Assembly: GCA_903837595.1 (NCBI GenBank)
Contig: CAILVI010000346.1
Span: 1-58,882, forward strand
Direction of reading: 5' to 3'
Source: an uncultured Thiodictyon sp.
Lineage (GTDB): Bacteria; Pseudomonadota; Gammaproteobacteria; Chromatiales; Chromatiaceae
DNA length: 58,882 nucleotides
The notes under the pieces: model-generated
Database searches by the model: none
What the model was told of the DNA's origin: nothing
Seen by the model: the letters and a program-made list of their open reading frames with translations, nothing else
Translations under genes and position numbers: made by a program
Shown here: positions 1-58,882 of the stretch, one piece after another
Layout of the letters: every line of letters starts with the position of its first letter
Position numbering within the stretch: the first letter of the stretch is position 1

Positions 1-1
1 C

Positions 2-1036
2 GGCGAGCACGGGGTTGGCGTACTCGTGCGCGACCCCGAGCACCGTTACGCGGCCGTTGCGCAGGGCCTGGGACAGGGTGTCCGTGCGGACCTGGGCGCG
101 GACGCGGATGGTGGTGAAGTCCCGGTCTTCGGGGTCGGCTGGTGCGCACTCCCCGCCGGAGGCGGGGAGTCGGTGACCCTGGTCTCGCGTGCGCGAAAGG
201 CCGCCTGTATCAGTCTCGAACGCCATCAGGGCCAGGCCGAGGGCTACGTTTTCGCGCCGCCCGCCCGGGCAGACACCGCCGCAGCCGTGCCGACACCGGC
301 GCCGACACCGGCGCCGGCGGCCATTGCGGTCGACCGGTTCCAGCTCCTCTTTCAACCCATGGTGCCGCTCGGCGGGGCGGCCAAGGAGCGTTACGAGGCG
401 ACCCCGCGCCTGACCGGTCAACAGGGCGAACGGCTCACCCCCCGCGTGTTCGCCCCGCTGGTCCGAGATGCGCAGCAGGCGATTCTGATCGATCGCTGGC
501 TACTCACTGCCGGGCTCAACGCCCTGCGGGAGCGCCATGTTGCGGGGCGGCCGGTGAACCTGTTCCTGCATCAATCCATGGTCAGCGCAGCGGATAACAC
601 CTGGGTCCAGCGGGTGCGCGATGAAATCAGCGCCCGCGACCTGATCCAATGCCGCCCGACGATCCAATGGGAATTGGCCGACATGGAGCACCGCCTCGAC
701 TTGGCCGCACAGCGCGCCGGGCAACTGGCACACCTTCGTATCCGCCTGTGTCTCAACGGCTTCACGGATAGTGACCTTGGTCAACGGGTCCTGGAGCGAT
801 TGCCGGTCGCCTATGTGCGGCTGACCCGCGAACTGATCCGCAACCTGCCACCGCAGCAGCTCCAGGACCTGGTCCGCCGCGTGCATCAGCATCGGACACT
901 GGTGATCGCCACCGGGGTCGAGGGCCCCGAGGCCATCACCCCCCTGTATTGCGCCGGGATCGACCTGGTCCAGGGCAGCTACGTCCAGCCGCCGGGCGAT
1001 ACCATGGACTTCGACTTCGCGCAGACAGGGGGGTAG
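2..1036 (+). CDS. Degenerate GGDEF-EAL protein, 5' end outside window
   Basis: The frame is open to the left edge, so the N-terminus is missing; a GTG at 26 is only an internal codon candidate. The first ~70 residues resemble the end of a GGDEF domain. After a Pro/Ala/Thr-rich linker comes an EAL-type domain that begins at FQLLFQPMVPL and ends at GSYVQPP. The EAL signature position reads YEATPRL, and the DDFG-type loop reads NGFTDSD, so residues that bind metal and substrate in active c-di-GMP phosphodiesterases are altered. From family knowledge such proteins, for example FimX, act as c-di-GMP binding or scaffold proteins rather than enzymes. That role is an inference here. The gene stops 241 bp before the end of the convergent defence operon. 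Confidence 0.8.
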   Translation, partial: GEHGVGVLVRDPEHRYAAVAQGLGQGVRADLGADADGGEVPVFGVGWCALPAGGGESVTLVSRARKAACISLERHQGQAEGYVFAPPARADTAAAVPTPAPTPAPAAIAVDRFQLLFQPMVPLGGAAKERYEATPRLTGQQGERLTPRVFAPLVRDAQQAILIDRWLLTAGLNALRERHVAGRPVNLFLHQSMVSAADNTWVQRVRDEISARDLIQCRPTIQWELADMEHRLDLAAQRAGQLAHLRIRLCLNGFTDSDLGQRVLERLPVAYVRLTRELIRNLPPQQLQDLVRRVHQHRTLVIATGVEGPEAITPLYCAGIDLVQGSYVQPPGDTMDFDFAQTGG

Positions 1037-1078
1037 CACGAGGGCCGGGGCCAGCGATTGAACGCCAATGAACGCCAC

Positions 1079-1264
1079 TCAGCGCGCTGGATCGACCGCG
1101 CAACCCACGATCGGTTCCGCCCCCGCGGGACACCAGACCAATTCCACCAAAGCGTGGATCGGGTCCTCGGGGGGCTGCCGGCCGGCATAGCCCAGATCGA
1201 TGGCGGCGGGACCGAGCAGCGCATAGCGACGCTCCACGATGGCGCGGTGCTGCGCCAAAAACAA
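1079..1264 (-). CDS. Possible small protein at the 3' end of the DISARM-like operon
   Basis: A 61-codon ORF with a TTG start lies 13 bp downstream of the NERD-helicase stop on the same strand. The product is rich in hydrophobic and acidic residues (for example IHALVELVW) and looks more protein-like than the other frames here. I do not recognise the family, and there is no clear Shine-Dalgarno sequence, so it may be chance. If real, it is the last gene of the operon. Confidence 0.3.
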   Translation of the reverse strand: MFLAQHRAIVERRYALLGPAAIDLGYAGRQPPEDPIHALVELVWCPAGAEPIVGCAVDPAR

Positions 1265-1277
1265 GAGGATCCGCTAC

Positions 1278-2864
1278 TCAGTATTCAGAGAAGACCAGCG
1301 ACAAGACCGCGCGGGCGCGACTCATGCCGACATAGTGGTTCGGACCTGGGTTGGGATCAGTCAGTGGATCGGGCAGGTCAATCACGACCACCGCCTCATT
1401 TTCGAGCCCTTTGAAGTGGGCGATCTCGGCGAAGCTGATGGCGGACGGCGGGAAGCTGCGCATCGAATACTCGTCGAGCACCGCGATCCGTGACCTTGGC
1501 CCGGCCGGCAACAAGGCGGCTGCCGAATCGAGAAACGGCCGGGGCGACAAAATGCTGATGTCGCTCGGCGGCAAACCACCGTGATCGATGAGGCGCTCGA
1601 TCTCCAGTTCGAGCGCCAATGCGGCCTGCTGTTGCGAGTGCGCCTGAACTTGCCGAATCTCGGGTCCATTGCCAGTCCCGCGCACCCCCATATCCGCACC
1701 CAGTGATGACTGGACCAGTTCCAGTATCTGTCGCGTGTTACGGCAATTGGTCTTCAACGGGACCGGAACCGCGCCATAGCTGGTAAGCAGGCCAAGGGCA
1801 TCCGGGTCAGGCGAGCCGAAGTACCCGGCTTGATTGTTGATGTCGTGAAAGAAGCACCATTGCCCCCCCTCAAGGCCACCGCGGAGCACGCCGTCCAGCC
1901 GATCCAGGGTTGCCAGGTCCAGGAGGTCCTGACCCTCATCGACGATCAAGGCGTCGAAGCGGTCGATGGCCAACCGACGGGCGGCGACGGGTGCCGCATC
2001 CGCTACGCAGACCGCAACCCCGGGGATCGCAAAGCGCGTCGCCAGCCACTGCCACAGCCAAGGCGAGCGGCAAACAATCAAGACCTTGAGCCCCGTAGCG
2101 GCCCAGCGACGGGCAAGCTCCAGTGCCAAGAAGGTCTTGCCGGTACCCGCGCCCCCGGAACAAATGACCCGCAGATTGGCCTCGGCCACATCGACCATCC
2201 GCATCTGGTCCTGCGTCAATGCGACGGTCTGGCGTTGCGCCTCTTCCACCCGCACATGCAACGGAACGGCGACATCGAACTCCGGGCGCAGAAAGTGCTT
2301 GACCGCAGCGAGCGACTCGTCGTCCGGCTCCGGGCGCTGCCGCGAGTCCTTACGCCGCCAATACGCAAATTGCCGTGTCAGCCAGCGCTCCAGGTTGCGT
2401 GAGGTCCGCGCATCCGCCAGCATCTCGGGGTCCCACTCGGCCCCGGCCAACGCCCAGTCGCAATCCGGAAAGAGCACACCATGGCCAATGCTGAACCGGG
2501 ACCAGACCGCTTCCGGAAGACCGGCCTTGAGTTTGTCCATGAGCCCATGCAGCGCCGTCTGCGCCTGCCGGAAAGGGCTTTCCTTCAGTGGGTGCATCAG
2601 CCCGACGCGGTCACAGGTCTGCCAGATGCCATCACGACAGGCGATACCCCCGCCCTTGACCTCCAACGCGAAGATCCCAGGCCGCCCGACGATCAGGAAG
2701 TCGATCTCGCCAAAGCGCTTGGCCGCATGATGGGTCAGATTGAGCGAGTGGAACGCCGTCAACCGCAGTTGGCTGTCATGGCCAAAAGCGGCCTTGAGCC
2801 GGTCGAACACCAGCAGTTCCGCCCGACTGTGGGTGTCGTGGGGTGTGGCGGGGATCATCTGCAT
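1278..2864 (-). CDS. NERD-domain nuclease fused to SF1 helicase
   Basis: The 528-residue product combines two activities. Residues ~12-130 form a NERD (nuclease-related) domain with the PD-(D/E)xK-like pattern GEID (D55) and LEVK (E68, K70). After a linker comes a UvrD/DUF2075-type ATPase: Walker A GGAGTGKT at 237-244, Walker B VDEGQDL, then HFKGLE and YVGMSRARA typical of SF1 motifs V and VI. It probably translocates on and cleaves DNA, inside the cytoplasm. It starts 5 bp after the stop of the upstream 540-residue gene, so the two are co-transcribed. In the operon it is the only recognisable nuclease, and may supply the cleavage activity that DISARM systems otherwise have in other genes (inference). 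Confidence 0.88.
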   Translation of the reverse strand: MQMIPATPHDTHSRAELLVFDRLKAAFGHDSQLRLTAFHSLNLTHHAAKRFGEIDFLIVGRPGIFALEVKGGGIACRDGIWQTCDRVGLMHPLKESPFRQAQTALHGLMDKLKAGLPEAVWSRFSIGHGVLFPDCDWALAGAEWDPEMLADARTSRNLERWLTRQFAYWRRKDSRQRPEPDDESLAAVKHFLRPEFDVAVPLHVRVEEAQRQTVALTQDQMRMVDVAEANLRVICSGGAGTGKTFLALELARRWAATGLKVLIVCRSPWLWQWLATRFAIPGVAVCVADAAPVAARRLAIDRFDALIVDEGQDLLDLATLDRLDGVLRGGLEGGQWCFFHDINNQAGYFGSPDPDALGLLTSYGAVPVPLKTNCRNTRQILELVQSSLGADMGVRGTGNGPEIRQVQAHSQQQAALALELEIERLIDHGGLPPSDISILSPRPFLDSAAALLPAGPRSRIAVLDEYSMRSFPPSAISFAEIAHFKGLENEAVVVIDLPDPLTDPNPGPNHYVGMSRARAVLSLVFSEY

Positions 2865-2869
2865 CTAGG

Positions 2870-4492
2870 CTAGCCCCGGGGCGCGAGGCTGGCACGGACT
2901 TGGGCGGCGAGTTTGGCAGGGATCTGGGCCTCGGCCAGCTGCGCCAGGAAGGCCTCCCGGTCGATCTCGTTGATCACCTTGACGTCGCCATCCAGCAGCA
3001 GTTCGGCACCGCGTCCGTCCACCCTGAACTCATAGACCCCCTTGCCGAGGCGGATGCGCGTGCGCAGGACCTGGTCCCAACCCAGGGCGCGCGCCAGCGC
3101 AAGCGCGGCTGACGGTGGCGACTTGGTCCAGTCTGCCCCGTTCGCGCCGAACAGTTCGCGTAACGGCCGGATGCGCTCCGGCACCGGTCCCAGGTCAAGA
3201 CCGGACTCGGCAATTCGCTGCGCCACGGCCGCCATGCGGTGGGCGACCGCCTCCCTCAGGCCGGGCTGACCCCGCACCTCCGGCGGCAGCCCCATCCACC
3301 CGGAACGGGCCCCAAACAGGGTCGCGGCGACCACGTAATCGAGTTCAGTCAGGAGCGGCTGGCGCAGGTCCAGCAAGTCCTGGCATTCCTGGCGCAGGAA
3401 GAACAGGAGCAAGCCACGCGAAAATGGCCGCGTGTGCCGGTTCAGCAATTCCGAAACAGTATCGCCGCCCAGCCCCAGGACGCCGCGCAAATCGCCCGCC
3501 AGACGCCCCAGGGCCGTCTGCAATTTGTCATCCGTCAGGCGTTGTCCCTGGGATGCCAGGTAATCCAAGACCGTCTGATGCAGATCCACCCGCATGGCGC
3601 CGGCGCCGGGATCGCCCTGAGACCTCCCCTTGGCATCGACCAGCGCCTGCAGTGCCTCCAAGAGCAACCGCCCCTGGAGGTCCTGACCCTCCGCCGGGCC
3701 GGCCAGGCAGGCCCAACGGCGCAGCGCCGTCAACAACGGGTCCCGCGCGACCGCGGGCGCGGCCGGCTCATCAAGTGGGTCGCACCCGGGGTCCGCCATA
3801 AAGCGGCCGGCCTCCCCCAGGGCGTCGCCGGTGTTGCCGAGTGCGAATAACAGACCCAGGGCGCCGCCGACCGCCGCCACCCCATGGGTCGGCCGGTCCC
3901 GGTCGGGTAGCAACTCACCCGCCGGTGGCAAGGCGCCCGCAGGCCGCGCCGCGAACAGCTTGGGGCTGACGCGGCGCTTGTAGGCCATGAGCGACACGTT
4001 GGCATAGTCTTCCGCCTGCGCCTCAATGGCCGTGCGCTCCTCCTTGGAGGCGAAGTGGATGCACTCAATCCAGGTCGCCGGCAGCGGGGCCGGCACGAAC
4101 AGCATCGACTCCGCACCGGTGAGCCCTGCCGGAAACGCGACCGGCACGAGGTCGCCGCCTGGCATCAGGGCGTGGACCGGCCCCTGCAACCGGCTGAGGT
4201 CAAGCGCCGCCACGACCCGCCGGAGATGGTTTTCCTCACTAACTGCCAGGTCTAGCACCGCCGCGGGAATGCGCTCGGCAAATACTGGAATCCAGCCCGG
4301 ATAGACCGATAGGACGTCCGCATAGTACTTCCCCCCGAAGCCCGCGGGCCCGGTCACCAGCCCGGCGGCGAGCATGAAGGTCAGATTGAGCTGGTTGCTG
4401 GGTAGATACCAGACCAGACGCGGCGCGGCGGCCTGCTCAAGCGCGGAGGGCGGCGCCTGCCGGGCGAAGAGATCGGCAATGGGCTCGTTCAT
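2870..4492 (-). CDS. Unknown 540-residue protein of the DISARM-like operon
   Basis: I do not recognise this family. The protein is soluble, without signal peptide or convincing membrane segments. It is rich in Leu, Ala and Arg and looks largely helical after about residue 230. The N-terminal ~200 residues look like a separate mixed alpha/beta domain containing WYLPSNQLNL and FGGKYYADVL. No Walker A, HKD (phospholipase D), methyltransferase or nuclease motif is visible. Its ATG overlaps the stop of the upstream helicase gene by four bases (ATGA), which indicates translational coupling and a stoichiometric partner. By position it could be an adaptor or a substrate-recognition subunit for the flanking helicases; that is conjecture. 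Confidence 0.85.
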   Translation of the reverse strand: MNEPIADLFARQAPPSALEQAAAPRLVWYLPSNQLNLTFMLAAGLVTGPAGFGGKYYADVLSVYPGWIPVFAERIPAAVLDLAVSEENHLRRVVAALDLSRLQGPVHALMPGGDLVPVAFPAGLTGAESMLFVPAPLPATWIECIHFASKEERTAIEAQAEDYANVSLMAYKRRVSPKLFAARPAGALPPAGELLPDRDRPTHGVAAVGGALGLLFALGNTGDALGEAGRFMADPGCDPLDEPAAPAVARDPLLTALRRWACLAGPAEGQDLQGRLLLEALQALVDAKGRSQGDPGAGAMRVDLHQTVLDYLASQGQRLTDDKLQTALGRLAGDLRGVLGLGGDTVSELLNRHTRPFSRGLLLFFLRQECQDLLDLRQPLLTELDYVVAATLFGARSGWMGLPPEVRGQPGLREAVAHRMAAVAQRIAESGLDLGPVPERIRPLRELFGANGADWTKSPPSAALALARALGWDQVLRTRIRLGKGVYEFRVDGRGAELLLDGDVKVINEIDREAFLAQLAEAQIPAKLAAQVRASLAPRG

Positions 4493-5697
4493 AATCTGCC
4501 CCAGCGGCGCAGGATGTCCGGGTCTTGGGGCAGGATCGCCTCCATCGGACAGGACTGATTGGCCTGGCGCAGCAGAATCACCTGCTCGCGGGCGCGTGAG
4601 ACCATGACATAGAAGCGGCGTCTCAGGTCATCCATCTGATGCTCTTTCTCCGGATTGCAGCGGTAACGGTGGATATCCGCGAGGATCACCCAATCGAACT
4701 CCAGGCCCTTGGTGGCTTTGTCATTGATGACGAAGATACCCCCCTGGCAGAAGCTCAGATCGCCCCGGTCCTCACCCGTGGCAAAGGTGACGATGCGCGG
4801 GGTCCCATGGTCCAGTGCCAGTGCGACCGACTGGCTGCGCAGCCGATCGAGCCACCGGTTGCGGGTCTCGTTGTCCGGGGTGATCACCCCCAAGAGCCGC
4901 GCCGGGTCCCCGTCGGCGGCCTTGAGGACGCGCCGGACAACCTCGTCAAAGTCGCACTCACACCCAGGACCATAGTCCATCAATTCCGGCGTCTTGGCGG
5001 AGGCCCGCTCGGGCGGCAGTTGGGTACACGGACTCGCCGGGTCGCCGACACAAAAGGACAGGGCCAGCCGGGCGATCGGGTAGGCATTGCGGTGGTTGTA
5101 ACTCAAGGTGATACGCTCGCGCGGACCGATGTCCAGGGCGTCGGCGATCTGCCTGACCGTGCTGTGCTGGTCCGTGATCTGCTGGTTCTGGTCCGCCACG
5201 ACGAAGACGTGCTCATAGCCCAGGTTCAATAAAGCCGCATAGAAGGTCGGCGGCATGTCCTGGCCCTCGTCGATGATCAGGAAGGGCGAGGCCGGCAACG
5301 GCAGATCCACCGCAGACCCGATGGCCTGACTGATCGCCTGCCAATCGAGGGCCCAAGCATCACCATTCCTAGTCGGACAGGGCTGCTGCAGTACCTTTTC
5401 AAAGGTCCGCTTGAACCAGGTAATCCAGGTCTGGGCATTCAGCGCCCCCCCCATCAGCTCGCGGCTGGTCGCGATGAGCAACTTGTTGTAGGCCAGAAAA
5501 CAGTAGTCCTGAGGCCAGGTCGCGCGCGTGCCGCCGGCACGGTGGTGTTGACGCGCCCGCAGCAGGGCGATCACCGACTTGCCGGTGCCGGGGCCGCCGA
5601 CGATGAGATGGCAGCCCTCCTTGGGCAGCAGCCGCACCCGTTCCTGATCCTTGCTGAGATCCTCGATATTGGGCAGGACAAAGCGGCGTGCAGCCAT
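4489..5697 (-). CDS. UvrD/Rep-type SF1 helicase
   Basis: This 402-residue ATPase has Walker A GGPGTGKS (34-41), Walker B IIDEGQD, a motif III-like VVADQNQQI, motif V-like KATKGLEFDWV and motif VI YVMVSRAREQV. It is short for a UvrD helicase (usually ~700) and lacks clear 1B/2B insertions, so it resembles the compact SF1 ATPases found in defence operons. The start lies 8 bp after the stop of the DrmB-like gene, and its end overlaps the next ORF by four bases. Together with the NERD fusion downstream, the operon encodes two SF1 motors besides the DrmA SF2 motor, which is unusual. Confidence 0.88.
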   Translation of the reverse strand: MAARRFVLPNIEDLSKDQERVRLLPKEGCHLIVGGPGTGKSVIALLRARQHHRAGGTRATWPQDYCFLAYNKLLIATSRELMGGALNAQTWITWFKRTFEKVLQQPCPTRNGDAWALDWQAISQAIGSAVDLPLPASPFLIIDEGQDMPPTFYAALLNLGYEHVFVVADQNQQITDQHSTVRQIADALDIGPRERITLSYNHRNAYPIARLALSFCVGDPASPCTQLPPERASAKTPELMDYGPGCECDFDEVVRRVLKAADGDPARLLGVITPDNETRNRWLDRLRSQSVALALDHGTPRIVTFATGEDRGDLSFCQGGIFVINDKATKGLEFDWVILADIHRYRCNPEKEHQMDDLRRRFYVMVSRAREQVILLRQANQSCPMEAILPQDPDILRRWGRL

Positions 5698-5705
5698 GGC
5701 GGGGG

Positions 5706-7607
5706 TCAGGTGCGGCCAGCCGCGAAGTGGAGCAGCGGGTGGATCTCGCCCTTGAGGTCCCCCCGCACGAAGGTCCGATCCAGCAGCACATTGCTAAATT
5801 GACAACTCGGCTCAGGCACCAGTGCGCAGGCATGGCAGGCTGCCAGGTTGAGCTGACTCGGCCCCTGGCCCTCATGCTCAGAGCACACCGGGTCCAGTGA
5901 GCACCAATGCGCATGGGCGAAGACACTGACGAGCAGCGGCAGAAAGCGCGCGGGCTCCGCCAGTTCGGCCAGCCCGCCCAAAGACCCGACGATATCCGGT
6001 ACCGCCACATAGACCAGGATGCCGGCCATCGGCTCGGCCCCCTCCGCACAATAGATGCGCTCACGGATGGAGGCGGCCGGGTAGCCGGCCTGGGTCTCCA
6101 GTTGGCGGATCACCAGGTGCGCCAGGGTGTGCAGCAGGATAAAGCGCGGCGTGAGCGGCAGGATGGGGGCGTCGGGGAAGCGCATACCAGTGCGCTCGAA
6201 ACGCCGACCCAAGGTCTCGGCGCGCGCCTTGAGCCCCGGCTGGCGCGACCAAGGCCGTAGCGCCGTTTCGGCAAGGGTGAAAAAGATCCCCTCGCCATAG
6301 AGTTCGATGGCGGGCAGCCAGTCCCCGCTGCCATCCAGGTCTGGGGGGATCACGCTGGTCCTGGGCTCCGGGGCAGTACCGCGCGGTCCCAGGGTCGGAC
6401 GCAGCCCGTCGTCGCAGCCTTGATCGAGGCGGCTGAAGCCCTCGAAGATGCGGACCTCCCGCAGTCGGGTCACGGCGACCAGCCGCTCCACCGCGGCGAG
6501 CACGGCAGTGTCCCCGGGGGCTAAGGCCAGTGCGCGCCAGGCCCGGGTCTGATCGCGCGGCACAAAGTCTTCGCCATCGCTTAGGTCTGGAATCTCCTCC
6601 ATCAGTGCCTTGTATTCCTTCGCCAGCAGTTCGCCGGGTGTCACGGTTTGACCGTAGAGCGGATAGCCCCGGTCGATCTCATCCGCGGCGTTCTTGAGTT
6701 CGTCTACCGGACAGCCGTACTGGGTGGCGAGTATCCGCAGCACGCCCTGGCGCGCTCTGCCGGACCTCTGATGCTTTAGCCGATCCTGATCCGCACGGTT
6801 AGAATAGAGCCGATCGAGCACACTGCCGCGCTGAACTCGGGACTCCGGGGGGATGACCAGGGCCGAGTGGGTTCGCGGGTAATAAAGACGGGGGTCACTC
6901 ACCTCCACGATGCTGGCCTTTTGATCGGTCGTCGTCTGCGCCCTGACTGAGGCGTGCCCCCAGGGCTGGCGCGTGGGAGGATCGAGGCGCACCGGCACTT
7001 GCCGATCGAAGGCCGACTGCGCACCGCAACGATCACAGTGCAGTCGCCAGTTGAGCCCCGTCTCCCCATCGCGCCGCCAGCGCAGATAAGGCCGATCCGA
7101 ATCCGCCCGGCAATCACGCTGACGCGCGGGATCATCGCGATGCGCCAGCAAATGCCAGGGTAGGTCGTCAAGGCCGCCCTGGGGATGGGCGAGCACCCAA
7201 CCGACCTGCTGCAACCGCGGATGTCCATCGCATTGGCAGCAGGGTGGGCGCGTCGCCGCCATGCCGGGTCGATCGTCACCTTCCCGCCACGGTTGCCAAT
7301 GCAAGAGGCCGCAGCCGGGGCAGTGCATCCAGCGCGGGAAGCGCATCGCCGGGATGCAGGTCCCATCGACGGCACCTTTGGGCAGTTCCCGCGCCAGCGG
7401 CGGCGCCCGCAGTTCGCGGTCGACCCCAAGCGTCGCGCGTAGCAGGTCCACATAGGGGATCAGGTCCCCCGCCGGCAGCTTATTGACCCGGTCGGTCCAG
7501 TGACGGATGTCCTTGACCACGAAAAGGTCGTGGTCCGCCCGCACAATAGCGCCGACCCCGCTGTATCCCAGCAGGTGCGACCAGCGTGTTGCAATCAGCC
7601 GATTCAC
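5706..7607 (-). CDS. drmB: DrmB-like DUF1998 protein
   Basis: A 633-residue protein with the layout of DrmB. The N-terminal third has Cys pairs that look like zinc sites (HCPGCG, CCQC, CDRCG). The C-terminal third is a DUF1998 region: HTLAHLVIRQLE, then IYCAEG, GILVYVAVPD and a final Cys cluster NLAACHACALVPEPSC. In DISARM, DrmB forms a complex with the DrmA helicase and is thought to help sense DNA ends or block the complex until activated (published family knowledge). The ATG overlaps the drmA stop by four bases. The gene name is by architecture; the exact DISARM subtype cannot be judged from sequence reading alone. Confidence 0.85.
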   Translation of the reverse strand: MNRLIATRWSHLLGYSGVGAIVRADHDLFVVKDIRHWTDRVNKLPAGDLIPYVDLLRATLGVDRELRAPPLARELPKGAVDGTCIPAMRFPRWMHCPGCGLLHWQPWREGDDRPGMAATRPPCCQCDGHPRLQQVGWVLAHPQGGLDDLPWHLLAHRDDPARQRDCRADSDRPYLRWRRDGETGLNWRLHCDRCGAQSAFDRQVPVRLDPPTRQPWGHASVRAQTTTDQKASIVEVSDPRLYYPRTHSALVIPPESRVQRGSVLDRLYSNRADQDRLKHQRSGRARQGVLRILATQYGCPVDELKNAADEIDRGYPLYGQTVTPGELLAKEYKALMEEIPDLSDGEDFVPRDQTRAWRALALAPGDTAVLAAVERLVAVTRLREVRIFEGFSRLDQGCDDGLRPTLGPRGTAPEPRTSVIPPDLDGSGDWLPAIELYGEGIFFTLAETALRPWSRQPGLKARAETLGRRFERTGMRFPDAPILPLTPRFILLHTLAHLVIRQLETQAGYPAASIRERIYCAEGAEPMAGILVYVAVPDIVGSLGGLAELAEPARFLPLLVSVFAHAHWCSLDPVCSEHEGQGPSQLNLAACHACALVPEPSCQFSNVLLDRTFVRGDLKGEIHPLLHFAAGRT

Positions 7608-10600
7608 AGGATCTTCACCAGCGCGGTATTCTCGACGTTGCGCATGCTGTTGACCGTGGCCCAGAGACCCGGGACCTTCGCCTCGTGACTATGGATCAAA
7701 CGCTGATCACGGCGGTCGCCGTCGCCGCCATGATACACGAGATGCTCGCGACCGTCCTGGGCGCGCCGCGCGGCATCGGCCCACTGGGCCACCAGGGCAT
7801 CAATGTGTTTCTCGGTGTCCGCGCCGCGGTCCTTGCCCGCCGCCCGCCGACAGCGCCGCTTGAGTTCCTCGACGAGGTGGCCGATGGCCGGGTCGGCCGG
7901 GTCGAAGCCCGCCGCCGACTTATTCGCCGCCAACCGCGCCTGCGTATGGCGCACGGCGATGATCAGCGCGGCATGCAGTGCGCGCAGCCGGGCTTGATAG
8001 GTATACGGGGTGACGCTGGTCGGCTCCACGTAGCGGTAAAAGGACTCGTGGTAGGCGCAGAAGGACTCGTAATGAGAGAGGCTACGGGCCTGATCGCGGT
8101 AGTAGTTGGCAATGACGATCCCGGGCACGCCGCCGCGCCCGACCCGGCTGCTCGCCTGAATATACTCCGCCGTGGTCAGTGGTTGGCCGTTGACCACCAT
8201 CACCGCCAGCCGGGCGACATCGAGCCCCACCGAGACCATATTGGTGGCAAGCACCAGGTCCAGAGCCTCGGGGTGGGTGGACGGATGCCTCAGCCGGTCG
8301 AAGGTCCGGGCATTTTCGTCGGCGGACATGTGGCTGGTGATTTGGGTCAGCCGTTGCGCCAAGCGCGCCCGGCGCTGCCAGGGGTGAGCGGGTGGGTCCA
8401 CCGGGTCGGCGCCATCGCCCCCCATCGCGCGCCGCTGCTCACTGACCTCGGCCTGATAGCGCGCCATGAAGGTCTTAATGTCCTCCAAGGCGTTACGGCT
8501 GATGCCGACCCCCTTGAGACTGCCGTGATAGACCAGCACCGTCCACCAGGCATCCAGCAGGGCAGCGGCATCGGCGCCCGCGTCGGCAAACAGCACCTCC
8601 GGCGCGACCAGCAAGGCACCGGCCAGCGGTGCCAGGCAATGGGCGCGATCCCGTGCCGGGGCCAGGTAGCCGATGTAGAGACGGCCAGGCTGTTCGCTCA
8701 AGGCGACGGTGCGGGCAAAGTAGGAATTCTCGCAGTCGAGCCCCGGCGGCGGGAACACGGCGGCGTCGCGACCATAGAGACACCTCACTTGCTCGCCCGC
8801 CATCCGGATCGTCGCGGTGGAGGCAATGTACTTTGGCTGCACCCCGCGCAGCGTCAGCACGGTTTCGATCCCGGCCTCATAGAGCCCGGCGACCGAGCCC
8901 AGGGCGCTCGCAATCAGGTGCAGTTCGTCCTGGATGATCAGTTCCGGCGGGCGATTACCGTCCCGCCCGAAGAAGGCGCCGGCCCGCTCTTCCCAGGCCA
9001 GGCGGGCGAACTTGTCGACCGTGGCCAGCAGCAGGGTCGGCGGGGACGCATAGAGCGCCGCATCGACCACGTTGCAGGGCAGAACCCCGGGGCGTTCGCG
9101 ACCAAAGTCACAGCCCGGGTTGGTGCAGTTGAAGCGGAAATACTTGGCCCCGGAGTCATAATTCTGGTCGGCGGTGAAGGGACGCGCGCACCACGGGCAA
9201 GTCTCCAGCACCAACAGACTCGGCGGACGGGCGCGGTCTTGCACCGCCTGATCGCGCGCCTCTTTGGCCTCTTCAAAGGTGTTGGGGCTGGAGGCGCCGC
9301 CGACCCACAGGCCCAAGGCGATTTCTTCACCCCCCAGTTCGGGTGTCTGGCGTCGCAGCAGTTCCAAGGCGCAGATCAGGCGGGCGGCACGGCGGAACTG
9401 ATCCTTGGTCAGGAGCCTGAGGGTGTAGCGCATGAGGACCGTGGTCCCGCCCCCCGTGGCACCGAATTTGAGTCGTCGCCAGCAGATCACGAAGGCCATC
9501 AGGCCGAGATAGGCCTCCGTCTTGCCGCCGCCGGTGGGAAACCAGATCAGGTCCAGGGTGTCCCGGTCGTCGCTGCCTTCGTTGACCGCGGACTCGATGC
9601 TGAGGAGCAGGAAGGCCAGTTGGAATGGCCGCCAGCGATAGTCTCCGGCCGGTCGTCCGGCCGCCTGGTCCGCCTGCGCCATCTGTCGCACCATCGCCTG
9701 GTTGGCGAATCCAAAGGCCCGCGCCGCCTGCGGATCCGCGCGCAACAGGCCAATGCCCTTTGTCATGCGGGCCACGGCGGTCGTCATGCGTCGGCAAATG
9801 CGCTTGGCCGCCTCCTGCCGCCTCCCGGAGAACCCGTCGACCTCCGTCTGGGTGTCCGCAACCCAGGATGCATAGCCGCAAACGAATTGCTCCAAAGCGT
9901 CACAACGCACACTAAGGTCGTCTGCAATCCCCGCCAGCCATGCAATGTCGAGGACGCCCTGGTCGCTGCCCGGGACCTCCGCGCTGATCTGGGGCACCTC
10001 GACGCGGGGTAGAAATTCGGTGCGCACGGCCACGACACGGTCGTCCTTCAGGTCCCAGTCCACGGCCGCGCCATGGCCGATGGCGTAGACCCGGTGCCGG
10101 CGGTATTGGAGCTCCAACTCCTGCTCCTCGTCGCTCAGCCGGTCGTACTGAACTCCGGGATAGGGCCCGAGCTCGCCCGCGTCGATGACGCATTCAAGCT
10201 CTGTTGCGAACAGCGCCTTCGCATTGCGCTCCGCTTCCGATCTGTTGCGATCCTGAATCTGCTGCAGGTCCTGAGTGTTACTGAGCGATGCAGTCACGAG
10301 CCAGCCATCGGCCAGCGGTCGCCAGAGCACGAACAATTCGCCTCGTTGGTCAAAGACCGGTTCCCGCCAAGTCCGGACACTGCCACCCGCGGGAGCGACG
10401 AGGTTGCGAGCCTGGGCGTCGCCGCCCAGCTGGACGTGCTGCCAGTCATCGGCGCGCCCCACCCTGGTCCGCTCGTTCAGCGGCTCGTAGCGCACCGCAC
10501 GCGGGATCAGTTGGAAGCGGATATCCTCGCCGCTGACAAAAAACGACACGCCGACCGAGGATGGGGGCACAAAACGCCGCTTGGGTTGGGTCGGCGAACT

Positions 10601-10855
10601 GCCCGTGCGTTGTGCCCCGTCCTGGTCCCCCTGCAAATCGCCCGCGTCATCAAGCTCGTCGATCTCATCGGCGGCGGGATCGAGTCCGTCCTCGCCCTTG
10701 ACGATCGGAAACAGGATACCGGTTTGATAACGCTCCAACGGCTTGATGCGATGCAGATCCGCGGCATCAGGGGCGGAGCCGGCACGCCTGTCTGGTCCAA
10801 TCAGGCAACTGTACAGCCAGCGATAAAGGTCTTCACGACGGGCGTTGTAGTCCAT
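7604..10855 (-). CDS. drmA: DrmA-like SF2 helicase
   Basis: The 1,083-residue protein carries a helicase core of DrmA type. A long N-terminal region (1-430) is followed by Walker A TGGGKTEAYLG (~441-451), a probable zinc site formed by CPWC (~553-556) and CTNPGC (~577-582), a DELH motif II at ~643-646, motif III STAT (~679-682), and a C-terminal RecA lobe with ATNMVSVGLD, IQASSRVGR and YYRDQARSLSHYE. This is the helicase-C/DUF1998-associated family that also includes the helicase half of Druantia DruE, but here the DUF1998 part is a separate gene, as in DISARM. A plausible AGGAA ribosome binding site sits before the ATG. The preceding 154-codon ORF overlaps the start by 23 bp. Role: ATP-driven motor of an anti-phage complex (inference from family). 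Confidence 0.9.
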   Translation of the reverse strand: MDYNARREDLYRWLYSCLIGPDRRAGSAPDAADLHRIKPLERYQTGILFPIVKGEDGLDPAADEIDELDDAGDLQGDQDGAQRTGSSPTQPKRRFVPPSSVGVSFFVSGEDIRFQLIPRAVRYEPLNERTRVGRADDWQHVQLGGDAQARNLVAPAGGSVRTWREPVFDQRGELFVLWRPLADGWLVTASLSNTQDLQQIQDRNRSEAERNAKALFATELECVIDAGELGPYPGVQYDRLSDEEQELELQYRRHRVYAIGHGAAVDWDLKDDRVVAVRTEFLPRVEVPQISAEVPGSDQGVLDIAWLAGIADDLSVRCDALEQFVCGYASWVADTQTEVDGFSGRRQEAAKRICRRMTTAVARMTKGIGLLRADPQAARAFGFANQAMVRQMAQADQAAGRPAGDYRWRPFQLAFLLLSIESAVNEGSDDRDTLDLIWFPTGGGKTEAYLGLMAFVICWRRLKFGATGGGTTVLMRYTLRLLTKDQFRRAARLICALELLRRQTPELGGEEIALGLWVGGASSPNTFEEAKEARDQAVQDRARPPSLLVLETCPWCARPFTADQNYDSGAKYFRFNCTNPGCDFGRERPGVLPCNVVDAALYASPPTLLLATVDKFARLAWEERAGAFFGRDGNRPPELIIQDELHLIASALGSVAGLYEAGIETVLTLRGVQPKYIASTATIRMAGEQVRCLYGRDAAVFPPPGLDCENSYFARTVALSEQPGRLYIGYLAPARDRAHCLAPLAGALLVAPEVLFADAGADAAALLDAWWTVLVYHGSLKGVGISRNALEDIKTFMARYQAEVSEQRRAMGGDGADPVDPPAHPWQRRARLAQRLTQITSHMSADENARTFDRLRHPSTHPEALDLVLATNMVSVGLDVARLAVMVVNGQPLTTAEYIQASSRVGRGGVPGIVIANYYRDQARSLSHYESFCAYHESFYRYVEPTSVTPYTYQARLRALHAALIIAVRHTQARLAANKSAAGFDPADPAIGHLVEELKRRCRRAAGKDRGADTEKHIDALVAQWADAARRAQDGREHLVYHGGDGDRRDQRLIHSHEAKVPGLWATVNSMRNVENTALVKIL

Positions 10856-11297
10856 TCCGATTCCTGATCAAACCGCAGATCCCCTTTGTACAAACTGTTG
10901 CTTGCCAACGCAAGCATTGAGCCACGGAATCGTCCTGCGCACACAGACAATCCGGCGCGGCGCAGGGCAGATCGCGCAGGGCGTGGAGCAGGACCGCCGT
11001 CTCGGGGAAGCGGTGCCTGACCCAGGGCGGCAGCACCGAGCGGGCACCCGCCACCTGGAGCCAGGCGGTCGCATAGGCCAGGACCGAGCGTAGACGCGGG
11101 TCAGTCAGGTGGCGCAGGGCCTGCGTCTGGGCCGCGGTGCGGCAGACGCGTCCATCCCAGCAGCGGCGCAGCAGGTCCAGGACCCCCGGCACATCAGGCA
11201 GGTCGATCCCGAACGCGGCGAAGACCAACGCGACCCCGGAGCCACCGGTGGCCGCGGACTCCAACCCGGTCGCCCCGCGAAAACAGAGCATGAGCAC
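10833..11297 (-). CDS. Small unknown protein, first ORF of the DISARM-like operon
   Basis: A 154-codon ORF starts with GTG or the ATG two codons later and ends 23 bp inside drmA, so it would be co-transcribed with it. The product is helical and contains Cys residues near its end (CAAPDCLC, CLRW, VCTKGIC). I do not recognise the family. Amino-acid composition looks like real coding, and the overlap with drmA supports a gene, but no homology can be claimed. It could be a regulator or an accessory subunit. The opposite strand starts the signalling operon 128 bp away, so 11298-11425 must hold both promoters; I could not pick reliable -35/-10 boxes there. Confidence 0.55.
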   Translation of the reverse strand: MLMLCFRGATGLESAATGGSGVALVFAAFGIDLPDVPGVLDLLRRCWDGRVCRTAAQTQALRHLTDPRLRSVLAYATAWLQVAGARSVLPPWVRHRFPETAVLLHALRDLPCAAPDCLCAQDDSVAQCLRWQATVCTKGICGLIRNRNGLQRPS

Positions 11298-11425
11298 TCC
11301 ATGACCACCGCCGGCCTTGCCCGCCGCGCGCGGCGGGACTATGCTTCATCGTCCAAGTATCTTGGGCGTTTGTCTGTCTTATCCGCCAGCGCACTCCCCC
11401 TGCCCGCTTACCCGGAGCCTAAACC

Positions 11426-12292
11426 ATGAGCGCCACCGTCTATCGACAGGAAAGCAAGGAATTCCAGATGAAGGTCGTCTGGCCGCCCGCCGGCCAGACC
11501 GCCGACCTGAAACCGGGGGTCACGGACAAGCAGATATTCCAGCATGTCACGAATACCATCAGCGCGGTGGTCAGGCAGCTGGCCGGCGCGAAAAAGACGG
11601 AACTCGTCTTTAACAACAATCTCTGGCGCCGCGAAGGTATCCGGTATGACACGGCCGGCGGTGATCTCAAACGAAATAACCTGACATTGGCCATCGAGGC
11701 CACCGACGAAAAGACCAAATTGAAATGCAAGCAACATCAGTTTATACCCGAACTGCTGTTCGACACACCCAAGAATTCGCCATGCCTGCCGGATGAGCAA
11801 GCGGCCAGCCACTACCAGCATCACGCAACCAAATTCAAGCTGGAAGAGGACCTGCATTTCAGCAACATCAAGTACTGCGCGTCGGGTTCTTTATTCGTCA
11901 AGGGGCGCGCCACGAAAGTCAGCACCCTGGATGACTTCAACAAGTATTTTCCGAGCCTGGCCACCCTACTCGCTCCCACTATACCCTTAAAGCCGCTGTC
12001 ACATTGGGATGAGGCAGTCTTCGACGACATGTTGACCGACTGGGGAAAGGGCGCTTTTTCCACCTGGATGCTGGTCAATCGCTGGGACTGGGGGACCAAT
12101 ACCCTGCTGGAATCCGAACTCTCATTCAAGGTGGAAAAGGCGATGGCAGATGACTGGGATTACCATCAATTGCGCCAGGCCGCGACGCTCTATCTTGAAT
12201 TACAGAGGAGCGGCATCTTTCGGGCCGCACCGCCCATCTTCTTTTACGACAATCCGGTGTCGTCAACCGACATCATCGTCGCTGGCAAATGA
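11426..12292 (+). CDS. CYTH-like domain protein (tentative)
   Basis: A 288-residue protein preceded by a GGAG ribosome binding site. Residues ~65-105 read RYDTAGGDLKRNNLTLAIE followed by TKLKCKQ. This resembles the YyDT...L...LRIR...lK pattern of CYTH/triphosphate tunnel enzymes, which hydrolyse triphosphates or polyphosphate. The N-terminal ExExK signature of CYTH proteins is not obvious, so the assignment is weak. The C-terminal half (~150-288) is unlike anything I recognise. Local GC is lower than in the neighbours. The stop overlaps the ATG of the PhnD-like gene (ATGA), so the two are translated together. A link to phosphate or phosphonate sensing is attractive because of that neighbour, but is inference. 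Confidence 0.45.
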   Translation: MSATVYRQESKEFQMKVVWPPAGQTADLKPGVTDKQIFQHVTNTISAVVRQLAGAKKTELVFNNNLWRREGIRYDTAGGDLKRNNLTLAIEATDEKTKLKCKQHQFIPELLFDTPKNSPCLPDEQAASHYQHHATKFKLEEDLHFSNIKYCASGSLFVKGRATKVSTLDDFNKYFPSLATLLAPTIPLKPLSHWDEAVFDDMLTDWGKGAFSTWMLVNRWDWGTNTLLESELSFKVEKAMADDWDYHQLRQAATLYLELQRSGIFRAAPPIFFYDNPVSSTDIIVAGK

Positions 12293-13152
12293 TGGTGAAC
12301 TGTCGTCACATCGCTGGCAGGCGCCCCCTATGGTGCCTGCTCTTGCTCGCCCTGCTCGCGGGTCGCGCACTGGCAGACGAGCCGAAGGTTCTGATCTTTT
12401 CCTCTTACGCGACCGAACGCCCGTCGGAAGAGATCCGCAAGATGGAGCCGTTCCGCAAGGCCATCGAACAAGGACTGCGCGAACGCGGACAAGACTTGCG
12501 GGTGGAGGTACGGATCTTCCCCACTTACGAGGAGGGCGTGCATGCTATCGTTCGTGGCGAAGTCGATTTTTCCCGACTTGGACCCGCCAGTTACGTGATC
12601 GCCAAACAGCGTAATCCCGATGTGAACCTACTGGCGGTCGAGGCGCATGACGGCAAGAAAGATTTCTCCGGTTTGATCGTCGTCGCCAAGGATTCGAGCA
12701 TTCAGAGCCTGGCCGATCTGCGCGGCAAGAGATTCGCATTTGGCGATCCCACCTCGACCACCGGACGTTATCTGGCCCAAGCCGAACTGGCCAAGGCCGG
12801 CATCACTGCCAAGGACCTGGCCAGCTACGAATACCTGGGTCGCCACGACAAGGTGGTCTTTGCCGTCGCCAGCGGCACCCATGATGCCGGCGCCAGCAAC
12901 GAGGGTACCGTTCAGAAATATGCCGCTGAGCGCGGTCTGCGCGAACTGGCCCGCTTCCCCAGCCCCACTCAAGCCTGGGTGGCACGCAGTGGGCTGGATA
13001 CCAACGTCGCGGCGGCCCTGCGCAGTACGCTGCTGTCCATGACGGGCCCCGCCTTGGATTATCTCGACCGCAACGGCTTCCTCCCGGCCGACGACAGCAA
13101 TTACGACGAACTGCGTAAGGGCATTGAGGCCGCCCGCGGGTTTGGTGGCTAG
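12289..13152 (+). CDS. PhnD-type periplasmic substrate-binding protein
   Basis: A 287-residue exported protein with a Sec signal peptide (basic start, LLLLALLAG core, cleavage near ALA-DEP). The mature part has the phosphate/phosphite/phosphonate-binding PhnD/SsuA2 fold: LIFSSYATERP at the front, YEEGVHAIVRGEVDFSRLGPASYVIA, LRGKRFAFGDPTSTTGRYL and GRHDKVVFAVASGTHDAGA. No ABC permease or ATPase gene is nearby. Instead the histidine kinase gene starts 2 bp later. This layout suggests the protein presents its ligand to the kinase rather than to a transporter, as known for other sensor-linked PhnD-like proteins. The ligand cannot be read from the sequence. Confidence 0.85.
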   Translation: MMVNCRHIAGRRPLWCLLLLALLAGRALADEPKVLIFSSYATERPSEEIRKMEPFRKAIEQGLRERGQDLRVEVRIFPTYEEGVHAIVRGEVDFSRLGPASYVIAKQRNPDVNLLAVEAHDGKKDFSGLIVVAKDSSIQSLADLRGKRFAFGDPTSTTGRYLAQAELAKAGITAKDLASYEYLGRHDKVVFAVASGTHDAGASNEGTVQKYAAERGLRELARFPSPTQAWVARSGLDTNVAAALRSTLLSMTGPALDYLDRNGFLPADDSNYDELRKGIEAARGFGG

Positions 13153-13154
13153 CC

Positions 13155-14990
13155 ATGTCGTTAGCCTCGAAGATCTTCTGGAACACATTACTGGTCCTCG
13201 CGATCGTGCTGGGCCTCACCGGCTGGTGGTCGGTTGAAAACGAGCGCGCGGCGCTGGAAGAGACCATCGCCAAGCATGGCAAGGCCATGGCGCAATCGTT
13301 GGCCGCGTTCAGCATTGAGGCGCTGGTGGCACAGGACTACCCGAGTCTCGATAAGGCACTGCGCACCATTGGCCACAACGCCGACAACATTGTTTATCTG
13401 CAGATCAGTCGCGGCGGGCATGTCGTTGCCACCTTCGGCCAGCGCGGTGTCGGACAGACATTCACCGCGGCGGTCATCCTCAACGAGGAGGGTCCGGAAC
13501 AACAGCAGATTGGTGAGGTGAGTGCCATACTCTCAAAACGCGATGGCAATCGCCTGATGGCAGCGCGCATCGGTCATCTATTACTCAATTCACTGATCCT
13601 GTTTATCGTACTGGCGCTGGCGCTGCACATCCTGATCCACCGTCTGGTGCTTAAGCGCGTGGCGCAACTGACCAAAGCGACCGATGGCGTGATTGCCGAA
13701 CATACCCCCGAGCGGGCCGGCACACCAGCAGCATCGGCCGGCGACGAACTCGACCTGCTGCATGCGCGTTACGCCAACCTGCTGTGGGGACTTGACTTGC
13801 GGGAACGGGAACGCACCTTCACCATGGCCAAGCTACAGGCCACCCAAGCCCTCCTCGACGATGTGGCCAACGCCCTGCCGGCAGCCCTGATCGTACTCAC
13901 CCGGGCGTTGCAGATCCAATATTGCAATCGCGCCGCTCATGAACTGGCCGGTCGCACGCTGCCATCCGGCCAGGCGCAAGCGCTGCTTGCCACCCTGCTG
14001 CCGCCGCTGGCACCACACCTGGCGCGGATTGCCGAAGTCGCTGACAATCGCCAGGCCATCGAATTGCAGCGCCAATTTTGGCCGCTCGCCAATGATCAAC
14101 GCATCGTCAATATTGCCGTCTATCCCCTATCCACCACGGCGGCGGGCGGCCTCGTCATCCGGATTGATGACGTGACCGAACGCACGCGGCTGGAAGAACT
14201 GATGATCCAGTCTGAAAAGCTCTCCTCCATCGGCGGATTGGCGGCCGGCGTGGCGCACGAAATCAACAATCCGCTGGGCGTGATGATCCAGGCGGCACAG
14301 AATATTGAACGCCGGATGTCAGATGGGATCGAGGCCAATCAGCGCACCGCCCGCGAATTGGGGACAGATATCACCACCGTGCGCGCCTACCTGGAGAAAC
14401 GCAGTATCCTGGTCTTTTTGGACGACATCAAGAACGATGGTGCGCGCGCCGCCAAGATCGTACGCAACCTGCTGGAATTCAGTCGCAAGACCGAGCCGGT
14501 CCGCGAAGAAACGGGGCTGGCTGAATTGGTAGAACGCGCCGTCGAATTGGCGTGCAAGGATTACGACCTGAAAAAGCGCTATGACTTTCGGCGGATCAAG
14601 CTGGAGGTGGACGTGGCCGCCGGCTTGCCGGTGGTACCGATGATTCGCAGCGAGGTTGAACAGGTTATCCTGAACCTGCTGAAAAATGCGGCCCAGGCCC
14701 TGTTCGAGAAATTCAACGAGGACAGCCGCGAAGAACCACAGATCAGCATTCGGGCGAGCGCCACCGACCACTATGCCGAACTGCGGGTGCAAGATAACGG
14801 ACCCGGCTTTGGCGAGGAGGCGAAACGCCGCGCCTTCGAGCCGTTCTTTACCACCAAGGCGCCCGGGGCTGGCACCGGACTGGGGCTCTGGGTCTCGTAC
14901 ATGATCATGACCGACAAGCACCACGGCCAGTTGTTGCTCGAATCCACGCCCGGTCAGGGCGCCACCTTCATCCTGCGCTTTCCGTTATGA
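13155..14990 (+). CDS. Membrane sensor histidine kinase
   Basis: A 611-residue kinase. One membrane helix lies at ~8-27 and a second at ~140-163, enclosing a ~110-residue periplasmic sensor region that could contact the PhnD-like protein. A HAMP-like linker, a PAS-like region (~230-340), a HisKA domain with GVAHEINNPLG (phospho-acceptor H368), and a HATPase_c domain (DNGPGFG, FEPFFTTK, GTGLGLWVS) follow. An unusual insert of about 45 residues sits between the H box and the conserved ILVFLDDIKNDGARAAKIVRN stretch. The stop overlaps the receiver gene (ATGA). It phosphorylates one or both of the downstream receivers. Confidence 0.92.
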   Translation: MSLASKIFWNTLLVLAIVLGLTGWWSVENERAALEETIAKHGKAMAQSLAAFSIEALVAQDYPSLDKALRTIGHNADNIVYLQISRGGHVVATFGQRGVGQTFTAAVILNEEGPEQQQIGEVSAILSKRDGNRLMAARIGHLLLNSLILFIVLALALHILIHRLVLKRVAQLTKATDGVIAEHTPERAGTPAASAGDELDLLHARYANLLWGLDLRERERTFTMAKLQATQALLDDVANALPAALIVLTRALQIQYCNRAAHELAGRTLPSGQAQALLATLLPPLAPHLARIAEVADNRQAIELQRQFWPLANDQRIVNIAVYPLSTTAAGGLVIRIDDVTERTRLEELMIQSEKLSSIGGLAAGVAHEINNPLGVMIQAAQNIERRMSDGIEANQRTARELGTDITTVRAYLEKRSILVFLDDIKNDGARAAKIVRNLLEFSRKTEPVREETGLAELVERAVELACKDYDLKKRYDFRRIKLEVDVAAGLPVVPMIRSEVEQVILNLLKNAAQALFEKFNEDSREEPQISIRASATDHYAELRVQDNGPGFGEEAKRRAFEPFFTTKAPGAGTGLGLWVSYMIMTDKHHGQLLLESTPGQGATFILRFPL

Positions 14991-15376
14991 ATACCCCTCT
15001 CCCCTGCCGGATTTTGGTCGTTGAAGACCACCCGAGCTTACGCCGCAATCTGGTCGCACTGCTGGAAGACGAAGACTTTGTGGTCAGTGAGGCCGCCAGT
15101 GGCGAGGACGCCCTGAAGCTCATCGCCGAACAGGATTTTCAGGTCGCCGTCGTGGACGTGCGCCTACCGGGCATGAACGGGATTGAATTGATCGAGCGGG
15201 CCGGCGGCGCCTACCCGCACCTGCGCTTTCTCATTCACACCGGCTCGGTCGACTATGTCCTGACGCCTGAAATCATCGCCCTGGGGATGGGTGAGGACGA
15301 CGTTTTCTACAAACCGATCTCCGATCTGGAGACTTTTTTTTCCCGTATCCGCTGCCTCTGCGGGGGTGCTGACTGA
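14987..15376 (+). CDS. Single-domain response regulator receiver
   Basis: A 129-residue CheY-like receiver without output domain. The acidic pocket is ED at 13-14, the phospho-acceptor is D57 (VVDVRLPGMNG), a Thr follows in LIHTGS, and the conserved Lys is in FYKPIS. It overlaps the kinase gene by four bases and the HD-GYP gene by one base. In such layouts it can act as a phosphate sink or a relay intermediate; which applies here is not visible. Confidence 0.92.
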   Translation: MNTPLPCRILVVEDHPSLRRNLVALLEDEDFVVSEAASGEDALKLIAEQDFQVAVVDVRLPGMNGIELIERAGGAYPHLRFLIHTGSVDYVLTPEIIALGMGEDDVFYKPISDLETFFSRIRCLCGGAD

Positions 15377-16416
15377 TGACCACAGAGCCGCTGCGGCTGC
15401 TGACGATCGATGATGACGACCGCCTGCGCCGCAGCCTGCGCGCCTACTTTGAAGACTCCGGCATGACGGTCTTTGAGGCCGACAATGGCATCGAGGGTCT
15501 GGCGGTCTTTGCGGCGCAGCACCCGGATGTGGTGTTAGTCGACCTCATGATGCCTGGGATGAATGGACTGGCGGTGATCGAGGAACTCGCCAAGCTCAGC
15601 CCGCAGACCCCCGCCATTGTGGTGTCCGGGACCTCCGACCTGAATGACGCGGTGGAGGCCCTACACCGCGGGGTCTGGGATTATGTCACCAAGCCGATCA
15701 TCAGCCTGGCCGCGCTCGAGCATACCGTTAATAAGTGCGTTGATCGCGCCCGCCTGATCAAAGAAAACGAACGGTATCGTCTGAACCTGGAAGAACTGGT
15801 GGTGGAGCGCACGCAGGAAGTGGCACGGACCCGTTTGCAGATCATTCAGCGTCTGGGCCGCGCGGGCGAATATCGGGACAATGAAACCGGCATGCACGTC
15901 ATCCGCATGAGCCAGGTCTCGCGCTTACTGGCGCTCAAGGCCGGCATGAGCGAAGGTGATGCGGAAACCCTGCTGCTGGCGGCCCCGATGCATGACGTCG
16001 GCAAGATCGGGATTTCGGACCAAATCCTGCTCAAACCGGGACAGCTGACACCGGCCGAGTGGGAGATCATGAAAAGCCATCCCCAGATCGGCGCCGACAT
16101 CATCGGTGAAGACCCGTCTGAGATCATGCGCCTGGCAGCGATTATCGCACTGACACACCACGAAAAATGGGATGGCAGCGGCTACCCGAAGGGGCTGCGT
16201 GGCCAGAATATCCCGCTGCAAGCACGGGTTGTGGCTATTGCCGACGTCTTCGATGCACTCACGAGCCGTCGCCCCTACAAGGAGGCCTGGCCGTGCGAGC
16301 AGGCACTGGATCAGATCCGGGCGGGCACCGGCAGTCATTTCGACCCTAACCTGGTGCCACTGTTTCTGGACATCGTTCCGGAGGTATTGGCCATCCGGCA
16401 ACAGTATCAGGACTGA
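15376..16416 (+). CDS. Receiver-HD-GYP c-di-GMP phosphodiesterase
   Basis: A 346-residue response regulator. Residues 1-~125 form a receiver with D56 (VDLMMPGMNG) and Lys in YVTKPI. A coiled linker leads to a canonical HD-GYP domain: metal ligands in MHDVGKIG, later HHEKWDGSGYPKGL, and ADVFDALTSRRPYKEAW. Family members hydrolyse c-di-GMP to pGpG or GMP in the cytoplasm. All signature residues are present, in contrast to the degenerate EAL protein at the left edge. As the last gene of the operon it is the likely output of the PhnD-like/kinase sensor. Confidence 0.93.
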   Translation: MTTEPLRLLTIDDDDRLRRSLRAYFEDSGMTVFEADNGIEGLAVFAAQHPDVVLVDLMMPGMNGLAVIEELAKLSPQTPAIVVSGTSDLNDAVEALHRGVWDYVTKPIISLAALEHTVNKCVDRARLIKENERYRLNLEELVVERTQEVARTRLQIIQRLGRAGEYRDNETGMHVIRMSQVSRLLALKAGMSEGDAETLLLAAPMHDVGKIGISDQILLKPGQLTPAEWEIMKSHPQIGADIIGEDPSEIMRLAAIIALTHHEKWDGSGYPKGLRGQNIPLQARVVAIADVFDALTSRRPYKEAWPCEQALDQIRAGTGSHFDPNLVPLFLDIVPEVLAIRQQYQD

Positions 16417-16424
16417 GACTCGGA

Positions 16425-16556
16425 TAACGGCCATGGCGCCCGCGCCAACCCGGACGATGAAAGTGGCGGGCGCCTTGGCCGTTCCCCCACCCCGCCCTCC
16501 CCCAGAGGGGGAGGGAGGATTGGAGCGCGCTCCCGGCGCGACTTTCACGGTAAAAT
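16425..16556 (+). repeat. Dispersed intergenic repeat, copy 1
   Basis: This ~130-bp stretch matches 39864-39990 through most of its length: both begin with taacggccatggcgcc, both contain gccttggcc, and both end with the same core ttggagcgcgctcccggcgc followed by gact. Within it, 16495-16503 and 16507-16515 form a 9-bp perfect hairpin with a 3-nt loop. It lies between the HD-GYP stop and the sulfotransferase start, eight bases before that ATG. Confidence 0.75.
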
Positions 16557-16563
16557 CCCACCT

Positions 16564-17247
16564 ATGCTGCTCTCCATCAAACACCGCTTCCTCTACGTCC
16601 ATATCGCCAAGACCGGGGGGACCAGCGTACGCGCCGCCCTGGAGCGGCTGCGCTGGACCGATCCCTGGTCCTGGTCCATGTACCTGTGCAGCCGCCTCAG
16701 CCACCTGAGCGGTCACCGCACCGGCACCAAATTCCCCCGCCACTCCAAGATAGTGGCAGCCAAGGAACTGCTGCCAAAAGAGTTTTTTGATCAGCTCTAC
16801 AAGTTCGGCTTCGTGCGAAACCCATGGGACTTGCAGGTGAGTTCCTTCCACCACATTCGGCGGGAGCGACCCCAGTTTTTGGGCGGCCACACCGACTTCG
16901 AGGGCTTTCTGCGATGGAAACTGGACCCGCAGCGCCCTTACCAGTACCACGTGGACACCTCCATCGAGTTGCAGACCGATTATCTGATCGACTTGCACGG
17001 CAACCTGGTGGTGGACTTCATCGGACGCTACGAGCGGCTGCATGCCGACTTCGCCACCGCCTGCGCCCGGATCGGCATCCCCACCCCGGCGCTCCCCCAC
17101 ACCCGCCAGGCAACCGACCGCGCCAAGGACTACCGCAGCTACTACACCACCGACACCGCGGAACTCATCGCCCGCCACTTCCAGCGGGATATCGAGATGC
17201 TGGGCTACGCCTTCGATCCGCCGGCCGGAAGCGATCCCCAAGCCTGA
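16564..17247 (+). CDS. Sulfotransferase-family protein
   Basis: The 227-residue product has the two PAPS-binding elements of the Sulfotransfer_2 family: HIAKTGGTSVRAAL (5'-phosphosulfate loop, residues ~15-28) and FGFVRNPWD (3'-phosphate motif, ~82-90). It has no signal peptide or membrane segment. Such enzymes transfer sulfate from PAPS to carbohydrate or other hydroxyls, often of surface polysaccharides; the acceptor here is unknown. No glycan biosynthesis genes are adjacent. The 5' flank is the dispersed repeat, leaving only a few bases of its own leader. Confidence 0.85.
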   Translation: MLLSIKHRFLYVHIAKTGGTSVRAALERLRWTDPWSWSMYLCSRLSHLSGHRTGTKFPRHSKIVAAKELLPKEFFDQLYKFGFVRNPWDLQVSSFHHIRRERPQFLGGHTDFEGFLRWKLDPQRPYQYHVDTSIELQTDYLIDLHGNLVVDFIGRYERLHADFATACARIGIPTPALPHTRQATDRAKDYRSYYTTDTAELIARHFQRDIEMLGYAFDPPAGSDPQA

Positions 17248-17343
17248 GGCGACGGATCGGATCACCGCCACCCGAGGCGCAGGAACCCCCATTGGTCTTA
17301 GAATGGCGGGGCTCGCCCCACCACCAACCCCTTGGAGCCCGCC

Positions 17344-18312
17344 ATGCCTTCGCCCACCACCCTGGAGGTCGCCGACCAGGTCTTCCGCATCGAGACCGGA
17401 CTCTATCGCCACGGGCTCGCCGCCTGCTATCTGGTGCGCTCGCACGACCGACTGGCGTTCGTGGACACCGGCACCGCCTACACGGCACCGCACCTGCTTG
17501 AATTCATCAAGGCGTTGGGACTCTCGCCAGACCATGTCGACTATGTGATCCCGACTCATGTCCACCTGGACCACGCCGGGGGCTCAGGGGACCTGATGGC
17601 CGCCTGTCCCCGGGCGCAGTTGGTCGTCCACCCCAAAGGGGCGCCCCACCTGATCGACCCGGCGCGCCTGATCGCGGGGGCCAGCGCGGTCTACGGTGCG
17701 CAGGCCTTCGTGGCGGACTACAAGCACCTGATTCCGGTGCCCGCCGAGCGCGTCATCGCCGCCGCCGACGGCCAGACATTCGATCTGGGCGGGCGCACCC
17801 TGACTTTTCTCGACACCCCCGGTCACGCCAACCACCACGGCTGCATCTACGACGCCCAGACCCGCGGCTGCTTCACCGGCGATACCTTCGGCATCTCCTA
17901 CCGTGAGTTCGACCGGGCCGACGCCCCCTGGCTCTATGCCCCCACCACCCCGGTCGCCTTCGACCCGGACACCTGGCTCACCACCCTGGATAAGCTCATG
18001 GCCCTGGAACCCCAGGCCATGTACCTGACCCACTACGGCCGGGTGGACGCGCCGCAGCGCCTGGTGGACGGGCTGCGTGAGAGCATCCGCGCCATGGCCG
18101 CGATTGCCCTGGCCGAGCAGGGGCACGACGATGCCGGACGCGCGGCGCGGCTCAAGGACGCCGTCTCCCGCCACCTGGTCGGAGCCGCCCGCGACCACGG
18201 CGTTGACATGGACCACGGGCGCATCACCGAGCTGCTCGCACTCGACACCGAACTCAATGCCCAGGGGTTGGCGGTCTGGCTCAAGCGACTGGAGAGATTG
18301 CCCGCTGGGTGA
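17344..18312 (+). CDS. Metallo-beta-lactamase-fold hydrolase
   Basis: A 322-residue MBL-fold enzyme. Zinc ligands are in THVHLDHAGG, in the later TPGHANHHG, in FTGDTFG, and in the final LTHYGR. The ATG at 17344 is preferred over an in-frame TTG at 17332. It follows the sulfotransferase gene by ~100 bp. Family members include glyoxalase II-like and lactonase-like hydrolases; the C-terminal ~100-residue helical extension after THYGRVDAPQRL resembles uncharacterised MBL proteins. The substrate cannot be named. Confidence 0.88.
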   Translation: MPSPTTLEVADQVFRIETGLYRHGLAACYLVRSHDRLAFVDTGTAYTAPHLLEFIKALGLSPDHVDYVIPTHVHLDHAGGSGDLMAACPRAQLVVHPKGAPHLIDPARLIAGASAVYGAQAFVADYKHLIPVPAERVIAAADGQTFDLGGRTLTFLDTPGHANHHGCIYDAQTRGCFTGDTFGISYREFDRADAPWLYAPTTPVAFDPDTWLTTLDKLMALEPQAMYLTHYGRVDAPQRLVDGLRESIRAMAAIALAEQGHDDAGRAARLKDAVSRHLVGAARDHGVDMDHGRITELLALDTELNAQGLAVWLKRLERLPAG

Positions 18313-18359
18313 TTTCTCGTAGGATGCCGAGCGCAGCGAAACTCATCGTCGGCGCCGGC

Positions 18360-18983
18360 TCAACCTGGCTCCTCGCCCCAGCGCTGCCCGAGTTGGTGAT
18401 CTATCTGGAGGTGGTCCAGCACGCGGGCGACCATGAAGTCGATGATCTCCTCGATGCCGGTGGGATTGAAATAGAAGCCCGGGTTGGCGGGCATGATGAC
18501 GGCACCGGCGCGGGCGAGCTTGAGCATATTCTCCAGATGGATGACCGAGAACGGCGTCTCGCGCACGACCAGGATGAGCTTGCGCCCCTCCTTGATGGTG
18601 ACATCCGCCGCACGGTCGATCAGGTCGGTGGAGAGCCCGACGGCGATCTTCGCCAGGGTCCCGGTGGTGCAGGGGCAGACGACCATGGCGTCCGGCGGGT
18701 TGCTGCCGCTGGCCACCGGGGCGGTCCACTCCTGGCGGCCGAAGACGCGCAGCTGACCGGGTTGGGCACTGAAGCGGTCGGTGAAAAAGGCCTCGGCCTC
18801 GCGCGGACGGGTGGGTACGCTGAGCCCGGCCTCCATCTGCAAGACCATCTGACCGGCCTGGGAGACCAGCAGATAGACCCGGCTTCCCGCGCGCACCAGG
18901 CACTCCAGCAGACGCAGTCCGTATTGGGACCCCGAGGCGCCGGTGATGGCGACGGTGATGGTCTGGGGCCAGTGTTCAGGCAA
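18360..18983 (-). CDS. ubiX: Flavin prenyltransferase UbiX
   Basis: A 207-residue protein of the UbiX/Pad1 family, which attaches dimethylallyl phosphate to FMN to make the prenylated cofactor used by UbiD in ubiquinone synthesis. The features seen are the N-terminal ITVAITGASGSQYGLRLLE, the SGSNPPDAMVVCPCTTGTL stretch, and ETPFSVIHLENMLKLARAGA followed by PANPGFYF. The length is normal. In many gammaproteobacteria ubiX lies directly next to mpl; here the two are separated by a broken ATPase gene on the same strand. Confidence 0.95.
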   Translation of the reverse strand: MPEHWPQTITVAITGASGSQYGLRLLECLVRAGSRVYLLVSQAGQMVLQMEAGLSVPTRPREAEAFFTDRFSAQPGQLRVFGRQEWTAPVASGSNPPDAMVVCPCTTGTLAKIAVGLSTDLIDRAADVTIKEGRKLILVVRETPFSVIHLENMLKLARAGAVIMPANPGFYFNPTGIEEIIDFMVARVLDHLQIDHQLGQRWGEEPG

Positions 18984-19065
18984 TCGTCTCCCCTCCGCAA
19001 AGTTGTAGGATAGTATTGACCAGCGCCTTGAGTTCCGGGCAGGCTTGAATAGCGCTCATCAGGCT

Positions 19066-19545
19066 TCAACGATGAATGCGATGCGCATCAACGCCCCCCA
19101 TCTTTCCCATCCGCCAGAGTTGATCCAAAGTGTACTCGTCCAGCCAGGCATCAAGGTCAAGGCTGTCTGCCCAGGTGGCGGACGCGGCTCCATCCTCTGC
19201 CATGTCGATGATGAGAAGCTCTTCGGGTTTGAGGAAGCGAACGAGCCGGTCCGAATGGGTGGCAACCACCACCGGGGCGCGCTGCGACGCCTCACGCAGC
19301 AGGTCGGCCAGCAGACTGAGCATCTCCGGGTGCAGGCTGACCTCCGGCTCGCCGATCATGCAGATCGCTGGCAGACCAGGGCTTTGCAGCAAGGTGGCCA
19401 GCCACAGGAAGCGCAACGTCCCTTCGGAGAGTTGGTGGGTGTAGAGTGGGCGGCTGAAGGCGCGATCACGCCACGTCATCGCCAGGGTTCCGGCAGCGAC
19501 CGGCGGGAAGTTTAATCCTTCAAAGGTTGGGAATGCGGCACGCAT
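19066..19545 (-). CDS. AAA ATPase, C-terminal half (split gene)
   Basis: A 159-codon ORF encodes the second half of an AAA_21/SMC-like ATPase. It has the signature LSEGTLRFLWLATLL, a Walker B-like CMIGEPEVSLHPEM and the H-loop VVVATHSDRLVRFL. The Walker A half is the preceding ORF, whose TAA stop shares one base with this ATG (TAATG). In intact relatives both lie in one chain with more residues between them, so a deletion with a frame change probably broke the gene. Translational coupling could still make both halves, but the Walker B has Gly where Asp is usual, which argues for decay. Confidence 0.7.
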   Translation of the reverse strand: MRAAFPTFEGLNFPPVAAGTLAMTWRDRAFSRPLYTHQLSEGTLRFLWLATLLQSPGLPAICMIGEPEVSLHPEMLSLLADLLREASQRAPVVVATHSDRLVRFLKPEELLIIDMAEDGAASATWADSLDLDAWLDEYTLDQLWRMGKMGGVDAHRIHR

Positions 19546-19919
19546 TAGTTATATATGGAGGAAACCAGTCCGTCCGGTTCCTCTTGGTAAAGGCGCTCTT
19601 TTTCGATGATGTAGGCGGTTCCAGTCGGCTGAAGCGCCAACGAATAATCCAGCACGGTACTGGCGTCCTGCTCCATTCGAGTTCCGAGCACAAGGTGCTT
19701 GGCGCGATCGATCGTCGTCACGGTTGCAAGGCCGCCCATCTCGCCGAGTCGCTCCCTAAGCCTGCCGGAAGCGGAAGACGACAGGAGCGAAATCCCATCC
19801 AGGACCGAGGACTTCCCGACGCCGTTGACGCCGAGCAGGACCGTCAATGGACGCAACTCGACGTCTAGGTCGATGAGGCGCCGGAAGCGCTTAATCGTCA
19901 AATGAGTGAACCTGGACAT
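19545..19919 (-). CDS. AAA ATPase, N-terminal Walker A half (split gene)
   Basis: A 124-codon ORF: MSRFTHLTIKRFRRL start, then LLGVNGVGKSSVLDGI (Walker A, ~30-45) and a stretch that ends with IEKERLYQEEPDG. This is the first half of an AAA_21 ATPase of the kind common in OLD-like and abortive-infection proteins. It ends where the C-terminal half begins in another frame. It lies 60 bp downstream of mpl on the same strand. With 124 + 159 residues the pair is shorter than the typical ~370 of the family, so material is missing from the middle. Confidence 0.7.
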   Translation of the reverse strand: MSRFTHLTIKRFRRLIDLDVELRPLTVLLGVNGVGKSSVLDGISLLSSSASGRLRERLGEMGGLATVTTIDRAKHLVLGTRMEQDASTVLDYSLALQPTGTAYIIEKERLYQEEPDGLVSSIYN

Positions 19920-19978
19920 GATGTTGTTTGCCGTTGCCGCGCGATGATTGCCTGAGGATGCGGTTCGTCGTCACCGCT

Positions 19979-21364
19979 TCAAGCGCAGTGAACCGCCGAC
20001 ACCTTGATGGCATCCAATAGCTTCTGATGAATCCCCCCAAACCCGCCATTGCTCATGACCAGCACCTGATCGCCCGGAACGGCCGCGGCCGCCACCCGCG
20101 CGACAATGCCATCCACCGAATCGAAGACGGCTGCCCGCTCACCCAGTCCGGCGAAGACCGCTGCCGCGTCCCATCCCAAATCCGGTGGAGCATGGACATA
20201 GATCAGATCGGCGTCCGCCAGCGAAGCAGCCAGCTCGGCGTTGTGGATGCCAAGGCGCATGGTGTTGGAACGCGGCTCCAGGACGGCCAGGATGCGGGCG
20301 GGACCCACCTGGCGGCGTAACCCCTGAAGCGTCGTGGCGATGGCCGTGGGGTGGTGGGCAAAATCATCATAGACCCGCACGCCTTGTGCCTCGCCGCGCA
20401 GTTCCATGCGGCGCTTGACCCCCTTGAAGCGAGACAGCGCCTCGATGCCAACGGCGACCGGGACACCGGCATGGCGGGCGGCGGCGAGCACCGCAAGCGC
20501 GTTGTTGACGTTGTGCAGGCCGGTCTGGCCCCAGTGGACATCGCCTTGCGGGATGCCGTCGAGCAGGACCTCGAAGCGGGAGCCATCCGGTTGCGTGAGC
20601 CGCGCGTTCCAGCCCGCAGAGGCCGCGGCAGCCGCAACCCCGAAGACCTCCCGCGGCGTCCAGCAACCCATCGCCAGGACCTGATCCAGGGCGGGATCGG
20701 CCGCCGGATGGATGATCAGCCCGCTGCCGGGCACGGTGCGCACCAGGTGGTGGAACTGGCGCTGGATCTGGGCCAGGTCGTCAAAGATGTCGGCGTGGTC
20801 AAACTCCAGGTTGTTCAGGATCAGGGTACGCGGGCCGTAATGGACGAACTTGGAGCGCTTGTCGAAAAAGGCGGTGTCGTACTCGTCCGCCTCCACGACA
20901 AAGAACGGGGCGGAGCCCAGCCGCGCCGAGACCCCAAAGTCCAGCGGCACACCGCCGATCAGGAAACCGGGGTCGAGCCCGGCGTCGGCCAGCACCCAGG
21001 CGAGCATGCTGGCGGTGGTGGTCTTGCCGTGGGTACCGGCCACGGCCAGCACCCAACGGCCCGGCAGCAGATTGGCCTTGAGCCACTCGGGTCCGGAGCA
21101 ATAGGGCAGCCCATGATCGAGCATGTATTCAACCGCGGGGGTGCCGCGGCGCATGGTGTTGCCGACCACCACCACGTCCGGGGCTGGGTCCAGGTGCGCC
21201 GCGTCATAGCCCTCCATGAGGGTGATACCCGCGGCCGCGAGCTGGGTGCTCATGGGCGGATAGACCTGGGCATCGGAGCCGGTGACGCGATGGCCCAGGG
21301 CGCGCGCGAGTTGCGCGATCCCGCCCATGAAGGTGCCGCAAATTCCGAGGATGTGCAGATGCAT
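19979..21364 (-). CDS. mpl: Murein tripeptide ligase Mpl
   Basis: A 461-residue Mur ligase that joins recycled L-Ala-gamma-D-Glu-meso-DAP tripeptide to UDP-MurNAc. The sequence starts MHLHILGICGTFMGG, has the ATP loop AVAGTHGKTTTASML at ~110-125, EADEYDTAFFDKRSKF, the HNVNNALAVLAA motif, and the C-terminal domain DDFAHHPTAI and LEPRSNTMRLG. The length and start fit Mpl rather than MurC. The position near ubiX is as in other gammaproteobacteria. Confidence 0.96.
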   Translation of the reverse strand: MHLHILGICGTFMGGIAQLARALGHRVTGSDAQVYPPMSTQLAAAGITLMEGYDAAHLDPAPDVVVVGNTMRRGTPAVEYMLDHGLPYCSGPEWLKANLLPGRWVLAVAGTHGKTTTASMLAWVLADAGLDPGFLIGGVPLDFGVSARLGSAPFFVVEADEYDTAFFDKRSKFVHYGPRTLILNNLEFDHADIFDDLAQIQRQFHHLVRTVPGSGLIIHPAADPALDQVLAMGCWTPREVFGVAAAAASAGWNARLTQPDGSRFEVLLDGIPQGDVHWGQTGLHNVNNALAVLAAARHAGVPVAVGIEALSRFKGVKRRMELRGEAQGVRVYDDFAHHPTAIATTLQGLRRQVGPARILAVLEPRSNTMRLGIHNAELAASLADADLIYVHAPPDLGWDAAAVFAGLGERAAVFDSVDGIVARVAAAAVPGDQVLVMSNGGFGGIHQKLLDAIKVSAVHCA

Positions 21365-21428
21365 GTGGACCTGGTGAGGATGAATCCGGAGTGAGTAGAT
21401 GAATGGACTTCTGCCGCCCGCCGCGGCC

Positions 21429-21932
21429 TCAGCCGGCGCCGACCATGGCCGCGATCAACTCCATGACCAACAAGGCCACGACCACGCCCTGGGCCAGGGT
21501 GACGCCGAAGGTATGACGCAGGATGTGCCCGATGACCACCAGATTCCAGACATACAATGCGAACAGCATAAAGGCATTCAGGGCGGCGGCATCGGACTCC
21601 ACGCCGTCGGCGCGGCTCAAGACGATGGGCCCCCAGGCGAGCAGACCGAGCACGGCGCCGCTGCCGAGCAGGGCCGTCGCGCTCTGGGTGAAGCGCCCCA
21701 GGTGTCCGGCGATCTTCAGCGCGGCGAAGAGCAACCCCAGCTGAAAGGCCAGCTCGGCGATCCCCTGGGCCAGACTGGACCCGAAGCCCAGTCCGAACGC
21801 CAGGCCCACCGGCACCCCGACGACGAGGTTGGCAGCCAGCCCGATCCAGAACAGGATGTCGGCAGCGGGCAGGTCCTGAGGCGCCCGGCGCAGCAGGCAG
21901 AGTTCGACAAAGAAGCGGATCAATGCCTGCAC
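21429..21932 (-). CDS. Uncharacterised membrane protein
   Basis: A 167-residue protein with about four to five hydrophobic segments, including ILFWIGLAANLVVGVPVG, AELAFQLGLLFAALKIAG, GSGAVLGLLAWGPIVL and FMLFALYVWNLVVIGHIL. The GTG at 21932 is preceded by an AGGA site; an upstream GTG at 22001 would add 23 residues that look non-membrane and unlikely. It sits 64 bp upstream of mpl on the same strand and may be co-transcribed with it. No function can be assigned. Confidence 0.7.
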   Translation of the reverse strand: MQALIRFFVELCLLRRAPQDLPAADILFWIGLAANLVVGVPVGLAFGLGFGSSLAQGIAELAFQLGLLFAALKIAGHLGRFTQSATALLGSGAVLGLLAWGPIVLSRADGVESDAAALNAFMLFALYVWNLVVIGHILRHTFGVTLAQGVVVALLVMELIAAMVGAG

Positions 21933-22304
21933 TGGGGTATCCTGCGGCGAATCGGGCCCGTCATGATATACCGACCCGCGCCTGACTTGCTGAAAGCGCA
22001 CTTGGCGGGGTGCACCCGGACGCGCCAGCCCGGATAGCTCACACCAAGGCTAAGCGCGTCCAGAGTGGGCCGTGTCGTTTTTGTGCTAGACGTCTCCCCC
22101 GGTCGGCCACCGTCAGTCGGCCACCGTCGGTGCGTACTTTGCCCTTGCACAGCCCCGTCCTTCGATGCTAGGTTTCCCCTGACACCAACCGCCGTGACCG
22201 CCGTGCGGTTGGATTTCTTATACCACTTTTTTCGCGGGGGCACTGAGGTGTTGGCCTGGCCAATCTCGGCATGTGCCCGGGACGGCGACATTGGAGCAAA
22301 CTTG
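21933..22304. other. Intergenic region, divergent promoters expected
   Basis: About 370 bp separate the membrane-protein gene from the divergent amidohydrolase gene. I see a short direct repeat around 22102-22129 (gtcggccaccgt twice) but no convincing gene, terminator or paired promoter boxes. Confidence 0.4.
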
Positions 22305-24131
22305 ATGCAGCGCACATCCATCGCCGCCACCTTTTTTGTCGGCAGCCTATTCGGGGCGCCGCCCCTCCTCGCCCAGGAAGTCGCCGACACGATCTACTCC
22401 GGCGGGGACATTATCACCGTCAACGAGCTTCAGCCGCAGGCGGAAGCAATTGCAGTCAAGGACGGCCTTATTCTCGCAGTCGGGTATCGCGACGAAGTCA
22501 TGCAGTGTAAGGGTGCGAGCACTCAGGTCGTCGACTTGGGAGGCAACACGCTGGTGCCCGGTTTCATCGACCCGCATGGCCATGTGTTCAATACCGGCAT
22601 TCAGGCGATCTCTGCCAATCTTTTGCCGCGCCCGGACGGTGGGGTGAATGACATCGCCGAATTGCAGTCAGCGCTCAAGTCGTGGGCCCAGCAGAACCAG
22701 AAACTCACCGGCCAATATGGCTGGATTGTTGGTTTTGGCTATGACGATGCACAACTCAAGGAGCAGCGTCACCCAACGCGGGACGATCTGGACCAGGTAT
22801 CGACCGAGTTGCCAGTGGTGATCGTGCACCAGTCCGGTCATCTGGGGGCGATGAACAGCAAAGCCCTGGAGATCCTTGGTCTCAACGCAGGCACGGAAAA
22901 TCCTCCCGGCGGAGTCATTCGGCGTCGGGAAGGCAGCCAGGACCCTGACGGCGTACTTGAAGAAAATGCCTTTTTTGCGCAGCTCTTCGGCCTGATGAGC
23001 AAACTCAGCCCTGATGCCAACCAGGCACTATTCGCATCCGGCGTCCATCTCTACAAGAGTTTCGGCTATACCACGGCACAGGAAGGCAAAGGCTCGCTCG
23101 ACTCGGTCGCCACGATGGAAGCGGTGGCCAACAGTGGAAAACTGGACATTGATGTAGTGGCCTATCCAGACATTACCGTGGGCGTCGAGGCAATGAAGGC
23201 GCCCTGGCTGTCACGCACCTACTCAGGGCACTTCCGACTCGGTGGTATCAAGCTCACGCTCGACGGTTCGCCGCAGGGCAAGACGGCATGGCTGACCCAG
23301 CCTTATTACAAAGTCCCGGCCGGACAGAAGCCGGACTATCAAGGCTACTCGGCATTCAGTGACGACCAGGTTAACGGCTTCGTTGATCAAGCGTTCAAGA
23401 ACAACTGGCAAGTTCTGGCGCATGTGAATGGCGATGCGGCCATCGATCAATACATCAGCGCCGTGCGTGCCGCCGAACAACGATACGGCATGGCTGATCG
23501 TCGCCCGGTCGCCATCCATGCTCAAACGGCACGCCTGGATCAGGTCGAGGCGTTCAAGGCGCTGGGCATTATTCCATCCTTCTTTCCGATGCACACCTAC
23601 TACTGGGGCGACTGGCATCGCGACTCGGTGCTCGGCCCTGAGCGTGCGGTCAACATCTCACCGACCGGCTGGGCCATCGCGCGGGGCATAATTTTCACCT
23701 CGCACCACGACGCACCGGTGGCGATGCCGGATCCGATGCGCGTGCTCTCAGCCACGGTCACCCGCGTGACGCGTAGCGGCCAGGTGCTGGGGCCGGAACA
23801 TCGCACGTCGCCGCTGGTGGCGTTGAAGGCGCATACCCTCTGGTCGGCGTATCAACATTTCGAGGAAAAGTCGAAGGGTTCCCTTGAGGTTGGCAAGCTC
23901 GCGGACTTCGCGGTGCTCGATGGGAATCCGCTCACCATAGACCCGATGAAGATCGCCGACATCAAGGTGATCGAAACCATCAAGGAAGGCAAGACGGTTT
24001 ACCGCCGCGAGGCCGCGCCGGCAACGGTGGGATCGGTTGCGAGCTGCGCCGAATCGAACGCTTGTTTTCTGGTCGCAAGCCGGGCGCTTGGCCGCGCCGG
24101 CGTGATTCATACTCACGATCACGAGGAATGA
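22305..24131 (+). CDS. Periplasmic amidohydrolase (Amidohydro_3, YtcJ-like)
   Basis: The ATG at 22305 follows a GGAG site and opens a signal peptide with a cut near LLAQ-EV; the longer open frame upstream is non-coding. The 608-residue product has the amidohydrolase pattern: an N-terminal beta-sandwich, LVPGFIDPHGHVFN with the HxH-type metal site, AHVNGDAAID, AIHAQTAR and the late SHHDAPVAMPDP Asp-containing strand, ending with KGSLEVGKLADFAVLDGNPL. The family hydrolyses amide or related bonds with metal help; substrate unknown. A distant paralogue lies 490 bp downstream. Confidence 0.88.
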   Translation: MQRTSIAATFFVGSLFGAPPLLAQEVADTIYSGGDIITVNELQPQAEAIAVKDGLILAVGYRDEVMQCKGASTQVVDLGGNTLVPGFIDPHGHVFNTGIQAISANLLPRPDGGVNDIAELQSALKSWAQQNQKLTGQYGWIVGFGYDDAQLKEQRHPTRDDLDQVSTELPVVIVHQSGHLGAMNSKALEILGLNAGTENPPGGVIRRREGSQDPDGVLEENAFFAQLFGLMSKLSPDANQALFASGVHLYKSFGYTTAQEGKGSLDSVATMEAVANSGKLDIDVVAYPDITVGVEAMKAPWLSRTYSGHFRLGGIKLTLDGSPQGKTAWLTQPYYKVPAGQKPDYQGYSAFSDDQVNGFVDQAFKNNWQVLAHVNGDAAIDQYISAVRAAEQRYGMADRRPVAIHAQTARLDQVEAFKALGIIPSFFPMHTYYWGDWHRDSVLGPERAVNISPTGWAIARGIIFTSHHDAPVAMPDPMRVLSATVTRVTRSGQVLGPEHRTSPLVALKAHTLWSAYQHFEEKSKGSLEVGKLADFAVLDGNPLTIDPMKIADIKVIETIKEGKTVYRREAAPATVGSVASCAESNACFLVASRALGRAGVIHTHDHEE

Positions 24132-24246
24132 CCGCTGGCAGCGACGCCGGCTCCGCCGTCCAGAAACACCTCTGGGAGGCGGAGACGCAACGTCCGCTTC
24201 CTGCGGGCGCGACCGTCAGCTCTCAGACAACGGAAGACTTCTCGCA

Positions 24247-24594
24247 ATGAGATTGCAGGGGCAATTGATGTACGCGCCGGGCAATGAATACCTGGCCAAA
24301 TTGGACCTTGACCAGGGTGAATTTCCTGCGCTTGCGGCGGCGCTAGCAAGATCCAGTGACGCAACCCCTAAGGATCAGTGGGCAAAGGGTGGCACAGCAC
24401 CCATGTTGGTTCTTACCTGCTTGCTTGACCGCGTTGCAGTGCCTGAAAGTGCGCTGGTTATTGCAAAGAATCGGCCAAAGACTTGGCTCGTTGGTATGCC
24501 GGGATGCGGCCACAATATGTTGAATGAGCGTGGCGACGACCTCAGGCGCTTGATCGTAGAGTTCATCAACAAGACTCAATCCGGCTCCAAATGA
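24247..24594 (+). pseudogene. Alpha/beta-hydrolase C-terminal remnant
   Basis: A 115-codon ORF whose second half matches the end of an alpha/beta hydrolase: APMLVLTCLLDRVAVP carries the acid residue, GMPGCGHNMLNE the catalytic His, and LRRLIVEFI the last helix. The nucleophile elbow (GxSxG) and the first half of the fold are missing, and the preceding 115 bp show no continuation. It is therefore probably a truncated gene. It lies between two amidohydrolase genes on the same strand, where an intact esterase may once have formed a catabolic set. Confidence 0.6.
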
Positions 24595-24621
24595 CTGGGT
24601 AAATCTCAATAGGCGCCAATC

Positions 24622-26388
24622 ATGAAACGATCCTTGAAGCTGACAAAGAGCGTGGTTATCGGCGCATTGCTTGCCTTGGCGGTGGCGACCCAAGCCACAG
24701 CGCAAGAGCAGCCTGGCGCGATCACCGTCTTCATTGCAAAGAAGATCGTCACGATGGACCCCACACGCCCGACCGCGACTGCCGTGGCGATCCGGGGCCA
24801 GGAGATTCTGAGCGTGGGCTCGCTCGCCGATCTGCAGCCCTGGTTGAAGGCAAACCCGCACCGCATCGACACCCAATTCAAGGACAAGGTGCTGCTGCCT
24901 GGCCTGATCGACCCGCATTTGCACCCCCTCCTGGGCGCGATCGCCTTCCAGACCGTCTGGATCACCCCGGAGCCCTGGAACGTGATGGGCCAGAGGACAC
25001 CGGCTACCCTTGGGCAGGAGGCCTACCTGAAGGCGCTCAAGACCGCGTTTGCCGCCCGTCAGAAAGACGCCCCGATCTTCATGACCTGGGGTTTCAGCGC
25101 CGACTCGCATGGTGAGCTCTCAGGCGAGGTGCTGGACAGCATCTCCAAGGAGGTGCCCATCCTCGTGCTGCAGCGTTCCATGCACGAGATCTACATCAAT
25201 ACCCCGATGCTGGCTTTTCTGAAGGCCAAGGGACTGGACCCGGACAAGTACAAGGATCACCCGCAGATCGATTGGAAGACAAACCACTTCTGGGAGGACG
25301 GCATGTTCAGCGTGGCCCTCCCCTATATGGCCGGCATCCTGCTCGACCCCGCGGCCGCCGATCCGGGCTATCTGAAGACGCGCGACTACCTGACCTACAA
25401 TGGGGTCACGACGGTCGCCGACATGAACACGGGCGGCACCAACTACGATTTGGAAATGGCGTCGCTCAAGCGCAATTTTGACACGCCCGACTCGCCGGTG
25501 CGGGTGCGCCTGACTCCCGACGTGATGAAGCTGGCCACCGCCTTGAAGGGCCCTGAGGCGGCGATGAACTTGGTCGGCCAGCTGAAGGCCCAGAACACCC
25601 GCCACCTGGTCTTCAACAATGGCATCAAGCTGTTTGCCGATGGAGCCATGTTCTCGCAGGCCATGCAGATCGGCGATCCGGGCTATATCGACGGCCATCA
25701 CGGGGAGTGGATCAGCCAACCCGGTCCGTTCGCGGAATTCGCCCGCAGCTACTGGGATGCGGGTTACCAGATCCATGTCCACACCAATGGCGACGGTGGT
25801 GCCAAGATGGTGCTGGACACCCTGCAAGCGTTGCTGGACGCGAAGCCACGCGCCGATCACCGCTTCACCATCGAACACTACGGTTACGCTGACGACGGCA
25901 CCTCGCGCCGGATTGCCAAGCTGGGCGCCCGGGTCTCGGCCAACCCCTTCTATCTCTATGACCTGGGCGACCGCTACGCAGCCAACGGACTGGGCACCGA
26001 TCGCGCCGCCCGCATTGCGCCACTGGGCGGTCTGGTGAGGCGCAATGTGCCGGTCGGGCTGCACTCCGACTTCCCGATGGCGCCCGCCGAGCCGCTGTTC
26101 CTGGCCTGGACCGCCGCCTCGCGGAAAACAATGTCAGGAAAGGTGTTTTCCCCCGACGAGCGGCTGACACTGGATCAGGCCATTCGCGCCATCACCATCG
26201 ACGCCGCCTACTTGATCGGCATGGAAACCGAACTGGGCAGTATCGAAGCCGGCAAGCTGGCCGACTTTGCCGTACTCGACAAAGACCCCTATGAAGTGGG
26301 CGTGAAAGGCCTGCGTGGCATCAAGGTTTGGGGCACGGTATTCGAGGGTCAGGCGCATCCAGCCAAGCGCATCGCAGCGCACCAATGA
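24622..26388 (+). CDS. Periplasmic amidohydrolase (Amidohydro_3), second copy
   Basis: A 588-residue exported enzyme with a clear signal peptide (KRSLKLTKSVVIGALLALAV, cut near ATAQ-EQ). Metal and catalytic elements are LLPGLIDPHLHPLLG, HVHTNGDGGAKM, FTIEHYGYAD and GLHSDFPMAPAEP, with the typical GSIEAGKLADFAVLDKDPYEV at the end. It shares family with the gene at 22305 but the two are well diverged, so they are not a recent duplication. The pair probably acts on an imported aromatic or amide compound; no transporter is adjacent. Confidence 0.9.
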   Translation: MKRSLKLTKSVVIGALLALAVATQATAQEQPGAITVFIAKKIVTMDPTRPTATAVAIRGQEILSVGSLADLQPWLKANPHRIDTQFKDKVLLPGLIDPHLHPLLGAIAFQTVWITPEPWNVMGQRTPATLGQEAYLKALKTAFAARQKDAPIFMTWGFSADSHGELSGEVLDSISKEVPILVLQRSMHEIYINTPMLAFLKAKGLDPDKYKDHPQIDWKTNHFWEDGMFSVALPYMAGILLDPAAADPGYLKTRDYLTYNGVTTVADMNTGGTNYDLEMASLKRNFDTPDSPVRVRLTPDVMKLATALKGPEAAMNLVGQLKAQNTRHLVFNNGIKLFADGAMFSQAMQIGDPGYIDGHHGEWISQPGPFAEFARSYWDAGYQIHVHTNGDGGAKMVLDTLQALLDAKPRADHRFTIEHYGYADDGTSRRIAKLGARVSANPFYLYDLGDRYAANGLGTDRAARIAPLGGLVRRNVPVGLHSDFPMAPAEPLFLAWTAASRKTMSGKVFSPDERLTLDQAIRAITIDAAYLIGMETELGSIEAGKLADFAVLDKDPYEVGVKGLRGIKVWGTVFEGQAHPAKRIAAHQ

Positions 26389-26396
26389 TGTTCTAG

Positions 26397-27443
26397 TTAC
26401 TCGCCGCCGTGAAACGCGGCATCCTCCAGCAACACCCCATCCCGGTTGATGATCGTGGTCGGGACAAAGCGTACCCGAAGTTCCACGGGTCTGCGACCGG
26501 GATGGGCGGGCAAGGTCGCCTCCATGGCCGCCACCTGTGCCGCAGACGGCGGGCTCGGGCCACGGACCACCGCGCGTATGATGCTGCGCCCACGCTCCGC
26601 CTCATCGAATCGCACCTCCACTAAATGGCTGCCCGGGGAATTATCGAATTCCCGTTGCAGGGTCGATTGAACGCCCGACTCATAGATACGCCGGGTCAGA
26701 GCCTCATGCAGACTATCGGTCAATACCACGGCCAGCACGCCCAGGATCAGGATGCTCACGGCATTACTCTTGAAAAATACCAGGAAGGAAATGCCCTTGG
26801 TCCTGCTGACTCGTCGAAAACCCGCAGACCAGAATACGACCGAGGAGGCGAACTGGATGGCGACGATATTGGTGAATGTCAGCAGAAAGGCGCCGGAGGC
26901 CGCATCGACCTCTCCCCGGGCCAACAGGATCGACGCCGCGGCCAGGGGTGGCACCAAGGCCGTGGCGATGGCGACGCCGACGAGCGCAACACTCAACCGG
27001 GGTGAGACGGTCGCGTAGGCGCCGGCCGCGCCTCCTGCCAACGCCACCACCAAGTCCGCCAGGTTAGGCGCGGTGCGGGCCATGATCTCCTGGGAGACCG
27101 GAACATCCGAATGGATAGTACCGATGATCAGGCCCGTCGCCATCACCACCAAGGCGCCGGCAACGAGCGTCCCCAGACCGCGCAGCAGCAATTTCATGTC
27201 GCTGTCGACCAGCGCCAACGAGATGCCGGTGATGGGTCCGAGCAGCATGGCGATGATCATGGCGCCGATGATCACCGCCGGACTGTTGGCAAAAAGTCCA
27301 TAGCTGGCAATGGTTGCGGCCAGGATATTCATGAGCAGGTAGGCGATGCTCAATTCGGCGCCGCGGCGGATACCCGCGCGGACCCGTTCCCGGTGTTGGT
27401 GCTGGTCTTGTGAATCGTCAGTGATAGCTGTCATAGCTGTCAT
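26397..27443 (-). CDS. DUF389 membrane protein
   Basis: A ~348-residue DUF389 (TIGR00341-like) protein with six or more membrane helices; the typical core is AYLLMNILAATIASYGLFANSPAVIIGAMIIAMLLGPI (split over residues ~37-75) and a later ATALVPPLAAASI. A cytoplasmic domain with beta strands follows. The ATG at 27443 fits family N-termini; a GTG at 27539 next to the orn stop would add 32 Ser/Arg-rich residues. The gene follows orn on the same strand. Its end lies eight bases from the convergent amidohydrolase stop. Function in the family is unknown. Confidence 0.85.
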   Translation of the reverse strand: MTAMTAITDDSQDQHQHRERVRAGIRRGAELSIAYLLMNILAATIASYGLFANSPAVIIGAMIIAMLLGPITGISLALVDSDMKLLLRGLGTLVAGALVVMATGLIIGTIHSDVPVSQEIMARTAPNLADLVVALAGGAAGAYATVSPRLSVALVGVAIATALVPPLAAASILLARGEVDAASGAFLLTFTNIVAIQFASSVVFWSAGFRRVSRTKGISFLVFFKSNAVSILILGVLAVVLTDSLHEALTRRIYESGVQSTLQREFDNSPGSHLVEVRFDEAERGRSIIRAVVRGPSPPSAAQVAAMEATLPAHPGRRPVELRVRFVPTTIINRDGVLLEDAAFHGGE

Positions 27444-27542
27444 TGTTGCTGTCGATAAGCGTGCGATCACCGACCGGCTTTGGATCAGAACCAGCCTCGA
27501 TCGGGAAGAGAAAAACGACGAATCCCATGTTATGGGCACGGC

Positions 27543-28088
27543 TTAGACCCGCAGCAGGTGTTCCCGGTAATGGCGCAGTTCACCGATAGACTCGCGGATG
27601 TCGTCGAGCGCCTGGTGCTTGCCGGCTTTCTTGAAGCTCGCAGCGACCTTTGGCGCCCAGCGCAGCGCCAGGATCTTGAGCGTGCTCACATCCAGGTTGC
27701 GATAGTGGCAGTAGGCATCCAGCCCGGGCATAAAGCGGGCGAGAAAGCGCCGGTCCTGGCAGATGCTGTTGCCGCACAGGGGCGAGGCCCCGGCCGGGAC
27801 CCACTGCGCCAGGAAGGCCAGGGTCGCGGCCTCGGCAGCCGCCGCGTCCGTGTCCGAGGCGCACACCCGCTCGATGAGCCCCGAGGCCCCGTGATGGGTA
27901 CGGTTCCACTCGTCCATCCCCGCCAGGACCGCCGCGTCCTGGTGGACAGCGATCACCGGGCCCTCCGCCAGGATGTTCAGCTCCTGGTCGGTCACCACGG
28001 TGGCGATCTCCAGGATGTGGTCGGTGAAGGGGTCGAGGCCGGTCATCTCCAGGTCCAGCCAGATCAGGTTTTGTTCGCTCGTGGGCAT
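27543..28088 (-). CDS. orn: Oligoribonuclease
   Basis: A 181-residue DEDDh 3'-5' exoribonuclease that degrades RNA dinucleotides, including pGpG from c-di-GMP breakdown. The motifs are [12 protein letters not shown] (DE), the central [12 protein letters not shown], and [11 protein letters not shown] (H and D). The ATG at 28088 gives the normal length; an in-frame codon at 28157 would add 23 residues that are not family-like. The link to c-di-GMP turnover fits the HD-GYP enzyme elsewhere in the window. Confidence 0.95.
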
Positions 28089-28304
28089 TGCCGGTTTCCG
28101 CAGGGTGGGCGTCAAGTCATGAGAATGGCCGCAGTCTACCAGTCTGTGGCCGTGCACCGCGCCCGGTCAGTCACTACAATGCCATCACACAACCGACAGG
28201 AAACGCACTATGATCGCACGCATCCGCCACCTTGCACTGAGGAAATCGCAGCGGTGACGACCTACCTCAACGACCACTTCTACCGCTTCCGGCCCTGACC
28301 GCAG

Positions 28305-29330
28305 ATGACCAGGCGCCGCCTGTCCGAACGTCAGATCGAGCGCATCCAGACCATCCAGGAGCGCCGCCGCCAACGGCTGGCCGAGCGGGCGGAGAACGCG
28401 CTCGCGGCGCTCGATGAGGAAGAGCCTGACGCCTTGGGGCCCCAGGCCGGCCAGGTCGTGGTGCGCCACGGGGCCAACCTGGCGGTGGAGGACCCGCAGG
28501 GCCAAGTCCATCATTGCCTGGCGCGCCGCCACATCGGACACCCGGTGTGCGGAGACCAGGTGGTCTGGCAGGCCACGGCCGACGGCCAAGGGGTGGTCAC
28601 CGCCATCCAGCCCCGCACCATGGTCTTGAGTCGCCCCGACTACAGCGGGCGGGACAAGCCGCTCGCCGCCAACCTCACCCGTCTGGTGGTCCTGATCGCC
28701 CCCGAGCCGGACCCCAGCGGCTATCTGGTCGACCAATATCTGGCGGCGGCGGAGTTGATCGGCGTCCAGGCGCTGATCGTCGCCAACAAGATGGACCTAC
28801 TCGACGCAGCGGCGGAGGCGGCCTTCCGGGCGCGCTTCGCCCACTACCCGGCGATCGGTTACCCCACCCTCTGGACCAGCCTGCACCGCCCGGAGACCCT
28901 GGTCCCACTGATCGCCGCCCTGGCCAATCAAACCAGCATCCTGGTCGGCCAGTCCGGGGTCGGAAAATCTTCCCTGGTCAACACCCTGCTCCCTGACCAG
29001 GAGGTCCAGATCGGGCGCCTGTCGCGCGCCACCGGGCTCGGCCGCCACACCACCTCCACCGCCACCTGCTACCGCCTCATCGGCGGCGGCTCGCTGATCG
29101 ATTCCCCTGGGGTACGCAGCTTCCGTCTGGGCGCCATCGACCGGGAGACCCTGCAACGCGGTTTCCGGGAGTTCGGACCCCATCTGGGAGACTGCCGCTT
29201 CACCGACTGCCGGCACGACCGGGAACCCGACTGCGCCATCCGCTTGGGCGTCGAGGCAGGGCAGATCGCGCCGCAGCGGCTGGCCAATTTTCAGCACTTG
29301 GCGGCCGGCCTGGGACCGAACTGGGGCTGA
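28305..29330 (+). CDS. rsgA: Ribosome small subunit biogenesis GTPase RsgA
   Basis: A 341-residue circularly permuted GTPase. Order: Arg-rich start, OB-fold (~45-110), G4 ANKMDLL, G1 GQSGVGKSSLVNTLL, switch region RHTTSTATCY, G3 DSPGVRSF, and the zinc finger C-x5-C...H-x5-C in DCRFTDCRHDREPDC. It acts in 30S maturation. The divergent orn-rsgA pair is conserved in gammaproteobacteria. The ATG follows a weak ribosome binding site. Confidence 0.95.
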   Translation: MTRRRLSERQIERIQTIQERRRQRLAERAENALAALDEEEPDALGPQAGQVVVRHGANLAVEDPQGQVHHCLARRHIGHPVCGDQVVWQATADGQGVVTAIQPRTMVLSRPDYSGRDKPLAANLTRLVVLIAPEPDPSGYLVDQYLAAAELIGVQALIVANKMDLLDAAAEAAFRARFAHYPAIGYPTLWTSLHRPETLVPLIAALANQTSILVGQSGVGKSSLVNTLLPDQEVQIGRLSRATGLGRHTTSTATCYRLIGGGSLIDSPGVRSFRLGAIDRETLQRGFREFGPHLGDCRFTDCRHDREPDCAIRLGVEAGQIAPQRLANFQHLAAGLGPNWG

Positions 29331-29350
29331 GCGCCCAGCCGAGGAGCGAT

Positions 29351-31492
29351 GTGTCTTTTTTGTCCACAGCGATTGAAAGAGCGATGTTTGGCTTCAACCG
29401 ATTAAGCATTCAGTCCAAGATGATCCTGCTGCTCTTGGCAGTCAGTCTCACTTCGATCGGGGTCATGGCGTGGATCGGCTACAGCTCGGCCAGGCCGGCG
29501 CTGATCCAATCCGTGCAAAACGAGCTCACGGGCGTGCGGGTCGCGAAGACCACGACGCTGAAAATGATGATCGCATCGCTGCGCCAAGAGGTGATCCTGC
29601 TCGCCGGCCGACAGTCCACGATCGACGGCATGCGCGAGCTGCGCGATGCCTACCGGCAACTCGACAACACCACCTTGAGCGCGACCGAGTCGCAGCAGCT
29701 CGATGACTTTTATCTCCATGACTTCTTGCCCAAGCTGGACGAGCGCGTGGAGGGCACGCCGATCCTCGAGCAATATCTGCCCACCCGAGCGGCCGCGCGC
29801 TATCTCCAGTCCCATTACATCGTTGCCAATCCGCATCCCTACGGCAAGCGACAGAACCTGATCGAAACCCCGAGCGACACCACCCCCTATGGGATTGCCC
29901 ACGCCCAGCATCACAAGATCTTTGCCCGGGCCGCCGAGATCTTCGGCTTCGAGGATTTGCAGCTGGTGGACGCCAAGACGCTCGACATCGTCTACAGCTA
30001 TCAAAAGACCACCGAGCTCGGCTCCAACCTGGAGACCGGTCCCTATGCCAATACCAAGCTGGGGAACAAGGTTCGCTCGATCATGGACACGAAGAATCGC
30101 GACGACTTCAGAATCGCCGGCTACGAACCTTGGCGGCCCAATCTTGGTGCCCCTGAGGCCTTTGTGATGAGCCCCATCTTCAGTGGTGCTGAGCTGCTCG
30201 GGATACTGGTCCTACAATTTCCCATCAACGACTTCAACAAGGTCCTGACCGGGGGCTACGCCTGGCGGGAGGAAGGGCTGGGAAAGACCGGAGAGGTCTA
30301 CCTGGTCGGGAGCGACAAGACCATCAGAAGCGAGTCACGCTTCATGCATGAAGACCCCCAGGGGTTCTTGCAGACCCTGCGCCAGACCGGTGTCCCCGGT
30401 CGCATCGTTGACAAACTCCAGCAGCAGGGTAATCCGATCTGCGTCCTGCCCGTGGAGACGGCGAGCGTCGATGAGGCGCTGCGCGGGCATTCGGGAATTC
30501 ACACCGTCACCGGTTACCGTGGGACGCGCGTACTGAGCGCCTACGGCCCATTGGATCTGGATACGCTGCGCTGGGCCGTCATCGCGGAAATCGACGAGCA
30601 GGAGGCCCAGGGTCCGATTCGTGCCTTCGGCCGGACCGTACTGGTCGTGGCCACCGGCATGGCATTGGCCGTGACCTTACTTGCGCTGTTTTCTTCCTAT
30701 GTACTGACCCGGCCGTTGCGCCTGCTGACCGAGGGCGCGCAGCGCTTGAGCGCGGGCGAAGCCGGGGTGCGGGTGAACCTGCACTCAAACGACGAGTTTG
30801 GCGAACTCGGCCGGGTCTTCAACGACATGTCGGAGAACATCAAGAAGCAGACGGACCGGCTGGAGCAACAGGTGCGCGAAAATCAGGAGTTGCTCCTGAA
30901 CATTCTGCCGGCTTCGGCCGTGGCACAATGGCGGCAAGGCGATGAGAAGGCCAGCCACCAATTCGCCGATGTCTCCGTGCTCTTTGCCAAGATCATCGGA
31001 CTGGAGGCATTTGGCGAGCAAGACGGCGACACCAAGGCCTTGGCGACCCTCTGTGACCTGATCGAGGCCTTCGACGAGGCGGCGGAGAAGTCGGGAATCG
31101 AGAAGGTCAAGACCATTGGCGGGTCTTATCTGGCAGTCTGCGGACTGTCCTTTGCAAGACCCGACCACGCCCGGCATATCATCATGTTTGCGCAGGAGAT
31201 GGTCAGGATCGTCGGCGTGTTCAACCGCGACCGCCGGACTGATTTCAGCATCGCCATCGGCATCAATGCCGGTCCGGTCGTAGGCGGTGTGGTCGGCCGG
31301 CGCAAGTTTCTCTATGACCTCTGGGGCGACACGGTCACCATCGCCAAGAGACTGGCCGAGGACGACCGTGCCGCCATCCGCATCACCGGGACGATGCGCG
31401 AACGGGTGGGCGAGCAGTTCAAGTTCAGCGGTCCCGCGGCGTTGGTACAACCAGGCAAGCCACCGCTGGATTTATGGGAAGTAACGGATTAA
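29351..31492 (+). CDS. Membrane Cache-HAMP protein with degenerate class III cyclase domain
   Basis: The 713-residue protein has a GTG start behind AGGAG, a membrane helix at ~24-45, a large periplasmic Cache-type sensor (~46-430), a second helix (~433-457), a HAMP domain and a guanylate/adenylate cyclase domain (~535-710). In the cyclase the first metal Asp is Lys (VSVLFAKIIG, K547), the second is Gly (KTIGGSYLAV, G591), and the Asn of the VNxAxR motif is Thr (VTIAKR, T663). Known class III cyclases need both Asp residues, so it probably does not make cAMP or cGMP. It may bind nucleotides or act as a regulatory partner. The MscS/CNB channel gene follows by 21 bp. Confidence 0.88.
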   Translation: MSFLSTAIERAMFGFNRLSIQSKMILLLLAVSLTSIGVMAWIGYSSARPALIQSVQNELTGVRVAKTTTLKMMIASLRQEVILLAGRQSTIDGMRELRDAYRQLDNTTLSATESQQLDDFYLHDFLPKLDERVEGTPILEQYLPTRAAARYLQSHYIVANPHPYGKRQNLIETPSDTTPYGIAHAQHHKIFARAAEIFGFEDLQLVDAKTLDIVYSYQKTTELGSNLETGPYANTKLGNKVRSIMDTKNRDDFRIAGYEPWRPNLGAPEAFVMSPIFSGAELLGILVLQFPINDFNKVLTGGYAWREEGLGKTGEVYLVGSDKTIRSESRFMHEDPQGFLQTLRQTGVPGRIVDKLQQQGNPICVLPVETASVDEALRGHSGIHTVTGYRGTRVLSAYGPLDLDTLRWAVIAEIDEQEAQGPIRAFGRTVLVVATGMALAVTLLALFSSYVLTRPLRLLTEGAQRLSAGEAGVRVNLHSNDEFGELGRVFNDMSENIKKQTDRLEQQVRENQELLLNILPASAVAQWRQGDEKASHQFADVSVLFAKIIGLEAFGEQDGDTKALATLCDLIEAFDEAAEKSGIEKVKTIGGSYLAVCGLSFARPDHARHIIMFAQEMVRIVGVFNRDRRTDFSIAIGINAGPVVGGVVGRRKFLYDLWGDTVTIAKRLAEDDRAAIRITGTMRERVGEQFKFSGPAALVQPGKPPLDLWEVTD

Positions 31493-31513
31493 GGATTCAC
31501 TGGAGATCCGGCG

Positions 31514-32947
31514 ATGAATGAATTTTTCCAGGAGCCGATTGCCAATCTCTGGCCCGCGGTCGGGCTGGCGTTGGGCTTCCCGCTGGTCCTGCTGCTGCTC
31601 AATGAGGGCATTGATGCATGCCGCAAGGCCGCCCACCCGCTGGCCCGGACCTTGGGCACCGTGCGCAATTTCGTGGCACCGAGCCTGGCATTGCTGCTTT
31701 TCGTTGACAAGGTCCTTGAACTGCCGCCGGACAACACGGTGGTCCGGATCGTCGAATCGGCCTTCTGGATATTTCTGCTCTATGCACTGCTCGGCATCGT
31801 CAACGTGGTCGTCCTGGGCGCCGTCAGTGCCGACTCCTGGCGTCAGCGGGTACCGAAACTCTTCCTGGACCTGCTGCGCACAGTATTGGTCGCGCTGGGC
31901 GCAATGGTCATCTACTCGCGGGTCTGGGGACATGAGATCACCGGCGCACTGACCGCGCTCGGGTTGGGCTCCATCGTCATCGGTCTGGCATTACAGGAGC
32001 CGCTGGGCAATATCGTGTCAGGCCTGATGTTGCTGTTGGAACGGCCGATCACCTTGGGCGACTGGGTCGTCGCCGGGGGCGTGACGGGCAAGATCATCGA
32101 GATCAACTGGCGCTCCGTTCACCTCCAGACGCCGACGCGTGAAGTCCAGATCATCCCCAACGTATCACTTTACAAAGGCGCCTTCACCAATCTGTCACGG
32201 CCGACCCCGTTGCGCACGGAGCAAATCGACATCGGCTTCAGCTACGACGATCCCCCCAATCGGGTCAAAGAAGTCATGCTGGCGCTGCTCACCGCCGCAC
32301 CCGGGGTGCTGGCCGACCCGCCGCCTACGGTCCGAACGATCAAGTATGCCGATTTCTCGATCGGCTACCGGCTCAACTTCTCCGTCGCCTGTCAGGAGGA
32401 ATCGGCCGTGGTCCGGGACACCGTGCTGACGCGCCTCTGGTATCTGGTGCGGCGCGAGGGGCTCACGATCCCCTACCCGACCTCCACGAGCTTTCAGCCC
32501 GGTGAACGACCTGGCGCAAGCCCGCCGACCGCCGCCGAGTACCTAAGGGAGCACGCCCGTTTCAGACCAGCGATCAGGGACGGTGGCGAGCCCCCGCCGG
32601 CCGTCGTCGACTACGCGCAAGGCGAGGTCGTACAATCCCCCAACTGCCAGTTTCAAGGATTTGCGCTGATCCTGAAGGGCCGCGCGGTCTTGCTGGCGAC
32701 CGATGCGAATGGCCAGCCGGTTGCAATCGGGGATATCGGCCCCGGCGAGTGCTTTGGCGATCAAGTGACCGCCGGTGGCTCCAGCGACCATCTCGGGATC
32801 ACTGCCACCGACGACCTCCGGATCATGGTGTTCGACCACCACACGATTGGTCAACTCCTGACCCAATCGCCGGCACTGGCGGCCGAAATCGGCGATGCGA
32901 TCGAGGCGCGCCGGCAAGCCGCCCATGCGGCGCGCTACCGCAGATGA
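31514..32947 (+). CDS. MscS-family channel with C-terminal cNMP-binding-like domain
   Basis: A 477-residue membrane protein. Four to five helices lead to the MscS pore segment ALGLGSIVIGLALQEPLGNI and the beta domain FERPITLGDWV-like LERPITLGDWV...IEINWRSVHLQT. Residues ~370-465 form a cyclic-nucleotide-binding fold (GFALILKGRAVLL, GPGECFGDQ). In its phosphate cassette FGE is FGD and the Arg of the usual RxAT is absent (DHLGITATDD). Related bacterial cyclic-nucleotide-gated MscS proteins open with cAMP. Here ligand binding may be lost or changed. A GGAG site precedes the ATG, and the gene is probably co-transcribed with the cyclase homologue. Confidence 0.9.
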   Translation: MNEFFQEPIANLWPAVGLALGFPLVLLLLNEGIDACRKAAHPLARTLGTVRNFVAPSLALLLFVDKVLELPPDNTVVRIVESAFWIFLLYALLGIVNVVVLGAVSADSWRQRVPKLFLDLLRTVLVALGAMVIYSRVWGHEITGALTALGLGSIVIGLALQEPLGNIVSGLMLLLERPITLGDWVVAGGVTGKIIEINWRSVHLQTPTREVQIIPNVSLYKGAFTNLSRPTPLRTEQIDIGFSYDDPPNRVKEVMLALLTAAPGVLADPPPTVRTIKYADFSIGYRLNFSVACQEESAVVRDTVLTRLWYLVRREGLTIPYPTSTSFQPGERPGASPPTAAEYLREHARFRPAIRDGGEPPPAVVDYAQGEVVQSPNCQFQGFALILKGRAVLLATDANGQPVAIGDIGPGECFGDQVTAGGSSDHLGITATDDLRIMVFDHHTIGQLLTQSPALAAEIGDAIEARRQAAHAARYRR

Positions 32948-32995
32948 ATTGCGCGATGAACAGCGGCACGCCTATCAAGACCGACCGGAGCACCC

Positions 32996-33466
32996 ATGGC
33001 CTACTGGCTCTTTAAATCCGAACCGGACGTCTTCAGCATCGACGACCTGAAGGCCCGCGGCAGCACTGGGGAGCCCTGGGACGGGGTGCGCAACTACCAG
33101 GCGCGCAATATGCTGCGCGATCAGATGCGGATCGGTGACGCGGTCCTCTTCTATCACTCCAACTGCGCCGTACCGGGGGTGGTGGGGCTGGCGCAGATCG
33201 CCAGCGGCCCCTACCCGGACGCCACCGCGTTCGACCCGCAGGCACACTATTTCGATTCCAAGAGCGACCCCGCGAACCCCCGCTGGTATTTGGTGAAGGT
33301 GCGCTATATCCGCCACCTCGCCAACCCCATCCCACTGAGTGAGATCAAGACGCACGCCGCAGGCCCCTTGGCCGATCTGCCGCTGGTGCGCCGCGGCAAC
33401 CGACTCTCGGTCATGCCGGTGACACCGACCCAATGGGACTATATTCTGCGATTGGAGCACCCCTAA
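32996..33466 (+). CDS. EVE-domain protein
   Basis: A 156-residue single-domain EVE protein (PUA/YTH-like fold). Typical parts are MAYWLFKSEPDVFSIDDL at the start, WDGVRNYQARNMLRD, GDAVLFYHSN and NPRWYLVKVRYI. EVE domains bind modified bases in RNA or DNA, and some fusions occur in restriction systems that read modified cytosine; the standalone form is widespread and its task is unclear. A CGGAG site precedes the ATG. It is 49 bp after the MscS gene on the same strand. Confidence 0.92.
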   Translation: MAYWLFKSEPDVFSIDDLKARGSTGEPWDGVRNYQARNMLRDQMRIGDAVLFYHSNCAVPGVVGLAQIASGPYPDATAFDPQAHYFDSKSDPANPRWYLVKVRYIRHLANPIPLSEIKTHAAGPLADLPLVRRGNRLSVMPVTPTQWDYILRLEHP

Positions 33467-33516
33467 TAGTCCCCTCGGCTCTTTTTATTCCGCGCGAGTA
33501 ACAAAGGTTGAAGCCC

Positions 33517-35184
33517 ATGACCACCGCACCGCCACCATACAGTGCCCTGCTGGAGATCCTGAAGACTTATTTCCCGAGCCCCGTGTCCGATCCGATCATG
33601 GACGGATATTTTGTCCACACGGTGTCCGGCTTCCTCGACCGGATCGACGCGCTCAAATCCGCCGCCCCCATGCTTGGGCGCACGCGCGAGGCCGATTATG
33701 GCGCACACCACGACCTGGTCATGCCGGAGGCGATGACCTCAGTGGAGGCCATCACCGCCCTCTTGGCCGACTATTGCCGCGGGATGACGGTGTGGGCCCA
33801 CCCTAATGCCCAAGCCAATGTGATCCCACCCCCGACTATTCCCAGCATCACCGCCTATATCGCCGCCGCGCTCTACAACCCTAACCTGATCTGGGACGAG
33901 TATTCCGCGGGCTTCGCCGAGGCCGAGATCGAGGCAGTGGCGATGCTCGCGAGCCTCTTGGGCTATAATCCTGCGCAGGCCGGCGGGGTTTTCACCTTCG
34001 GCGGCACCGGCACCATTCTCTACGGGCTCAAGGTCGCGCTGGAGCGGCTGACCGGCGGCCGGGCCATGACTGAGGGTGTCCGACGCGACTATAAGGTGCT
34101 GGCGTCGGACTCATCGCATTATGCGCGGCTCAATGTCACCGGCTGGCTCGGGCTGGGCAGCAACAACCTGGTCACGGTCCCCACCACGCCCCACAATGAG
34201 ATCTCGCTGCCCCATCTGGAAGCGACCTTGCGCGACCTCTTTGACCGCGGCGAGACGGTCATGGCCATCGTGCTGACCATGGGCACCACCGACGCCTTCG
34301 GCATTGATGATCTGGCTGCCATCGCCGCCCTGCGCGACCGCTTGGTGGCCGAATACCGGCTGCCGTTCGCTCCCCATCTGCACGCCGACGCGGTGATCGG
34401 CTGGCCCTGGCTGGTCTTCCGGGACTATGACTTCATACTCAACCCACTGGGCTTTCAGACCCGAACGCTGCGCTCGCTCAAGGACTCGCTGGAGCGGATT
34501 GCGCCGTTGCACCTGGCCGACAGCGTCGGTATCGATTTCCACAAGACCGGCTATACGCCCTATGTCTCGAGTCTGTTCCTCACCAGGCACCGGGCCGATT
34601 TCGGCCTGCTCAGCCGCGATCAGGCACAGATGCCCTACCTCTATCAATTCGGCCACTACCGTCCCGGCCTGTTCACCCTGGAATGCTCCCGCTCCGGCGC
34701 CGGGGCTCTCGCGGCGCTCGCCAACCTGAAACTGTTGGGTAAAGAAGGCTACCGGGTGATTCTGGGGCATACCGTGGAGATGTCAGAGATCCTGCGGGAG
34801 CGCCTGGAAACGCTCGACTGTGCGGTCGTACTGAACGACTACAACCTGGGGCCGGTGACCCTCTTCCGGGTCTACCCCGAAGGCGTCGACGCGGCCGCGG
34901 CCTATGAGCGCGAGACCAACGACCCGACCTATCGCACCGAACTGCAGCGCCATACCGCGTACAATCGCCGCGTCTTCGATTGGACCCATGCCCAGGCTAT
35001 GAAGGGCGAGGGCGTGTTGCTGTCCTGGACCGACGCCTATCGCCACACCGCCGACGCCGAGGCCCCGATAGCCGCGCTGAAGTCATTCGTGATGAGCCCC
35101 TGGACCGACCGCCAGGCCATGGACACCGTGGTGCGCCAGGTCCTGGAGGCCCGCCGCCGGATCGCGGCGGATGACCAAGTCTAG
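33517..35184 (+). CDS. PLP-dependent decarboxylase, group II
   Basis: A 555-residue fold-type I PLP enzyme related to glutamate, aromatic amino acid and diaminobutyrate decarboxylases. The features are HPNAQANVIPPPTIPS near the start, GGVFTFGGTGTILYGLKVAL (cofactor phosphate site), HLHADAVIGWP (His-Ala-Asp of the ring-binding site) and the Schiff-base lysine in SVGIDFHKTGYTPY. The ATG at 33517 is chosen over an in-frame TTG at 33508. Which amino acid it decarboxylates is not clear; the HADAVIGW variant of the usual HVDAA-type motif places it in an uncharacterised branch. Confidence 0.88.
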   Translation: MTTAPPPYSALLEILKTYFPSPVSDPIMDGYFVHTVSGFLDRIDALKSAAPMLGRTREADYGAHHDLVMPEAMTSVEAITALLADYCRGMTVWAHPNAQANVIPPPTIPSITAYIAAALYNPNLIWDEYSAGFAEAEIEAVAMLASLLGYNPAQAGGVFTFGGTGTILYGLKVALERLTGGRAMTEGVRRDYKVLASDSSHYARLNVTGWLGLGSNNLVTVPTTPHNEISLPHLEATLRDLFDRGETVMAIVLTMGTTDAFGIDDLAAIAALRDRLVAEYRLPFAPHLHADAVIGWPWLVFRDYDFILNPLGFQTRTLRSLKDSLERIAPLHLADSVGIDFHKTGYTPYVSSLFLTRHRADFGLLSRDQAQMPYLYQFGHYRPGLFTLECSRSGAGALAALANLKLLGKEGYRVILGHTVEMSEILRERLETLDCAVVLNDYNLGPVTLFRVYPEGVDAAAAYERETNDPTYRTELQRHTAYNRRVFDWTHAQAMKGEGVLLSWTDAYRHTADAEAPIAALKSFVMSPWTDRQAMDTVVRQVLEARRRIAADDQV

Positions 35185-35243
35185 TGTTACGAATATAGAA
35201 TTCCCGGTACCACTCCAGCCGTTGAGCAAGCGCCAGGAAAGCG

Positions 35244-35343
35244 GACAGGATTAACAGGATTTCTCAAGATTAACAGGATTTTTAGCTGTGACGCGCGGTA
35301 ACGACGTATCCTGTAAATCCTGCGAAATCCTGTTAATCCTGTC
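35244..35343. repeat. Long inverted repeat of ACAGGATT units
   Basis: Arms at 35244-35279 and 35308-35343 pair over 36 bp with about three mismatches around a 28-bp loop. Each arm contains two ACAGGAT-type units (starting gacaggattaacaggattt). It lies between the decarboxylase stop and fabI, and could fold as a strong RNA hairpin that limits read-through, but it has no U-tract. The unit is a known dispersed repeat type in several proteobacteria. Confidence 0.85.
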
Positions 35344-35436
35344 TATTTCTTCGGTTCACGCTGGTTCTCAAATGGTAGCGGGATTTACGCTGCTCTGTAC
35401 TAGTCACCTTAAACCAACCGCTTCAGGAGCTGCATC

Positions 35437-36219
35437 ATGGCCATTGAATCCCCCCGCCCACTGCTCACGGGCAAGAAGGCCCTGGTCGTCGGCATCGCCA
35501 ACGAACACTCCATCGCCTACGGCTGCGCCAAGGCGTTTCATATGATGGGGGCGGAAGTCGCAGTCACCTATCTGAACGAGAAGGCCAAGCCCTATGTCGA
35601 GCCGCTGGCGCAGGAACTGGCCGCGCCAATCTTGCTGCCGCTCGATGTCAGTCAACCCGGCCAACTCGAGGAGCTGTTCACCACCATCACCGCACAGTGG
35701 GGCCGGCTTGACTGCCTGGTCCACGCCATCGCCTTCGCCCCCAAGGCCGATTTGCAGGGCGGCCTGCTCAATTGTTCTGCCGCCGGCTTCGCCCAGGCGA
35801 TGGATATCTCCTGCCACTCGTTTATCCGCATGGCCCGCCTGGCGGCACCGCTGATGACCGAGGGTGGCGCCATGTTCGCCATGACCTTCAACGGCGCCAA
35901 TGCGGTCGTGCCGAATTACAACGTCATGGGACCGATCAAGGCGGCCCTGGAATCCACCTGTCGCTACCTGGCCTTCGAGTTGGGACGCCAGGGTATCCGC
36001 GTCCACGCCATCTCACCGGGGCCGGTCAAGACGCGGGCGGCCTCAGGACTCAAGGACTTCGATACGCTGCTCGCTCAGACGGCACAGCGCGCACCGCTCG
36101 GGACCCTGGTGGACATCATGGACGTCGGCTACACCTGCGCCTTCCTGGCCAGTCCCGAGGCCCGCCATTTGACCGGCAGCACGATGTATGTGGACGGTGG
36201 ACTCAAGATCATGGGCTAA
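35437..36219 (+). CDS. fabI: Enoyl-ACP reductase FabI
   Basis: A 260-residue short-chain dehydrogenase-like enoyl-[ACP] reductase of type II fatty acid synthesis. The NADH site reads [15 protein letters not shown], the conserved [11 protein letters not shown] follows, and the active-site Tyr-x6-Lys is in [14 protein letters not shown]. The end [11 protein letters not shown] is typical. It is a single gene with an AGGAG-like ribosome binding site. The stop codon is directly followed by a toxin-gene remnant. Confidence 0.95.
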
Positions 36220-36362
36220 AGGTCATTGGCCAGCCCGAGCCCCTACGCGGCAATCTAACTGGCTACTGGTCGCGGCGCATGAACGACACCTATCGCCTCG
36301 TCTACCGTGCAACCGACACCGAATTGATCATCATCGCCTGCCGTTGCCATTACGACGGCTGA
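36219..36362 (+). pseudogene. YoeB toxin C-terminal remnant
   Basis: Starting at the last base of the fabI stop, a frame reads [20 protein letters not shown], then [13 protein letters not shown] and [13 protein letters not shown] before a stop. This is the second half of a YoeB/Txe mRNA interferase (GKPEPLK..LSGYWSRRI..HRLVY and a final CRYHY), with the catalytic C-terminal region kept. The first ~45 residues, a start codon and any YefM antitoxin gene are missing. It is therefore a fossil of a toxin-antitoxin locus next to fabI. Confidence 0.8.
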
Positions 36363-36585
36363 TGGCGCTGCGCAAACGGCGCTGGCGACACCGCTCGCTC
36401 GACGTCAGGTTGACGTCCTGGCGAGCGGCATACTATTCTGAGATCAGGTGGCTAGCAAAGAGGGCTCGCGACGCACCAGTCGCGCCGAGGACTGCGAATT
36501 GCACGAACGCCCGGTACGCGGTACTCCGCCACTGGCACCGGGAATGACTGACGACTTGGGCTATGCATCAGGAGTTCGGCACGCA

Positions 36586-38373
36586 ATGAAACAATCAACA
36601 CAGTGGCTGAGGCTCGTCCCGGGGCTGATAGCATTGATCCTGAGCACGGCGCTGTGGGCGGAGACGTTTTCACTCCCCCCGGAGGGCAAGCCGCTCATCA
36701 CCATCACCGCCCCGGATGGATGGACCAGCGAGCTGGACGAAGGATTGCTGACTAGCGAAGACGCCGACAACGAGGCCTTGGCCTTCTCCATGGTATGGGA
36801 AGCCGGCTCCGATGAGAAGGCCATTCGAGATGTGAAAGAGATCATTGCCAGGGGAACGACTGGGGTTCGCTATTCCAACCCGCGGCAGATCGAGACAAAC
36901 GGCTTGGCGGCCGTGGAATTACGCGCCAAGGGAAAGATCAAGGACGACGGCACCGCGCTGGATATCCGGGCCATCGTCTTCCCACTGCCTCACGCACGAC
37001 ACGGCCTGCTGATTGTCCTGGTAAACACGGATGCGAGCAAGGGGGTCGCGGATGCTGTCGCGGGCATCTTCCGCTCCCTCAAGCCGATGGTCGGACTGGC
37101 GGAGTCTGGTCCAGCCCCGGACGGCGGCGAGGCGTGGGTAGGGAGCAGGTCGAACACTGCGGGCGGAAAGATGGCCGCCGGTGAGTTCTCCATCGAACGG
37201 ATCACGGCACTCGTCAATTCGGCCAGCCAGGGCGAGACAGGGGGTGCGAACAATGACGGACGAGCGCCGGGGGACATCGCCCCGGAACGCGATGATAGGA
37301 AGACCGAAACCGGGAAGGGGGAGGCAGCACCAGGACCCGAGTCTGCGTGGAAGGTGGTGACCGAGACGAATGATGTCATCTACTCCTCATTCTTGATTGC
37401 CACTGCCACCCTGCGCCTCGACCGCAAGCCGGACCCCCAAGTGCTCGGCGATTCCCTGGGCATGGTTGGCGTTGAGGTCAAGGCGCCCCGGGACAACTGC
37501 CCCATCGTGGTGGAGATATCGAGCCCGGATTACATTCAGCCCTCGCGTTTCGTGGGCGCCTTACCCAGGGGTGGGGAAACCTATAGCGTGTGGCCCGTCC
37601 TGAAATACGACTACGGCAAGTTGCTGGCACTGCACCAGACCGTTCCGGAGACCTTGACGGTTAAGCTGCTCCTGGATGACAAACCGGCCGGTGAGGAGTC
37701 ACTGCGGACCCAGCTGCGGCCAATCAACGAGGTCTTGTTCGGCTTTGAAGATGAGGACGGGGTCACCGATATGTCCTGGACATTCGCGGCCTTCGTCAAT
37801 GAAAACCACCCCTTCATCGACGAGATCCTGCGTGAGGCACTGGATCTGAAGATCGTGACGAGCTTTGCCGGATACCAGAAAAATGTAAGGGGTGTCCGCA
37901 ATGAAGTGAAGGCCATCTGGCAGGCTTTGCAGAAGCGCGGTCTCCGGTATAGCAATATCGCCACTACGTCCAGTGGTGAGGAGCATATCCATACCCAGCA
38001 CGTGCGCCTCATGGGGGATGCACTTAAGAGCAAACAGGCCAATTGTGTGGACGGCAGCGTATTGCTGGCATCTATTCTGCGCAAGATCGGCCTCAAGGTC
38101 TATCTGGTGGCGCTGCCTGGTCACATGCTGCTGGCAGCGGACCTGGATGAGGGCGGTGATGAGACGATCGGAATCGAGACCACCATGCTGGATGACAGCA
38201 CCTTCGATGAGGCCGTCCGGGAGGGTGACAGGGAAATTGCGGAGGCGGGCGACAAGTTTGAAGACGCGGACAATCTGCAATATCAGATGATCGACATTGA
38301 GGCGGCCCGCAAGATGGGCGTGATGCCGATCAGCGACGTGGCCAGCGAGCGTTCTGATCGGCCGACGCGGTAA
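36586..38373 (+). CDS. Exported transglutaminase-like protein
   Basis: A 595-residue protein that starts with a signal peptide (QWLRLVPGLIALILSTALWA). The first ~180 residues form a PsbP/DUF1795-like-looking beta region, followed by a charged low-complexity linker (~200-250). The last ~200 residues contain NCVDGSVLLASILRKIGL, with a Cys nucleophile candidate, then VALPGHMLLAADLDEG with a His and an Asp, the order seen in bacterial transglutaminase-like/papain-fold domains. It would act in the periplasm or on the surface. Substrate unknown. The ATG at 36586 has AGGAG 11 bp upstream. Confidence 0.75.
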   Translation: MKQSTQWLRLVPGLIALILSTALWAETFSLPPEGKPLITITAPDGWTSELDEGLLTSEDADNEALAFSMVWEAGSDEKAIRDVKEIIARGTTGVRYSNPRQIETNGLAAVELRAKGKIKDDGTALDIRAIVFPLPHARHGLLIVLVNTDASKGVADAVAGIFRSLKPMVGLAESGPAPDGGEAWVGSRSNTAGGKMAAGEFSIERITALVNSASQGETGGANNDGRAPGDIAPERDDRKTETGKGEAAPGPESAWKVVTETNDVIYSSFLIATATLRLDRKPDPQVLGDSLGMVGVEVKAPRDNCPIVVEISSPDYIQPSRFVGALPRGGETYSVWPVLKYDYGKLLALHQTVPETLTVKLLLDDKPAGEESLRTQLRPINEVLFGFEDEDGVTDMSWTFAAFVNENHPFIDEILREALDLKIVTSFAGYQKNVRGVRNEVKAIWQALQKRGLRYSNIATTSSGEEHIHTQHVRLMGDALKSKQANCVDGSVLLASILRKIGLKVYLVALPGHMLLAADLDEGGDETIGIETTMLDDSTFDEAVREGDREIAEAGDKFEDADNLQYQMIDIEAARKMGVMPISDVASERSDRPTR

Positions 38374-38448
38374 TTGCGGTCGAGCATCACGGCAAATCAA
38401 CTCGAATAGGCATAAACGGGGCCCGTGTGTCAGTCTATGCCCTGGGTC

Positions 38449-39261
38449 TCACCTGGGTGATCGACCAGGTTGAGCCACCGTGTTCTTAACGGTACGTGAT
38501 GATCCAACAACCGGTGACGCACGACGTCGTAACGCGCCACTTGATTTCGGCAAGCGACCCAATAGCGAATCGATCAAGGACGTGATGGCGTCCCTGGGAT
38601 GCTCAAACTTCAGTGTCACGCAGTGCAGGTCGGACCCGTCAAAATATTTGCCCGGTGCTTTGTTGATATCAATAACGCGCGCCCGCAACCGTAGCTCAGG
38701 CAGATGACCAGGACCCTCAACCGAAAGACTAATACTCTGATCTATTTCATACCCACTGACCGCGTGCAAATTGAATCGTCCGGCGGCAATCTGCTCCAAA
38801 ATCTGGCGAAAATCCTCGAGATTACCGACGGTGACTGCGAGCTCGTGGAACAGGTCAGTGGAATCCTTGTGATCCGTTGCGTGCGCTTTCCCGCCGAGTA
38901 TTTGCAGCAGCTTTTCCAATCGCAAATGACTTTCAGGCATGAGACTGGAAAAGCGCACAACAATAAGATATTGATCATTTGGCAGTAGCGCGGTACGCAG
39001 CACAACGGCGCTAATAGAAATGCACTGACCTCGTACCCATGGCAAATTGACCAATACCGAATCGCTTCCTGGCGGCAGCGGTTGCGCGGCAGTGAAAACC
39101 GCCCCCCCCCAAGAGATCTCCTGATTCAGGGCGGACATTGATTGATCCGTGCCCGGCAAGACCAGTGTCGCTGCCACCTGTACCCTTAGCCGTTGTTGAC
39201 GACGGCGCTCCCTGGTGTCAGAAATTTCCAGTGACGTATTCGCGTCGTCAACTTTGGCCAT
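38449..39261 (-). CDS. PilZ-domain protein (tentative)
   Basis: A 270-residue cytoplasmic protein. The N-terminal ~110 residues resemble a PilZ domain that binds c-di-GMP: an RxxxR-like RRQQRLRV and, where D/NxSxxG is expected, EISWGG. Glu replaces the acidic/amide residue, so binding is uncertain. The second half (~125-245) seems to repeat a similar beta-barrel pattern without the motifs. The ATG at 39261 is used; an upstream TTG would add seven residues. With the HD-GYP and EAL-type proteins it makes a third c-di-GMP-related gene in the window. Confidence 0.7.
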   Translation of the reverse strand: MAKVDDANTSLEISDTRERRRQQRLRVQVAATLVLPGTDQSMSALNQEISWGGAVFTAAQPLPPGSDSVLVNLPWVRGQCISISAVVLRTALLPNDQYLIVVRFSSLMPESHLRLEKLLQILGGKAHATDHKDSTDLFHELAVTVGNLEDFRQILEQIAAGRFNLHAVSGYEIDQSISLSVEGPGHLPELRLRARVIDINKAPGKYFDGSDLHCVTLKFEHPRDAITSLIDSLLGRLPKSSGALRRRASPVVGSSRTVKNTVAQPGRSPR

Positions 39262-39722
39262 CGCGCTGCCTCGGCATAGCAATTAATTCATTCGTTATGG
39301 CTATCCGTGGAATTTGCAGCCGTTCCGCGCCGAAGTTCGCGCTGGCCAAGCTGCTCGTAAAACGCATCCAGATTTTGTTTCTTGTCGCGCTCATGTCCGC
39401 CCGCGACGACCACCGCCTTTCGAAAACAGCGGCAACGCAGGATCGAACAAGGTGACGCGTCAGGGGGCGCGGGTGTTCGTCGCATCCCCGGCGCCCACCT
39501 TGTGTGTGTTCGTCGCCGCGCAGAATACTCTGCTTGGGCATTGTCGCAAGAAAATCAGTGTAAAGTTTTTGTTAACTTTTCACATTTTGTTCTCCAACGC
39601 GCGACTTTTGCTCGGGCGAGCGCGACAAGACGCCGATGTGCTGACACCTTAGGTGAAATTCCGGGGGACCGCGTGGAACTCGCTGTGGTCCGGCTGCGAT
39701 AGCGGAAAATCATCAAGAATCA
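39262..39722. other. Intergenic region with AT-rich stretch
   Basis: About 460 bp upstream of the PilZ gene without a convincing ORF. It contains an AT-rich patch (39545-39600) with an operator-like inverted repeat, described separately. I see no tRNA or clear promoter pair. Confidence 0.4.
39558..39583. promoter_or_regulatory. Operator-like inverted repeat
   Basis: Arms gtgtaaagtt (39558-39567) and aacttttcac (39574-39583) pair in 9 of 10 positions around a 6-bp spacer, a size typical of dimeric repressor sites. The surrounding DNA is far more AT-rich than the window. No regulator gene is next to it, so the binder is unknown. Confidence 0.35.
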
Positions 39723-39866
39723 ATGAGCGATTGGGTTTCCCCGCGCCCCGCGCGCCGGACCGCAGTGTGCGTCACGGCAGCACTGGCGGTGGTGGCGGTG
39801 GTGGCGGCTGGATGCGCGGGTTGCCTGGGCTCCAGACCCGGCGCCAGTAACCGATCGAATGGCTAA
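39723..39866 (+). CDS. Possible small lipoprotein
   Basis: A 47-codon ORF encodes a basic start (PRPARR), a hydrophobic core (VTAALAVVAVVAAG) and the lipobox-like VAAGC, then a short Gly/Ser-rich tail. This is the layout of a small lipoprotein such as an entericidin-like peptide. There is no strong ribosome binding site. Its stop codon is the first three bases of dispersed repeat copy 2. Confidence 0.4.
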   Translation: MSDWVSPRPARRTAVCVTAALAVVAVVAAGCAGCLGSRPGASNRSNG

Positions 39867-39990
39867 CGGCCATGGCGCCGACACCGCCCCGAAAGATGAA
39901 CGTTGCGGGTGCCTTGGCCATTCTCTCCGCACCCTACCCTAGAGAGAGGGAGAATTGGAGCGCGCTCCCGGCGCGACTATAATGGTAGAG
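39864..39990 (+). repeat. Dispersed intergenic repeat, copy 2
   Basis: Second copy of the element at 16425-16556. The start taacggccatggcgcc and the core ttggagcgcgctcccggcgc are identical; the middle is diverged and its hairpin is weaker than in copy 1. It lies upstream of a membrane-protein gene in the same orientation as copy 1 has to the sulfotransferase. Confidence 0.75.
39955..39983 (+). promoter_or_regulatory. Sigma-70-like promoter in repeat copy 2
   Basis: TTGGAG at 39955-39960 and TATAAT at 39978-39983 are separated by 17 bp: a perfect -10 and a 4-of-6 -35. It points to the gene at 40057. In copy 1 the -35 is kept but the -10 position reads tttcac, so only this copy has the full promoter. 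Confidence 0.55.
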
Positions 39991-40056
39991 ACTCAATCTA
40001 TCCTCTCTTGGCCGAAACGACGATCATGGCCACGAAACCTCAGAAGGCAACCGCGT

Positions 40057-40545
40057 ATGGACTATCGGACCGTCTTTGACATTGCTGACGCCGGATACAA
40101 GAGCGGGTGGTTCGTGTCGTTCGGGTTGATCTTTGTTGCTGCCGGCACCTGGCTGGTGGCGACTCGCAAGCGACTGCCCGGCGGGTGGGGCAAGCACCCC
40201 ACGGCGAGCAATCTATTTGCCTTCTTCTTTCTGGGGTTCGCGGTCCTGTGGACGCTCGGTGCATTTTTCTCGACTTACGGCGCATACTCATCGCTATCGC
40301 AGGCACGGCGCCTCCACCAGGTAAGCATTGTCGAAGGCCTTGTCACCAACTTCAAACCAATGCCACTGACCGGTCACGCCATGGAGCGCTTCTGCGTATC
40401 AGACGTTTGCTTTGAATACTCTGACTACGTGGTCGTTGCCGGGTTCAACACGACCACCTCTCACGGTGGCCCCATTGGGGAAGGCTTGCCTGTGCGCATT
40501 TCTTATGTCGGTAACGCAATCGTCAAGCTGGGGGTTGCCAAATAG
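40057..40545 (+). CDS. Small membrane protein, DUF3592-like
   Basis: A 162-residue protein with two membrane helices (WFVSFGLIFVAAGTWLV and LFAFFFLGFAVLWTLGAFF) and a C-terminal beta-rich domain (VSIVEGLVTNFKPM, VVAGFNTT, LPVRISYVGNAIVKL). This order resembles DUF3592 proteins, whose function is unknown. The ATG at 40057 is chosen because the open frame upstream runs through repeat copy 2. A promoter lies ~75 bp upstream. Confidence 0.7.
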   Translation: MDYRTVFDIADAGYKSGWFVSFGLIFVAAGTWLVATRKRLPGGWGKHPTASNLFAFFFLGFAVLWTLGAFFSTYGAYSSLSQARRLHQVSIVEGLVTNFKPMPLTGHAMERFCVSDVCFEYSDYVVVAGFNTTTSHGGPIGEGLPVRISYVGNAIVKLGVAK

Positions 40546-40891
40546 GGTGCGAAACAAACCGCAGCGCGGCCGGCTGGTACGGTGGGCAAGCCTTCCGAAC
40601 CCTACACGCGATGGCTACGCGTGAGGAAGATACCATGCTACCGATGAAGCCCTGGCGCTGGGAACCCACACAGCATGGCAATGGACCCGATTGGCTTTCC
40701 TTCAGGTCCGGAACTGTAGCGTCGGCCAGGGGGACCATCCAGGACGTGAAAAACCAAGGGCGGTATAGTAGCATCGAGCTTTCAGGGTCGATAGATGGTT
40801 GCACCGAAGTCCCGCGGCGACCTCTGTCGCCTCATCATATGATAGCGCCGCGCAGGCCCGGGCGCATTTGCAGACTCTGGAGCCCTAAACC
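40546..40891. other. Intergenic region, no convincing gene
   Basis: The plus strand has an open frame (40611-40895) whose stop overlaps the next ATG as ATGA. The predicted peptide looks random in its second half and has no family resemblance. I do not call it. No hairpin or promoter stands out. Confidence 0.4.
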
Positions 40892-41902
40892 ATGAAGCTC
40901 TTCCAATCCATCTTCGGCGGTCGCGAGGAGACCCATGGCCGCTATCCCGAGTCGCTCATTGAGGCGGCCATCGAGCGCGCGGTGGATACCACAGACTCAC
41001 GCATCCGGCTCCTGCCGGGCTACCGTAAACACCTGCGTGGACCAGTGATCCACGCCATTGATCATGTCATCTCGCTGGTTGACAGGATCCCCGCCCCGGT
41101 GTCGGCCGACAAACATGAGTTCACATCCGCTCCAGCGCTCGCCGCACTGTACGCCTCCGCCGCTGATATGCTGGACCAGTTCAGTCGGGATCGCTCACTG
41201 ACCGATTATTTGGCGAGCCCGGAAGGCCGCGACGCCGGGCGAATCACGGCATTGGTGCTGGCAGAACGCGGCCAGCGGACCGTCTTTGGCATTGACCTGA
41301 CGGGCGATATCATCCGCCGCGAGGTGCCGCAGGTAGCGGTCTGCTTTACCGATCATAACCTGGTGGACCCCAGGGCCAGCGAAGAAGAGGCGCGCCGTCA
41401 CCTGAAACGCCGCGCCTTCGACCATCTGCTATTTCTGGCGCTGACCCGGATCGGCGAGGTGCGCATCGAGCGCGCCGATCTCGCGCGCCAGCGTGACCTG
41501 CTGCGCGGCAAATTGGCGGCGTTCAAGCGCGGGGGCTTGACTTTTAATCCGAGCGAGGGTGAGCACCCTGATCCGGCGACGCTGGAAAGTGAATTGGACT
41601 CGATCACGGATCAGTTGGCGAGCTTAGGGAGGGATGACCAGGTCTTGCAGACCCATCTGGAGATCGTCGCCGAGTCCTTGGGACAGGCCGAGCATCTGCT
41701 CTGGTCCGAGCCACTCACCCTCTTCATTGACCCGATGAACATTGAGCGCACCCCCCACGACCCCGCTGCCCGCCGGATCGACTTTGAGGAATTGCACAAT
41801 GCCCGCGAGCAACGGCTCGTCATGCAGCTGGTGTCATTCTCACCCAGCGAACTGCCGGCCCGTGAGGACCTGGTGGCCGCAGCCGAGCGCTATCTGTATT
41901 GA
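40892..41902 (+). CDS. Conserved-looking protein of unknown function
   Basis: A 336-residue soluble protein without signal peptide. It begins MKLFQSIFGG, is highly charged, and has a likely coiled coil at ~195-270 (RADLARQRDLLRGKLAAF, then LESELDSITDQLASL). The clear codon structure and length show a real gene. I do not recognise a domain. Neighbours give no hint. Confidence 0.75.
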   Translation: MKLFQSIFGGREETHGRYPESLIEAAIERAVDTTDSRIRLLPGYRKHLRGPVIHAIDHVISLVDRIPAPVSADKHEFTSAPALAALYASAADMLDQFSRDRSLTDYLASPEGRDAGRITALVLAERGQRTVFGIDLTGDIIRREVPQVAVCFTDHNLVDPRASEEEARRHLKRRAFDHLLFLALTRIGEVRIERADLARQRDLLRGKLAAFKRGGLTFNPSEGEHPDPATLESELDSITDQLASLGRDDQVLQTHLEIVAESLGQAEHLLWSEPLTLFIDPMNIERTPHDPAARRIDFEELHNAREQRLVMQLVSFSPSELPAREDLVAAAERYLY

Positions 41903-41950
41903 GAGGAGCGGGGCGTCGCGCCCCCGTGATCATTACTCGGACCACCCGGC

Positions 41951-42017
41951 TCCCATTCACGACCGCGTTACCTTACCGCGTGATCGCCCGCCAACCGCCG
42001 CGCGGCGGCAGGCATTC
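41951..42017. repeat. Direct repeat flanking the serine hydrolase, copy A
   Basis: A ~66-bp stretch that recurs at 43253-43320 in the same orientation. It covers the 3' end of the serine hydrolase gene (the last ~15 codons) and its downstream flank; shared words include cgcccgccaaccgccgcgcg and tcccattc. Confidence 0.75.
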
Positions 42018-43160
42018 CTGGCACAACAGCAGTCGCCGCAGGCTCTCGGCCAGAATCAACTCAATCATATCCGAACCCGAGTTCTCTTCATTGGTCAGAA
42101 TCACCAACGCCAGGTCCCTGCCGGGGTAATAGCGCATCTCAGACTGAAATCCGGCTGATTTCCCGCTATGGCCCCAGCTGGTCCCGTAGGTGCTCGATTG
42201 CTTCACCTCAAGCCCGAGCCCATACTCTTTCCCCGTAAAGCCGATGGTTTTCATCTGCGTGAGTGAATCGGCGTTTAGTATCGTCTTGTCTTTAAACAGT
42301 GCCCGTAGAAATCTTGCAATCCCCGGTGCGTCAGAGATCAGACCGCCGTCGCCAAGCCCCAACGCATCGTTTTGCTCGGTAATATCTTTGCGTGGCGTCT
42401 GGCCGGTATCATACCCACGCACCAGCAGCCCGCCGAATCCGCCGGAACGCGTCTCCGCCATCTCCATAAAGATATTAGCCATCTTCAGCGGGTCGAAAAT
42501 GATCCGCCGCATTTGGGCGGCGAGCGTGCTACTTGTTACTTGCCGTACAATCATTTCCAGCAACAGAGAATTGGTATTAGTATACTTGAACTCCAGCCCC
42601 GGCCTGAATGTCCCCGGCTGACCATACACATATTTCGTGATGATCTCGTTCGCCGTCCAGGCATCGCGCGGCTGCCTGGCGGCGACGGCCGCCAGATAGG
42701 CGCTGTTATCGTAATATTCGAATATCCCGCTGGTCATGTTCAGGAGGTTGCGGACAGTAGCGGTTTCACCATTGCCGCTCGATCCTGACGCGGCAGGAAG
42801 ATAGATTGAAATCTTATCGTCCAGTTTCAGTTTATTTTCTTCAGCAAGCTTGAGGACGACGGTCGCCAAAAAGGTCTTGGTCATACTGGCGATACGCAGC
42901 ATATCGCCCGACTGCATGTTGGTCCCCGGATCAAGATCGGTCGCACCAAGCACGGCCTTCCCGCTGGCGACGCTGAATTCTGCGGTGGGGGTAAGGACCG
43001 CAAGTACGGCGCCGGGCGTTTTCGTCTTGGAATTCGCCACCAATGAGTCCAGCATCTGCTGGAAGGCGCTCTGCTCAGGGACCGCCGCCGCCGCACTGGG
43101 CAGTAGCAGACAACAGCCTGTAAACAGCAGAAAAACGCGCAAGAAGGAGCGACTCATCAT
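41973..43160 (-). CDS. Serine hydrolase, class C beta-lactamase family
   Basis: A 395-residue exported protein with a signal peptide ending near AAAA-VPE. The active site has Ser-x-x-Lys in ASMTKTF, Tyr-x-Asn in YTNTNS and His-x-Gly in GHSGKSAG, all in the order of class C beta-lactamases and D-alanyl-D-alanine carboxypeptidase/esterase EstB relatives. GC content is lower than in neighbouring genes. The C-terminal ~15 residues (CQECLPPRGGWRAITR) look added: this segment is part of a direct repeat whose second copy lies behind the gene's 5' end. Substrate unknown. Confidence 0.9.
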   Translation of the reverse strand: MMSRSFLRVFLLFTGCCLLLPSAAAAVPEQSAFQQMLDSLVANSKTKTPGAVLAVLTPTAEFSVASGKAVLGATDLDPGTNMQSGDMLRIASMTKTFLATVVLKLAEENKLKLDDKISIYLPAASGSSGNGETATVRNLLNMTSGIFEYYDNSAYLAAVAARQPRDAWTANEIITKYVYGQPGTFRPGLEFKYTNTNSLLLEMIVRQVTSSTLAAQMRRIIFDPLKMANIFMEMAETRSGGFGGLLVRGYDTGQTPRKDITEQNDALGLGDGGLISDAPGIARFLRALFKDKTILNADSLTQMKTIGFTGKEYGLGLEVKQSSTYGTSWGHSGKSAGFQSEMRYYPGRDLALVILTNEENSGSDMIELILAESLRRLLLCQECLPPRGGWRAITR

Positions 43161-43826
43161 TGGCTTGTCCTCGTGAGCTTTGGTTTGAGGAGGTTGGTTC
43201 CCAGGGCCGGCGGACGAACCGGCACCGGCCTTGTCCGCTATCGCACATCGGATCCCATTCGTGGCCGTGTTACCTTAACCGCACGTTCGCCCGCCAACCG
43301 CCGCGCGACGGCAGGCACTCGTAGCAGGACCGCGGCGTAGAATCACATACATCGCCGACCTGGACGCGGCCACCGAGTCCCCGGCCTGCGGTGCGGTGCG
43401 GGCAGAGCACAGCGCCGCACTAGCGGCGGTCAGCGGGCGGGGCACTTAGGCTGAACCTGGCATGCTGAATCCCCCGGTTCGTCGATACGGACGGCGCCGA
43501 AATCATTGCGAAAAATACGGTTTGATCGCCTGGACGGCCAACGCTGGTGAGCAGGGAGACACCCAAAGGCCAAACTGCACGCGCAACGACTGATCGCCCA
43601 ACACTGTTACGCCTGATATTTAAACCGGCTCCAAGAGCGTCATTTGGAGCGGGCTCACTGTCTCATTGTTATAGCCTGCTGCAAACGCCTTATCAACGAA
43701 CCATTTCAGTCGGACTTGCGACATCAGTGCTTGACGATGCGCGTCCAGGGTCGGATAATCCGACAGATATCATTGGATTTCATGCATTTCTCCAGCACCC
43801 CGAACGGTGCCGAAGCGGAGCTGCCC
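43161..43826. other. Intergenic region with repeat copy B
   Basis: About 666 bp separate the serine hydrolase and cyclase-family starts. Apart from the repeat at 43253-43320 and a short open stretch on the plus strand (43360-43449) that reads like a gene remnant, nothing convincing is present. Promoters for both divergent genes must lie here. Confidence 0.4.
43253..43320. repeat. Direct repeat flanking the serine hydrolase, copy B
   Basis: Second copy of the 41951-42017 repeat. Read on the minus strand it encodes C-Y-ECLPSRGGWRA, homologous to the end of the serine hydrolase. It may be the surviving 3' end of a tandem paralogue, or a repeat that became the end of the gene. Confidence 0.7.
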
Positions 43827-44654
43827 ATGCCGCGTACATTCGTCGACCTGTCGATCTACCTGGAGAATGACGTACCCGCCGATCCGCCGCCGTTCGGCCC
43901 GCGGATCGACTATGTCAACCACGCGCAGAGTGTCGAGCAGATCACGTCGTTCTTTCCCGGACTGCAGGAGAGCGACCTGCCCGACGGTGAGGGCTGGGCG
44001 ATCGAATGGATACGGCTCTGCACGCACGCCGGTACCCATCTCGACGCCCCGTACCATTATCACTCGACGATGAACAAGGCGCTGGGCGGCCAGGAGCCCG
44101 CCATCACCATCGACGAGGTACCGCTGGAGTGGTGCTTCCAGCCAGGGGTGAAGCTCGACTTTCGCCATTACGAGGATGGCTATGTGGTCACGGCGGCCGA
44201 TGTCGAGGCTGAACTCGCGCGCATCGGCCATCGGCTCGCGCCCCTGGAGATCGTGTTGGTCAATACCAGCGCCGGGACGCGCTATGGCCAGGCCGACTAC
44301 GTCGCGTCCGGCTGCGGCATGGGCTATGAGGCGACCATGTACCTGCTGGAGCGCGGCGTGCGCCTGACCGGTACCGACGCCTGGAGCTGGGACGCGCCCT
44401 TCGTCTACACCGCGAAGAAATACGCCGCCACCCACGACGCCTCGCTGATCTGGGAAGGCCACAAGGCCGGGCGCGACATCGGCTATTGTCACCTGGAGAA
44501 GCTGCACAACCTCGAGTGCCTGCCGCCCGACGGTTTCTACGTCTCCTGCTTCCCGCACAAGATCCGCGGCGCATCGGCCGGTTGGACGCGCGCGGTGGCA
44601 ATCTTCGACGCTGGCTTGCTGCCGACGGGCGCCGTATCAGCAGGCCCGACGTGA
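43827..44654 (+). CDS. Cyclase-family hydrolase (kynurenine formamidase-like)
   Basis: A 275-residue metal-dependent hydrolase of the Cyclase/KynB family (PF04199 type). The metal motif is CTHAGTHLDAPYHY; further signs are the start FVDLSIYLENDVP and GVRLTGTDAWSWD. The ATG at 43827 has CGGAG six bases upstream; an ATG at 43782 is an alternative that would add 15 residues. It runs convergent to the DUF4351 gene. Substrates in the family include N-formylkynurenine, isatin and cyclic amides; the one here is unknown. Confidence 0.88.
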   Translation: MPRTFVDLSIYLENDVPADPPPFGPRIDYVNHAQSVEQITSFFPGLQESDLPDGEGWAIEWIRLCTHAGTHLDAPYHYHSTMNKALGGQEPAITIDEVPLEWCFQPGVKLDFRHYEDGYVVTAADVEAELARIGHRLAPLEIVLVNTSAGTRYGQADYVASGCGMGYEATMYLLERGVRLTGTDAWSWDAPFVYTAKKYAATHDASLIWEGHKAGRDIGYCHLEKLHNLECLPPDGFYVSCFPHKIRGASAGWTRAVAIFDAGLLPTGAVSAGPT

Positions 44655-44695
44655 CGCACGACCGCGCTGCACGCGGCTGGCTCAGCGCGACAGGG

Positions 44696-45562
44696 TCAGT
44701 GCAGGATCTCCTCAATACTGTCGGCGGTCAGGATGCGCTCGGACCAGGTCAGGAGGGTGTCCGGGTCGGCCGTCTCAACGCGCTTACAGGTGGTCTCGGG
44801 GACCTCTCCGAATTTGCTGCGTAACTGACGCAGCAGCATGGTGGCTTCGCCTAACTGCTTACCCTCTTCCCGAAATCGTTCGGCAAAATTCGTCATCGTT
44901 GCGACCTCTGATGGGTACTCTTGACTGTAGCGTTGCCGTTCATTTTCATCCAACGCAGCATAGATGTCGATAAAATCCATGTACTTGAGTTGACGCTCCG
45001 GATCAGTCTCCAGAGTCGTCAGGCCACGCACCGCGTCGGCGTAGACGGCGACCCGCTCGTCTGGCGCATAGCGCATGTTGGGTAGGTTGAGCCGCGCGAC
45101 CAGATTGTCGCTGTCGCGGTAGGCATGGTAGGGCAACTCCGCCAGCTCGCACGCGATGTAGCTGAAACTGAGATAGGTGTGACGATCCCCCCCAAGGGTC
45201 AGTGAACGCCGGTCGGGCGACCCGCGCAGGAAGACCACGATCGGCACCACCCGGTCGGTCTGGCACAGCTCGGCCAGGTCCGCGCAGTAGCGCACCAAGC
45301 GGTAGATCGAGAACCGACGCGGGTCACTCTCCTCCTCGACGACGAACAGCAGGGCCTCGCGCCGCCCGTCCGGCCATTCCACCAGGAGCGGGGTGTCCAG
45401 TTCGCGAAAGCGCTCGCCCAGGCGTTCCTGCAACTGCTCCTGACGCAGCGGCGTGATCCGCACCGACTCCGGCAGGTCGTCGGCCTCCGCCGCGGCGAAG
45501 AAGGCCAGGGCCTGACGCGGATAGTCGAGGATCAGGTTCTTGAAGTTCTGGTCGTGGCTCAT
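44696..45562 (-). CDS. DUF4351/Rpn-family protein
   Basis: A 288-residue protein of the recombination-promoting nuclease (Rpn)/PD-(D/E)xK transposase-like group. It starts MSHDQNFKNLILDYPRQALAFF, has LVEWPDGRREALLFVVEEESD (acidic residues fit the nuclease core), and ends with a DUF4351 segment, LRQLRSKFGEVPE...WSERILTADSIEEIL. Such proteins are abundant in purple sulfur bacteria and cyanobacteria. Rpn proteins cleave DNA and promote recA-independent recombination (family knowledge); activity here is unproven. It follows the ATPase/TOPRIM-like pair by ~80 bp on the same strand. Confidence 0.85.
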   Translation of the reverse strand: MSHDQNFKNLILDYPRQALAFFAAAEADDLPESVRITPLRQEQLQERLGERFRELDTPLLVEWPDGRREALLFVVEEESDPRRFSIYRLVRYCADLAELCQTDRVVPIVVFLRGSPDRRSLTLGGDRHTYLSFSYIACELAELPYHAYRDSDNLVARLNLPNMRYAPDERVAVYADAVRGLTTLETDPERQLKYMDFIDIYAALDENERQRYSQEYPSEVATMTNFAERFREEGKQLGEATMLLRQLRSKFGEVPETTCKRVETADPDTLLTWSERILTADSIEEILH

Positions 45563-45645
45563 GAGGGGATGCTACTCCATCCGCCCTGCCGCGACCCAGC
45601 GGCGTATCAGCTCCACGGTATAACGCCAACGCTCCCCATGCAGGA

Positions 45646-46416
45646 TTAGTCCATCCATGCATCGCAGGGCCGGGGAGGAGCGGGGTCCAGCAGTGGAAGG
45701 ATCCGAGCACGTACTTCGGCAAGAAAATCGGCTAATCCTGTGGCCCGCCCGCGCTCTATCAACACCCGCAGTGGAGTGGACGCCAGGCAGATCTCTTCTC
45801 GCATAGGGTCGGGGCCGATGAGTTCCGATAATACCAACTTGATGTCGCGCGCTGCCTGTTTGCCGCCGCGTCTGCGATCACCGCGCAGGCGTTCATGTTG
45901 ACGGGTCGGATCGAATCCCAGGCGAGCTTGAACGCTCGCCAGACAGTCACTTTCGGCGTCAGTCTGGACGCAGAAGCCGTGCAGTATCCACGCTTCTCCC
46001 TCCGGATCGGAAGCGGCGATGATCACCTGGAACGGAAGTCCCGTGGCCATCACGTCTCTCGCCTTTTCCAAGCCTTGCCTCCGACTGGGGTCATTGTCCA
46101 AATCGCGAACCAGCACGACGACATCAATGGGGGCGTCCTTGGCAACGAGCACGGCGAGTGTAAGAGCTCGCCCAGCTTCCATGTAATTTAATCCCTCGCT
46201 CTTGCCATGCACCTTGACGTGAGGAAAGCCTGGATGTCGCTGTAGCTCGATCCATTTCGTGAAAGGCGTCGTTTCATCGAGACCGGTCCAGTCACGCAGA
46301 CCTTCAATCGAGTCGGCATTGATCCAGTCCGGGCCACATTCGATCAATACGCGATCCGCGAGCGACTTGGCCGTGACAAAACCGACGCGGTCCTCAGCGA
46401 TCAGTACCAGCCGCAT
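45646..46416 (-). CDS. TOPRIM/DUF4276-like partner of an AAA ATPase
   Basis: A 256-residue protein. The N-terminal half has a TOPRIM-like pattern: a Glu at the end of strand one (LVLIAEDR, E8) and an acidic DxDxD after a later strand (VVVLVRDLDND, D105/D107/D109). SDPEGEAWIL (~136-145) resembles the E-x-EAWLL motif of DUF4276. The gene starts 23 bp inside the 3' end of the ATPase gene. ATPase plus TOPRIM-type partner is the layout of OLD-like and PARIS anti-phage systems, in which the TOPRIM protein is the nuclease effector. That role is an inference. Confidence 0.65.
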   Translation of the reverse strand: MRLVLIAEDRVGFVTAKSLADRVLIECGPDWINADSIEGLRDWTGLDETTPFTKWIELQRHPGFPHVKVHGKSEGLNYMEAGRALTLAVLVAKDAPIDVVVLVRDLDNDPSRRQGLEKARDVMATGLPFQVIIAASDPEGEAWILHGFCVQTDAESDCLASVQARLGFDPTRQHERLRGDRRRGGKQAARDIKLVLSELIGPDPMREEICLASTPLRVLIERGRATGLADFLAEVRARILPLLDPAPPRPCDAWMD

Positions 46417-47503
46417 CGGTCTCCTCCCGAGTCAGGACCCAATCCTCACCGACCGAGCTCAAAAACTCTCCACTCTTGAGGACATCACGAAAGCGCTCGG
46501 CGTCCGAATGCTCAGCGAGACAGGCAGCTGCCGCGGTACCGTCGAGCCGGGTCGACATCAACCAAACCTCCTCTTGGTCGAGTTCGTCGATCAAATAAGG
46601 GGAGTGACTGGTCGCGACGATCTGCACCTCGCGCTTCTTAATCAGGCCGCGCAGGAGCGAAATGAGTTGGGCCTGGGCGCGCGGGTGTAGAGACTGGTCG
46701 ATGTCGTCGATCAGGAGCAGACGCGGACAGTCGGGTCCCACCAGCACGGTGAGAAGCCCCAAGAAAATCAGTGTACCCTCGCTGATCGCCTGGGGCGGCA
46801 AGGTGTCCCCCGAGCGCATGTCGAGGATCAACTCATCGGCGAGCACCTTGGTCGACTCGCGCCCTGGCCGCGAGATCGCGGTTTCGACACGACGGACCCT
46901 GATCCGCTTAACCGCCGGTAACACCGAGCGTACAGCACCCTCAAGCTCCTCGAAGCGGTCGCGCTCGAAGGTCATCAAATGGGCAAGGGTCGAGGCCAAA
47001 CCATAGCCGTCGGAGTCGATAGTGGCGGATACGGAGTCCAAGTAGCTTGGCTCTGCAAGGTTCTTTGCGCTGAACCTGAGATAAACGGCGGAACCAAGCT
47101 GCTCACGAATGGTTTGGGTAAGCAAACTGTTGCTCGGCACCTTGGCTTTTTGGATTACCGGTCCGGCGGGAGCAAAACTGATCTCGCCAAAGCTATCCGA
47201 GCGTGCGGCGGCGTGAAACGTCAAACCCAGGACCCAGCCATTACTCAGATTCGGATCTATATCGTCACGAACCAATTGGATGAACGCCTGGGTCTTACCC
47301 CGCCGTATCAATACCTCCGGACGATACGCGGGGGACGGATCGAATTGCGTACTGGGCTTCAGAATTTGCGAAACGAGGTGAATCCCCTGGAGCACACCAG
47401 ATTTACCGGCCCCATTAGGTCCGACCAAGAGCGTCAGCCCCCGCAGATCGATCCGCGTATCGGCGTGATTCTTGAAATCGACCAGTCTTATCGAATCCAA
47501 CAT
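46394..47503 (-). CDS. AAA_21-type ATPase of a two-gene module
   Basis: A 369-residue ABC/SMC-like ATPase. Walker A is GPNGAGKS (28-35), the signature is AISEGTLIFLGLL, and the H-loop is VATSHSPYLIDEL. The Walker B reads LLLIDDIDQSLHP, with Asp where the catalytic Glu is usual, so hydrolysis may be slow. Relatives act with a TOPRIM or HNH nuclease partner in defence. The overlap with the next gene indicates that the two proteins work together. The ATPase halves at 19066-19919 belong to the same broad family but are not close copies. Confidence 0.88.
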   Translation of the reverse strand: MLDSIRLVDFKNHADTRIDLRGLTLLVGPNGAGKSGVLQGIHLVSQILKPSTQFDPSPAYRPEVLIRRGKTQAFIQLVRDDIDPNLSNGWVLGLTFHAAARSDSFGEISFAPAGPVIQKAKVPSNSLLTQTIREQLGSAVYLRFSAKNLAEPSYLDSVSATIDSDGYGLASTLAHLMTFERDRFEELEGAVRSVLPAVKRIRVRRVETAISRPGRESTKVLADELILDMRSGDTLPPQAISEGTLIFLGLLTVLVGPDCPRLLLIDDIDQSLHPRAQAQLISLLRGLIKKREVQIVATSHSPYLIDELDQEEVWLMSTRLDGTAAAACLAEHSDAERFRDVLKSGEFLSSVGEDWVLTREETDAAGTDR

Positions 47504-47628
47504 TCAGATGTACCCATGTGGCTTGTGAGCCGCCCACGACGGGGCGGCAGTCATCCAGGCTGGCCCGACCCCCGCCAACCGTGACGCAACAGGCTAGCGA
47601 GGGAAGCCGGAACACAGCTGATCGGCAA

Positions 47629-47660
47629 TGTGTAGTGGCAGTCGTGTGTAGTGGCAGTCG
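47629..47660. repeat. Perfect 2 x 16-bp tandem repeat
   Basis: The unit tgtgtagtggcagtcg occurs twice head to tail in the 334-bp gap (47504-47837) between the ATPase start and the next gene. The gap holds nothing else I can name; it must contain the promoter of the ATPase module. Confidence 0.8.
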
Positions 47661-47837
47661 GTGGCACCGCGAGGGCGAGTCAGCTTGACGTGGCGACAAA
47701 CTGGTACCATCCAGCTAAACTGCCGCCAGCAAAGGTGAGGGGGCATTCGCGGCAATCGGTCGCGGCCTGGGGGCCGCTCCTACTGGGCGCAACGGCCCCA
47801 GGCAGCGACGAATGTCACCCGCCCGGCGGCCGCAATC

Positions 47838-48170
47838 ATGAACCTTCGGTTATCCAACTCACTGAGGTGCCACTTGAACCCCAAGACCCTGACCCGCGCG
47901 ACCACCGCCACCCTGCTGCTGGCCATCGGACTCACCGCCGCCGCCGAGCAGGTGCTCATCAACGACAACGACGGAATCAACGTGGATGTGCGCGGGGTCA
48001 TCGACCAGGCCCCGCAGGGCGGCGGCCCGGCCATCGGGGCGGACGTCCAGGACATGAGTGACGGGACCACCAACGAGGGCGGGCCAGTGGAGGGCTATGC
48101 CGACCTGCGCGACGCGGCGCTACGCGACGAAAAGAACCTGGGACCGAACGCCCCAGGCTATATCCCCTGA
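47838..48170 (+). CDS. Small exported protein of unknown function
   Basis: A 110-codon ORF. After a short basic start it has a signal-peptide-like stretch (TRATTATLLLAIGLTAAA, cut near AAAEQ) followed by an acidic, Gly/Asp/Asn-rich mature part of about 70 residues with no Cys. A start at the TTG of codon 13 would place the signal peptide at the N-terminus. I do not recognise the family. The end is convergent with the giant membrane protein, 19 bp away. Confidence 0.55.
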   Translation: MNLRLSNSLRCHLNPKTLTRATTATLLLAIGLTAAAEQVLINDNDGINVDVRGVIDQAPQGGGPAIGADVQDMSDGTTNEGGPVEGYADLRDAALRDEKNLGPNAPGYIP

Positions 48171-48189
48171 ACCCAAGCCCGGCAATGGG

Positions 48190-51100
48190 TCATTCCCAAT
48201 CCGCCAGATCGGCCTGCGCGATCCGAATCCGCCGCAGGATCGACTCGCGCTTGAGGTTGAACGCCACCATCCCGGCGGTGATGACCACGCCGAGGCCGAT
48301 CAGGATCAGCGCCCGACTCAGGCCCTGCCCGGGATAGAAGCGGACCAGTTGCCCGCCGACGTTCAGCACCAGGAAGGCCACTCCGGCATAGAGAAAGACC
48401 CGGATGCGCAGCGCGATGCCGAGGATCACCCCCACCAGCGCCAAGGCCAGTGCAAGCACGAACACGCCCAACTCCGGCCGCAGGAAGAGGTCCACCCCGG
48501 CCCCGGCGTAGAGCGCGCTCAGGGCCGCCAGGCGCGCGCCGCCGAGCACTTGCGGGCGCAATTCGCGCCGATGCAAATGCAGCAGGACCAGCACCGACAC
48601 CGCCGCCGGGACAATGTAGAACTGCCACAGCCCGTAGTGCGCCGCCCACAGCGGCGCCCACAGATAGACCGCGCCGTTCAGGGCCAGCACCCCGAGATAC
48701 AGCGGCCAGGGATTGCGCAGGGTCGCGGCCTGTGACAGATAGAGCACGGCCACCGCCAACAGCGCCCCGCCGGCCCAGGGCGACGCCAGTTGCCAGGGCA
48801 CGGTCACCAGCGCCACCGCGGGCAGCAGCAGGGCCAGGCGGGACACCGGCCAGGAGCCGGTGAGCTGATACAGCAGCAGGGTCGCGCCGGCCACCGCCAG
48901 CAGCGCGGCCGTGTCCCAGGGGGTGAACGGCGCCAGCCCCAGCACCACCAGCCGCCCGTAGCCGGCCAGCAGCCCCAGCAGCAGCGCTGCCGCATAGACC
49001 CAGGCGTGCTCGTCCGGCTGCCGCCAGGCACGCACCGCCAACAGTCCCGCCAGCAGCAACAGCGCAGTCCCTGCGGCCAGCGTGTCCGCGAGACGCCCGA
49101 ACCGCCAGGGCAGCGGCCCCCAGCCGGCCTGGTACGCCAACACGAACCAGCCGTGCAGACCCAGCCACAGCAGGCTCAAGGCCAGCAATCCGGCGACCAG
49201 TTGGCTCACCGCCTGCTCGGCCTCACTGATCCGCCTGAACCGGTCCGCGTCCTGGTCCGGGTCCACCCGCTCCAGCAAAGACGCCAATGGCCTTTGAACC
49301 GCGATGAACGCCAACAACAACAGCACGGTCTGCAAGGCGTACCAGGGCAGCACCCCGACCATCGGCGGCATCCCCACCAGCCAGGCCGCGTAACCACCCG
49401 CCAATGCCGACGTGAGCCCCGCCTTCAGCCAGAATCCACTGCCCTGCCACCAGCCGCGCGCCAGCGTCACCAGGGCCAGCAGCCACAGGGTCAGGGTGCA
49501 GACCACCCAGTCGGCGGGGGCCAGCGGCACCAGCAAACCCAAACTCACCACCGGCAGGACGGTCAGCCAGGGAGCCAGTGCGGCACGCGGCCCCTCCTTG
49601 CCCGGCCCATAACGCCACGCCAACAGCAGGACGCCGTTCCACAGGGCCGCGACCAGCGGCAGCCAGAGGAGCGGGACCCGCAGATCGAGCAGGATCGCCA
49701 CGACCGTGGCCGTGAGCGCCATCAACAGCACCTGTGCGGTCAGTGGCCCCGGGCGCAACCGCCAGGCATGGCTGGCCGTGGCCGCCAGCAACAGCGCCAG
49801 TCCGCTCAACCACCCGACCGGACGACCGAAGTCGACTACCGCTGCCCGCAGCAAGTCGCCGGCCTCCACCAAGAGCAGGGCGGCGAGCAATAGCACCAGT
49901 ATGGCGAAGGGTATCCAGAACAGCGGCGCCGCCAGTCCGTCCTGCCGCCAGGACAGTCGCGCGGCGAGCCGCCGGCCATAACGCCGCCAGAATGGAACCA
50001 AGAACAACAGCAGGTTGAGCCACGGAAGCACGACCGCAAACCCGCTTGCATGCTCCGGCAGCCAGCGACCAGCGCCCCAGGCCCATGCCCCAGCGGCCAA
50101 CAGGCCGCTCCCCGCCAGCGACGCGACCGCCAGCCACGCCATACCGGGCCAGGCGGTATTGGCGAGCAGCAGGAACAGATAGGGCGTAAGCCCCGCAAGC
50201 GCGGTGGCACTCGACCAGGCCCCAGCCAGCGCCCCGACCGTCACCCCACCCAGCACGCCGGCCAGCCCCAGGAGCGGCCAACTCGTCGGCGCTGCCGCCC
50301 AGCCCGGCCAGCGGGCATTCCAGCGGGGGAGCACCAGATTGCCGACGCCCCACAGCACATAGCCCCAGGCGACCGCAATCCAGGCCGCGGCGCGCAGCTC
50401 AAAGCCAGACTGGACCGCCAGACTCCAGACCAGGGCGCTCGTGAGCAGCGCCAGTCCCAGGCCGCGCCAGTGCGCCGCATCCGGCAGCGGTCGGGCCACC
50501 GGGAACAGCGCAACGCACAACAACCCCAGCAGGACCGGCAGGCGTGGCGCGTCGGCCAGTGCCCCCAGCACCGCCCCGCCGAGCGCCAACAGGTACAGGA
50601 GCCCGCTGGTGCGCTGCAACGGCCTTCGCCAATACCCCAGCGGCCGGGCCCGTTCGGCCTCCAGCCCCACCGCGGCTACCGCCAGGCCCAAACTCAGGCA
50701 CCCATTGAGCACGGGCTGCCCCACGACGAGCAGGGCCGGCGGGGCCAACCAGGCCCCGGTCAGCCAGGCGCCGACCGTCAGCGCGGCCAGCGCCGCCCAG
50801 GCGTGGATCTCGGTGCGGTACTGCCACCCGGCCAGCAGGAACAGCAGCAGACTCAACGCCAGCGTCGGCAGCCATTCGGGCGTCGGCAGTCCCGCCAGGA
50901 CCAGCGTCGGAACGGCCGCCACTGCTATCGCGGCAACCAGCATCGCGCCGGCGTGCAGGCTGTCCTCCACCTGCCGACGACCGCCGGCACGACCCGGCAC
51001 GGTGAAATGCAGCGCCCCGGCCAGCCGCCCAGTCGACGGCCGCTCCAGCAGGTCGACACTCAAGCGCCAGACCAGCAGCGCATAGAGCACCGCCGCCGCG

Positions 51101-53898
51101 CCGAGCCAGGGCAGGTTCAACGTGAGTTGGTCCAGTCCGACGAGCAGACCGACCAGCCCCAACAGCATCGGCAAGGCCACCCAGCGGAACAGGTGGAAAT
51201 GGCTGACGACCAGGACGCCTGAGCCAACGGCCAGGGCGGTGATCCAGGGCCACCCCGGCGAGAGCGCGTCGGCGAGCACCGGCAGACCCAGATGCAGCAG
51301 CCCGAGTGCCCACAGCAGGACCATGGCCTGTTCCAGCGGGGCACGGACCAGCTCGGCCAGACTGGTTTCATGCGGACCTGAGGGATCGAAATACGCAGCG
51401 GCTGATGACCAGAGCCCGGCACCGGGCGGCTCATGGTGGTCCGTCACGGCGTCCGACCCCGGGTCAAGCGCCGCGCTGATACGCGCGCGCCAGGCCAGCC
51501 GCCACAGGAAGGCCCACAGGGCCAGCACCAGGATGAAGTCCACCAGGCCGGTGCCGGGGCCGGGGGCATACCGCTGCTTGACCAAGACGCCTATCCCGCC
51601 CGCGCAGGCCAGCACACCGTAAAACAGCGCCTGCCGACGCAGGCCCAGGCAGAGCCATAGCAACAGCGCCCCCGCCGGCACCAGCAGCAGGATGGGTTCC
51701 AGCCGCCCGAGCCATCCCGGCCACAGTGCCAGGCCACCCAACCCCAAGGCCAGCGGCACGTTGAACAAGGCGGCCGCGATGAACAGCCGCCGGCTGGCCG
51801 CCGGCTGACCGCGATGGTGCAGACCCAGCGTGGTCCACAGCGCCGCCAGCGCCAGCAGGCCGAACGCGGCACTCAGTTCCCAACCCCACCGCCAGGCGTC
51901 GGGCATGAACGCCACCGCCACCGTGGCCAGCACCACCACGCCGACATCGGCGCGCGCCCAGCGGGGATCGACGTCCGGCAACCTCAGCGCCAGGCGCACC
52001 GCCACGTAGGCCAACAGCGCCGCCGTCGCGGCCGTCGCCACCCCTGAGAGCGCCCCCGGCGAGGTCCAGACCAGACTCCACAGCGTCACAGCGCAGAGCA
52101 GCAGGGCGAAGGTCACCAGGCACTGTATAGCGAGATTGCGCGATCGGGCGGCCGCCCAGCGGGCCAACCCCAGCAGGGCCAGCAATGCGGGCAGACTGGT
52201 AAGCCCATGCCAGGCCGGCGGCAGTGGCTTCAGAATGACGAACCCGTAAAGCCCGGCCACACAGCCGAACAGCAGATAGAGCGGCGGCAGGGTGCGATAC
52301 TGCCAGGTCATCCAAGCATAGAGCGCCGCGCCCATGGCCAGCGTCAGGATCGCGGCCGGCGTGCTCTGAAGCGCCACGGCCAGCGCCACCACCGACAGAC
52401 CATAGAGCGCAAAGGTGAACCGGGACAGGAACGCATACTTGCTGACCCACTCCTTGAACGCGGCATCCACCGGCAGCAGCAGGCCGCACAGGGCCATCAG
52501 GAAGGGCCCTGCATAGCCCCCCGGCAGGGGCTGCGGCCAGACCCAGGTCAGGTGGACGAAGGACACGAGCGCGGTGTAGACCAGCAGCCCGGCGGCGTAA
52601 TAGGTGGTGCGCCACTGGTCCACGAACAGCCGCCGCAACCATTCACCCGCAAAGCGCCACAAGCCGTAACCGAGCAACACCAGCAGCAGGGTGTGCAGCG
52701 CCGCCAGCGCCGGCCAGCCGGTCGCGAACACCGCCAGCGGCACGGCCAATTGCACCGCCGCCAGCCCAGTCAGCAACCAGGGATAGCGCCCCTGCAACGC
52801 CCGGTCCATCAGCGCGCTAGCCAGGGCGGCGGCCAAGCCGAACGCACCTAGGGTCGCCACCGCCACCGGCACGCTGACGATCATCAGCAAGCCATCACCC
52901 AGACTGGCAGCCACCAGGCGAACCGCGACCGCCACCACCAGTGGCCCGAGCAACATCCCCAGTGTCAGCAACACGCTGCTGGGCACGACCAACTCCGCAC
53001 GCTGGCGACGGAACTGGAACCCGGCCCAGAGCAGAAAGGCGGTGGCCCCGAACAAGCTACCGAACACCACCAAGGCGTTGACGAAGCCGCTGGTGTTGGC
53101 GATCAGGAACAGCGCGCCGGCCACGAAGCAGAAACCGCCGATGAACCAGCCGATGTTCTGCACCAGGAAGGGCGCGATCAGCGCGGGCCAACCGGACAGC
53201 ACCTGCAGCGCCTGCTCCAACCGGCTTGGCGCGGCCGGCCGCCAGACCGAGGCGGGCACCGGGTCGGGTTTGCGTACATCCCCCACCTCGGCGGTGTCCT
53301 TCCGGCGCACCAGCCCGGGCGATGAAAGTCCCGGTGGGAGCGGCTTTAGCCGCGACGAGGCCACGGCAGCGGTTGGGGTCAGGTCGCGGCTGAAGCCGCT
53401 CCCACCGGGCCCCGGCGTGACTGTCACGGGAACCGCTTCATCTTCGATGGTGGTGGGCGCCTGCCAGGGCGGGGCTCCGATCGGCATCTCGGCCCAGTGC
53501 GCCAGCAGGCCCCAGGCCAGGGCGCGCCGATGCTCCCAGACGCCATTATCCGGTTGGGCGCCTCCCTCACGCAGATGCCACGCCCACAGCAAGTCCAACG
53601 CGTCCGTCAATGACCGGCAGCGCGCGGCGGGGAGCGCGCCCAGCTCGACCTGCCGCAGCAATTCGAGCCGCAACAACAGCAAATTCTCTAGGTCGACGCG
53701 GGCAAAACGGCGCTCCCCACCCACGCTCGACCGCGCAGACTCGGCTGTCATGGTCGGTGGCGGCTTCACGCCGCGCAGGGCTGCCAGTTGCTGGTGCAAC
53801 TGCTTGTTCCGGCTTCGGTAAACCATGAACGCAACGAATAGAATGACTGGTGAGACCAGCCACAGCACCGCCAGCGTGATCCAGAATGATGTGTTCAT
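48190..53898 (-). CDS. Giant polytopic membrane protein of unknown function
   Basis: The 1,902-residue product starts with one membrane helix (SFWITLAVLWLVSPVILFVAF), a cytoplasmic region (~30-235), and then an almost unbroken run of dozens of hydrophobic helices to the end, in Leu/Ala/Trp-rich DNA. The cytoplasmic region holds a helical segment (~65-130) and a REP element read in frame (~164-189). Layout and size recall DUF2339-like integral membrane proteins, but those are about half as long; no catalytic motif is visible. The ATG at 53898 is chosen because codons upstream to 53979 look non-coding. It is divergent from the TIR-CHAT protein with 314 bp between. Confidence 0.85.
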   Translation of the reverse strand: MNTSFWITLAVLWLVSPVILFVAFMVYRSRNKQLHQQLAALRGVKPPPTMTAESARSSVGGERRFARVDLENLLLLRLELLRQVELGALPAARCRSLTDALDLLWAWHLREGGAQPDNGVWEHRRALAWGLLAHWAEMPIGAPPWQAPTTIEDEAVPVTVTPGPGGSGFSRDLTPTAAVASSRLKPLPPGLSSPGLVRRKDTAEVGDVRKPDPVPASVWRPAAPSRLEQALQVLSGWPALIAPFLVQNIGWFIGGFCFVAGALFLIANTSGFVNALVVFGSLFGATAFLLWAGFQFRRQRAELVVPSSVLLTLGMLLGPLVVAVAVRLVAASLGDGLLMIVSVPVAVATLGAFGLAAALASALMDRALQGRYPWLLTGLAAVQLAVPLAVFATGWPALAALHTLLLVLLGYGLWRFAGEWLRRLFVDQWRTTYYAAGLLVYTALVSFVHLTWVWPQPLPGGYAGPFLMALCGLLLPVDAAFKEWVSKYAFLSRFTFALYGLSVVALAVALQSTPAAILTLAMGAALYAWMTWQYRTLPPLYLLFGCVAGLYGFVILKPLPPAWHGLTSLPALLALLGLARWAAARSRNLAIQCLVTFALLLCAVTLWSLVWTSPGALSGVATAATAALLAYVAVRLALRLPDVDPRWARADVGVVVLATVAVAFMPDAWRWGWELSAAFGLLALAALWTTLGLHHRGQPAASRRLFIAAALFNVPLALGLGGLALWPGWLGRLEPILLLVPAGALLLWLCLGLRRQALFYGVLACAGGIGVLVKQRYAPGPGTGLVDFILVLALWAFLWRLAWRARISAALDPGSDAVTDHHEPPGAGLWSSAAAYFDPSGPHETSLAELVRAPLEQAMVLLWALGLLHLGLPVLADALSPGWPWITALAVGSGVLVVSHFHLFRWVALPMLLGLVGLLVGLDQLTLNLPWLGAAAVLYALLVWRLSVDLLERPSTGRLAGALHFTVPGRAGGRRQVEDSLHAGAMLVAAIAVAAVPTLVLAGLPTPEWLPTLALSLLLFLLAGWQYRTEIHAWAALAALTVGAWLTGAWLAPPALLVVGQPVLNGCLSLGLAVAAVGLEAERARPLGYWRRPLQRTSGLLYLLALGGAVLGALADAPRLPVLLGLLCVALFPVARPLPDAAHWRGLGLALLTSALVWSLAVQSGFELRAAAWIAVAWGYVLWGVGNLVLPRWNARWPGWAAAPTSWPLLGLAGVLGGVTVGALAGAWSSATALAGLTPYLFLLLANTAWPGMAWLAVASLAGSGLLAAGAWAWGAGRWLPEHASGFAVVLPWLNLLLFLVPFWRRYGRRLAARLSWRQDGLAAPLFWIPFAILVLLLAALLLVEAGDLLRAAVVDFGRPVGWLSGLALLLAATASHAWRLRPGPLTAQVLLMALTATVVAILLDLRVPLLWLPLVAALWNGVLLLAWRYGPGKEGPRAALAPWLTVLPVVSLGLLVPLAPADWVVCTLTLWLLALVTLARGWWQGSGFWLKAGLTSALAGGYAAWLVGMPPMVGVLPWYALQTVLLLLAFIAVQRPLASLLERVDPDQDADRFRRISEAEQAVSQLVAGLLALSLLWLGLHGWFVLAYQAGWGPLPWRFGRLADTLAAGTALLLLAGLLAVRAWRQPDEHAWVYAAALLLGLLAGYGRLVVLGLAPFTPWDTAALLAVAGATLLLYQLTGSWPVSRLALLLPAVALVTVPWQLASPWAGGALLAVAVLYLSQAATLRNPWPLYLGVLALNGAVYLWAPLWAAHYGLWQFYIVPAAVSVLVLLHLHRRELRPQVLGGARLAALSALYAGAGVDLFLRPELGVFVLALALALVGVILGIALRIRVFLYAGVAFLVLNVGGQLVRFYPGQGLSRALILIGLGVVITAGMVAFNLKRESILRRIRIAQADLADWE
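53331..53408. repeat. REP-like hairpin embedded in a coding region
   Basis: Arms 53331-53356 and 53383-53408 pair over 26 bp with one mismatch around a 26-bp loop; the arm contains gggagcggctttagccgcga, the widespread proteobacterial REP core. It is read in frame by the giant membrane protein gene, giving SGFSRD and SRLKPLPPG. Confidence 0.9.
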
Positions 53899-54212
53899 AT
53901 CCCCTTCAACTACGCAGGGTTGACGTCGCCGGCGCCGGGCGTCCAGCCCGCCGCGCTTCGGCCAGTCACGGCTCATCACCGGCGCATCCTGGACCTACTT
54001 TAGCGCAATCAGCGGTCACCCGGTGTCCAGTCGCTTCGCGAGCGTCGGCCAGATCCCCGCGCAACTCGTCCGCTCGACCGACGTAGGGCATTGAGAATAT
54101 GCGTGGTCTTTGTGTCTTTGAGCGAGGTCTGCCCTTTTTGGGGTATTCGGCATACACTCCCCCCGTCGACCAACCGACGAGCCACCAGCAAGGACCCCGG
54201 AGCCTACGCGCC
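53899..54212. other. Divergent intergenic region
   Basis: This 314-bp gap must hold the promoters of both the giant membrane protein and the TIR-CHAT gene. The plus strand is open from 54099 but the added residues look random. I find no convincing -35/-10 pair or operator. Confidence 0.4.
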
Positions 54213-57200
54213 ATGTCCAAGGTCTTTCTCTCGCACAGTTCGCACGACGACGCGACCGTGCGCGCACTCCAGCAGGCACTGGCCGATTTGGGCGAGGCGC
54301 TGTGGATCGACTCGCGCGAGCTGCGCGGCGGCGACCCGCTGGGGTCGGCGATCCGCGCGGCCATCGAATCGGCCGCCGGGTTCGCGGTACTGGTGAGCCC
54401 CCACGCCCTGCAATCCAAAAGGGTGCTGGCCGAGCTGCGCCATGCCATCCAAGTGCAACGCAGCCGCCAGGGCGCGGCAACCCGCTACCCCGTGGTCTCA
54501 CTCGCCCTCGACGGCACCCCGCTCGGCGAGTGGGAGGCCGAGTTCGGCGACGAGCCCATCTATGTCGGCATCGACAACCGCCCCAACGGCATCGAATCGG
54601 CCCTGAACGCCATGCTGGTCGCGCTGCACTGGCGCGCACCGACCGACCGTCTCCCCATGCCCCGACCCCAGACCGGCCCGCTCGAGGAGCTGGTCCTGGA
54701 ACTGACCGGGCTCGGCGTGCAGGAGGTCCAGCCGGGCGTCCCCCGCCCCAGCGCGACCGCCCGGCTGATCTACCGCCCAGCCGACCCGACGCGCCCGCCG
54801 ATCCCCAGCGCCGACACCTGGCCACTCATCGCCCCCCTGGGCCCTATCGAGACCGAAGATCTGCGCTGGTATCTGGAGAAATACGCCGTCTGGCCCAGCA
54901 CCTATTTCGCCGACCGGGCGCGGCGGGTCGAGGCGGGCCTGATCGACTGGGGCCGGGATCTGCATCGTGCCGCCCTGCCCCCCGAGCACGCTACCGATGT
55001 CCTGAAGGCCTGGTCCGCCACCGCCCCCCATGCCGGCCGACGCTTCTCGGTGCATTTGGAGGAGCGCGGGCGTCCCGCCCGCGAGGACACCGGGGCGGGA
55101 CGCCCCGGCTCCGAATCCGCCAGCGCCCTGCTGGCGCTCCCCTGGGAACTGCTGCACGACGGCACCGGCTTCCTGTTCCAGGGCACCCGCCCCACCCGGG
55201 TACGCCGCCGCCTGCCAAACCCGCAAGACAAAGACCCGCAGGACACCGACCCGGCACGGGGCCAGCCGCTCGCCGCCGCCCCCATCCGCCTCTTGCTGGT
55301 CGTCGCCCGCCCGCAGGACGAGGCCTGCGGCTATATCGACCACCGCGCCAGCGCCCTGCCACTGGTCGAGACGATGGAAGCCTTGGGTGGCCTGGTCGAC
55401 CTGCGCCTCTTGGAGCCGCCCACCCTGCCGGCCCTGAGCGCGGAGCTCAAACGCGCCTACGATGCCGGCACCCCCTATCATTGCGTCCATTTCGACGGCC
55501 ACGGCCTCTACGACCGCCAAGTGGGTCTGGGCGCGCTCTGCTTCGAGGACCCGCGCGACCGCGACCGCCCGGACGGGCGCCGCCATCTGCTGGTGCATAC
55601 CGACACCTTGGGCCCGCTGCTGCGCGACCACCGCATCCCGCTGGTCTTTCTGGATGCCTGCCAGAGCGCGCAGGCCCAGGACGCCTCCGAGTCGGTCGCC
55701 TCGGGCCTCCTCAAGGTCGGGGTCGGCTCGGTGGTCGCCATGAACCACTCGGTGCTGGTCGAGACCGCCAGGCGCTTCGTGCTGAGGTTCTACCAGGGGC
55801 TGGCCGAAGGCAAGCGGGTCGGTGATGCCATGCTGGACGGCCAACGCGGGCTCAAGGACGACGACTTCCGCGGCCAGGTCTTCGGCACCGGCGAGCTGCG
55901 CCTCGCCGACTGGTTCGTCCCGGTCCTCTACCAGGGCCAGGCCGACCCGCCGCTCTTCGCCCCCGCGGCCCTGGCGCGACTCGTCCCCCAGGTGCGCGAG
56001 GACCTGCGGACCATCCTGAAAGCCCGACTCGGGGCGCTGCCCGACCCGCCCGAGACCGGCTTCGTCGGGCGCAGCCGGGATCTCTTGGCCCTGGAGCGGA
56101 TGCTCCGCCCGCGTGCCGCCGGCGCCCCCAAACCCGAGCGCTGGGCCCTGATCCGCGGCCAGGGCGGGGAGGGCAAGACCGCGCTGGCCTGCGAGCTGGC
56201 GCGCTGGCTGGTGCGCTCCGGCCAGGTCCGCCGCGCCGCCTTCGTCTCAGTCGAGAACCATACGCATGCCGCCGCCGTGCTCGACGCCCTCGGCCACCAA
56301 CTGGTCGGCAAGTCCTATTCGGTCGCCGCCCTGGGAGCGCCGCACCCCAGTGCGGCGACCGCCGGCGACCCGTTACAAGACCTCGAACAAGCCATCCTCC
56401 CCATCGAACGCGCGCTGGCCGAGCACCCGACCCTGCTGGTGATCGACAACCTGGAAAGCATCCTACCCCCGCCCTATCTCGCGCAGGAGTCCCCGCAGGC
56501 CCTGCGCGAGGACGCCCGGGACGCCCTCACCGCCATCCTCGCCCTCTGCGACCGCCTGCTCGGCAACGGCCAAACCCGGCTCCTATTCACCAGCCGCGAG
56601 ACCCTGCCCGCGCCCTTCGCGGCCGAGCGGCGCTGCCGGGAGCTGGAGCGGCTCGCACCGGAGGACGCGGTGCGCCTCATCGAGCGGGCACTGGAGGGCA
56701 GCCGCGACCACGGCCCGGGCGCCGCGGACGACGCGGACGACGCGACCCGCGAGTCGATCGACGCCCTGGTCGAGGCGGTCCACGGACATGCCCGCACCCT
56801 CGCCCTGCTGGCACCGTCGCTGCGCGCCCTCGGGGTCGAGCGCACCCGCGCGCGCCTCGCCGACCTGATGGCCGAGATGGACCGCCGCTATCCCCTCAGT
56901 CTTGGGCCCGGCAGCCGCGAGCGCTCGGTCTTCGCGAGCGTCGAACTGTCGCTGGAGCGCCTCGCCCCGGCCAATCGGGAGCGGGCGGCGGTGCTCGGGG
57001 TCTTTCATGGCGGGGTCGATCTGGACATGCTGCGGCACCTGACCGGCTGGGAGCAGGCCGACTGCGCCGCGCTCGCCGAGGACCTGATCCGCACCGGGCT
57101 CGCCACCGCCGACCCCTACAACCACCTGACCCTGAACCCGGCGCTCTGCCCTAGTCTCCGCGGACGCCTGGGGCCGGCCGAGCTTGATACCCTCACCGAG

Positions 57201-58745
57201 CGCTGGGTGGAGTCGATGGGGCAGTATGTCGCGTTTCTGGTCCAGCAGTACGACCGGCAGACCGAGATCACCGCGACCCTGACGGGGCTGGAGATCCCCA
57301 ACCTGCTCGCGCTGCTCGATCGGGTGCAGGGCGCCGAGGAGGCGGAGGCGACTATCGGGCTCTCCACGTCACTGTATCAACTGCTGCAACGGCTCGGCCG
57401 GCCGCGGCTACTCGCGCGAATCGGGCAGGCGCGCGATGCCGCGGCGCAGGCGCTGGCACGCGCGCCGGGCGACGCCTGGACCCATGCCCGGTTCGAGGCC
57501 GAGCGGACTCGTATCGAGCAGCAATGGGCCGGCGGACGGCTGCGCGAGGCCCTCGCCGGGGCCGAGGCCCTGCTGCGGCGCGCCCGGACGGCGGGCGAGT
57601 CGGCCTATCCGGGTGCCGATTACCACTTGGGCGTCGCCTGCTTCCTGCTGGCCCGGATACACAAGACCGCCGGCGGGTCCGAGCGGGCGCTGCCGCTGCT
57701 GGACGAGGCGCGGCAGTGGTTCGAGACCATCGTGCGGGACAGGTCGGACCGCGGGGCCGAGGGGATGGCGTCCACCTGCATCACCGAACGGGGCAGCTGC
57801 CTTTTGTACCTGGGCCGGCTCGACGAGTCGGCGGCGGCCTTTGATGCGGCCATCGCGCTCGACGAGCGAAGCGGTGCCGAGCGCGATGTCGCGGTCGGCA
57901 AGGGCCAGCTCGGCACGGTCCGGTTGCAGCAGCGCCGTTACCCAGAGGCTCTGGCAGCCTACGCCGAGGCTCGCGAGCGCTTCACCCGGTTGGACGAGCC
58001 GGGCAGCGTGGCAGTGATCTGGCATCAGACCGGCATGGCCTATCAGGAGTCGGGCAACCCAGAGCCGGCCGAGGATGCCTACCGGCGATCGCTGACGATC
58101 AAGGTACGACTCGGCGATACCGCCGGGCAGGCGAGTACGCTCGGACAACTGGGCAATCTGTACAACGATGTCCTGAACCGCCCCGAGGACGCGGCGGCCT
58201 TCTACCGGCAGTCCGCGGACCTGCGTGTCCGGATCGGCGATACGGCGAAGGAGGGCCTCGTCAGGAGCAATCTCGCCAACACCCTGCGCCGGCTGCGGCG
58301 CCTCGACGAGGCGCGCCGGGAGATCCAGCGGGCGATCGAGTGCTATGCCCAATTCGGCCATGCCGTCGAGCCCTGGACGGCCTGGGCCATCCTCGCCGCC
58401 ATCGAGACCGACGCCGGCAACCCCGATCCCGCCGCCGCGGCCAGATCCAAGGCAGTCGGCGCCTATCTCGACTACCGCCGCGCCGGCGGCGAGAACCACT
58501 TGCCCCAAGGCCGCATCGCGCTCGCCGTCACCGAGCAACTGCGCTCCGACGACCCGGCCCAGGCCCGCGCACTGCTCGCCGAGCTGGCCCGGGACCCGAA
58601 CCTGCCGGAGTGGCTGCGCCCCTTCCTCCAGCCGCTCGACGGCCTCTGCACCGGCCGCCGCGACCCCGGGCTCGCCCAGACCCCGGGGCTCGACTACACC
58701 ATGTCCGCCGAGCTCCTGCTCCTGATCGAGACCCTGCCACCGTAG
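54213..58745 (+). CDS. TIR-CHAT-NB-ARC/STAND-TPR multidomain protein
   Basis: The 1,510-residue protein starts MSKVFLSHSSHDD, a TIR domain (1-~140) whose conserved Glu (E74, in VLAELRHAI) matches the NADase catalytic residue. Residues ~210-575 form a CHAT caspase-like protease with FDGHG (H430) and DACQSA (C483). Next is a STAND/NB-ARC ATPase with Walker A GQGGEGKT (649-656), a Walker B-like LLVIDNLES and LLFTSRE. From ~1,120 to ~1,430 are TPR-like helical repeats (for example AVIWHQTGMAYQESGNPEPA). In prokaryotic STAND proteins the repeats sense an invader and the ATPase oligomerises to activate the effector. Here two effectors precede one ATPase. The ATG at 54213 is used because upstream codons are not TIR-like. 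Confidence 0.9.
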   Translation: MSKVFLSHSSHDDATVRALQQALADLGEALWIDSRELRGGDPLGSAIRAAIESAAGFAVLVSPHALQSKRVLAELRHAIQVQRSRQGAATRYPVVSLALDGTPLGEWEAEFGDEPIYVGIDNRPNGIESALNAMLVALHWRAPTDRLPMPRPQTGPLEELVLELTGLGVQEVQPGVPRPSATARLIYRPADPTRPPIPSADTWPLIAPLGPIETEDLRWYLEKYAVWPSTYFADRARRVEAGLIDWGRDLHRAALPPEHATDVLKAWSATAPHAGRRFSVHLEERGRPAREDTGAGRPGSESASALLALPWELLHDGTGFLFQGTRPTRVRRRLPNPQDKDPQDTDPARGQPLAAAPIRLLLVVARPQDEACGYIDHRASALPLVETMEALGGLVDLRLLEPPTLPALSAELKRAYDAGTPYHCVHFDGHGLYDRQVGLGALCFEDPRDRDRPDGRRHLLVHTDTLGPLLRDHRIPLVFLDACQSAQAQDASESVASGLLKVGVGSVVAMNHSVLVETARRFVLRFYQGLAEGKRVGDAMLDGQRGLKDDDFRGQVFGTGELRLADWFVPVLYQGQADPPLFAPAALARLVPQVREDLRTILKARLGALPDPPETGFVGRSRDLLALERMLRPRAAGAPKPERWALIRGQGGEGKTALACELARWLVRSGQVRRAAFVSVENHTHAAAVLDALGHQLVGKSYSVAALGAPHPSAATAGDPLQDLEQAILPIERALAEHPTLLVIDNLESILPPPYLAQESPQALREDARDALTAILALCDRLLGNGQTRLLFTSRETLPAPFAAERRCRELERLAPEDAVRLIERALEGSRDHGPGAADDADDATRESIDALVEAVHGHARTLALLAPSLRALGVERTRARLADLMAEMDRRYPLSLGPGSRERSVFASVELSLERLAPANRERAAVLGVFHGGVDLDMLRHLTGWEQADCAALAEDLIRTGLATADPYNHLTLNPALCPSLRGRLGPAELDTLTERWVESMGQYVAFLVQQYDRQTEITATLTGLEIPNLLALLDRVQGAEEAEATIGLSTSLYQLLQRLGRPRLLARIGQARDAAAQALARAPGDAWTHARFEAERTRIEQQWAGGRLREALAGAEALLRRARTAGESAYPGADYHLGVACFLLARIHKTAGGSERALPLLDEARQWFETIVRDRSDRGAEGMASTCITERGSCLLYLGRLDESAAAFDAAIALDERSGAERDVAVGKGQLGTVRLQQRRYPEALAAYAEARERFTRLDEPGSVAVIWHQTGMAYQESGNPEPAEDAYRRSLTIKVRLGDTAGQASTLGQLGNLYNDVLNRPEDAAAFYRQSADLRVRIGDTAKEGLVRSNLANTLRRLRRLDEARREIQRAIECYAQFGHAVEPWTAWAILAAIETDAGNPDPAAAARSKAVGAYLDYRRAGGENHLPQGRIALAVTEQLRSDDPAQARALLAELARDPNLPEWLRPFLQPLDGLCTGRRDPGLAQTPGLDYTMSAELLLLIETLPP

Positions 58746-58789
58746 GTTGGGGTTAGGAACGGACACTGGTGGCGAATTCTCCGGCCCCC

Positions 58790-58882
58790 TCAGGCAGCCT
58801 GCTGCAACCTGGCAAAGCGCGAGCGTCTGGTCGGCGCCACGGGCGTTCCGTCCAGCCATTCGCAGACCCGTACCAGATCGAG
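58790..58882 (-). CDS. C-terminal end of a gene entering from the right edge
   Basis: Reading from the right edge on the minus strand, an open frame gives LDLVRVCEWLDGTPVAP, then a basic stretch TRRSRFARLQQAA and a stop at 58790. Only ~30 residues are visible, so no family can be named. The gene is convergent with the TIR-CHAT gene. Confidence 0.4.
   Translation of the reverse strand, partial: LDLVRVCEWLDGTPVAPTRRSRFARLQQAA

Follow-up and report, generated by a model that had tools for sequence, protein, structure and literature searches.

The five-gene operon described here appears from its gene content to be a methylase-free system of the DISARM branch that lies outside the PADLOC definitions of DISARM types I and II. 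This supports the earlier interpretation of the same DNA, a sequence-only reading, as a methylase-less DISARM-like operon. The operon occupies the minus strand at positions 1278-10855 of the window, the whole stretch of 58,882 nucleotides from an uncultured Thiodictyon sp. that was analysed, and runs in the ORF list from DrmA through DrmB, a small SF1 helicase (SF1) and a 540-residue protein (X540) to a fusion of a NERD nuclease domain with an SF1 helicase (NERD-SF1) (Table 1). We see about an even chance that the operon is complete as an anti-phage system of this branch, works without a methylase and has spread horizontally.

Table 1. Genes of the operon and the ORF in front of it, with positions in the window
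Feature	Position	Strand	Length	Basis
DrmA-like SF2 (YprA-branch) helicase	7604..10855	-	1083 aa	profile matches
DrmB (OB/DUF1998-type partner)	5706..7607	-	633 aa	profile matches
SF1, small UvrD/GajB-like helicase	4489..5697	-	402 aa	profile matches
X540	2870..4492	-	540 aa	no family match; predicted fold
NERD-SF1, NERD nuclease domain fused to SF1 helicase	1278..2864	-	528 aa	profile matches
ORF154, in front of drmA	10833..11297	-	154 codons	no family match

The tight packing of five minus-strand genes reported by the sequence-only reading was confirmed, with junctions from DrmA to NERD-SF1 of a 4-bp overlap, an 8-bp gap, a 4-bp overlap and a 5-bp gap; the operon end, which it had placed at 1079, is actually at 1278. 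Its 154-codon ORF does overlap the front, sharing 23 bp with DrmA, but probably does not belong to the system, since a search of 15 related neighbourhoods, 12 containing DrmA, gave no relative of ORF154 at E 1e-3. ORF154 also had no match in Pfam, NCBIfam and PADLOC up to E 0.1 or in PHROGs up to 0.01.

Profile searches agreed with the identities first proposed for the five proteins. DrmA matched PADLOC DrmA at 3.4e-201 and NCBIfam DrmAS with 824.5 bits, which is below the cut-off of 950, and the profile of alignment A4 matched the DrmA in the PDB (7s9v) at 1.6e-194. DrmB exceeded the cut-off of NF038324 (328.6 against 240 bits) and that of the MZB zinc-binding domain (29.4 against 24.2 bits), and its cysteines C96/C99, C124/C126, C191/C194, C569/C575 and C591/C594 are invariant in 12/12 sequences. 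The small SF1 helicase matched Pfam AAA_19 and UvrD_C_2, both above cut-off, as well as PADLOC GajB (2.5e-16), and its closest match among solved sequences is PcrA (4.3e-17). NERD-SF1 combines a NERD domain (PF08378, 35.2 bits, cut-off 22.1) with an AAA/SF1 core and matched PADLOC RTasNERD-Hel at 3.8e-38; a PDB search with its profile returned only a co-chaperone at E 0.008, which was taken as chance. At the level of motifs, the expected three motors and one PD-(D/E)xK-like nuclease are intact: invariant are GGGKT and D643/E644/H646 of DrmA (13/13 aligned sequences), GGPGTGKS, DEGQD and KGLEFD of SF1 (14/14), and the Walker motifs of NERD-SF1 together with its nuclease residues E53, D55, E68 and K70 (14/14).

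The sequence-only reading had seen no methyltransferase, DrmC or DrmD and had named a methyltransferase and DrmC-like gene in the operon as evidence against itself. Profile searches of the operon with Pfam, NCBIfam and PADLOC found neither, and methylase, DrmC, DrmD and DrmE had no PADLOC match among the six ORFs. One query each of DrmMI, DrmD, DrmC and a C5 methylase gave no match in window positions 1-20000, and a DrmMI query (L100) matched no ORF at E 1e-5 in this region, in 15 family loci or in the 43 loci found with X540. DrmD and DrmC queries against the cassette loci gave a single match (72 bits), to a DrmD-like ORF of 266 aa that lies at the left edge of L071 on the opposite strand. 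In the flanks of the 43 loci, scanned nearest first within a residue limit over 110/200 ORFs of at least 190 aa, methylase, DrmC, DrmD and DrmE are absent among the families listed, the 25 commonest of 143 from Pfam and the 25 commonest of 95 from PADLOC.

The 43 loci carry labels of five phyla, which rest on binning since many of the loci are metagenome bins by title. All five genes recur in identical order and strand in 25 of the 29 loci having DNA on both sides, which places the arrangement beyond chance. The gene gaps in this survey include over-long starts because each ORF was begun at its first ATG, GTG or TTG. One source of the five genes is Thiorhodococcus mannitoliphagus DSM 18266 (L039). 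The five proteins also diverge together: over 24 loci, their identities correlate at 0.94-0.98. A Deinococcus plasmid, whose X540 relative was reached only via DrmA, carries the same five genes in rearranged order. The five genes are thus a real unit, and the co-occurrence in other genomes on which the sequence-only reading had staked its case was found. Departures also occur. With the room required per gene set to 1.0 kb for SF1, 3.2 kb for DrmB, 6.3 kb for DrmA and 1.5 kb for NERD-SF1, NERD-SF1 was not found next to X540 in 6/36 loci with room; DrmA and DrmB are missing in L074, DrmA lies about 6 kb off on the opposite strand in L076, and DrmA is split in two in L072, as is DrmB in L077. Searches for X540 in plasmids and phages (tblastn) and in viral contigs (pattern scan) found none. 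Among plasmid records, 84 matched DrmA and 16 matched NERD-SF1, of which four and five neighbourhoods, respectively, were read.

In the DrmA tree, the cassette DrmAs form one clade (SH-aLRT 100) apart from methylase-bearing class I DISARM. This is a quick tree with SH-aLRT as its only support measure, and it covers DrmA-like proteins rather than the whole YprA family. It left out the neighbourhoods L021-L035, likely duplicates of named loci, except for L024, as well as rows lacking a DrmA ORF of 900 aa; L183 and L184, which carry the label 'other', stem from genomes with the operon split over contigs and each represent half a cassette. The spacing from the DKF to the QDE motif also separates the two groups, with 28-34 residues in cassette DrmAs (33/34 rows measured) and 50-66 in class I (11/11 rows).

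Related operons combine DrmAB with other genes. L109 and the Photobacterium plasmids L185 and L188 share the first three genes of the cassette, but have a protein of 467-495 aa (X495) in the place of X540, and no NERD-SF1 was found in them; in L109, a C5 methylase (PADLOC DrmMII, 1.4e-96) follows. The L109 DrmA is the row nearest to the cassette clade (support 94), on a long branch. X540 and X495 could not be joined into one family, as their profile comparisons were not significant (E 0.17 with one sequence, 0.057), nor was that of X495 with the X540 relative from Deinococcus (E 0.63); the analogy between them is therefore only positional. NERD-SF1 relatives likewise adjoin DrmAB in other operons without an adjacent methylase. 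In L191 and L194 (Rhizobium), L192 (Azospirillum) and L107, whose DrmA falls outside the cassette clade, DrmAB, NERD-SF1 and a UvrD helicase are shared with the cassette, but the UvrD gene is larger and precedes DrmA, and X540 is lacking. L195 has a NERD-SF1 relative without DrmAB. In Streptomyces L186, one of the four plasmid neighbourhoods read through DrmA, a gene of 1273 aa precedes DrmA-DrmB-SF1, and X540 had no match. The methylase-free system suggests a general role of DrmAB as a sensor-motor taking different effectors, such as the PLD protein DrmC, methylase modules or NERD-SF1.

It is still unsettled how DISARM spares host DNA; methylation sensing and DNA-structure gating are both proposed in the available part of PMC9142583. 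According to the same source, removal of the trigger loop abolishes the preference for ssDNA and 5' overhangs, a gate that works without methylation. The cassette DrmAs have an acidic segment, at about residues 50-93, approximately at the place of the Serratia trigger loop (residues 176-232), where the alignment is of low confidence. Since class I DrmAs are similarly acidic in this stretch, the segment is no marker of the cassette clade. We infer that this trigger-loop-like segment, rather than methylation, would keep DrmA-DrmB off host duplex DNA, and that DrmA-DrmB would load where phage DNA, entering or replicating, offers ssDNA or 5'-overhang ends, and then translocate. X540, by means of its predicted DarT-like fold lacking the catalytic glutamate, would hold or sense the exposed single strand and link DrmAB to the small SF1 helicase. 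NERD-SF1 would act as the effector, so that two SF1 motors and a PD-(D/E)xK nuclease would degrade the unwound DNA in a putative complex. Helicase-nucleases of the RecBCD/AddAB type are a functional parallel for this combination.

Alternatively, methylases encoded elsewhere in the genome could mark self DNA, with DrmAB sensing the methylation as in a DISARM system whose methylase acts in trans. V1074 of the cassette DrmA, kept in 13/13 sequences, corresponds to V1296, the DNA base-contacting valine of the solved DrmAB complex, and the conservation of this proposed methylation sensor leaves room for such a methylase, as does the C5 methylase of the sister operon L109. Genome-wide searches covered the DrmMI-like and L109-type C5 families. 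Outside the operon, the genome of the window contains one partial match of DrmMI type (C518, 40% over 368/1359 residues) and two weaker ones, and some DrmMI-like match occurs in 9/15 cassette genomes, one of which (G137) also has class I DISARM. However, 6/15 have none at E 1e-10, the L109-type C5 methylase was matched in 0/15 (in a search without positive control), and the five genes recur across phyla without an adjacent methylase. We therefore consider a methylase in trans unlikely.

The recognisable parts of the operon are DNA motors and a nuclease, and its neighbours in the window, an EAL protein and a 288-aa protein without known role, are not known defence genes. This would also fit a helicase-nuclease that, like MrfAB of the YprA family, serves in DNA repair or end processing and has no role in immunity. 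The patchy presence of the system (16/194 family genomes match X540), its spread over phyla and onto a plasmid, and the DISARM model matches of DrmA and DrmB make a repair function improbable. PADLOC matches in some flanks of the 43 loci, to type IV and type I restriction, DruE, HmaC and AbiEi, point in the same direction, in an uncontrolled comparison.

X540 has no match in Pfam, NCBIfam and PADLOC up to E 0.1 or in PHROGs up to 0.01. Without a PADLOC match to DrmE, it was ruled out as this protein; it did not match the large genes that come first in L108 and L106, and the sole PDB match of its profile, ribosomal L17 at E 0.8, was taken as chance. In the AF2 model (pLDDT 88.0, pTM 0.88), about 170 N-terminal residues (~25-195) have a predicted DarT-like ART fold; the rest of the chain forms a helical domain and, at the C terminus, a small beta element. 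The predicted fold is nearest to DarT DNA ADP-ribosyltransferases, a resemblance that is new here: the six best Foldseek matches are all DarT (prob 1.00, TM by target 0.28-0.57), at E 1.3e-3 to 3.1e-2 and thus without any match at E < 1e-3. In hhalign, the N-terminal part against 22 DarT reached E 0.0014 with a probability of 17% and a score of 28.2, compared to a maximum of 19.9 among 30 column shuffles, while the full-length profile against four DarT gave E 0.26. DarT uses a catalytic glutamate, E152 of DarT1 and E160 of DarT2 according to the available part of PMC11543638, which is glutamate in 22/22 sequences of our DarT alignment. The aligned position in X540, placed by a single ungapped local alignment, is acidic in 0/41 sequences (A, V, L, G, M, C or I), and an acid stands two positions before it in 34/41. 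Alignment A7 left out L047, L072 and L074. The most likely role of X540 is that of a nucleic-acid-binding adaptor without catalytic activity that couples DrmAB to the two-motor helicase-nuclease.

X540 might instead be an active ADP-ribosyltransferase of unusual chemistry on ssDNA, acting as an effector on phage replication intermediates or setting, in place of methylation, a self mark to which the other proteins respond. N33, N36, Y57 and D59 (invariant in 41/41) and K55 (40/41) lie near the putative NAD loop, by a correspondence drawn by eye, and the next matches of the full model after DarT are the ADP-ribosylglycohydrolases DraG/ARH3, at Foldseek E 0.14 or worse. In Azospirillum L192, a lone DarT gene lies 113 bp past the UvrD-DrmA-DrmB-NERD operon, although this is one case among the four such operons read. 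Given the non-acidic catalytic position and the lack of a Pfam DarT match, activity seems improbable. Also improbable is that X540 makes or reads DNA ADP-ribosylation with non-canonical residues; in that case, an ADP-ribose mark on ssDNA, and not methylation, would distinguish phage from host, and the helical part would reverse this mark or read it.

As a methylase-free system, the operon would make methylation sensing and DNA-structure gating separable by experiment in a natural DrmAB setting, and X540 brings a predicted DarT-like fold among DISARM-type systems. Tools using published definitions would report incomplete DISARM at best, and the five-gene system is therefore probably undercounted.

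Among known systems, Gabija shares a GajB-like helicase with the operon, but GajA (ATPase-TOPRIM) had no PADLOC match in it. The likeness to DarTG is confined to the predicted fold of X540 residues ~25-195; the operon has no recognised antitoxin gene, and the catalytic glutamate position of X540 is non-acidic. In the available part of Bell et al. 2025 (PMC12458937), ARMADA comprises BrxHII-like and PglX-like genes with a C-terminal Vsr nuclease on the helicase, ARMADA II adds a GajB-like UvrD helicase, and TALON combines an ARMADA-like YprA helicase with a NERD nuclease and TPR-CSD and TBP genes. The operon thus resembles both in its YprA-family motor, ARMADA II in the GajB-like helicase and TALON in the NERD nuclease. 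However, BrxHII-like and PglX-like genes as well as TPR, cold-shock and TBP genes are unmatched among the six ORFs, and the NERD domain is fused to an SF1 helicase. DISARM type II (DrmE-DrmA-DrmB-DrmC-DrmMII) has the DrmAB core without DrmD in common with the operon, but its PADLOC requirements include DrmC, DrmE and DrmMII (PMC9252829, available part), which had no PADLOC match among the six ORFs. Type I, for which the same source lists DrmA, DrmB, DrmMI, DrmD and DrmC, is shared in its adjacent separate DrmA and DrmB genes, the DrmA helicase motifs, the base-contacting valine and the acidic region before a PPSSVG-like motif in DrmA. Compared to its order DrmD-DrmMI-DrmA-DrmB-DrmC, DrmMI, DrmD and DrmC are gone, and SF1, X540 and NERD-SF1 are added. 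The sequence-only reading had wavered between a described relative of DISARM and a new type; no description of this five-gene system was found in the literature searched, and the DISARM-like clade contains many uncharacterised DISARM-like classes (Bell et al., PMC12458937, available part). In the same source, the DISARM branch is set apart within the YprA family by its separate DrmA and DrmB genes, and the helicase and OB-DUF1998 part of the operon are two adjacent genes. Since the operon falls outside both PADLOC DISARM definitions, we name it, on its gene content, a methylase-free DISARM-branch system.

The five-gene minus-strand cassette encodes, in the order of transcription, DrmA, DrmB, a small SF1 helicase, a 540-residue protein (X540) and a NERD nuclease-SF1 fusion (NERD-SF1), with junctions of -4, +8, -4 and +5 bp. 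The ORF positions given by the sequence-only reading were reproduced by ORF calling, and its protein identities were borne out by profile searches: DrmA (PADLOC, 3.4e-201), DrmB (NCBIfam DrmB family, above cut-off), the UvrD-type helicase as a GajB/UvrD-like SF1 helicase, and the fusion as a NERD domain joined to an SF1 core. X540 and the 154-codon ORF in front of drmA had no match across four profile libraries. The window DrmA scored 824.5 bits against the NCBIfam DISARM model, below the cut-off of 950, an early indication that this DrmA is off-type. Invariant active-site motifs in the family alignments of SF1, NERD-SF1 and DrmA agree with the proposed set of motors and one nuclease.

The five genes recur together in other genomes. 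X540 was matched in 16 of 194 genomes of the window's own family, its own genome counted. Among the 15 other family neighbourhoods, 12 contain DrmA, DrmB, SF1 and X540 together, 11 of them with NERD-SF1 (L028 without); in two the operon is divided between contigs, with the remaining halves in L183 and L184, and one has an X540 fragment alone. A pattern scan with the X540 alignment in a genome contig collection of 84,980 species yielded 82 candidate stretches, 43 of them X540 relatives, and the relatives in the DrmA tree are labelled Pseudomonadota, Acidobacteriota, Verrucomicrobiota, Planctomycetota and Thermodesulfobacteriota. Counted only over loci with enough DNA for each gene, X540 is accompanied by SF1 (41/41), DrmB (37/38), DrmA (33/34) and NERD-SF1 (30/36), and all five genes are found in 25 of 29 loci, each of these 25 with one strand and identical gene order. 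Pairwise identities among the five proteins correlate at 0.94-0.98 in 24 complete loci, as expected if the genes were inherited together.

A plasmid search with DrmA returned 84 records, including plasmid P4 of Deinococcus gobiensis with a gene row of NERD-SF1, DrmA, DrmB and SF1 that ends in a hypothetical protein of 576 aa. In profile comparisons, the latter matched X540 over almost its full length (probability 96%, E 2.8e-9), and two neighbours matched SF1 (E 7.8e-45) and NERD-SF1 (E 1.8e-78). Judged by these sequence comparisons, the five-gene set is present in a sixth phylum with NERD-SF1 relocated to first position, a rearrangement that speaks against simple operon inertia. On the opposite strand of P4, at a distance of about 4 kb, are a cytosine methylase and a DUF2357 gene.

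NERD-SF1 is missing from six loci (L046, L047, L048, L050, L071 and L076), and DrmA and DrmB are absent from L074. The genes following X540 in L046 and L047 (see table) possibly reflect effector exchange or are chance neighbours. Three mutually homologous ORFs stand immediately upstream of DrmA in L040, L043 and L077; the one in L040 is among the three of 110 flank ORFs that matched a DEDDh exonuclease family.

Coordinates of features in the window and in compared neighbourhoods
Feature	Location	Coordinates	Strand	Evidence
AAA ATPase similar to HEC-01A/PDC-M07A/AriA, with overlapping 256-aa gene	window	45646-47503	minus	PADLOC
1929-aa protein over strong AT-skew stretch at 48-54 kb	window	48190-53979	minus	
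1548-aa protein, TIR-like N-terminus and TPR C-terminus	window	54099-58745	plus	TIR: PADLOC 5.7e-13
ATPase pair of candidate family PDC-M31, where NERD-SF1 would stand	L046	11972-13967		
Two BrxD-like genes, where NERD-SF1 would stand	L047	12467-15453		
DruE-like gene flanking cassette	L071	13546-20202		
DrmD-like ORF at edge, 266 aa	L071	1-800	minus (opposite to cassette)	72 bits
DrmA-DrmB-SF1-unknown (495 aa)	L109	3566-11511		
L109-like quartet, Photobacterium plasmid	L185	8989-16755		
L109-like quartet, Photobacterium plasmid	L188	2734-10464		

The DrmA tree comprises 61 DrmA-like proteins. All 34 cassette rows group in it with the two contig-split cassette DrmAs as a single clade (support 100) on a long stem. 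The closest row is L109 (support 94, long branch), whose quartet is followed in the operon by a C5 methylase; the gene run of the two Photobacterium quartets contains no methylase. The unknown member is 467-495 aa long across the three quartets. Two members of this X495 family were scanned with PADLOC without a match, and homology to X540 was not detectable by sequence. On one reading, the DrmAB-SF1-unknown quartet is old and the gene in fifth place, either a methylase or NERD-SF1, is exchangeable. The DKF-to-QDE spacing is 28-34 residues in cassette DrmAs (33 rows measured), 30-32 in other NERD-associated DrmAs (n=4) and 50-66 in class I DISARM DrmAs (n=11), so the presence of a loop ahead of motif II tracks with class I. 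The DNA base-contacting valine is retained in the cassette DrmA, and an acidic stretch occupies roughly the place of the trigger loop in the solved DrmA, although the exact correspondence is an inference from the alignment.

The AlphaFold2 model of X540 (41 sequences) reached a pLDDT of 88.0 and a pTM of 0.88. Foldseek found no match in the PDB below E 1e-3. DarT proteins took all of the first six places, with E values from 1.3e-3 to 3.1e-2, a probability of 1.00 and a TM by target between 0.28 and 0.57; most of the matches ranked after them were ADP-ribosylglycohydrolases, with E values of 0.14 or higher. The N-terminal X540 profile aligned to a 22-member DarT profile with an hhalign score of 28.2 (E 0.0014, probability 17%), above all 30 column-shuffled controls (maximum 19.9); the alignment covers the DarT strand carrying the catalytic glutamate. 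At this site DarT sequences mostly read Gln-Ala-Glu; in X540 an acid (34/41) is followed by any residue and then by a hydrophobic or small one, and none of the 41 sequences has an acid at the catalytic position. The essential residues reported for DarT1 include E152, R52, N104 and M71, with D54 as an additional catalytic residue (PMC11543638). Since N33, N36, Y57 and D59 of X540 are invariant and K55 is near-invariant, a conserved pocket may remain. We read X540 as a predicted DarT-like fold retained for binding, without the known DarT chemistry. X540 of L031, L032 and L034, from some Chromatiaceae, is 649-678 aa long and has additional low-complexity stretches, most of them lying after the N-terminal domain and before the helical part.

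A second layout, UvrD-DrmA-DrmB-NERD-SF1 in a gene run without a methylase, is carried by plasmids of Rhizobium and Azospirillum as well as by one further genome (L107, L191, L192, L194). In the Azospirillum locus L192, a solitary DarT gene without an annotated antitoxin next to it lies 113 bp past this operon and is the sole match among the neighbourhoods scanned with the DarT profile; its bearing on the X540-DarT likeness is suggestive, no more. In L106, L108 and L193, NERD-SF1 immediately precedes DrmA-DrmB, with uncharacterised genes ahead; the first genes of L106 (1792 aa) and L108 (906 aa) had no PADLOC match at 1e-5.

The sequence-only reading had seen no methylase, DrmC or DrmD in the operon, and this held: window 1-20000 had no match to DrmMI, DrmD and DrmC from one PADLOC-identified class I DISARM or to one DrmMII-type C5 methylase. 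The DrmMI query matched the class I loci L100-L104, L167-L169 and L172-L175 as expected, and across 58 cassette-related loci the four queries gave one match, the DrmD-like ORF of L071. In Serratia DISARM, a trigger loop is reported to autoinhibit DrmAB, with ssDNA and 5' overhangs preferred; this preference is lost without the loop, and methylated DNA reduces the DrmAB ATPase but is still able to support it (PMC9142583). A methylase-less system could rely on such a structural gate alone. Alternatively, self DNA may be methylated in trans: whole-genome searches found DrmMI-like matches elsewhere in 9 of 15 cassette hosts, including one of 40% over 368 residues and two weaker ones in the window's genome, and none in the other six; the C5 query, run without a positive control, matched none of the 15. 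The proposed target of the cassette is phage DNA that is open or being replicated, where NERD-SF1 would serve as the nuclease and the small SF1 as a second motor. Type III Druantia, also with a YprA-type motor, is reported to stop phage DNA circularisation and replication (PMC13316683).

Elsewhere in the window, the AAA ATPase and the 256-aa gene, which had no PADLOC match, are a possible second defence pair. By eye, the middle of the 1548-aa protein looks CHAT/NTPase-like, and the 1929-aa protein apparently has many membrane spans.

Among known systems, Bell et al. 2025 define ARMADA, BRIGADE and TALON and report many uncharacterised classes within the DISARM-like clade (PMC12458937), and Bell et al. 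2024 describe a DISARM-like system adjoining McrBC (PMC11090510). Since full-text searches of open-licence PubMed Central articles listed no paper recognised as describing the five-gene set, the cassette is taken to be a new DISARM-branch variant.
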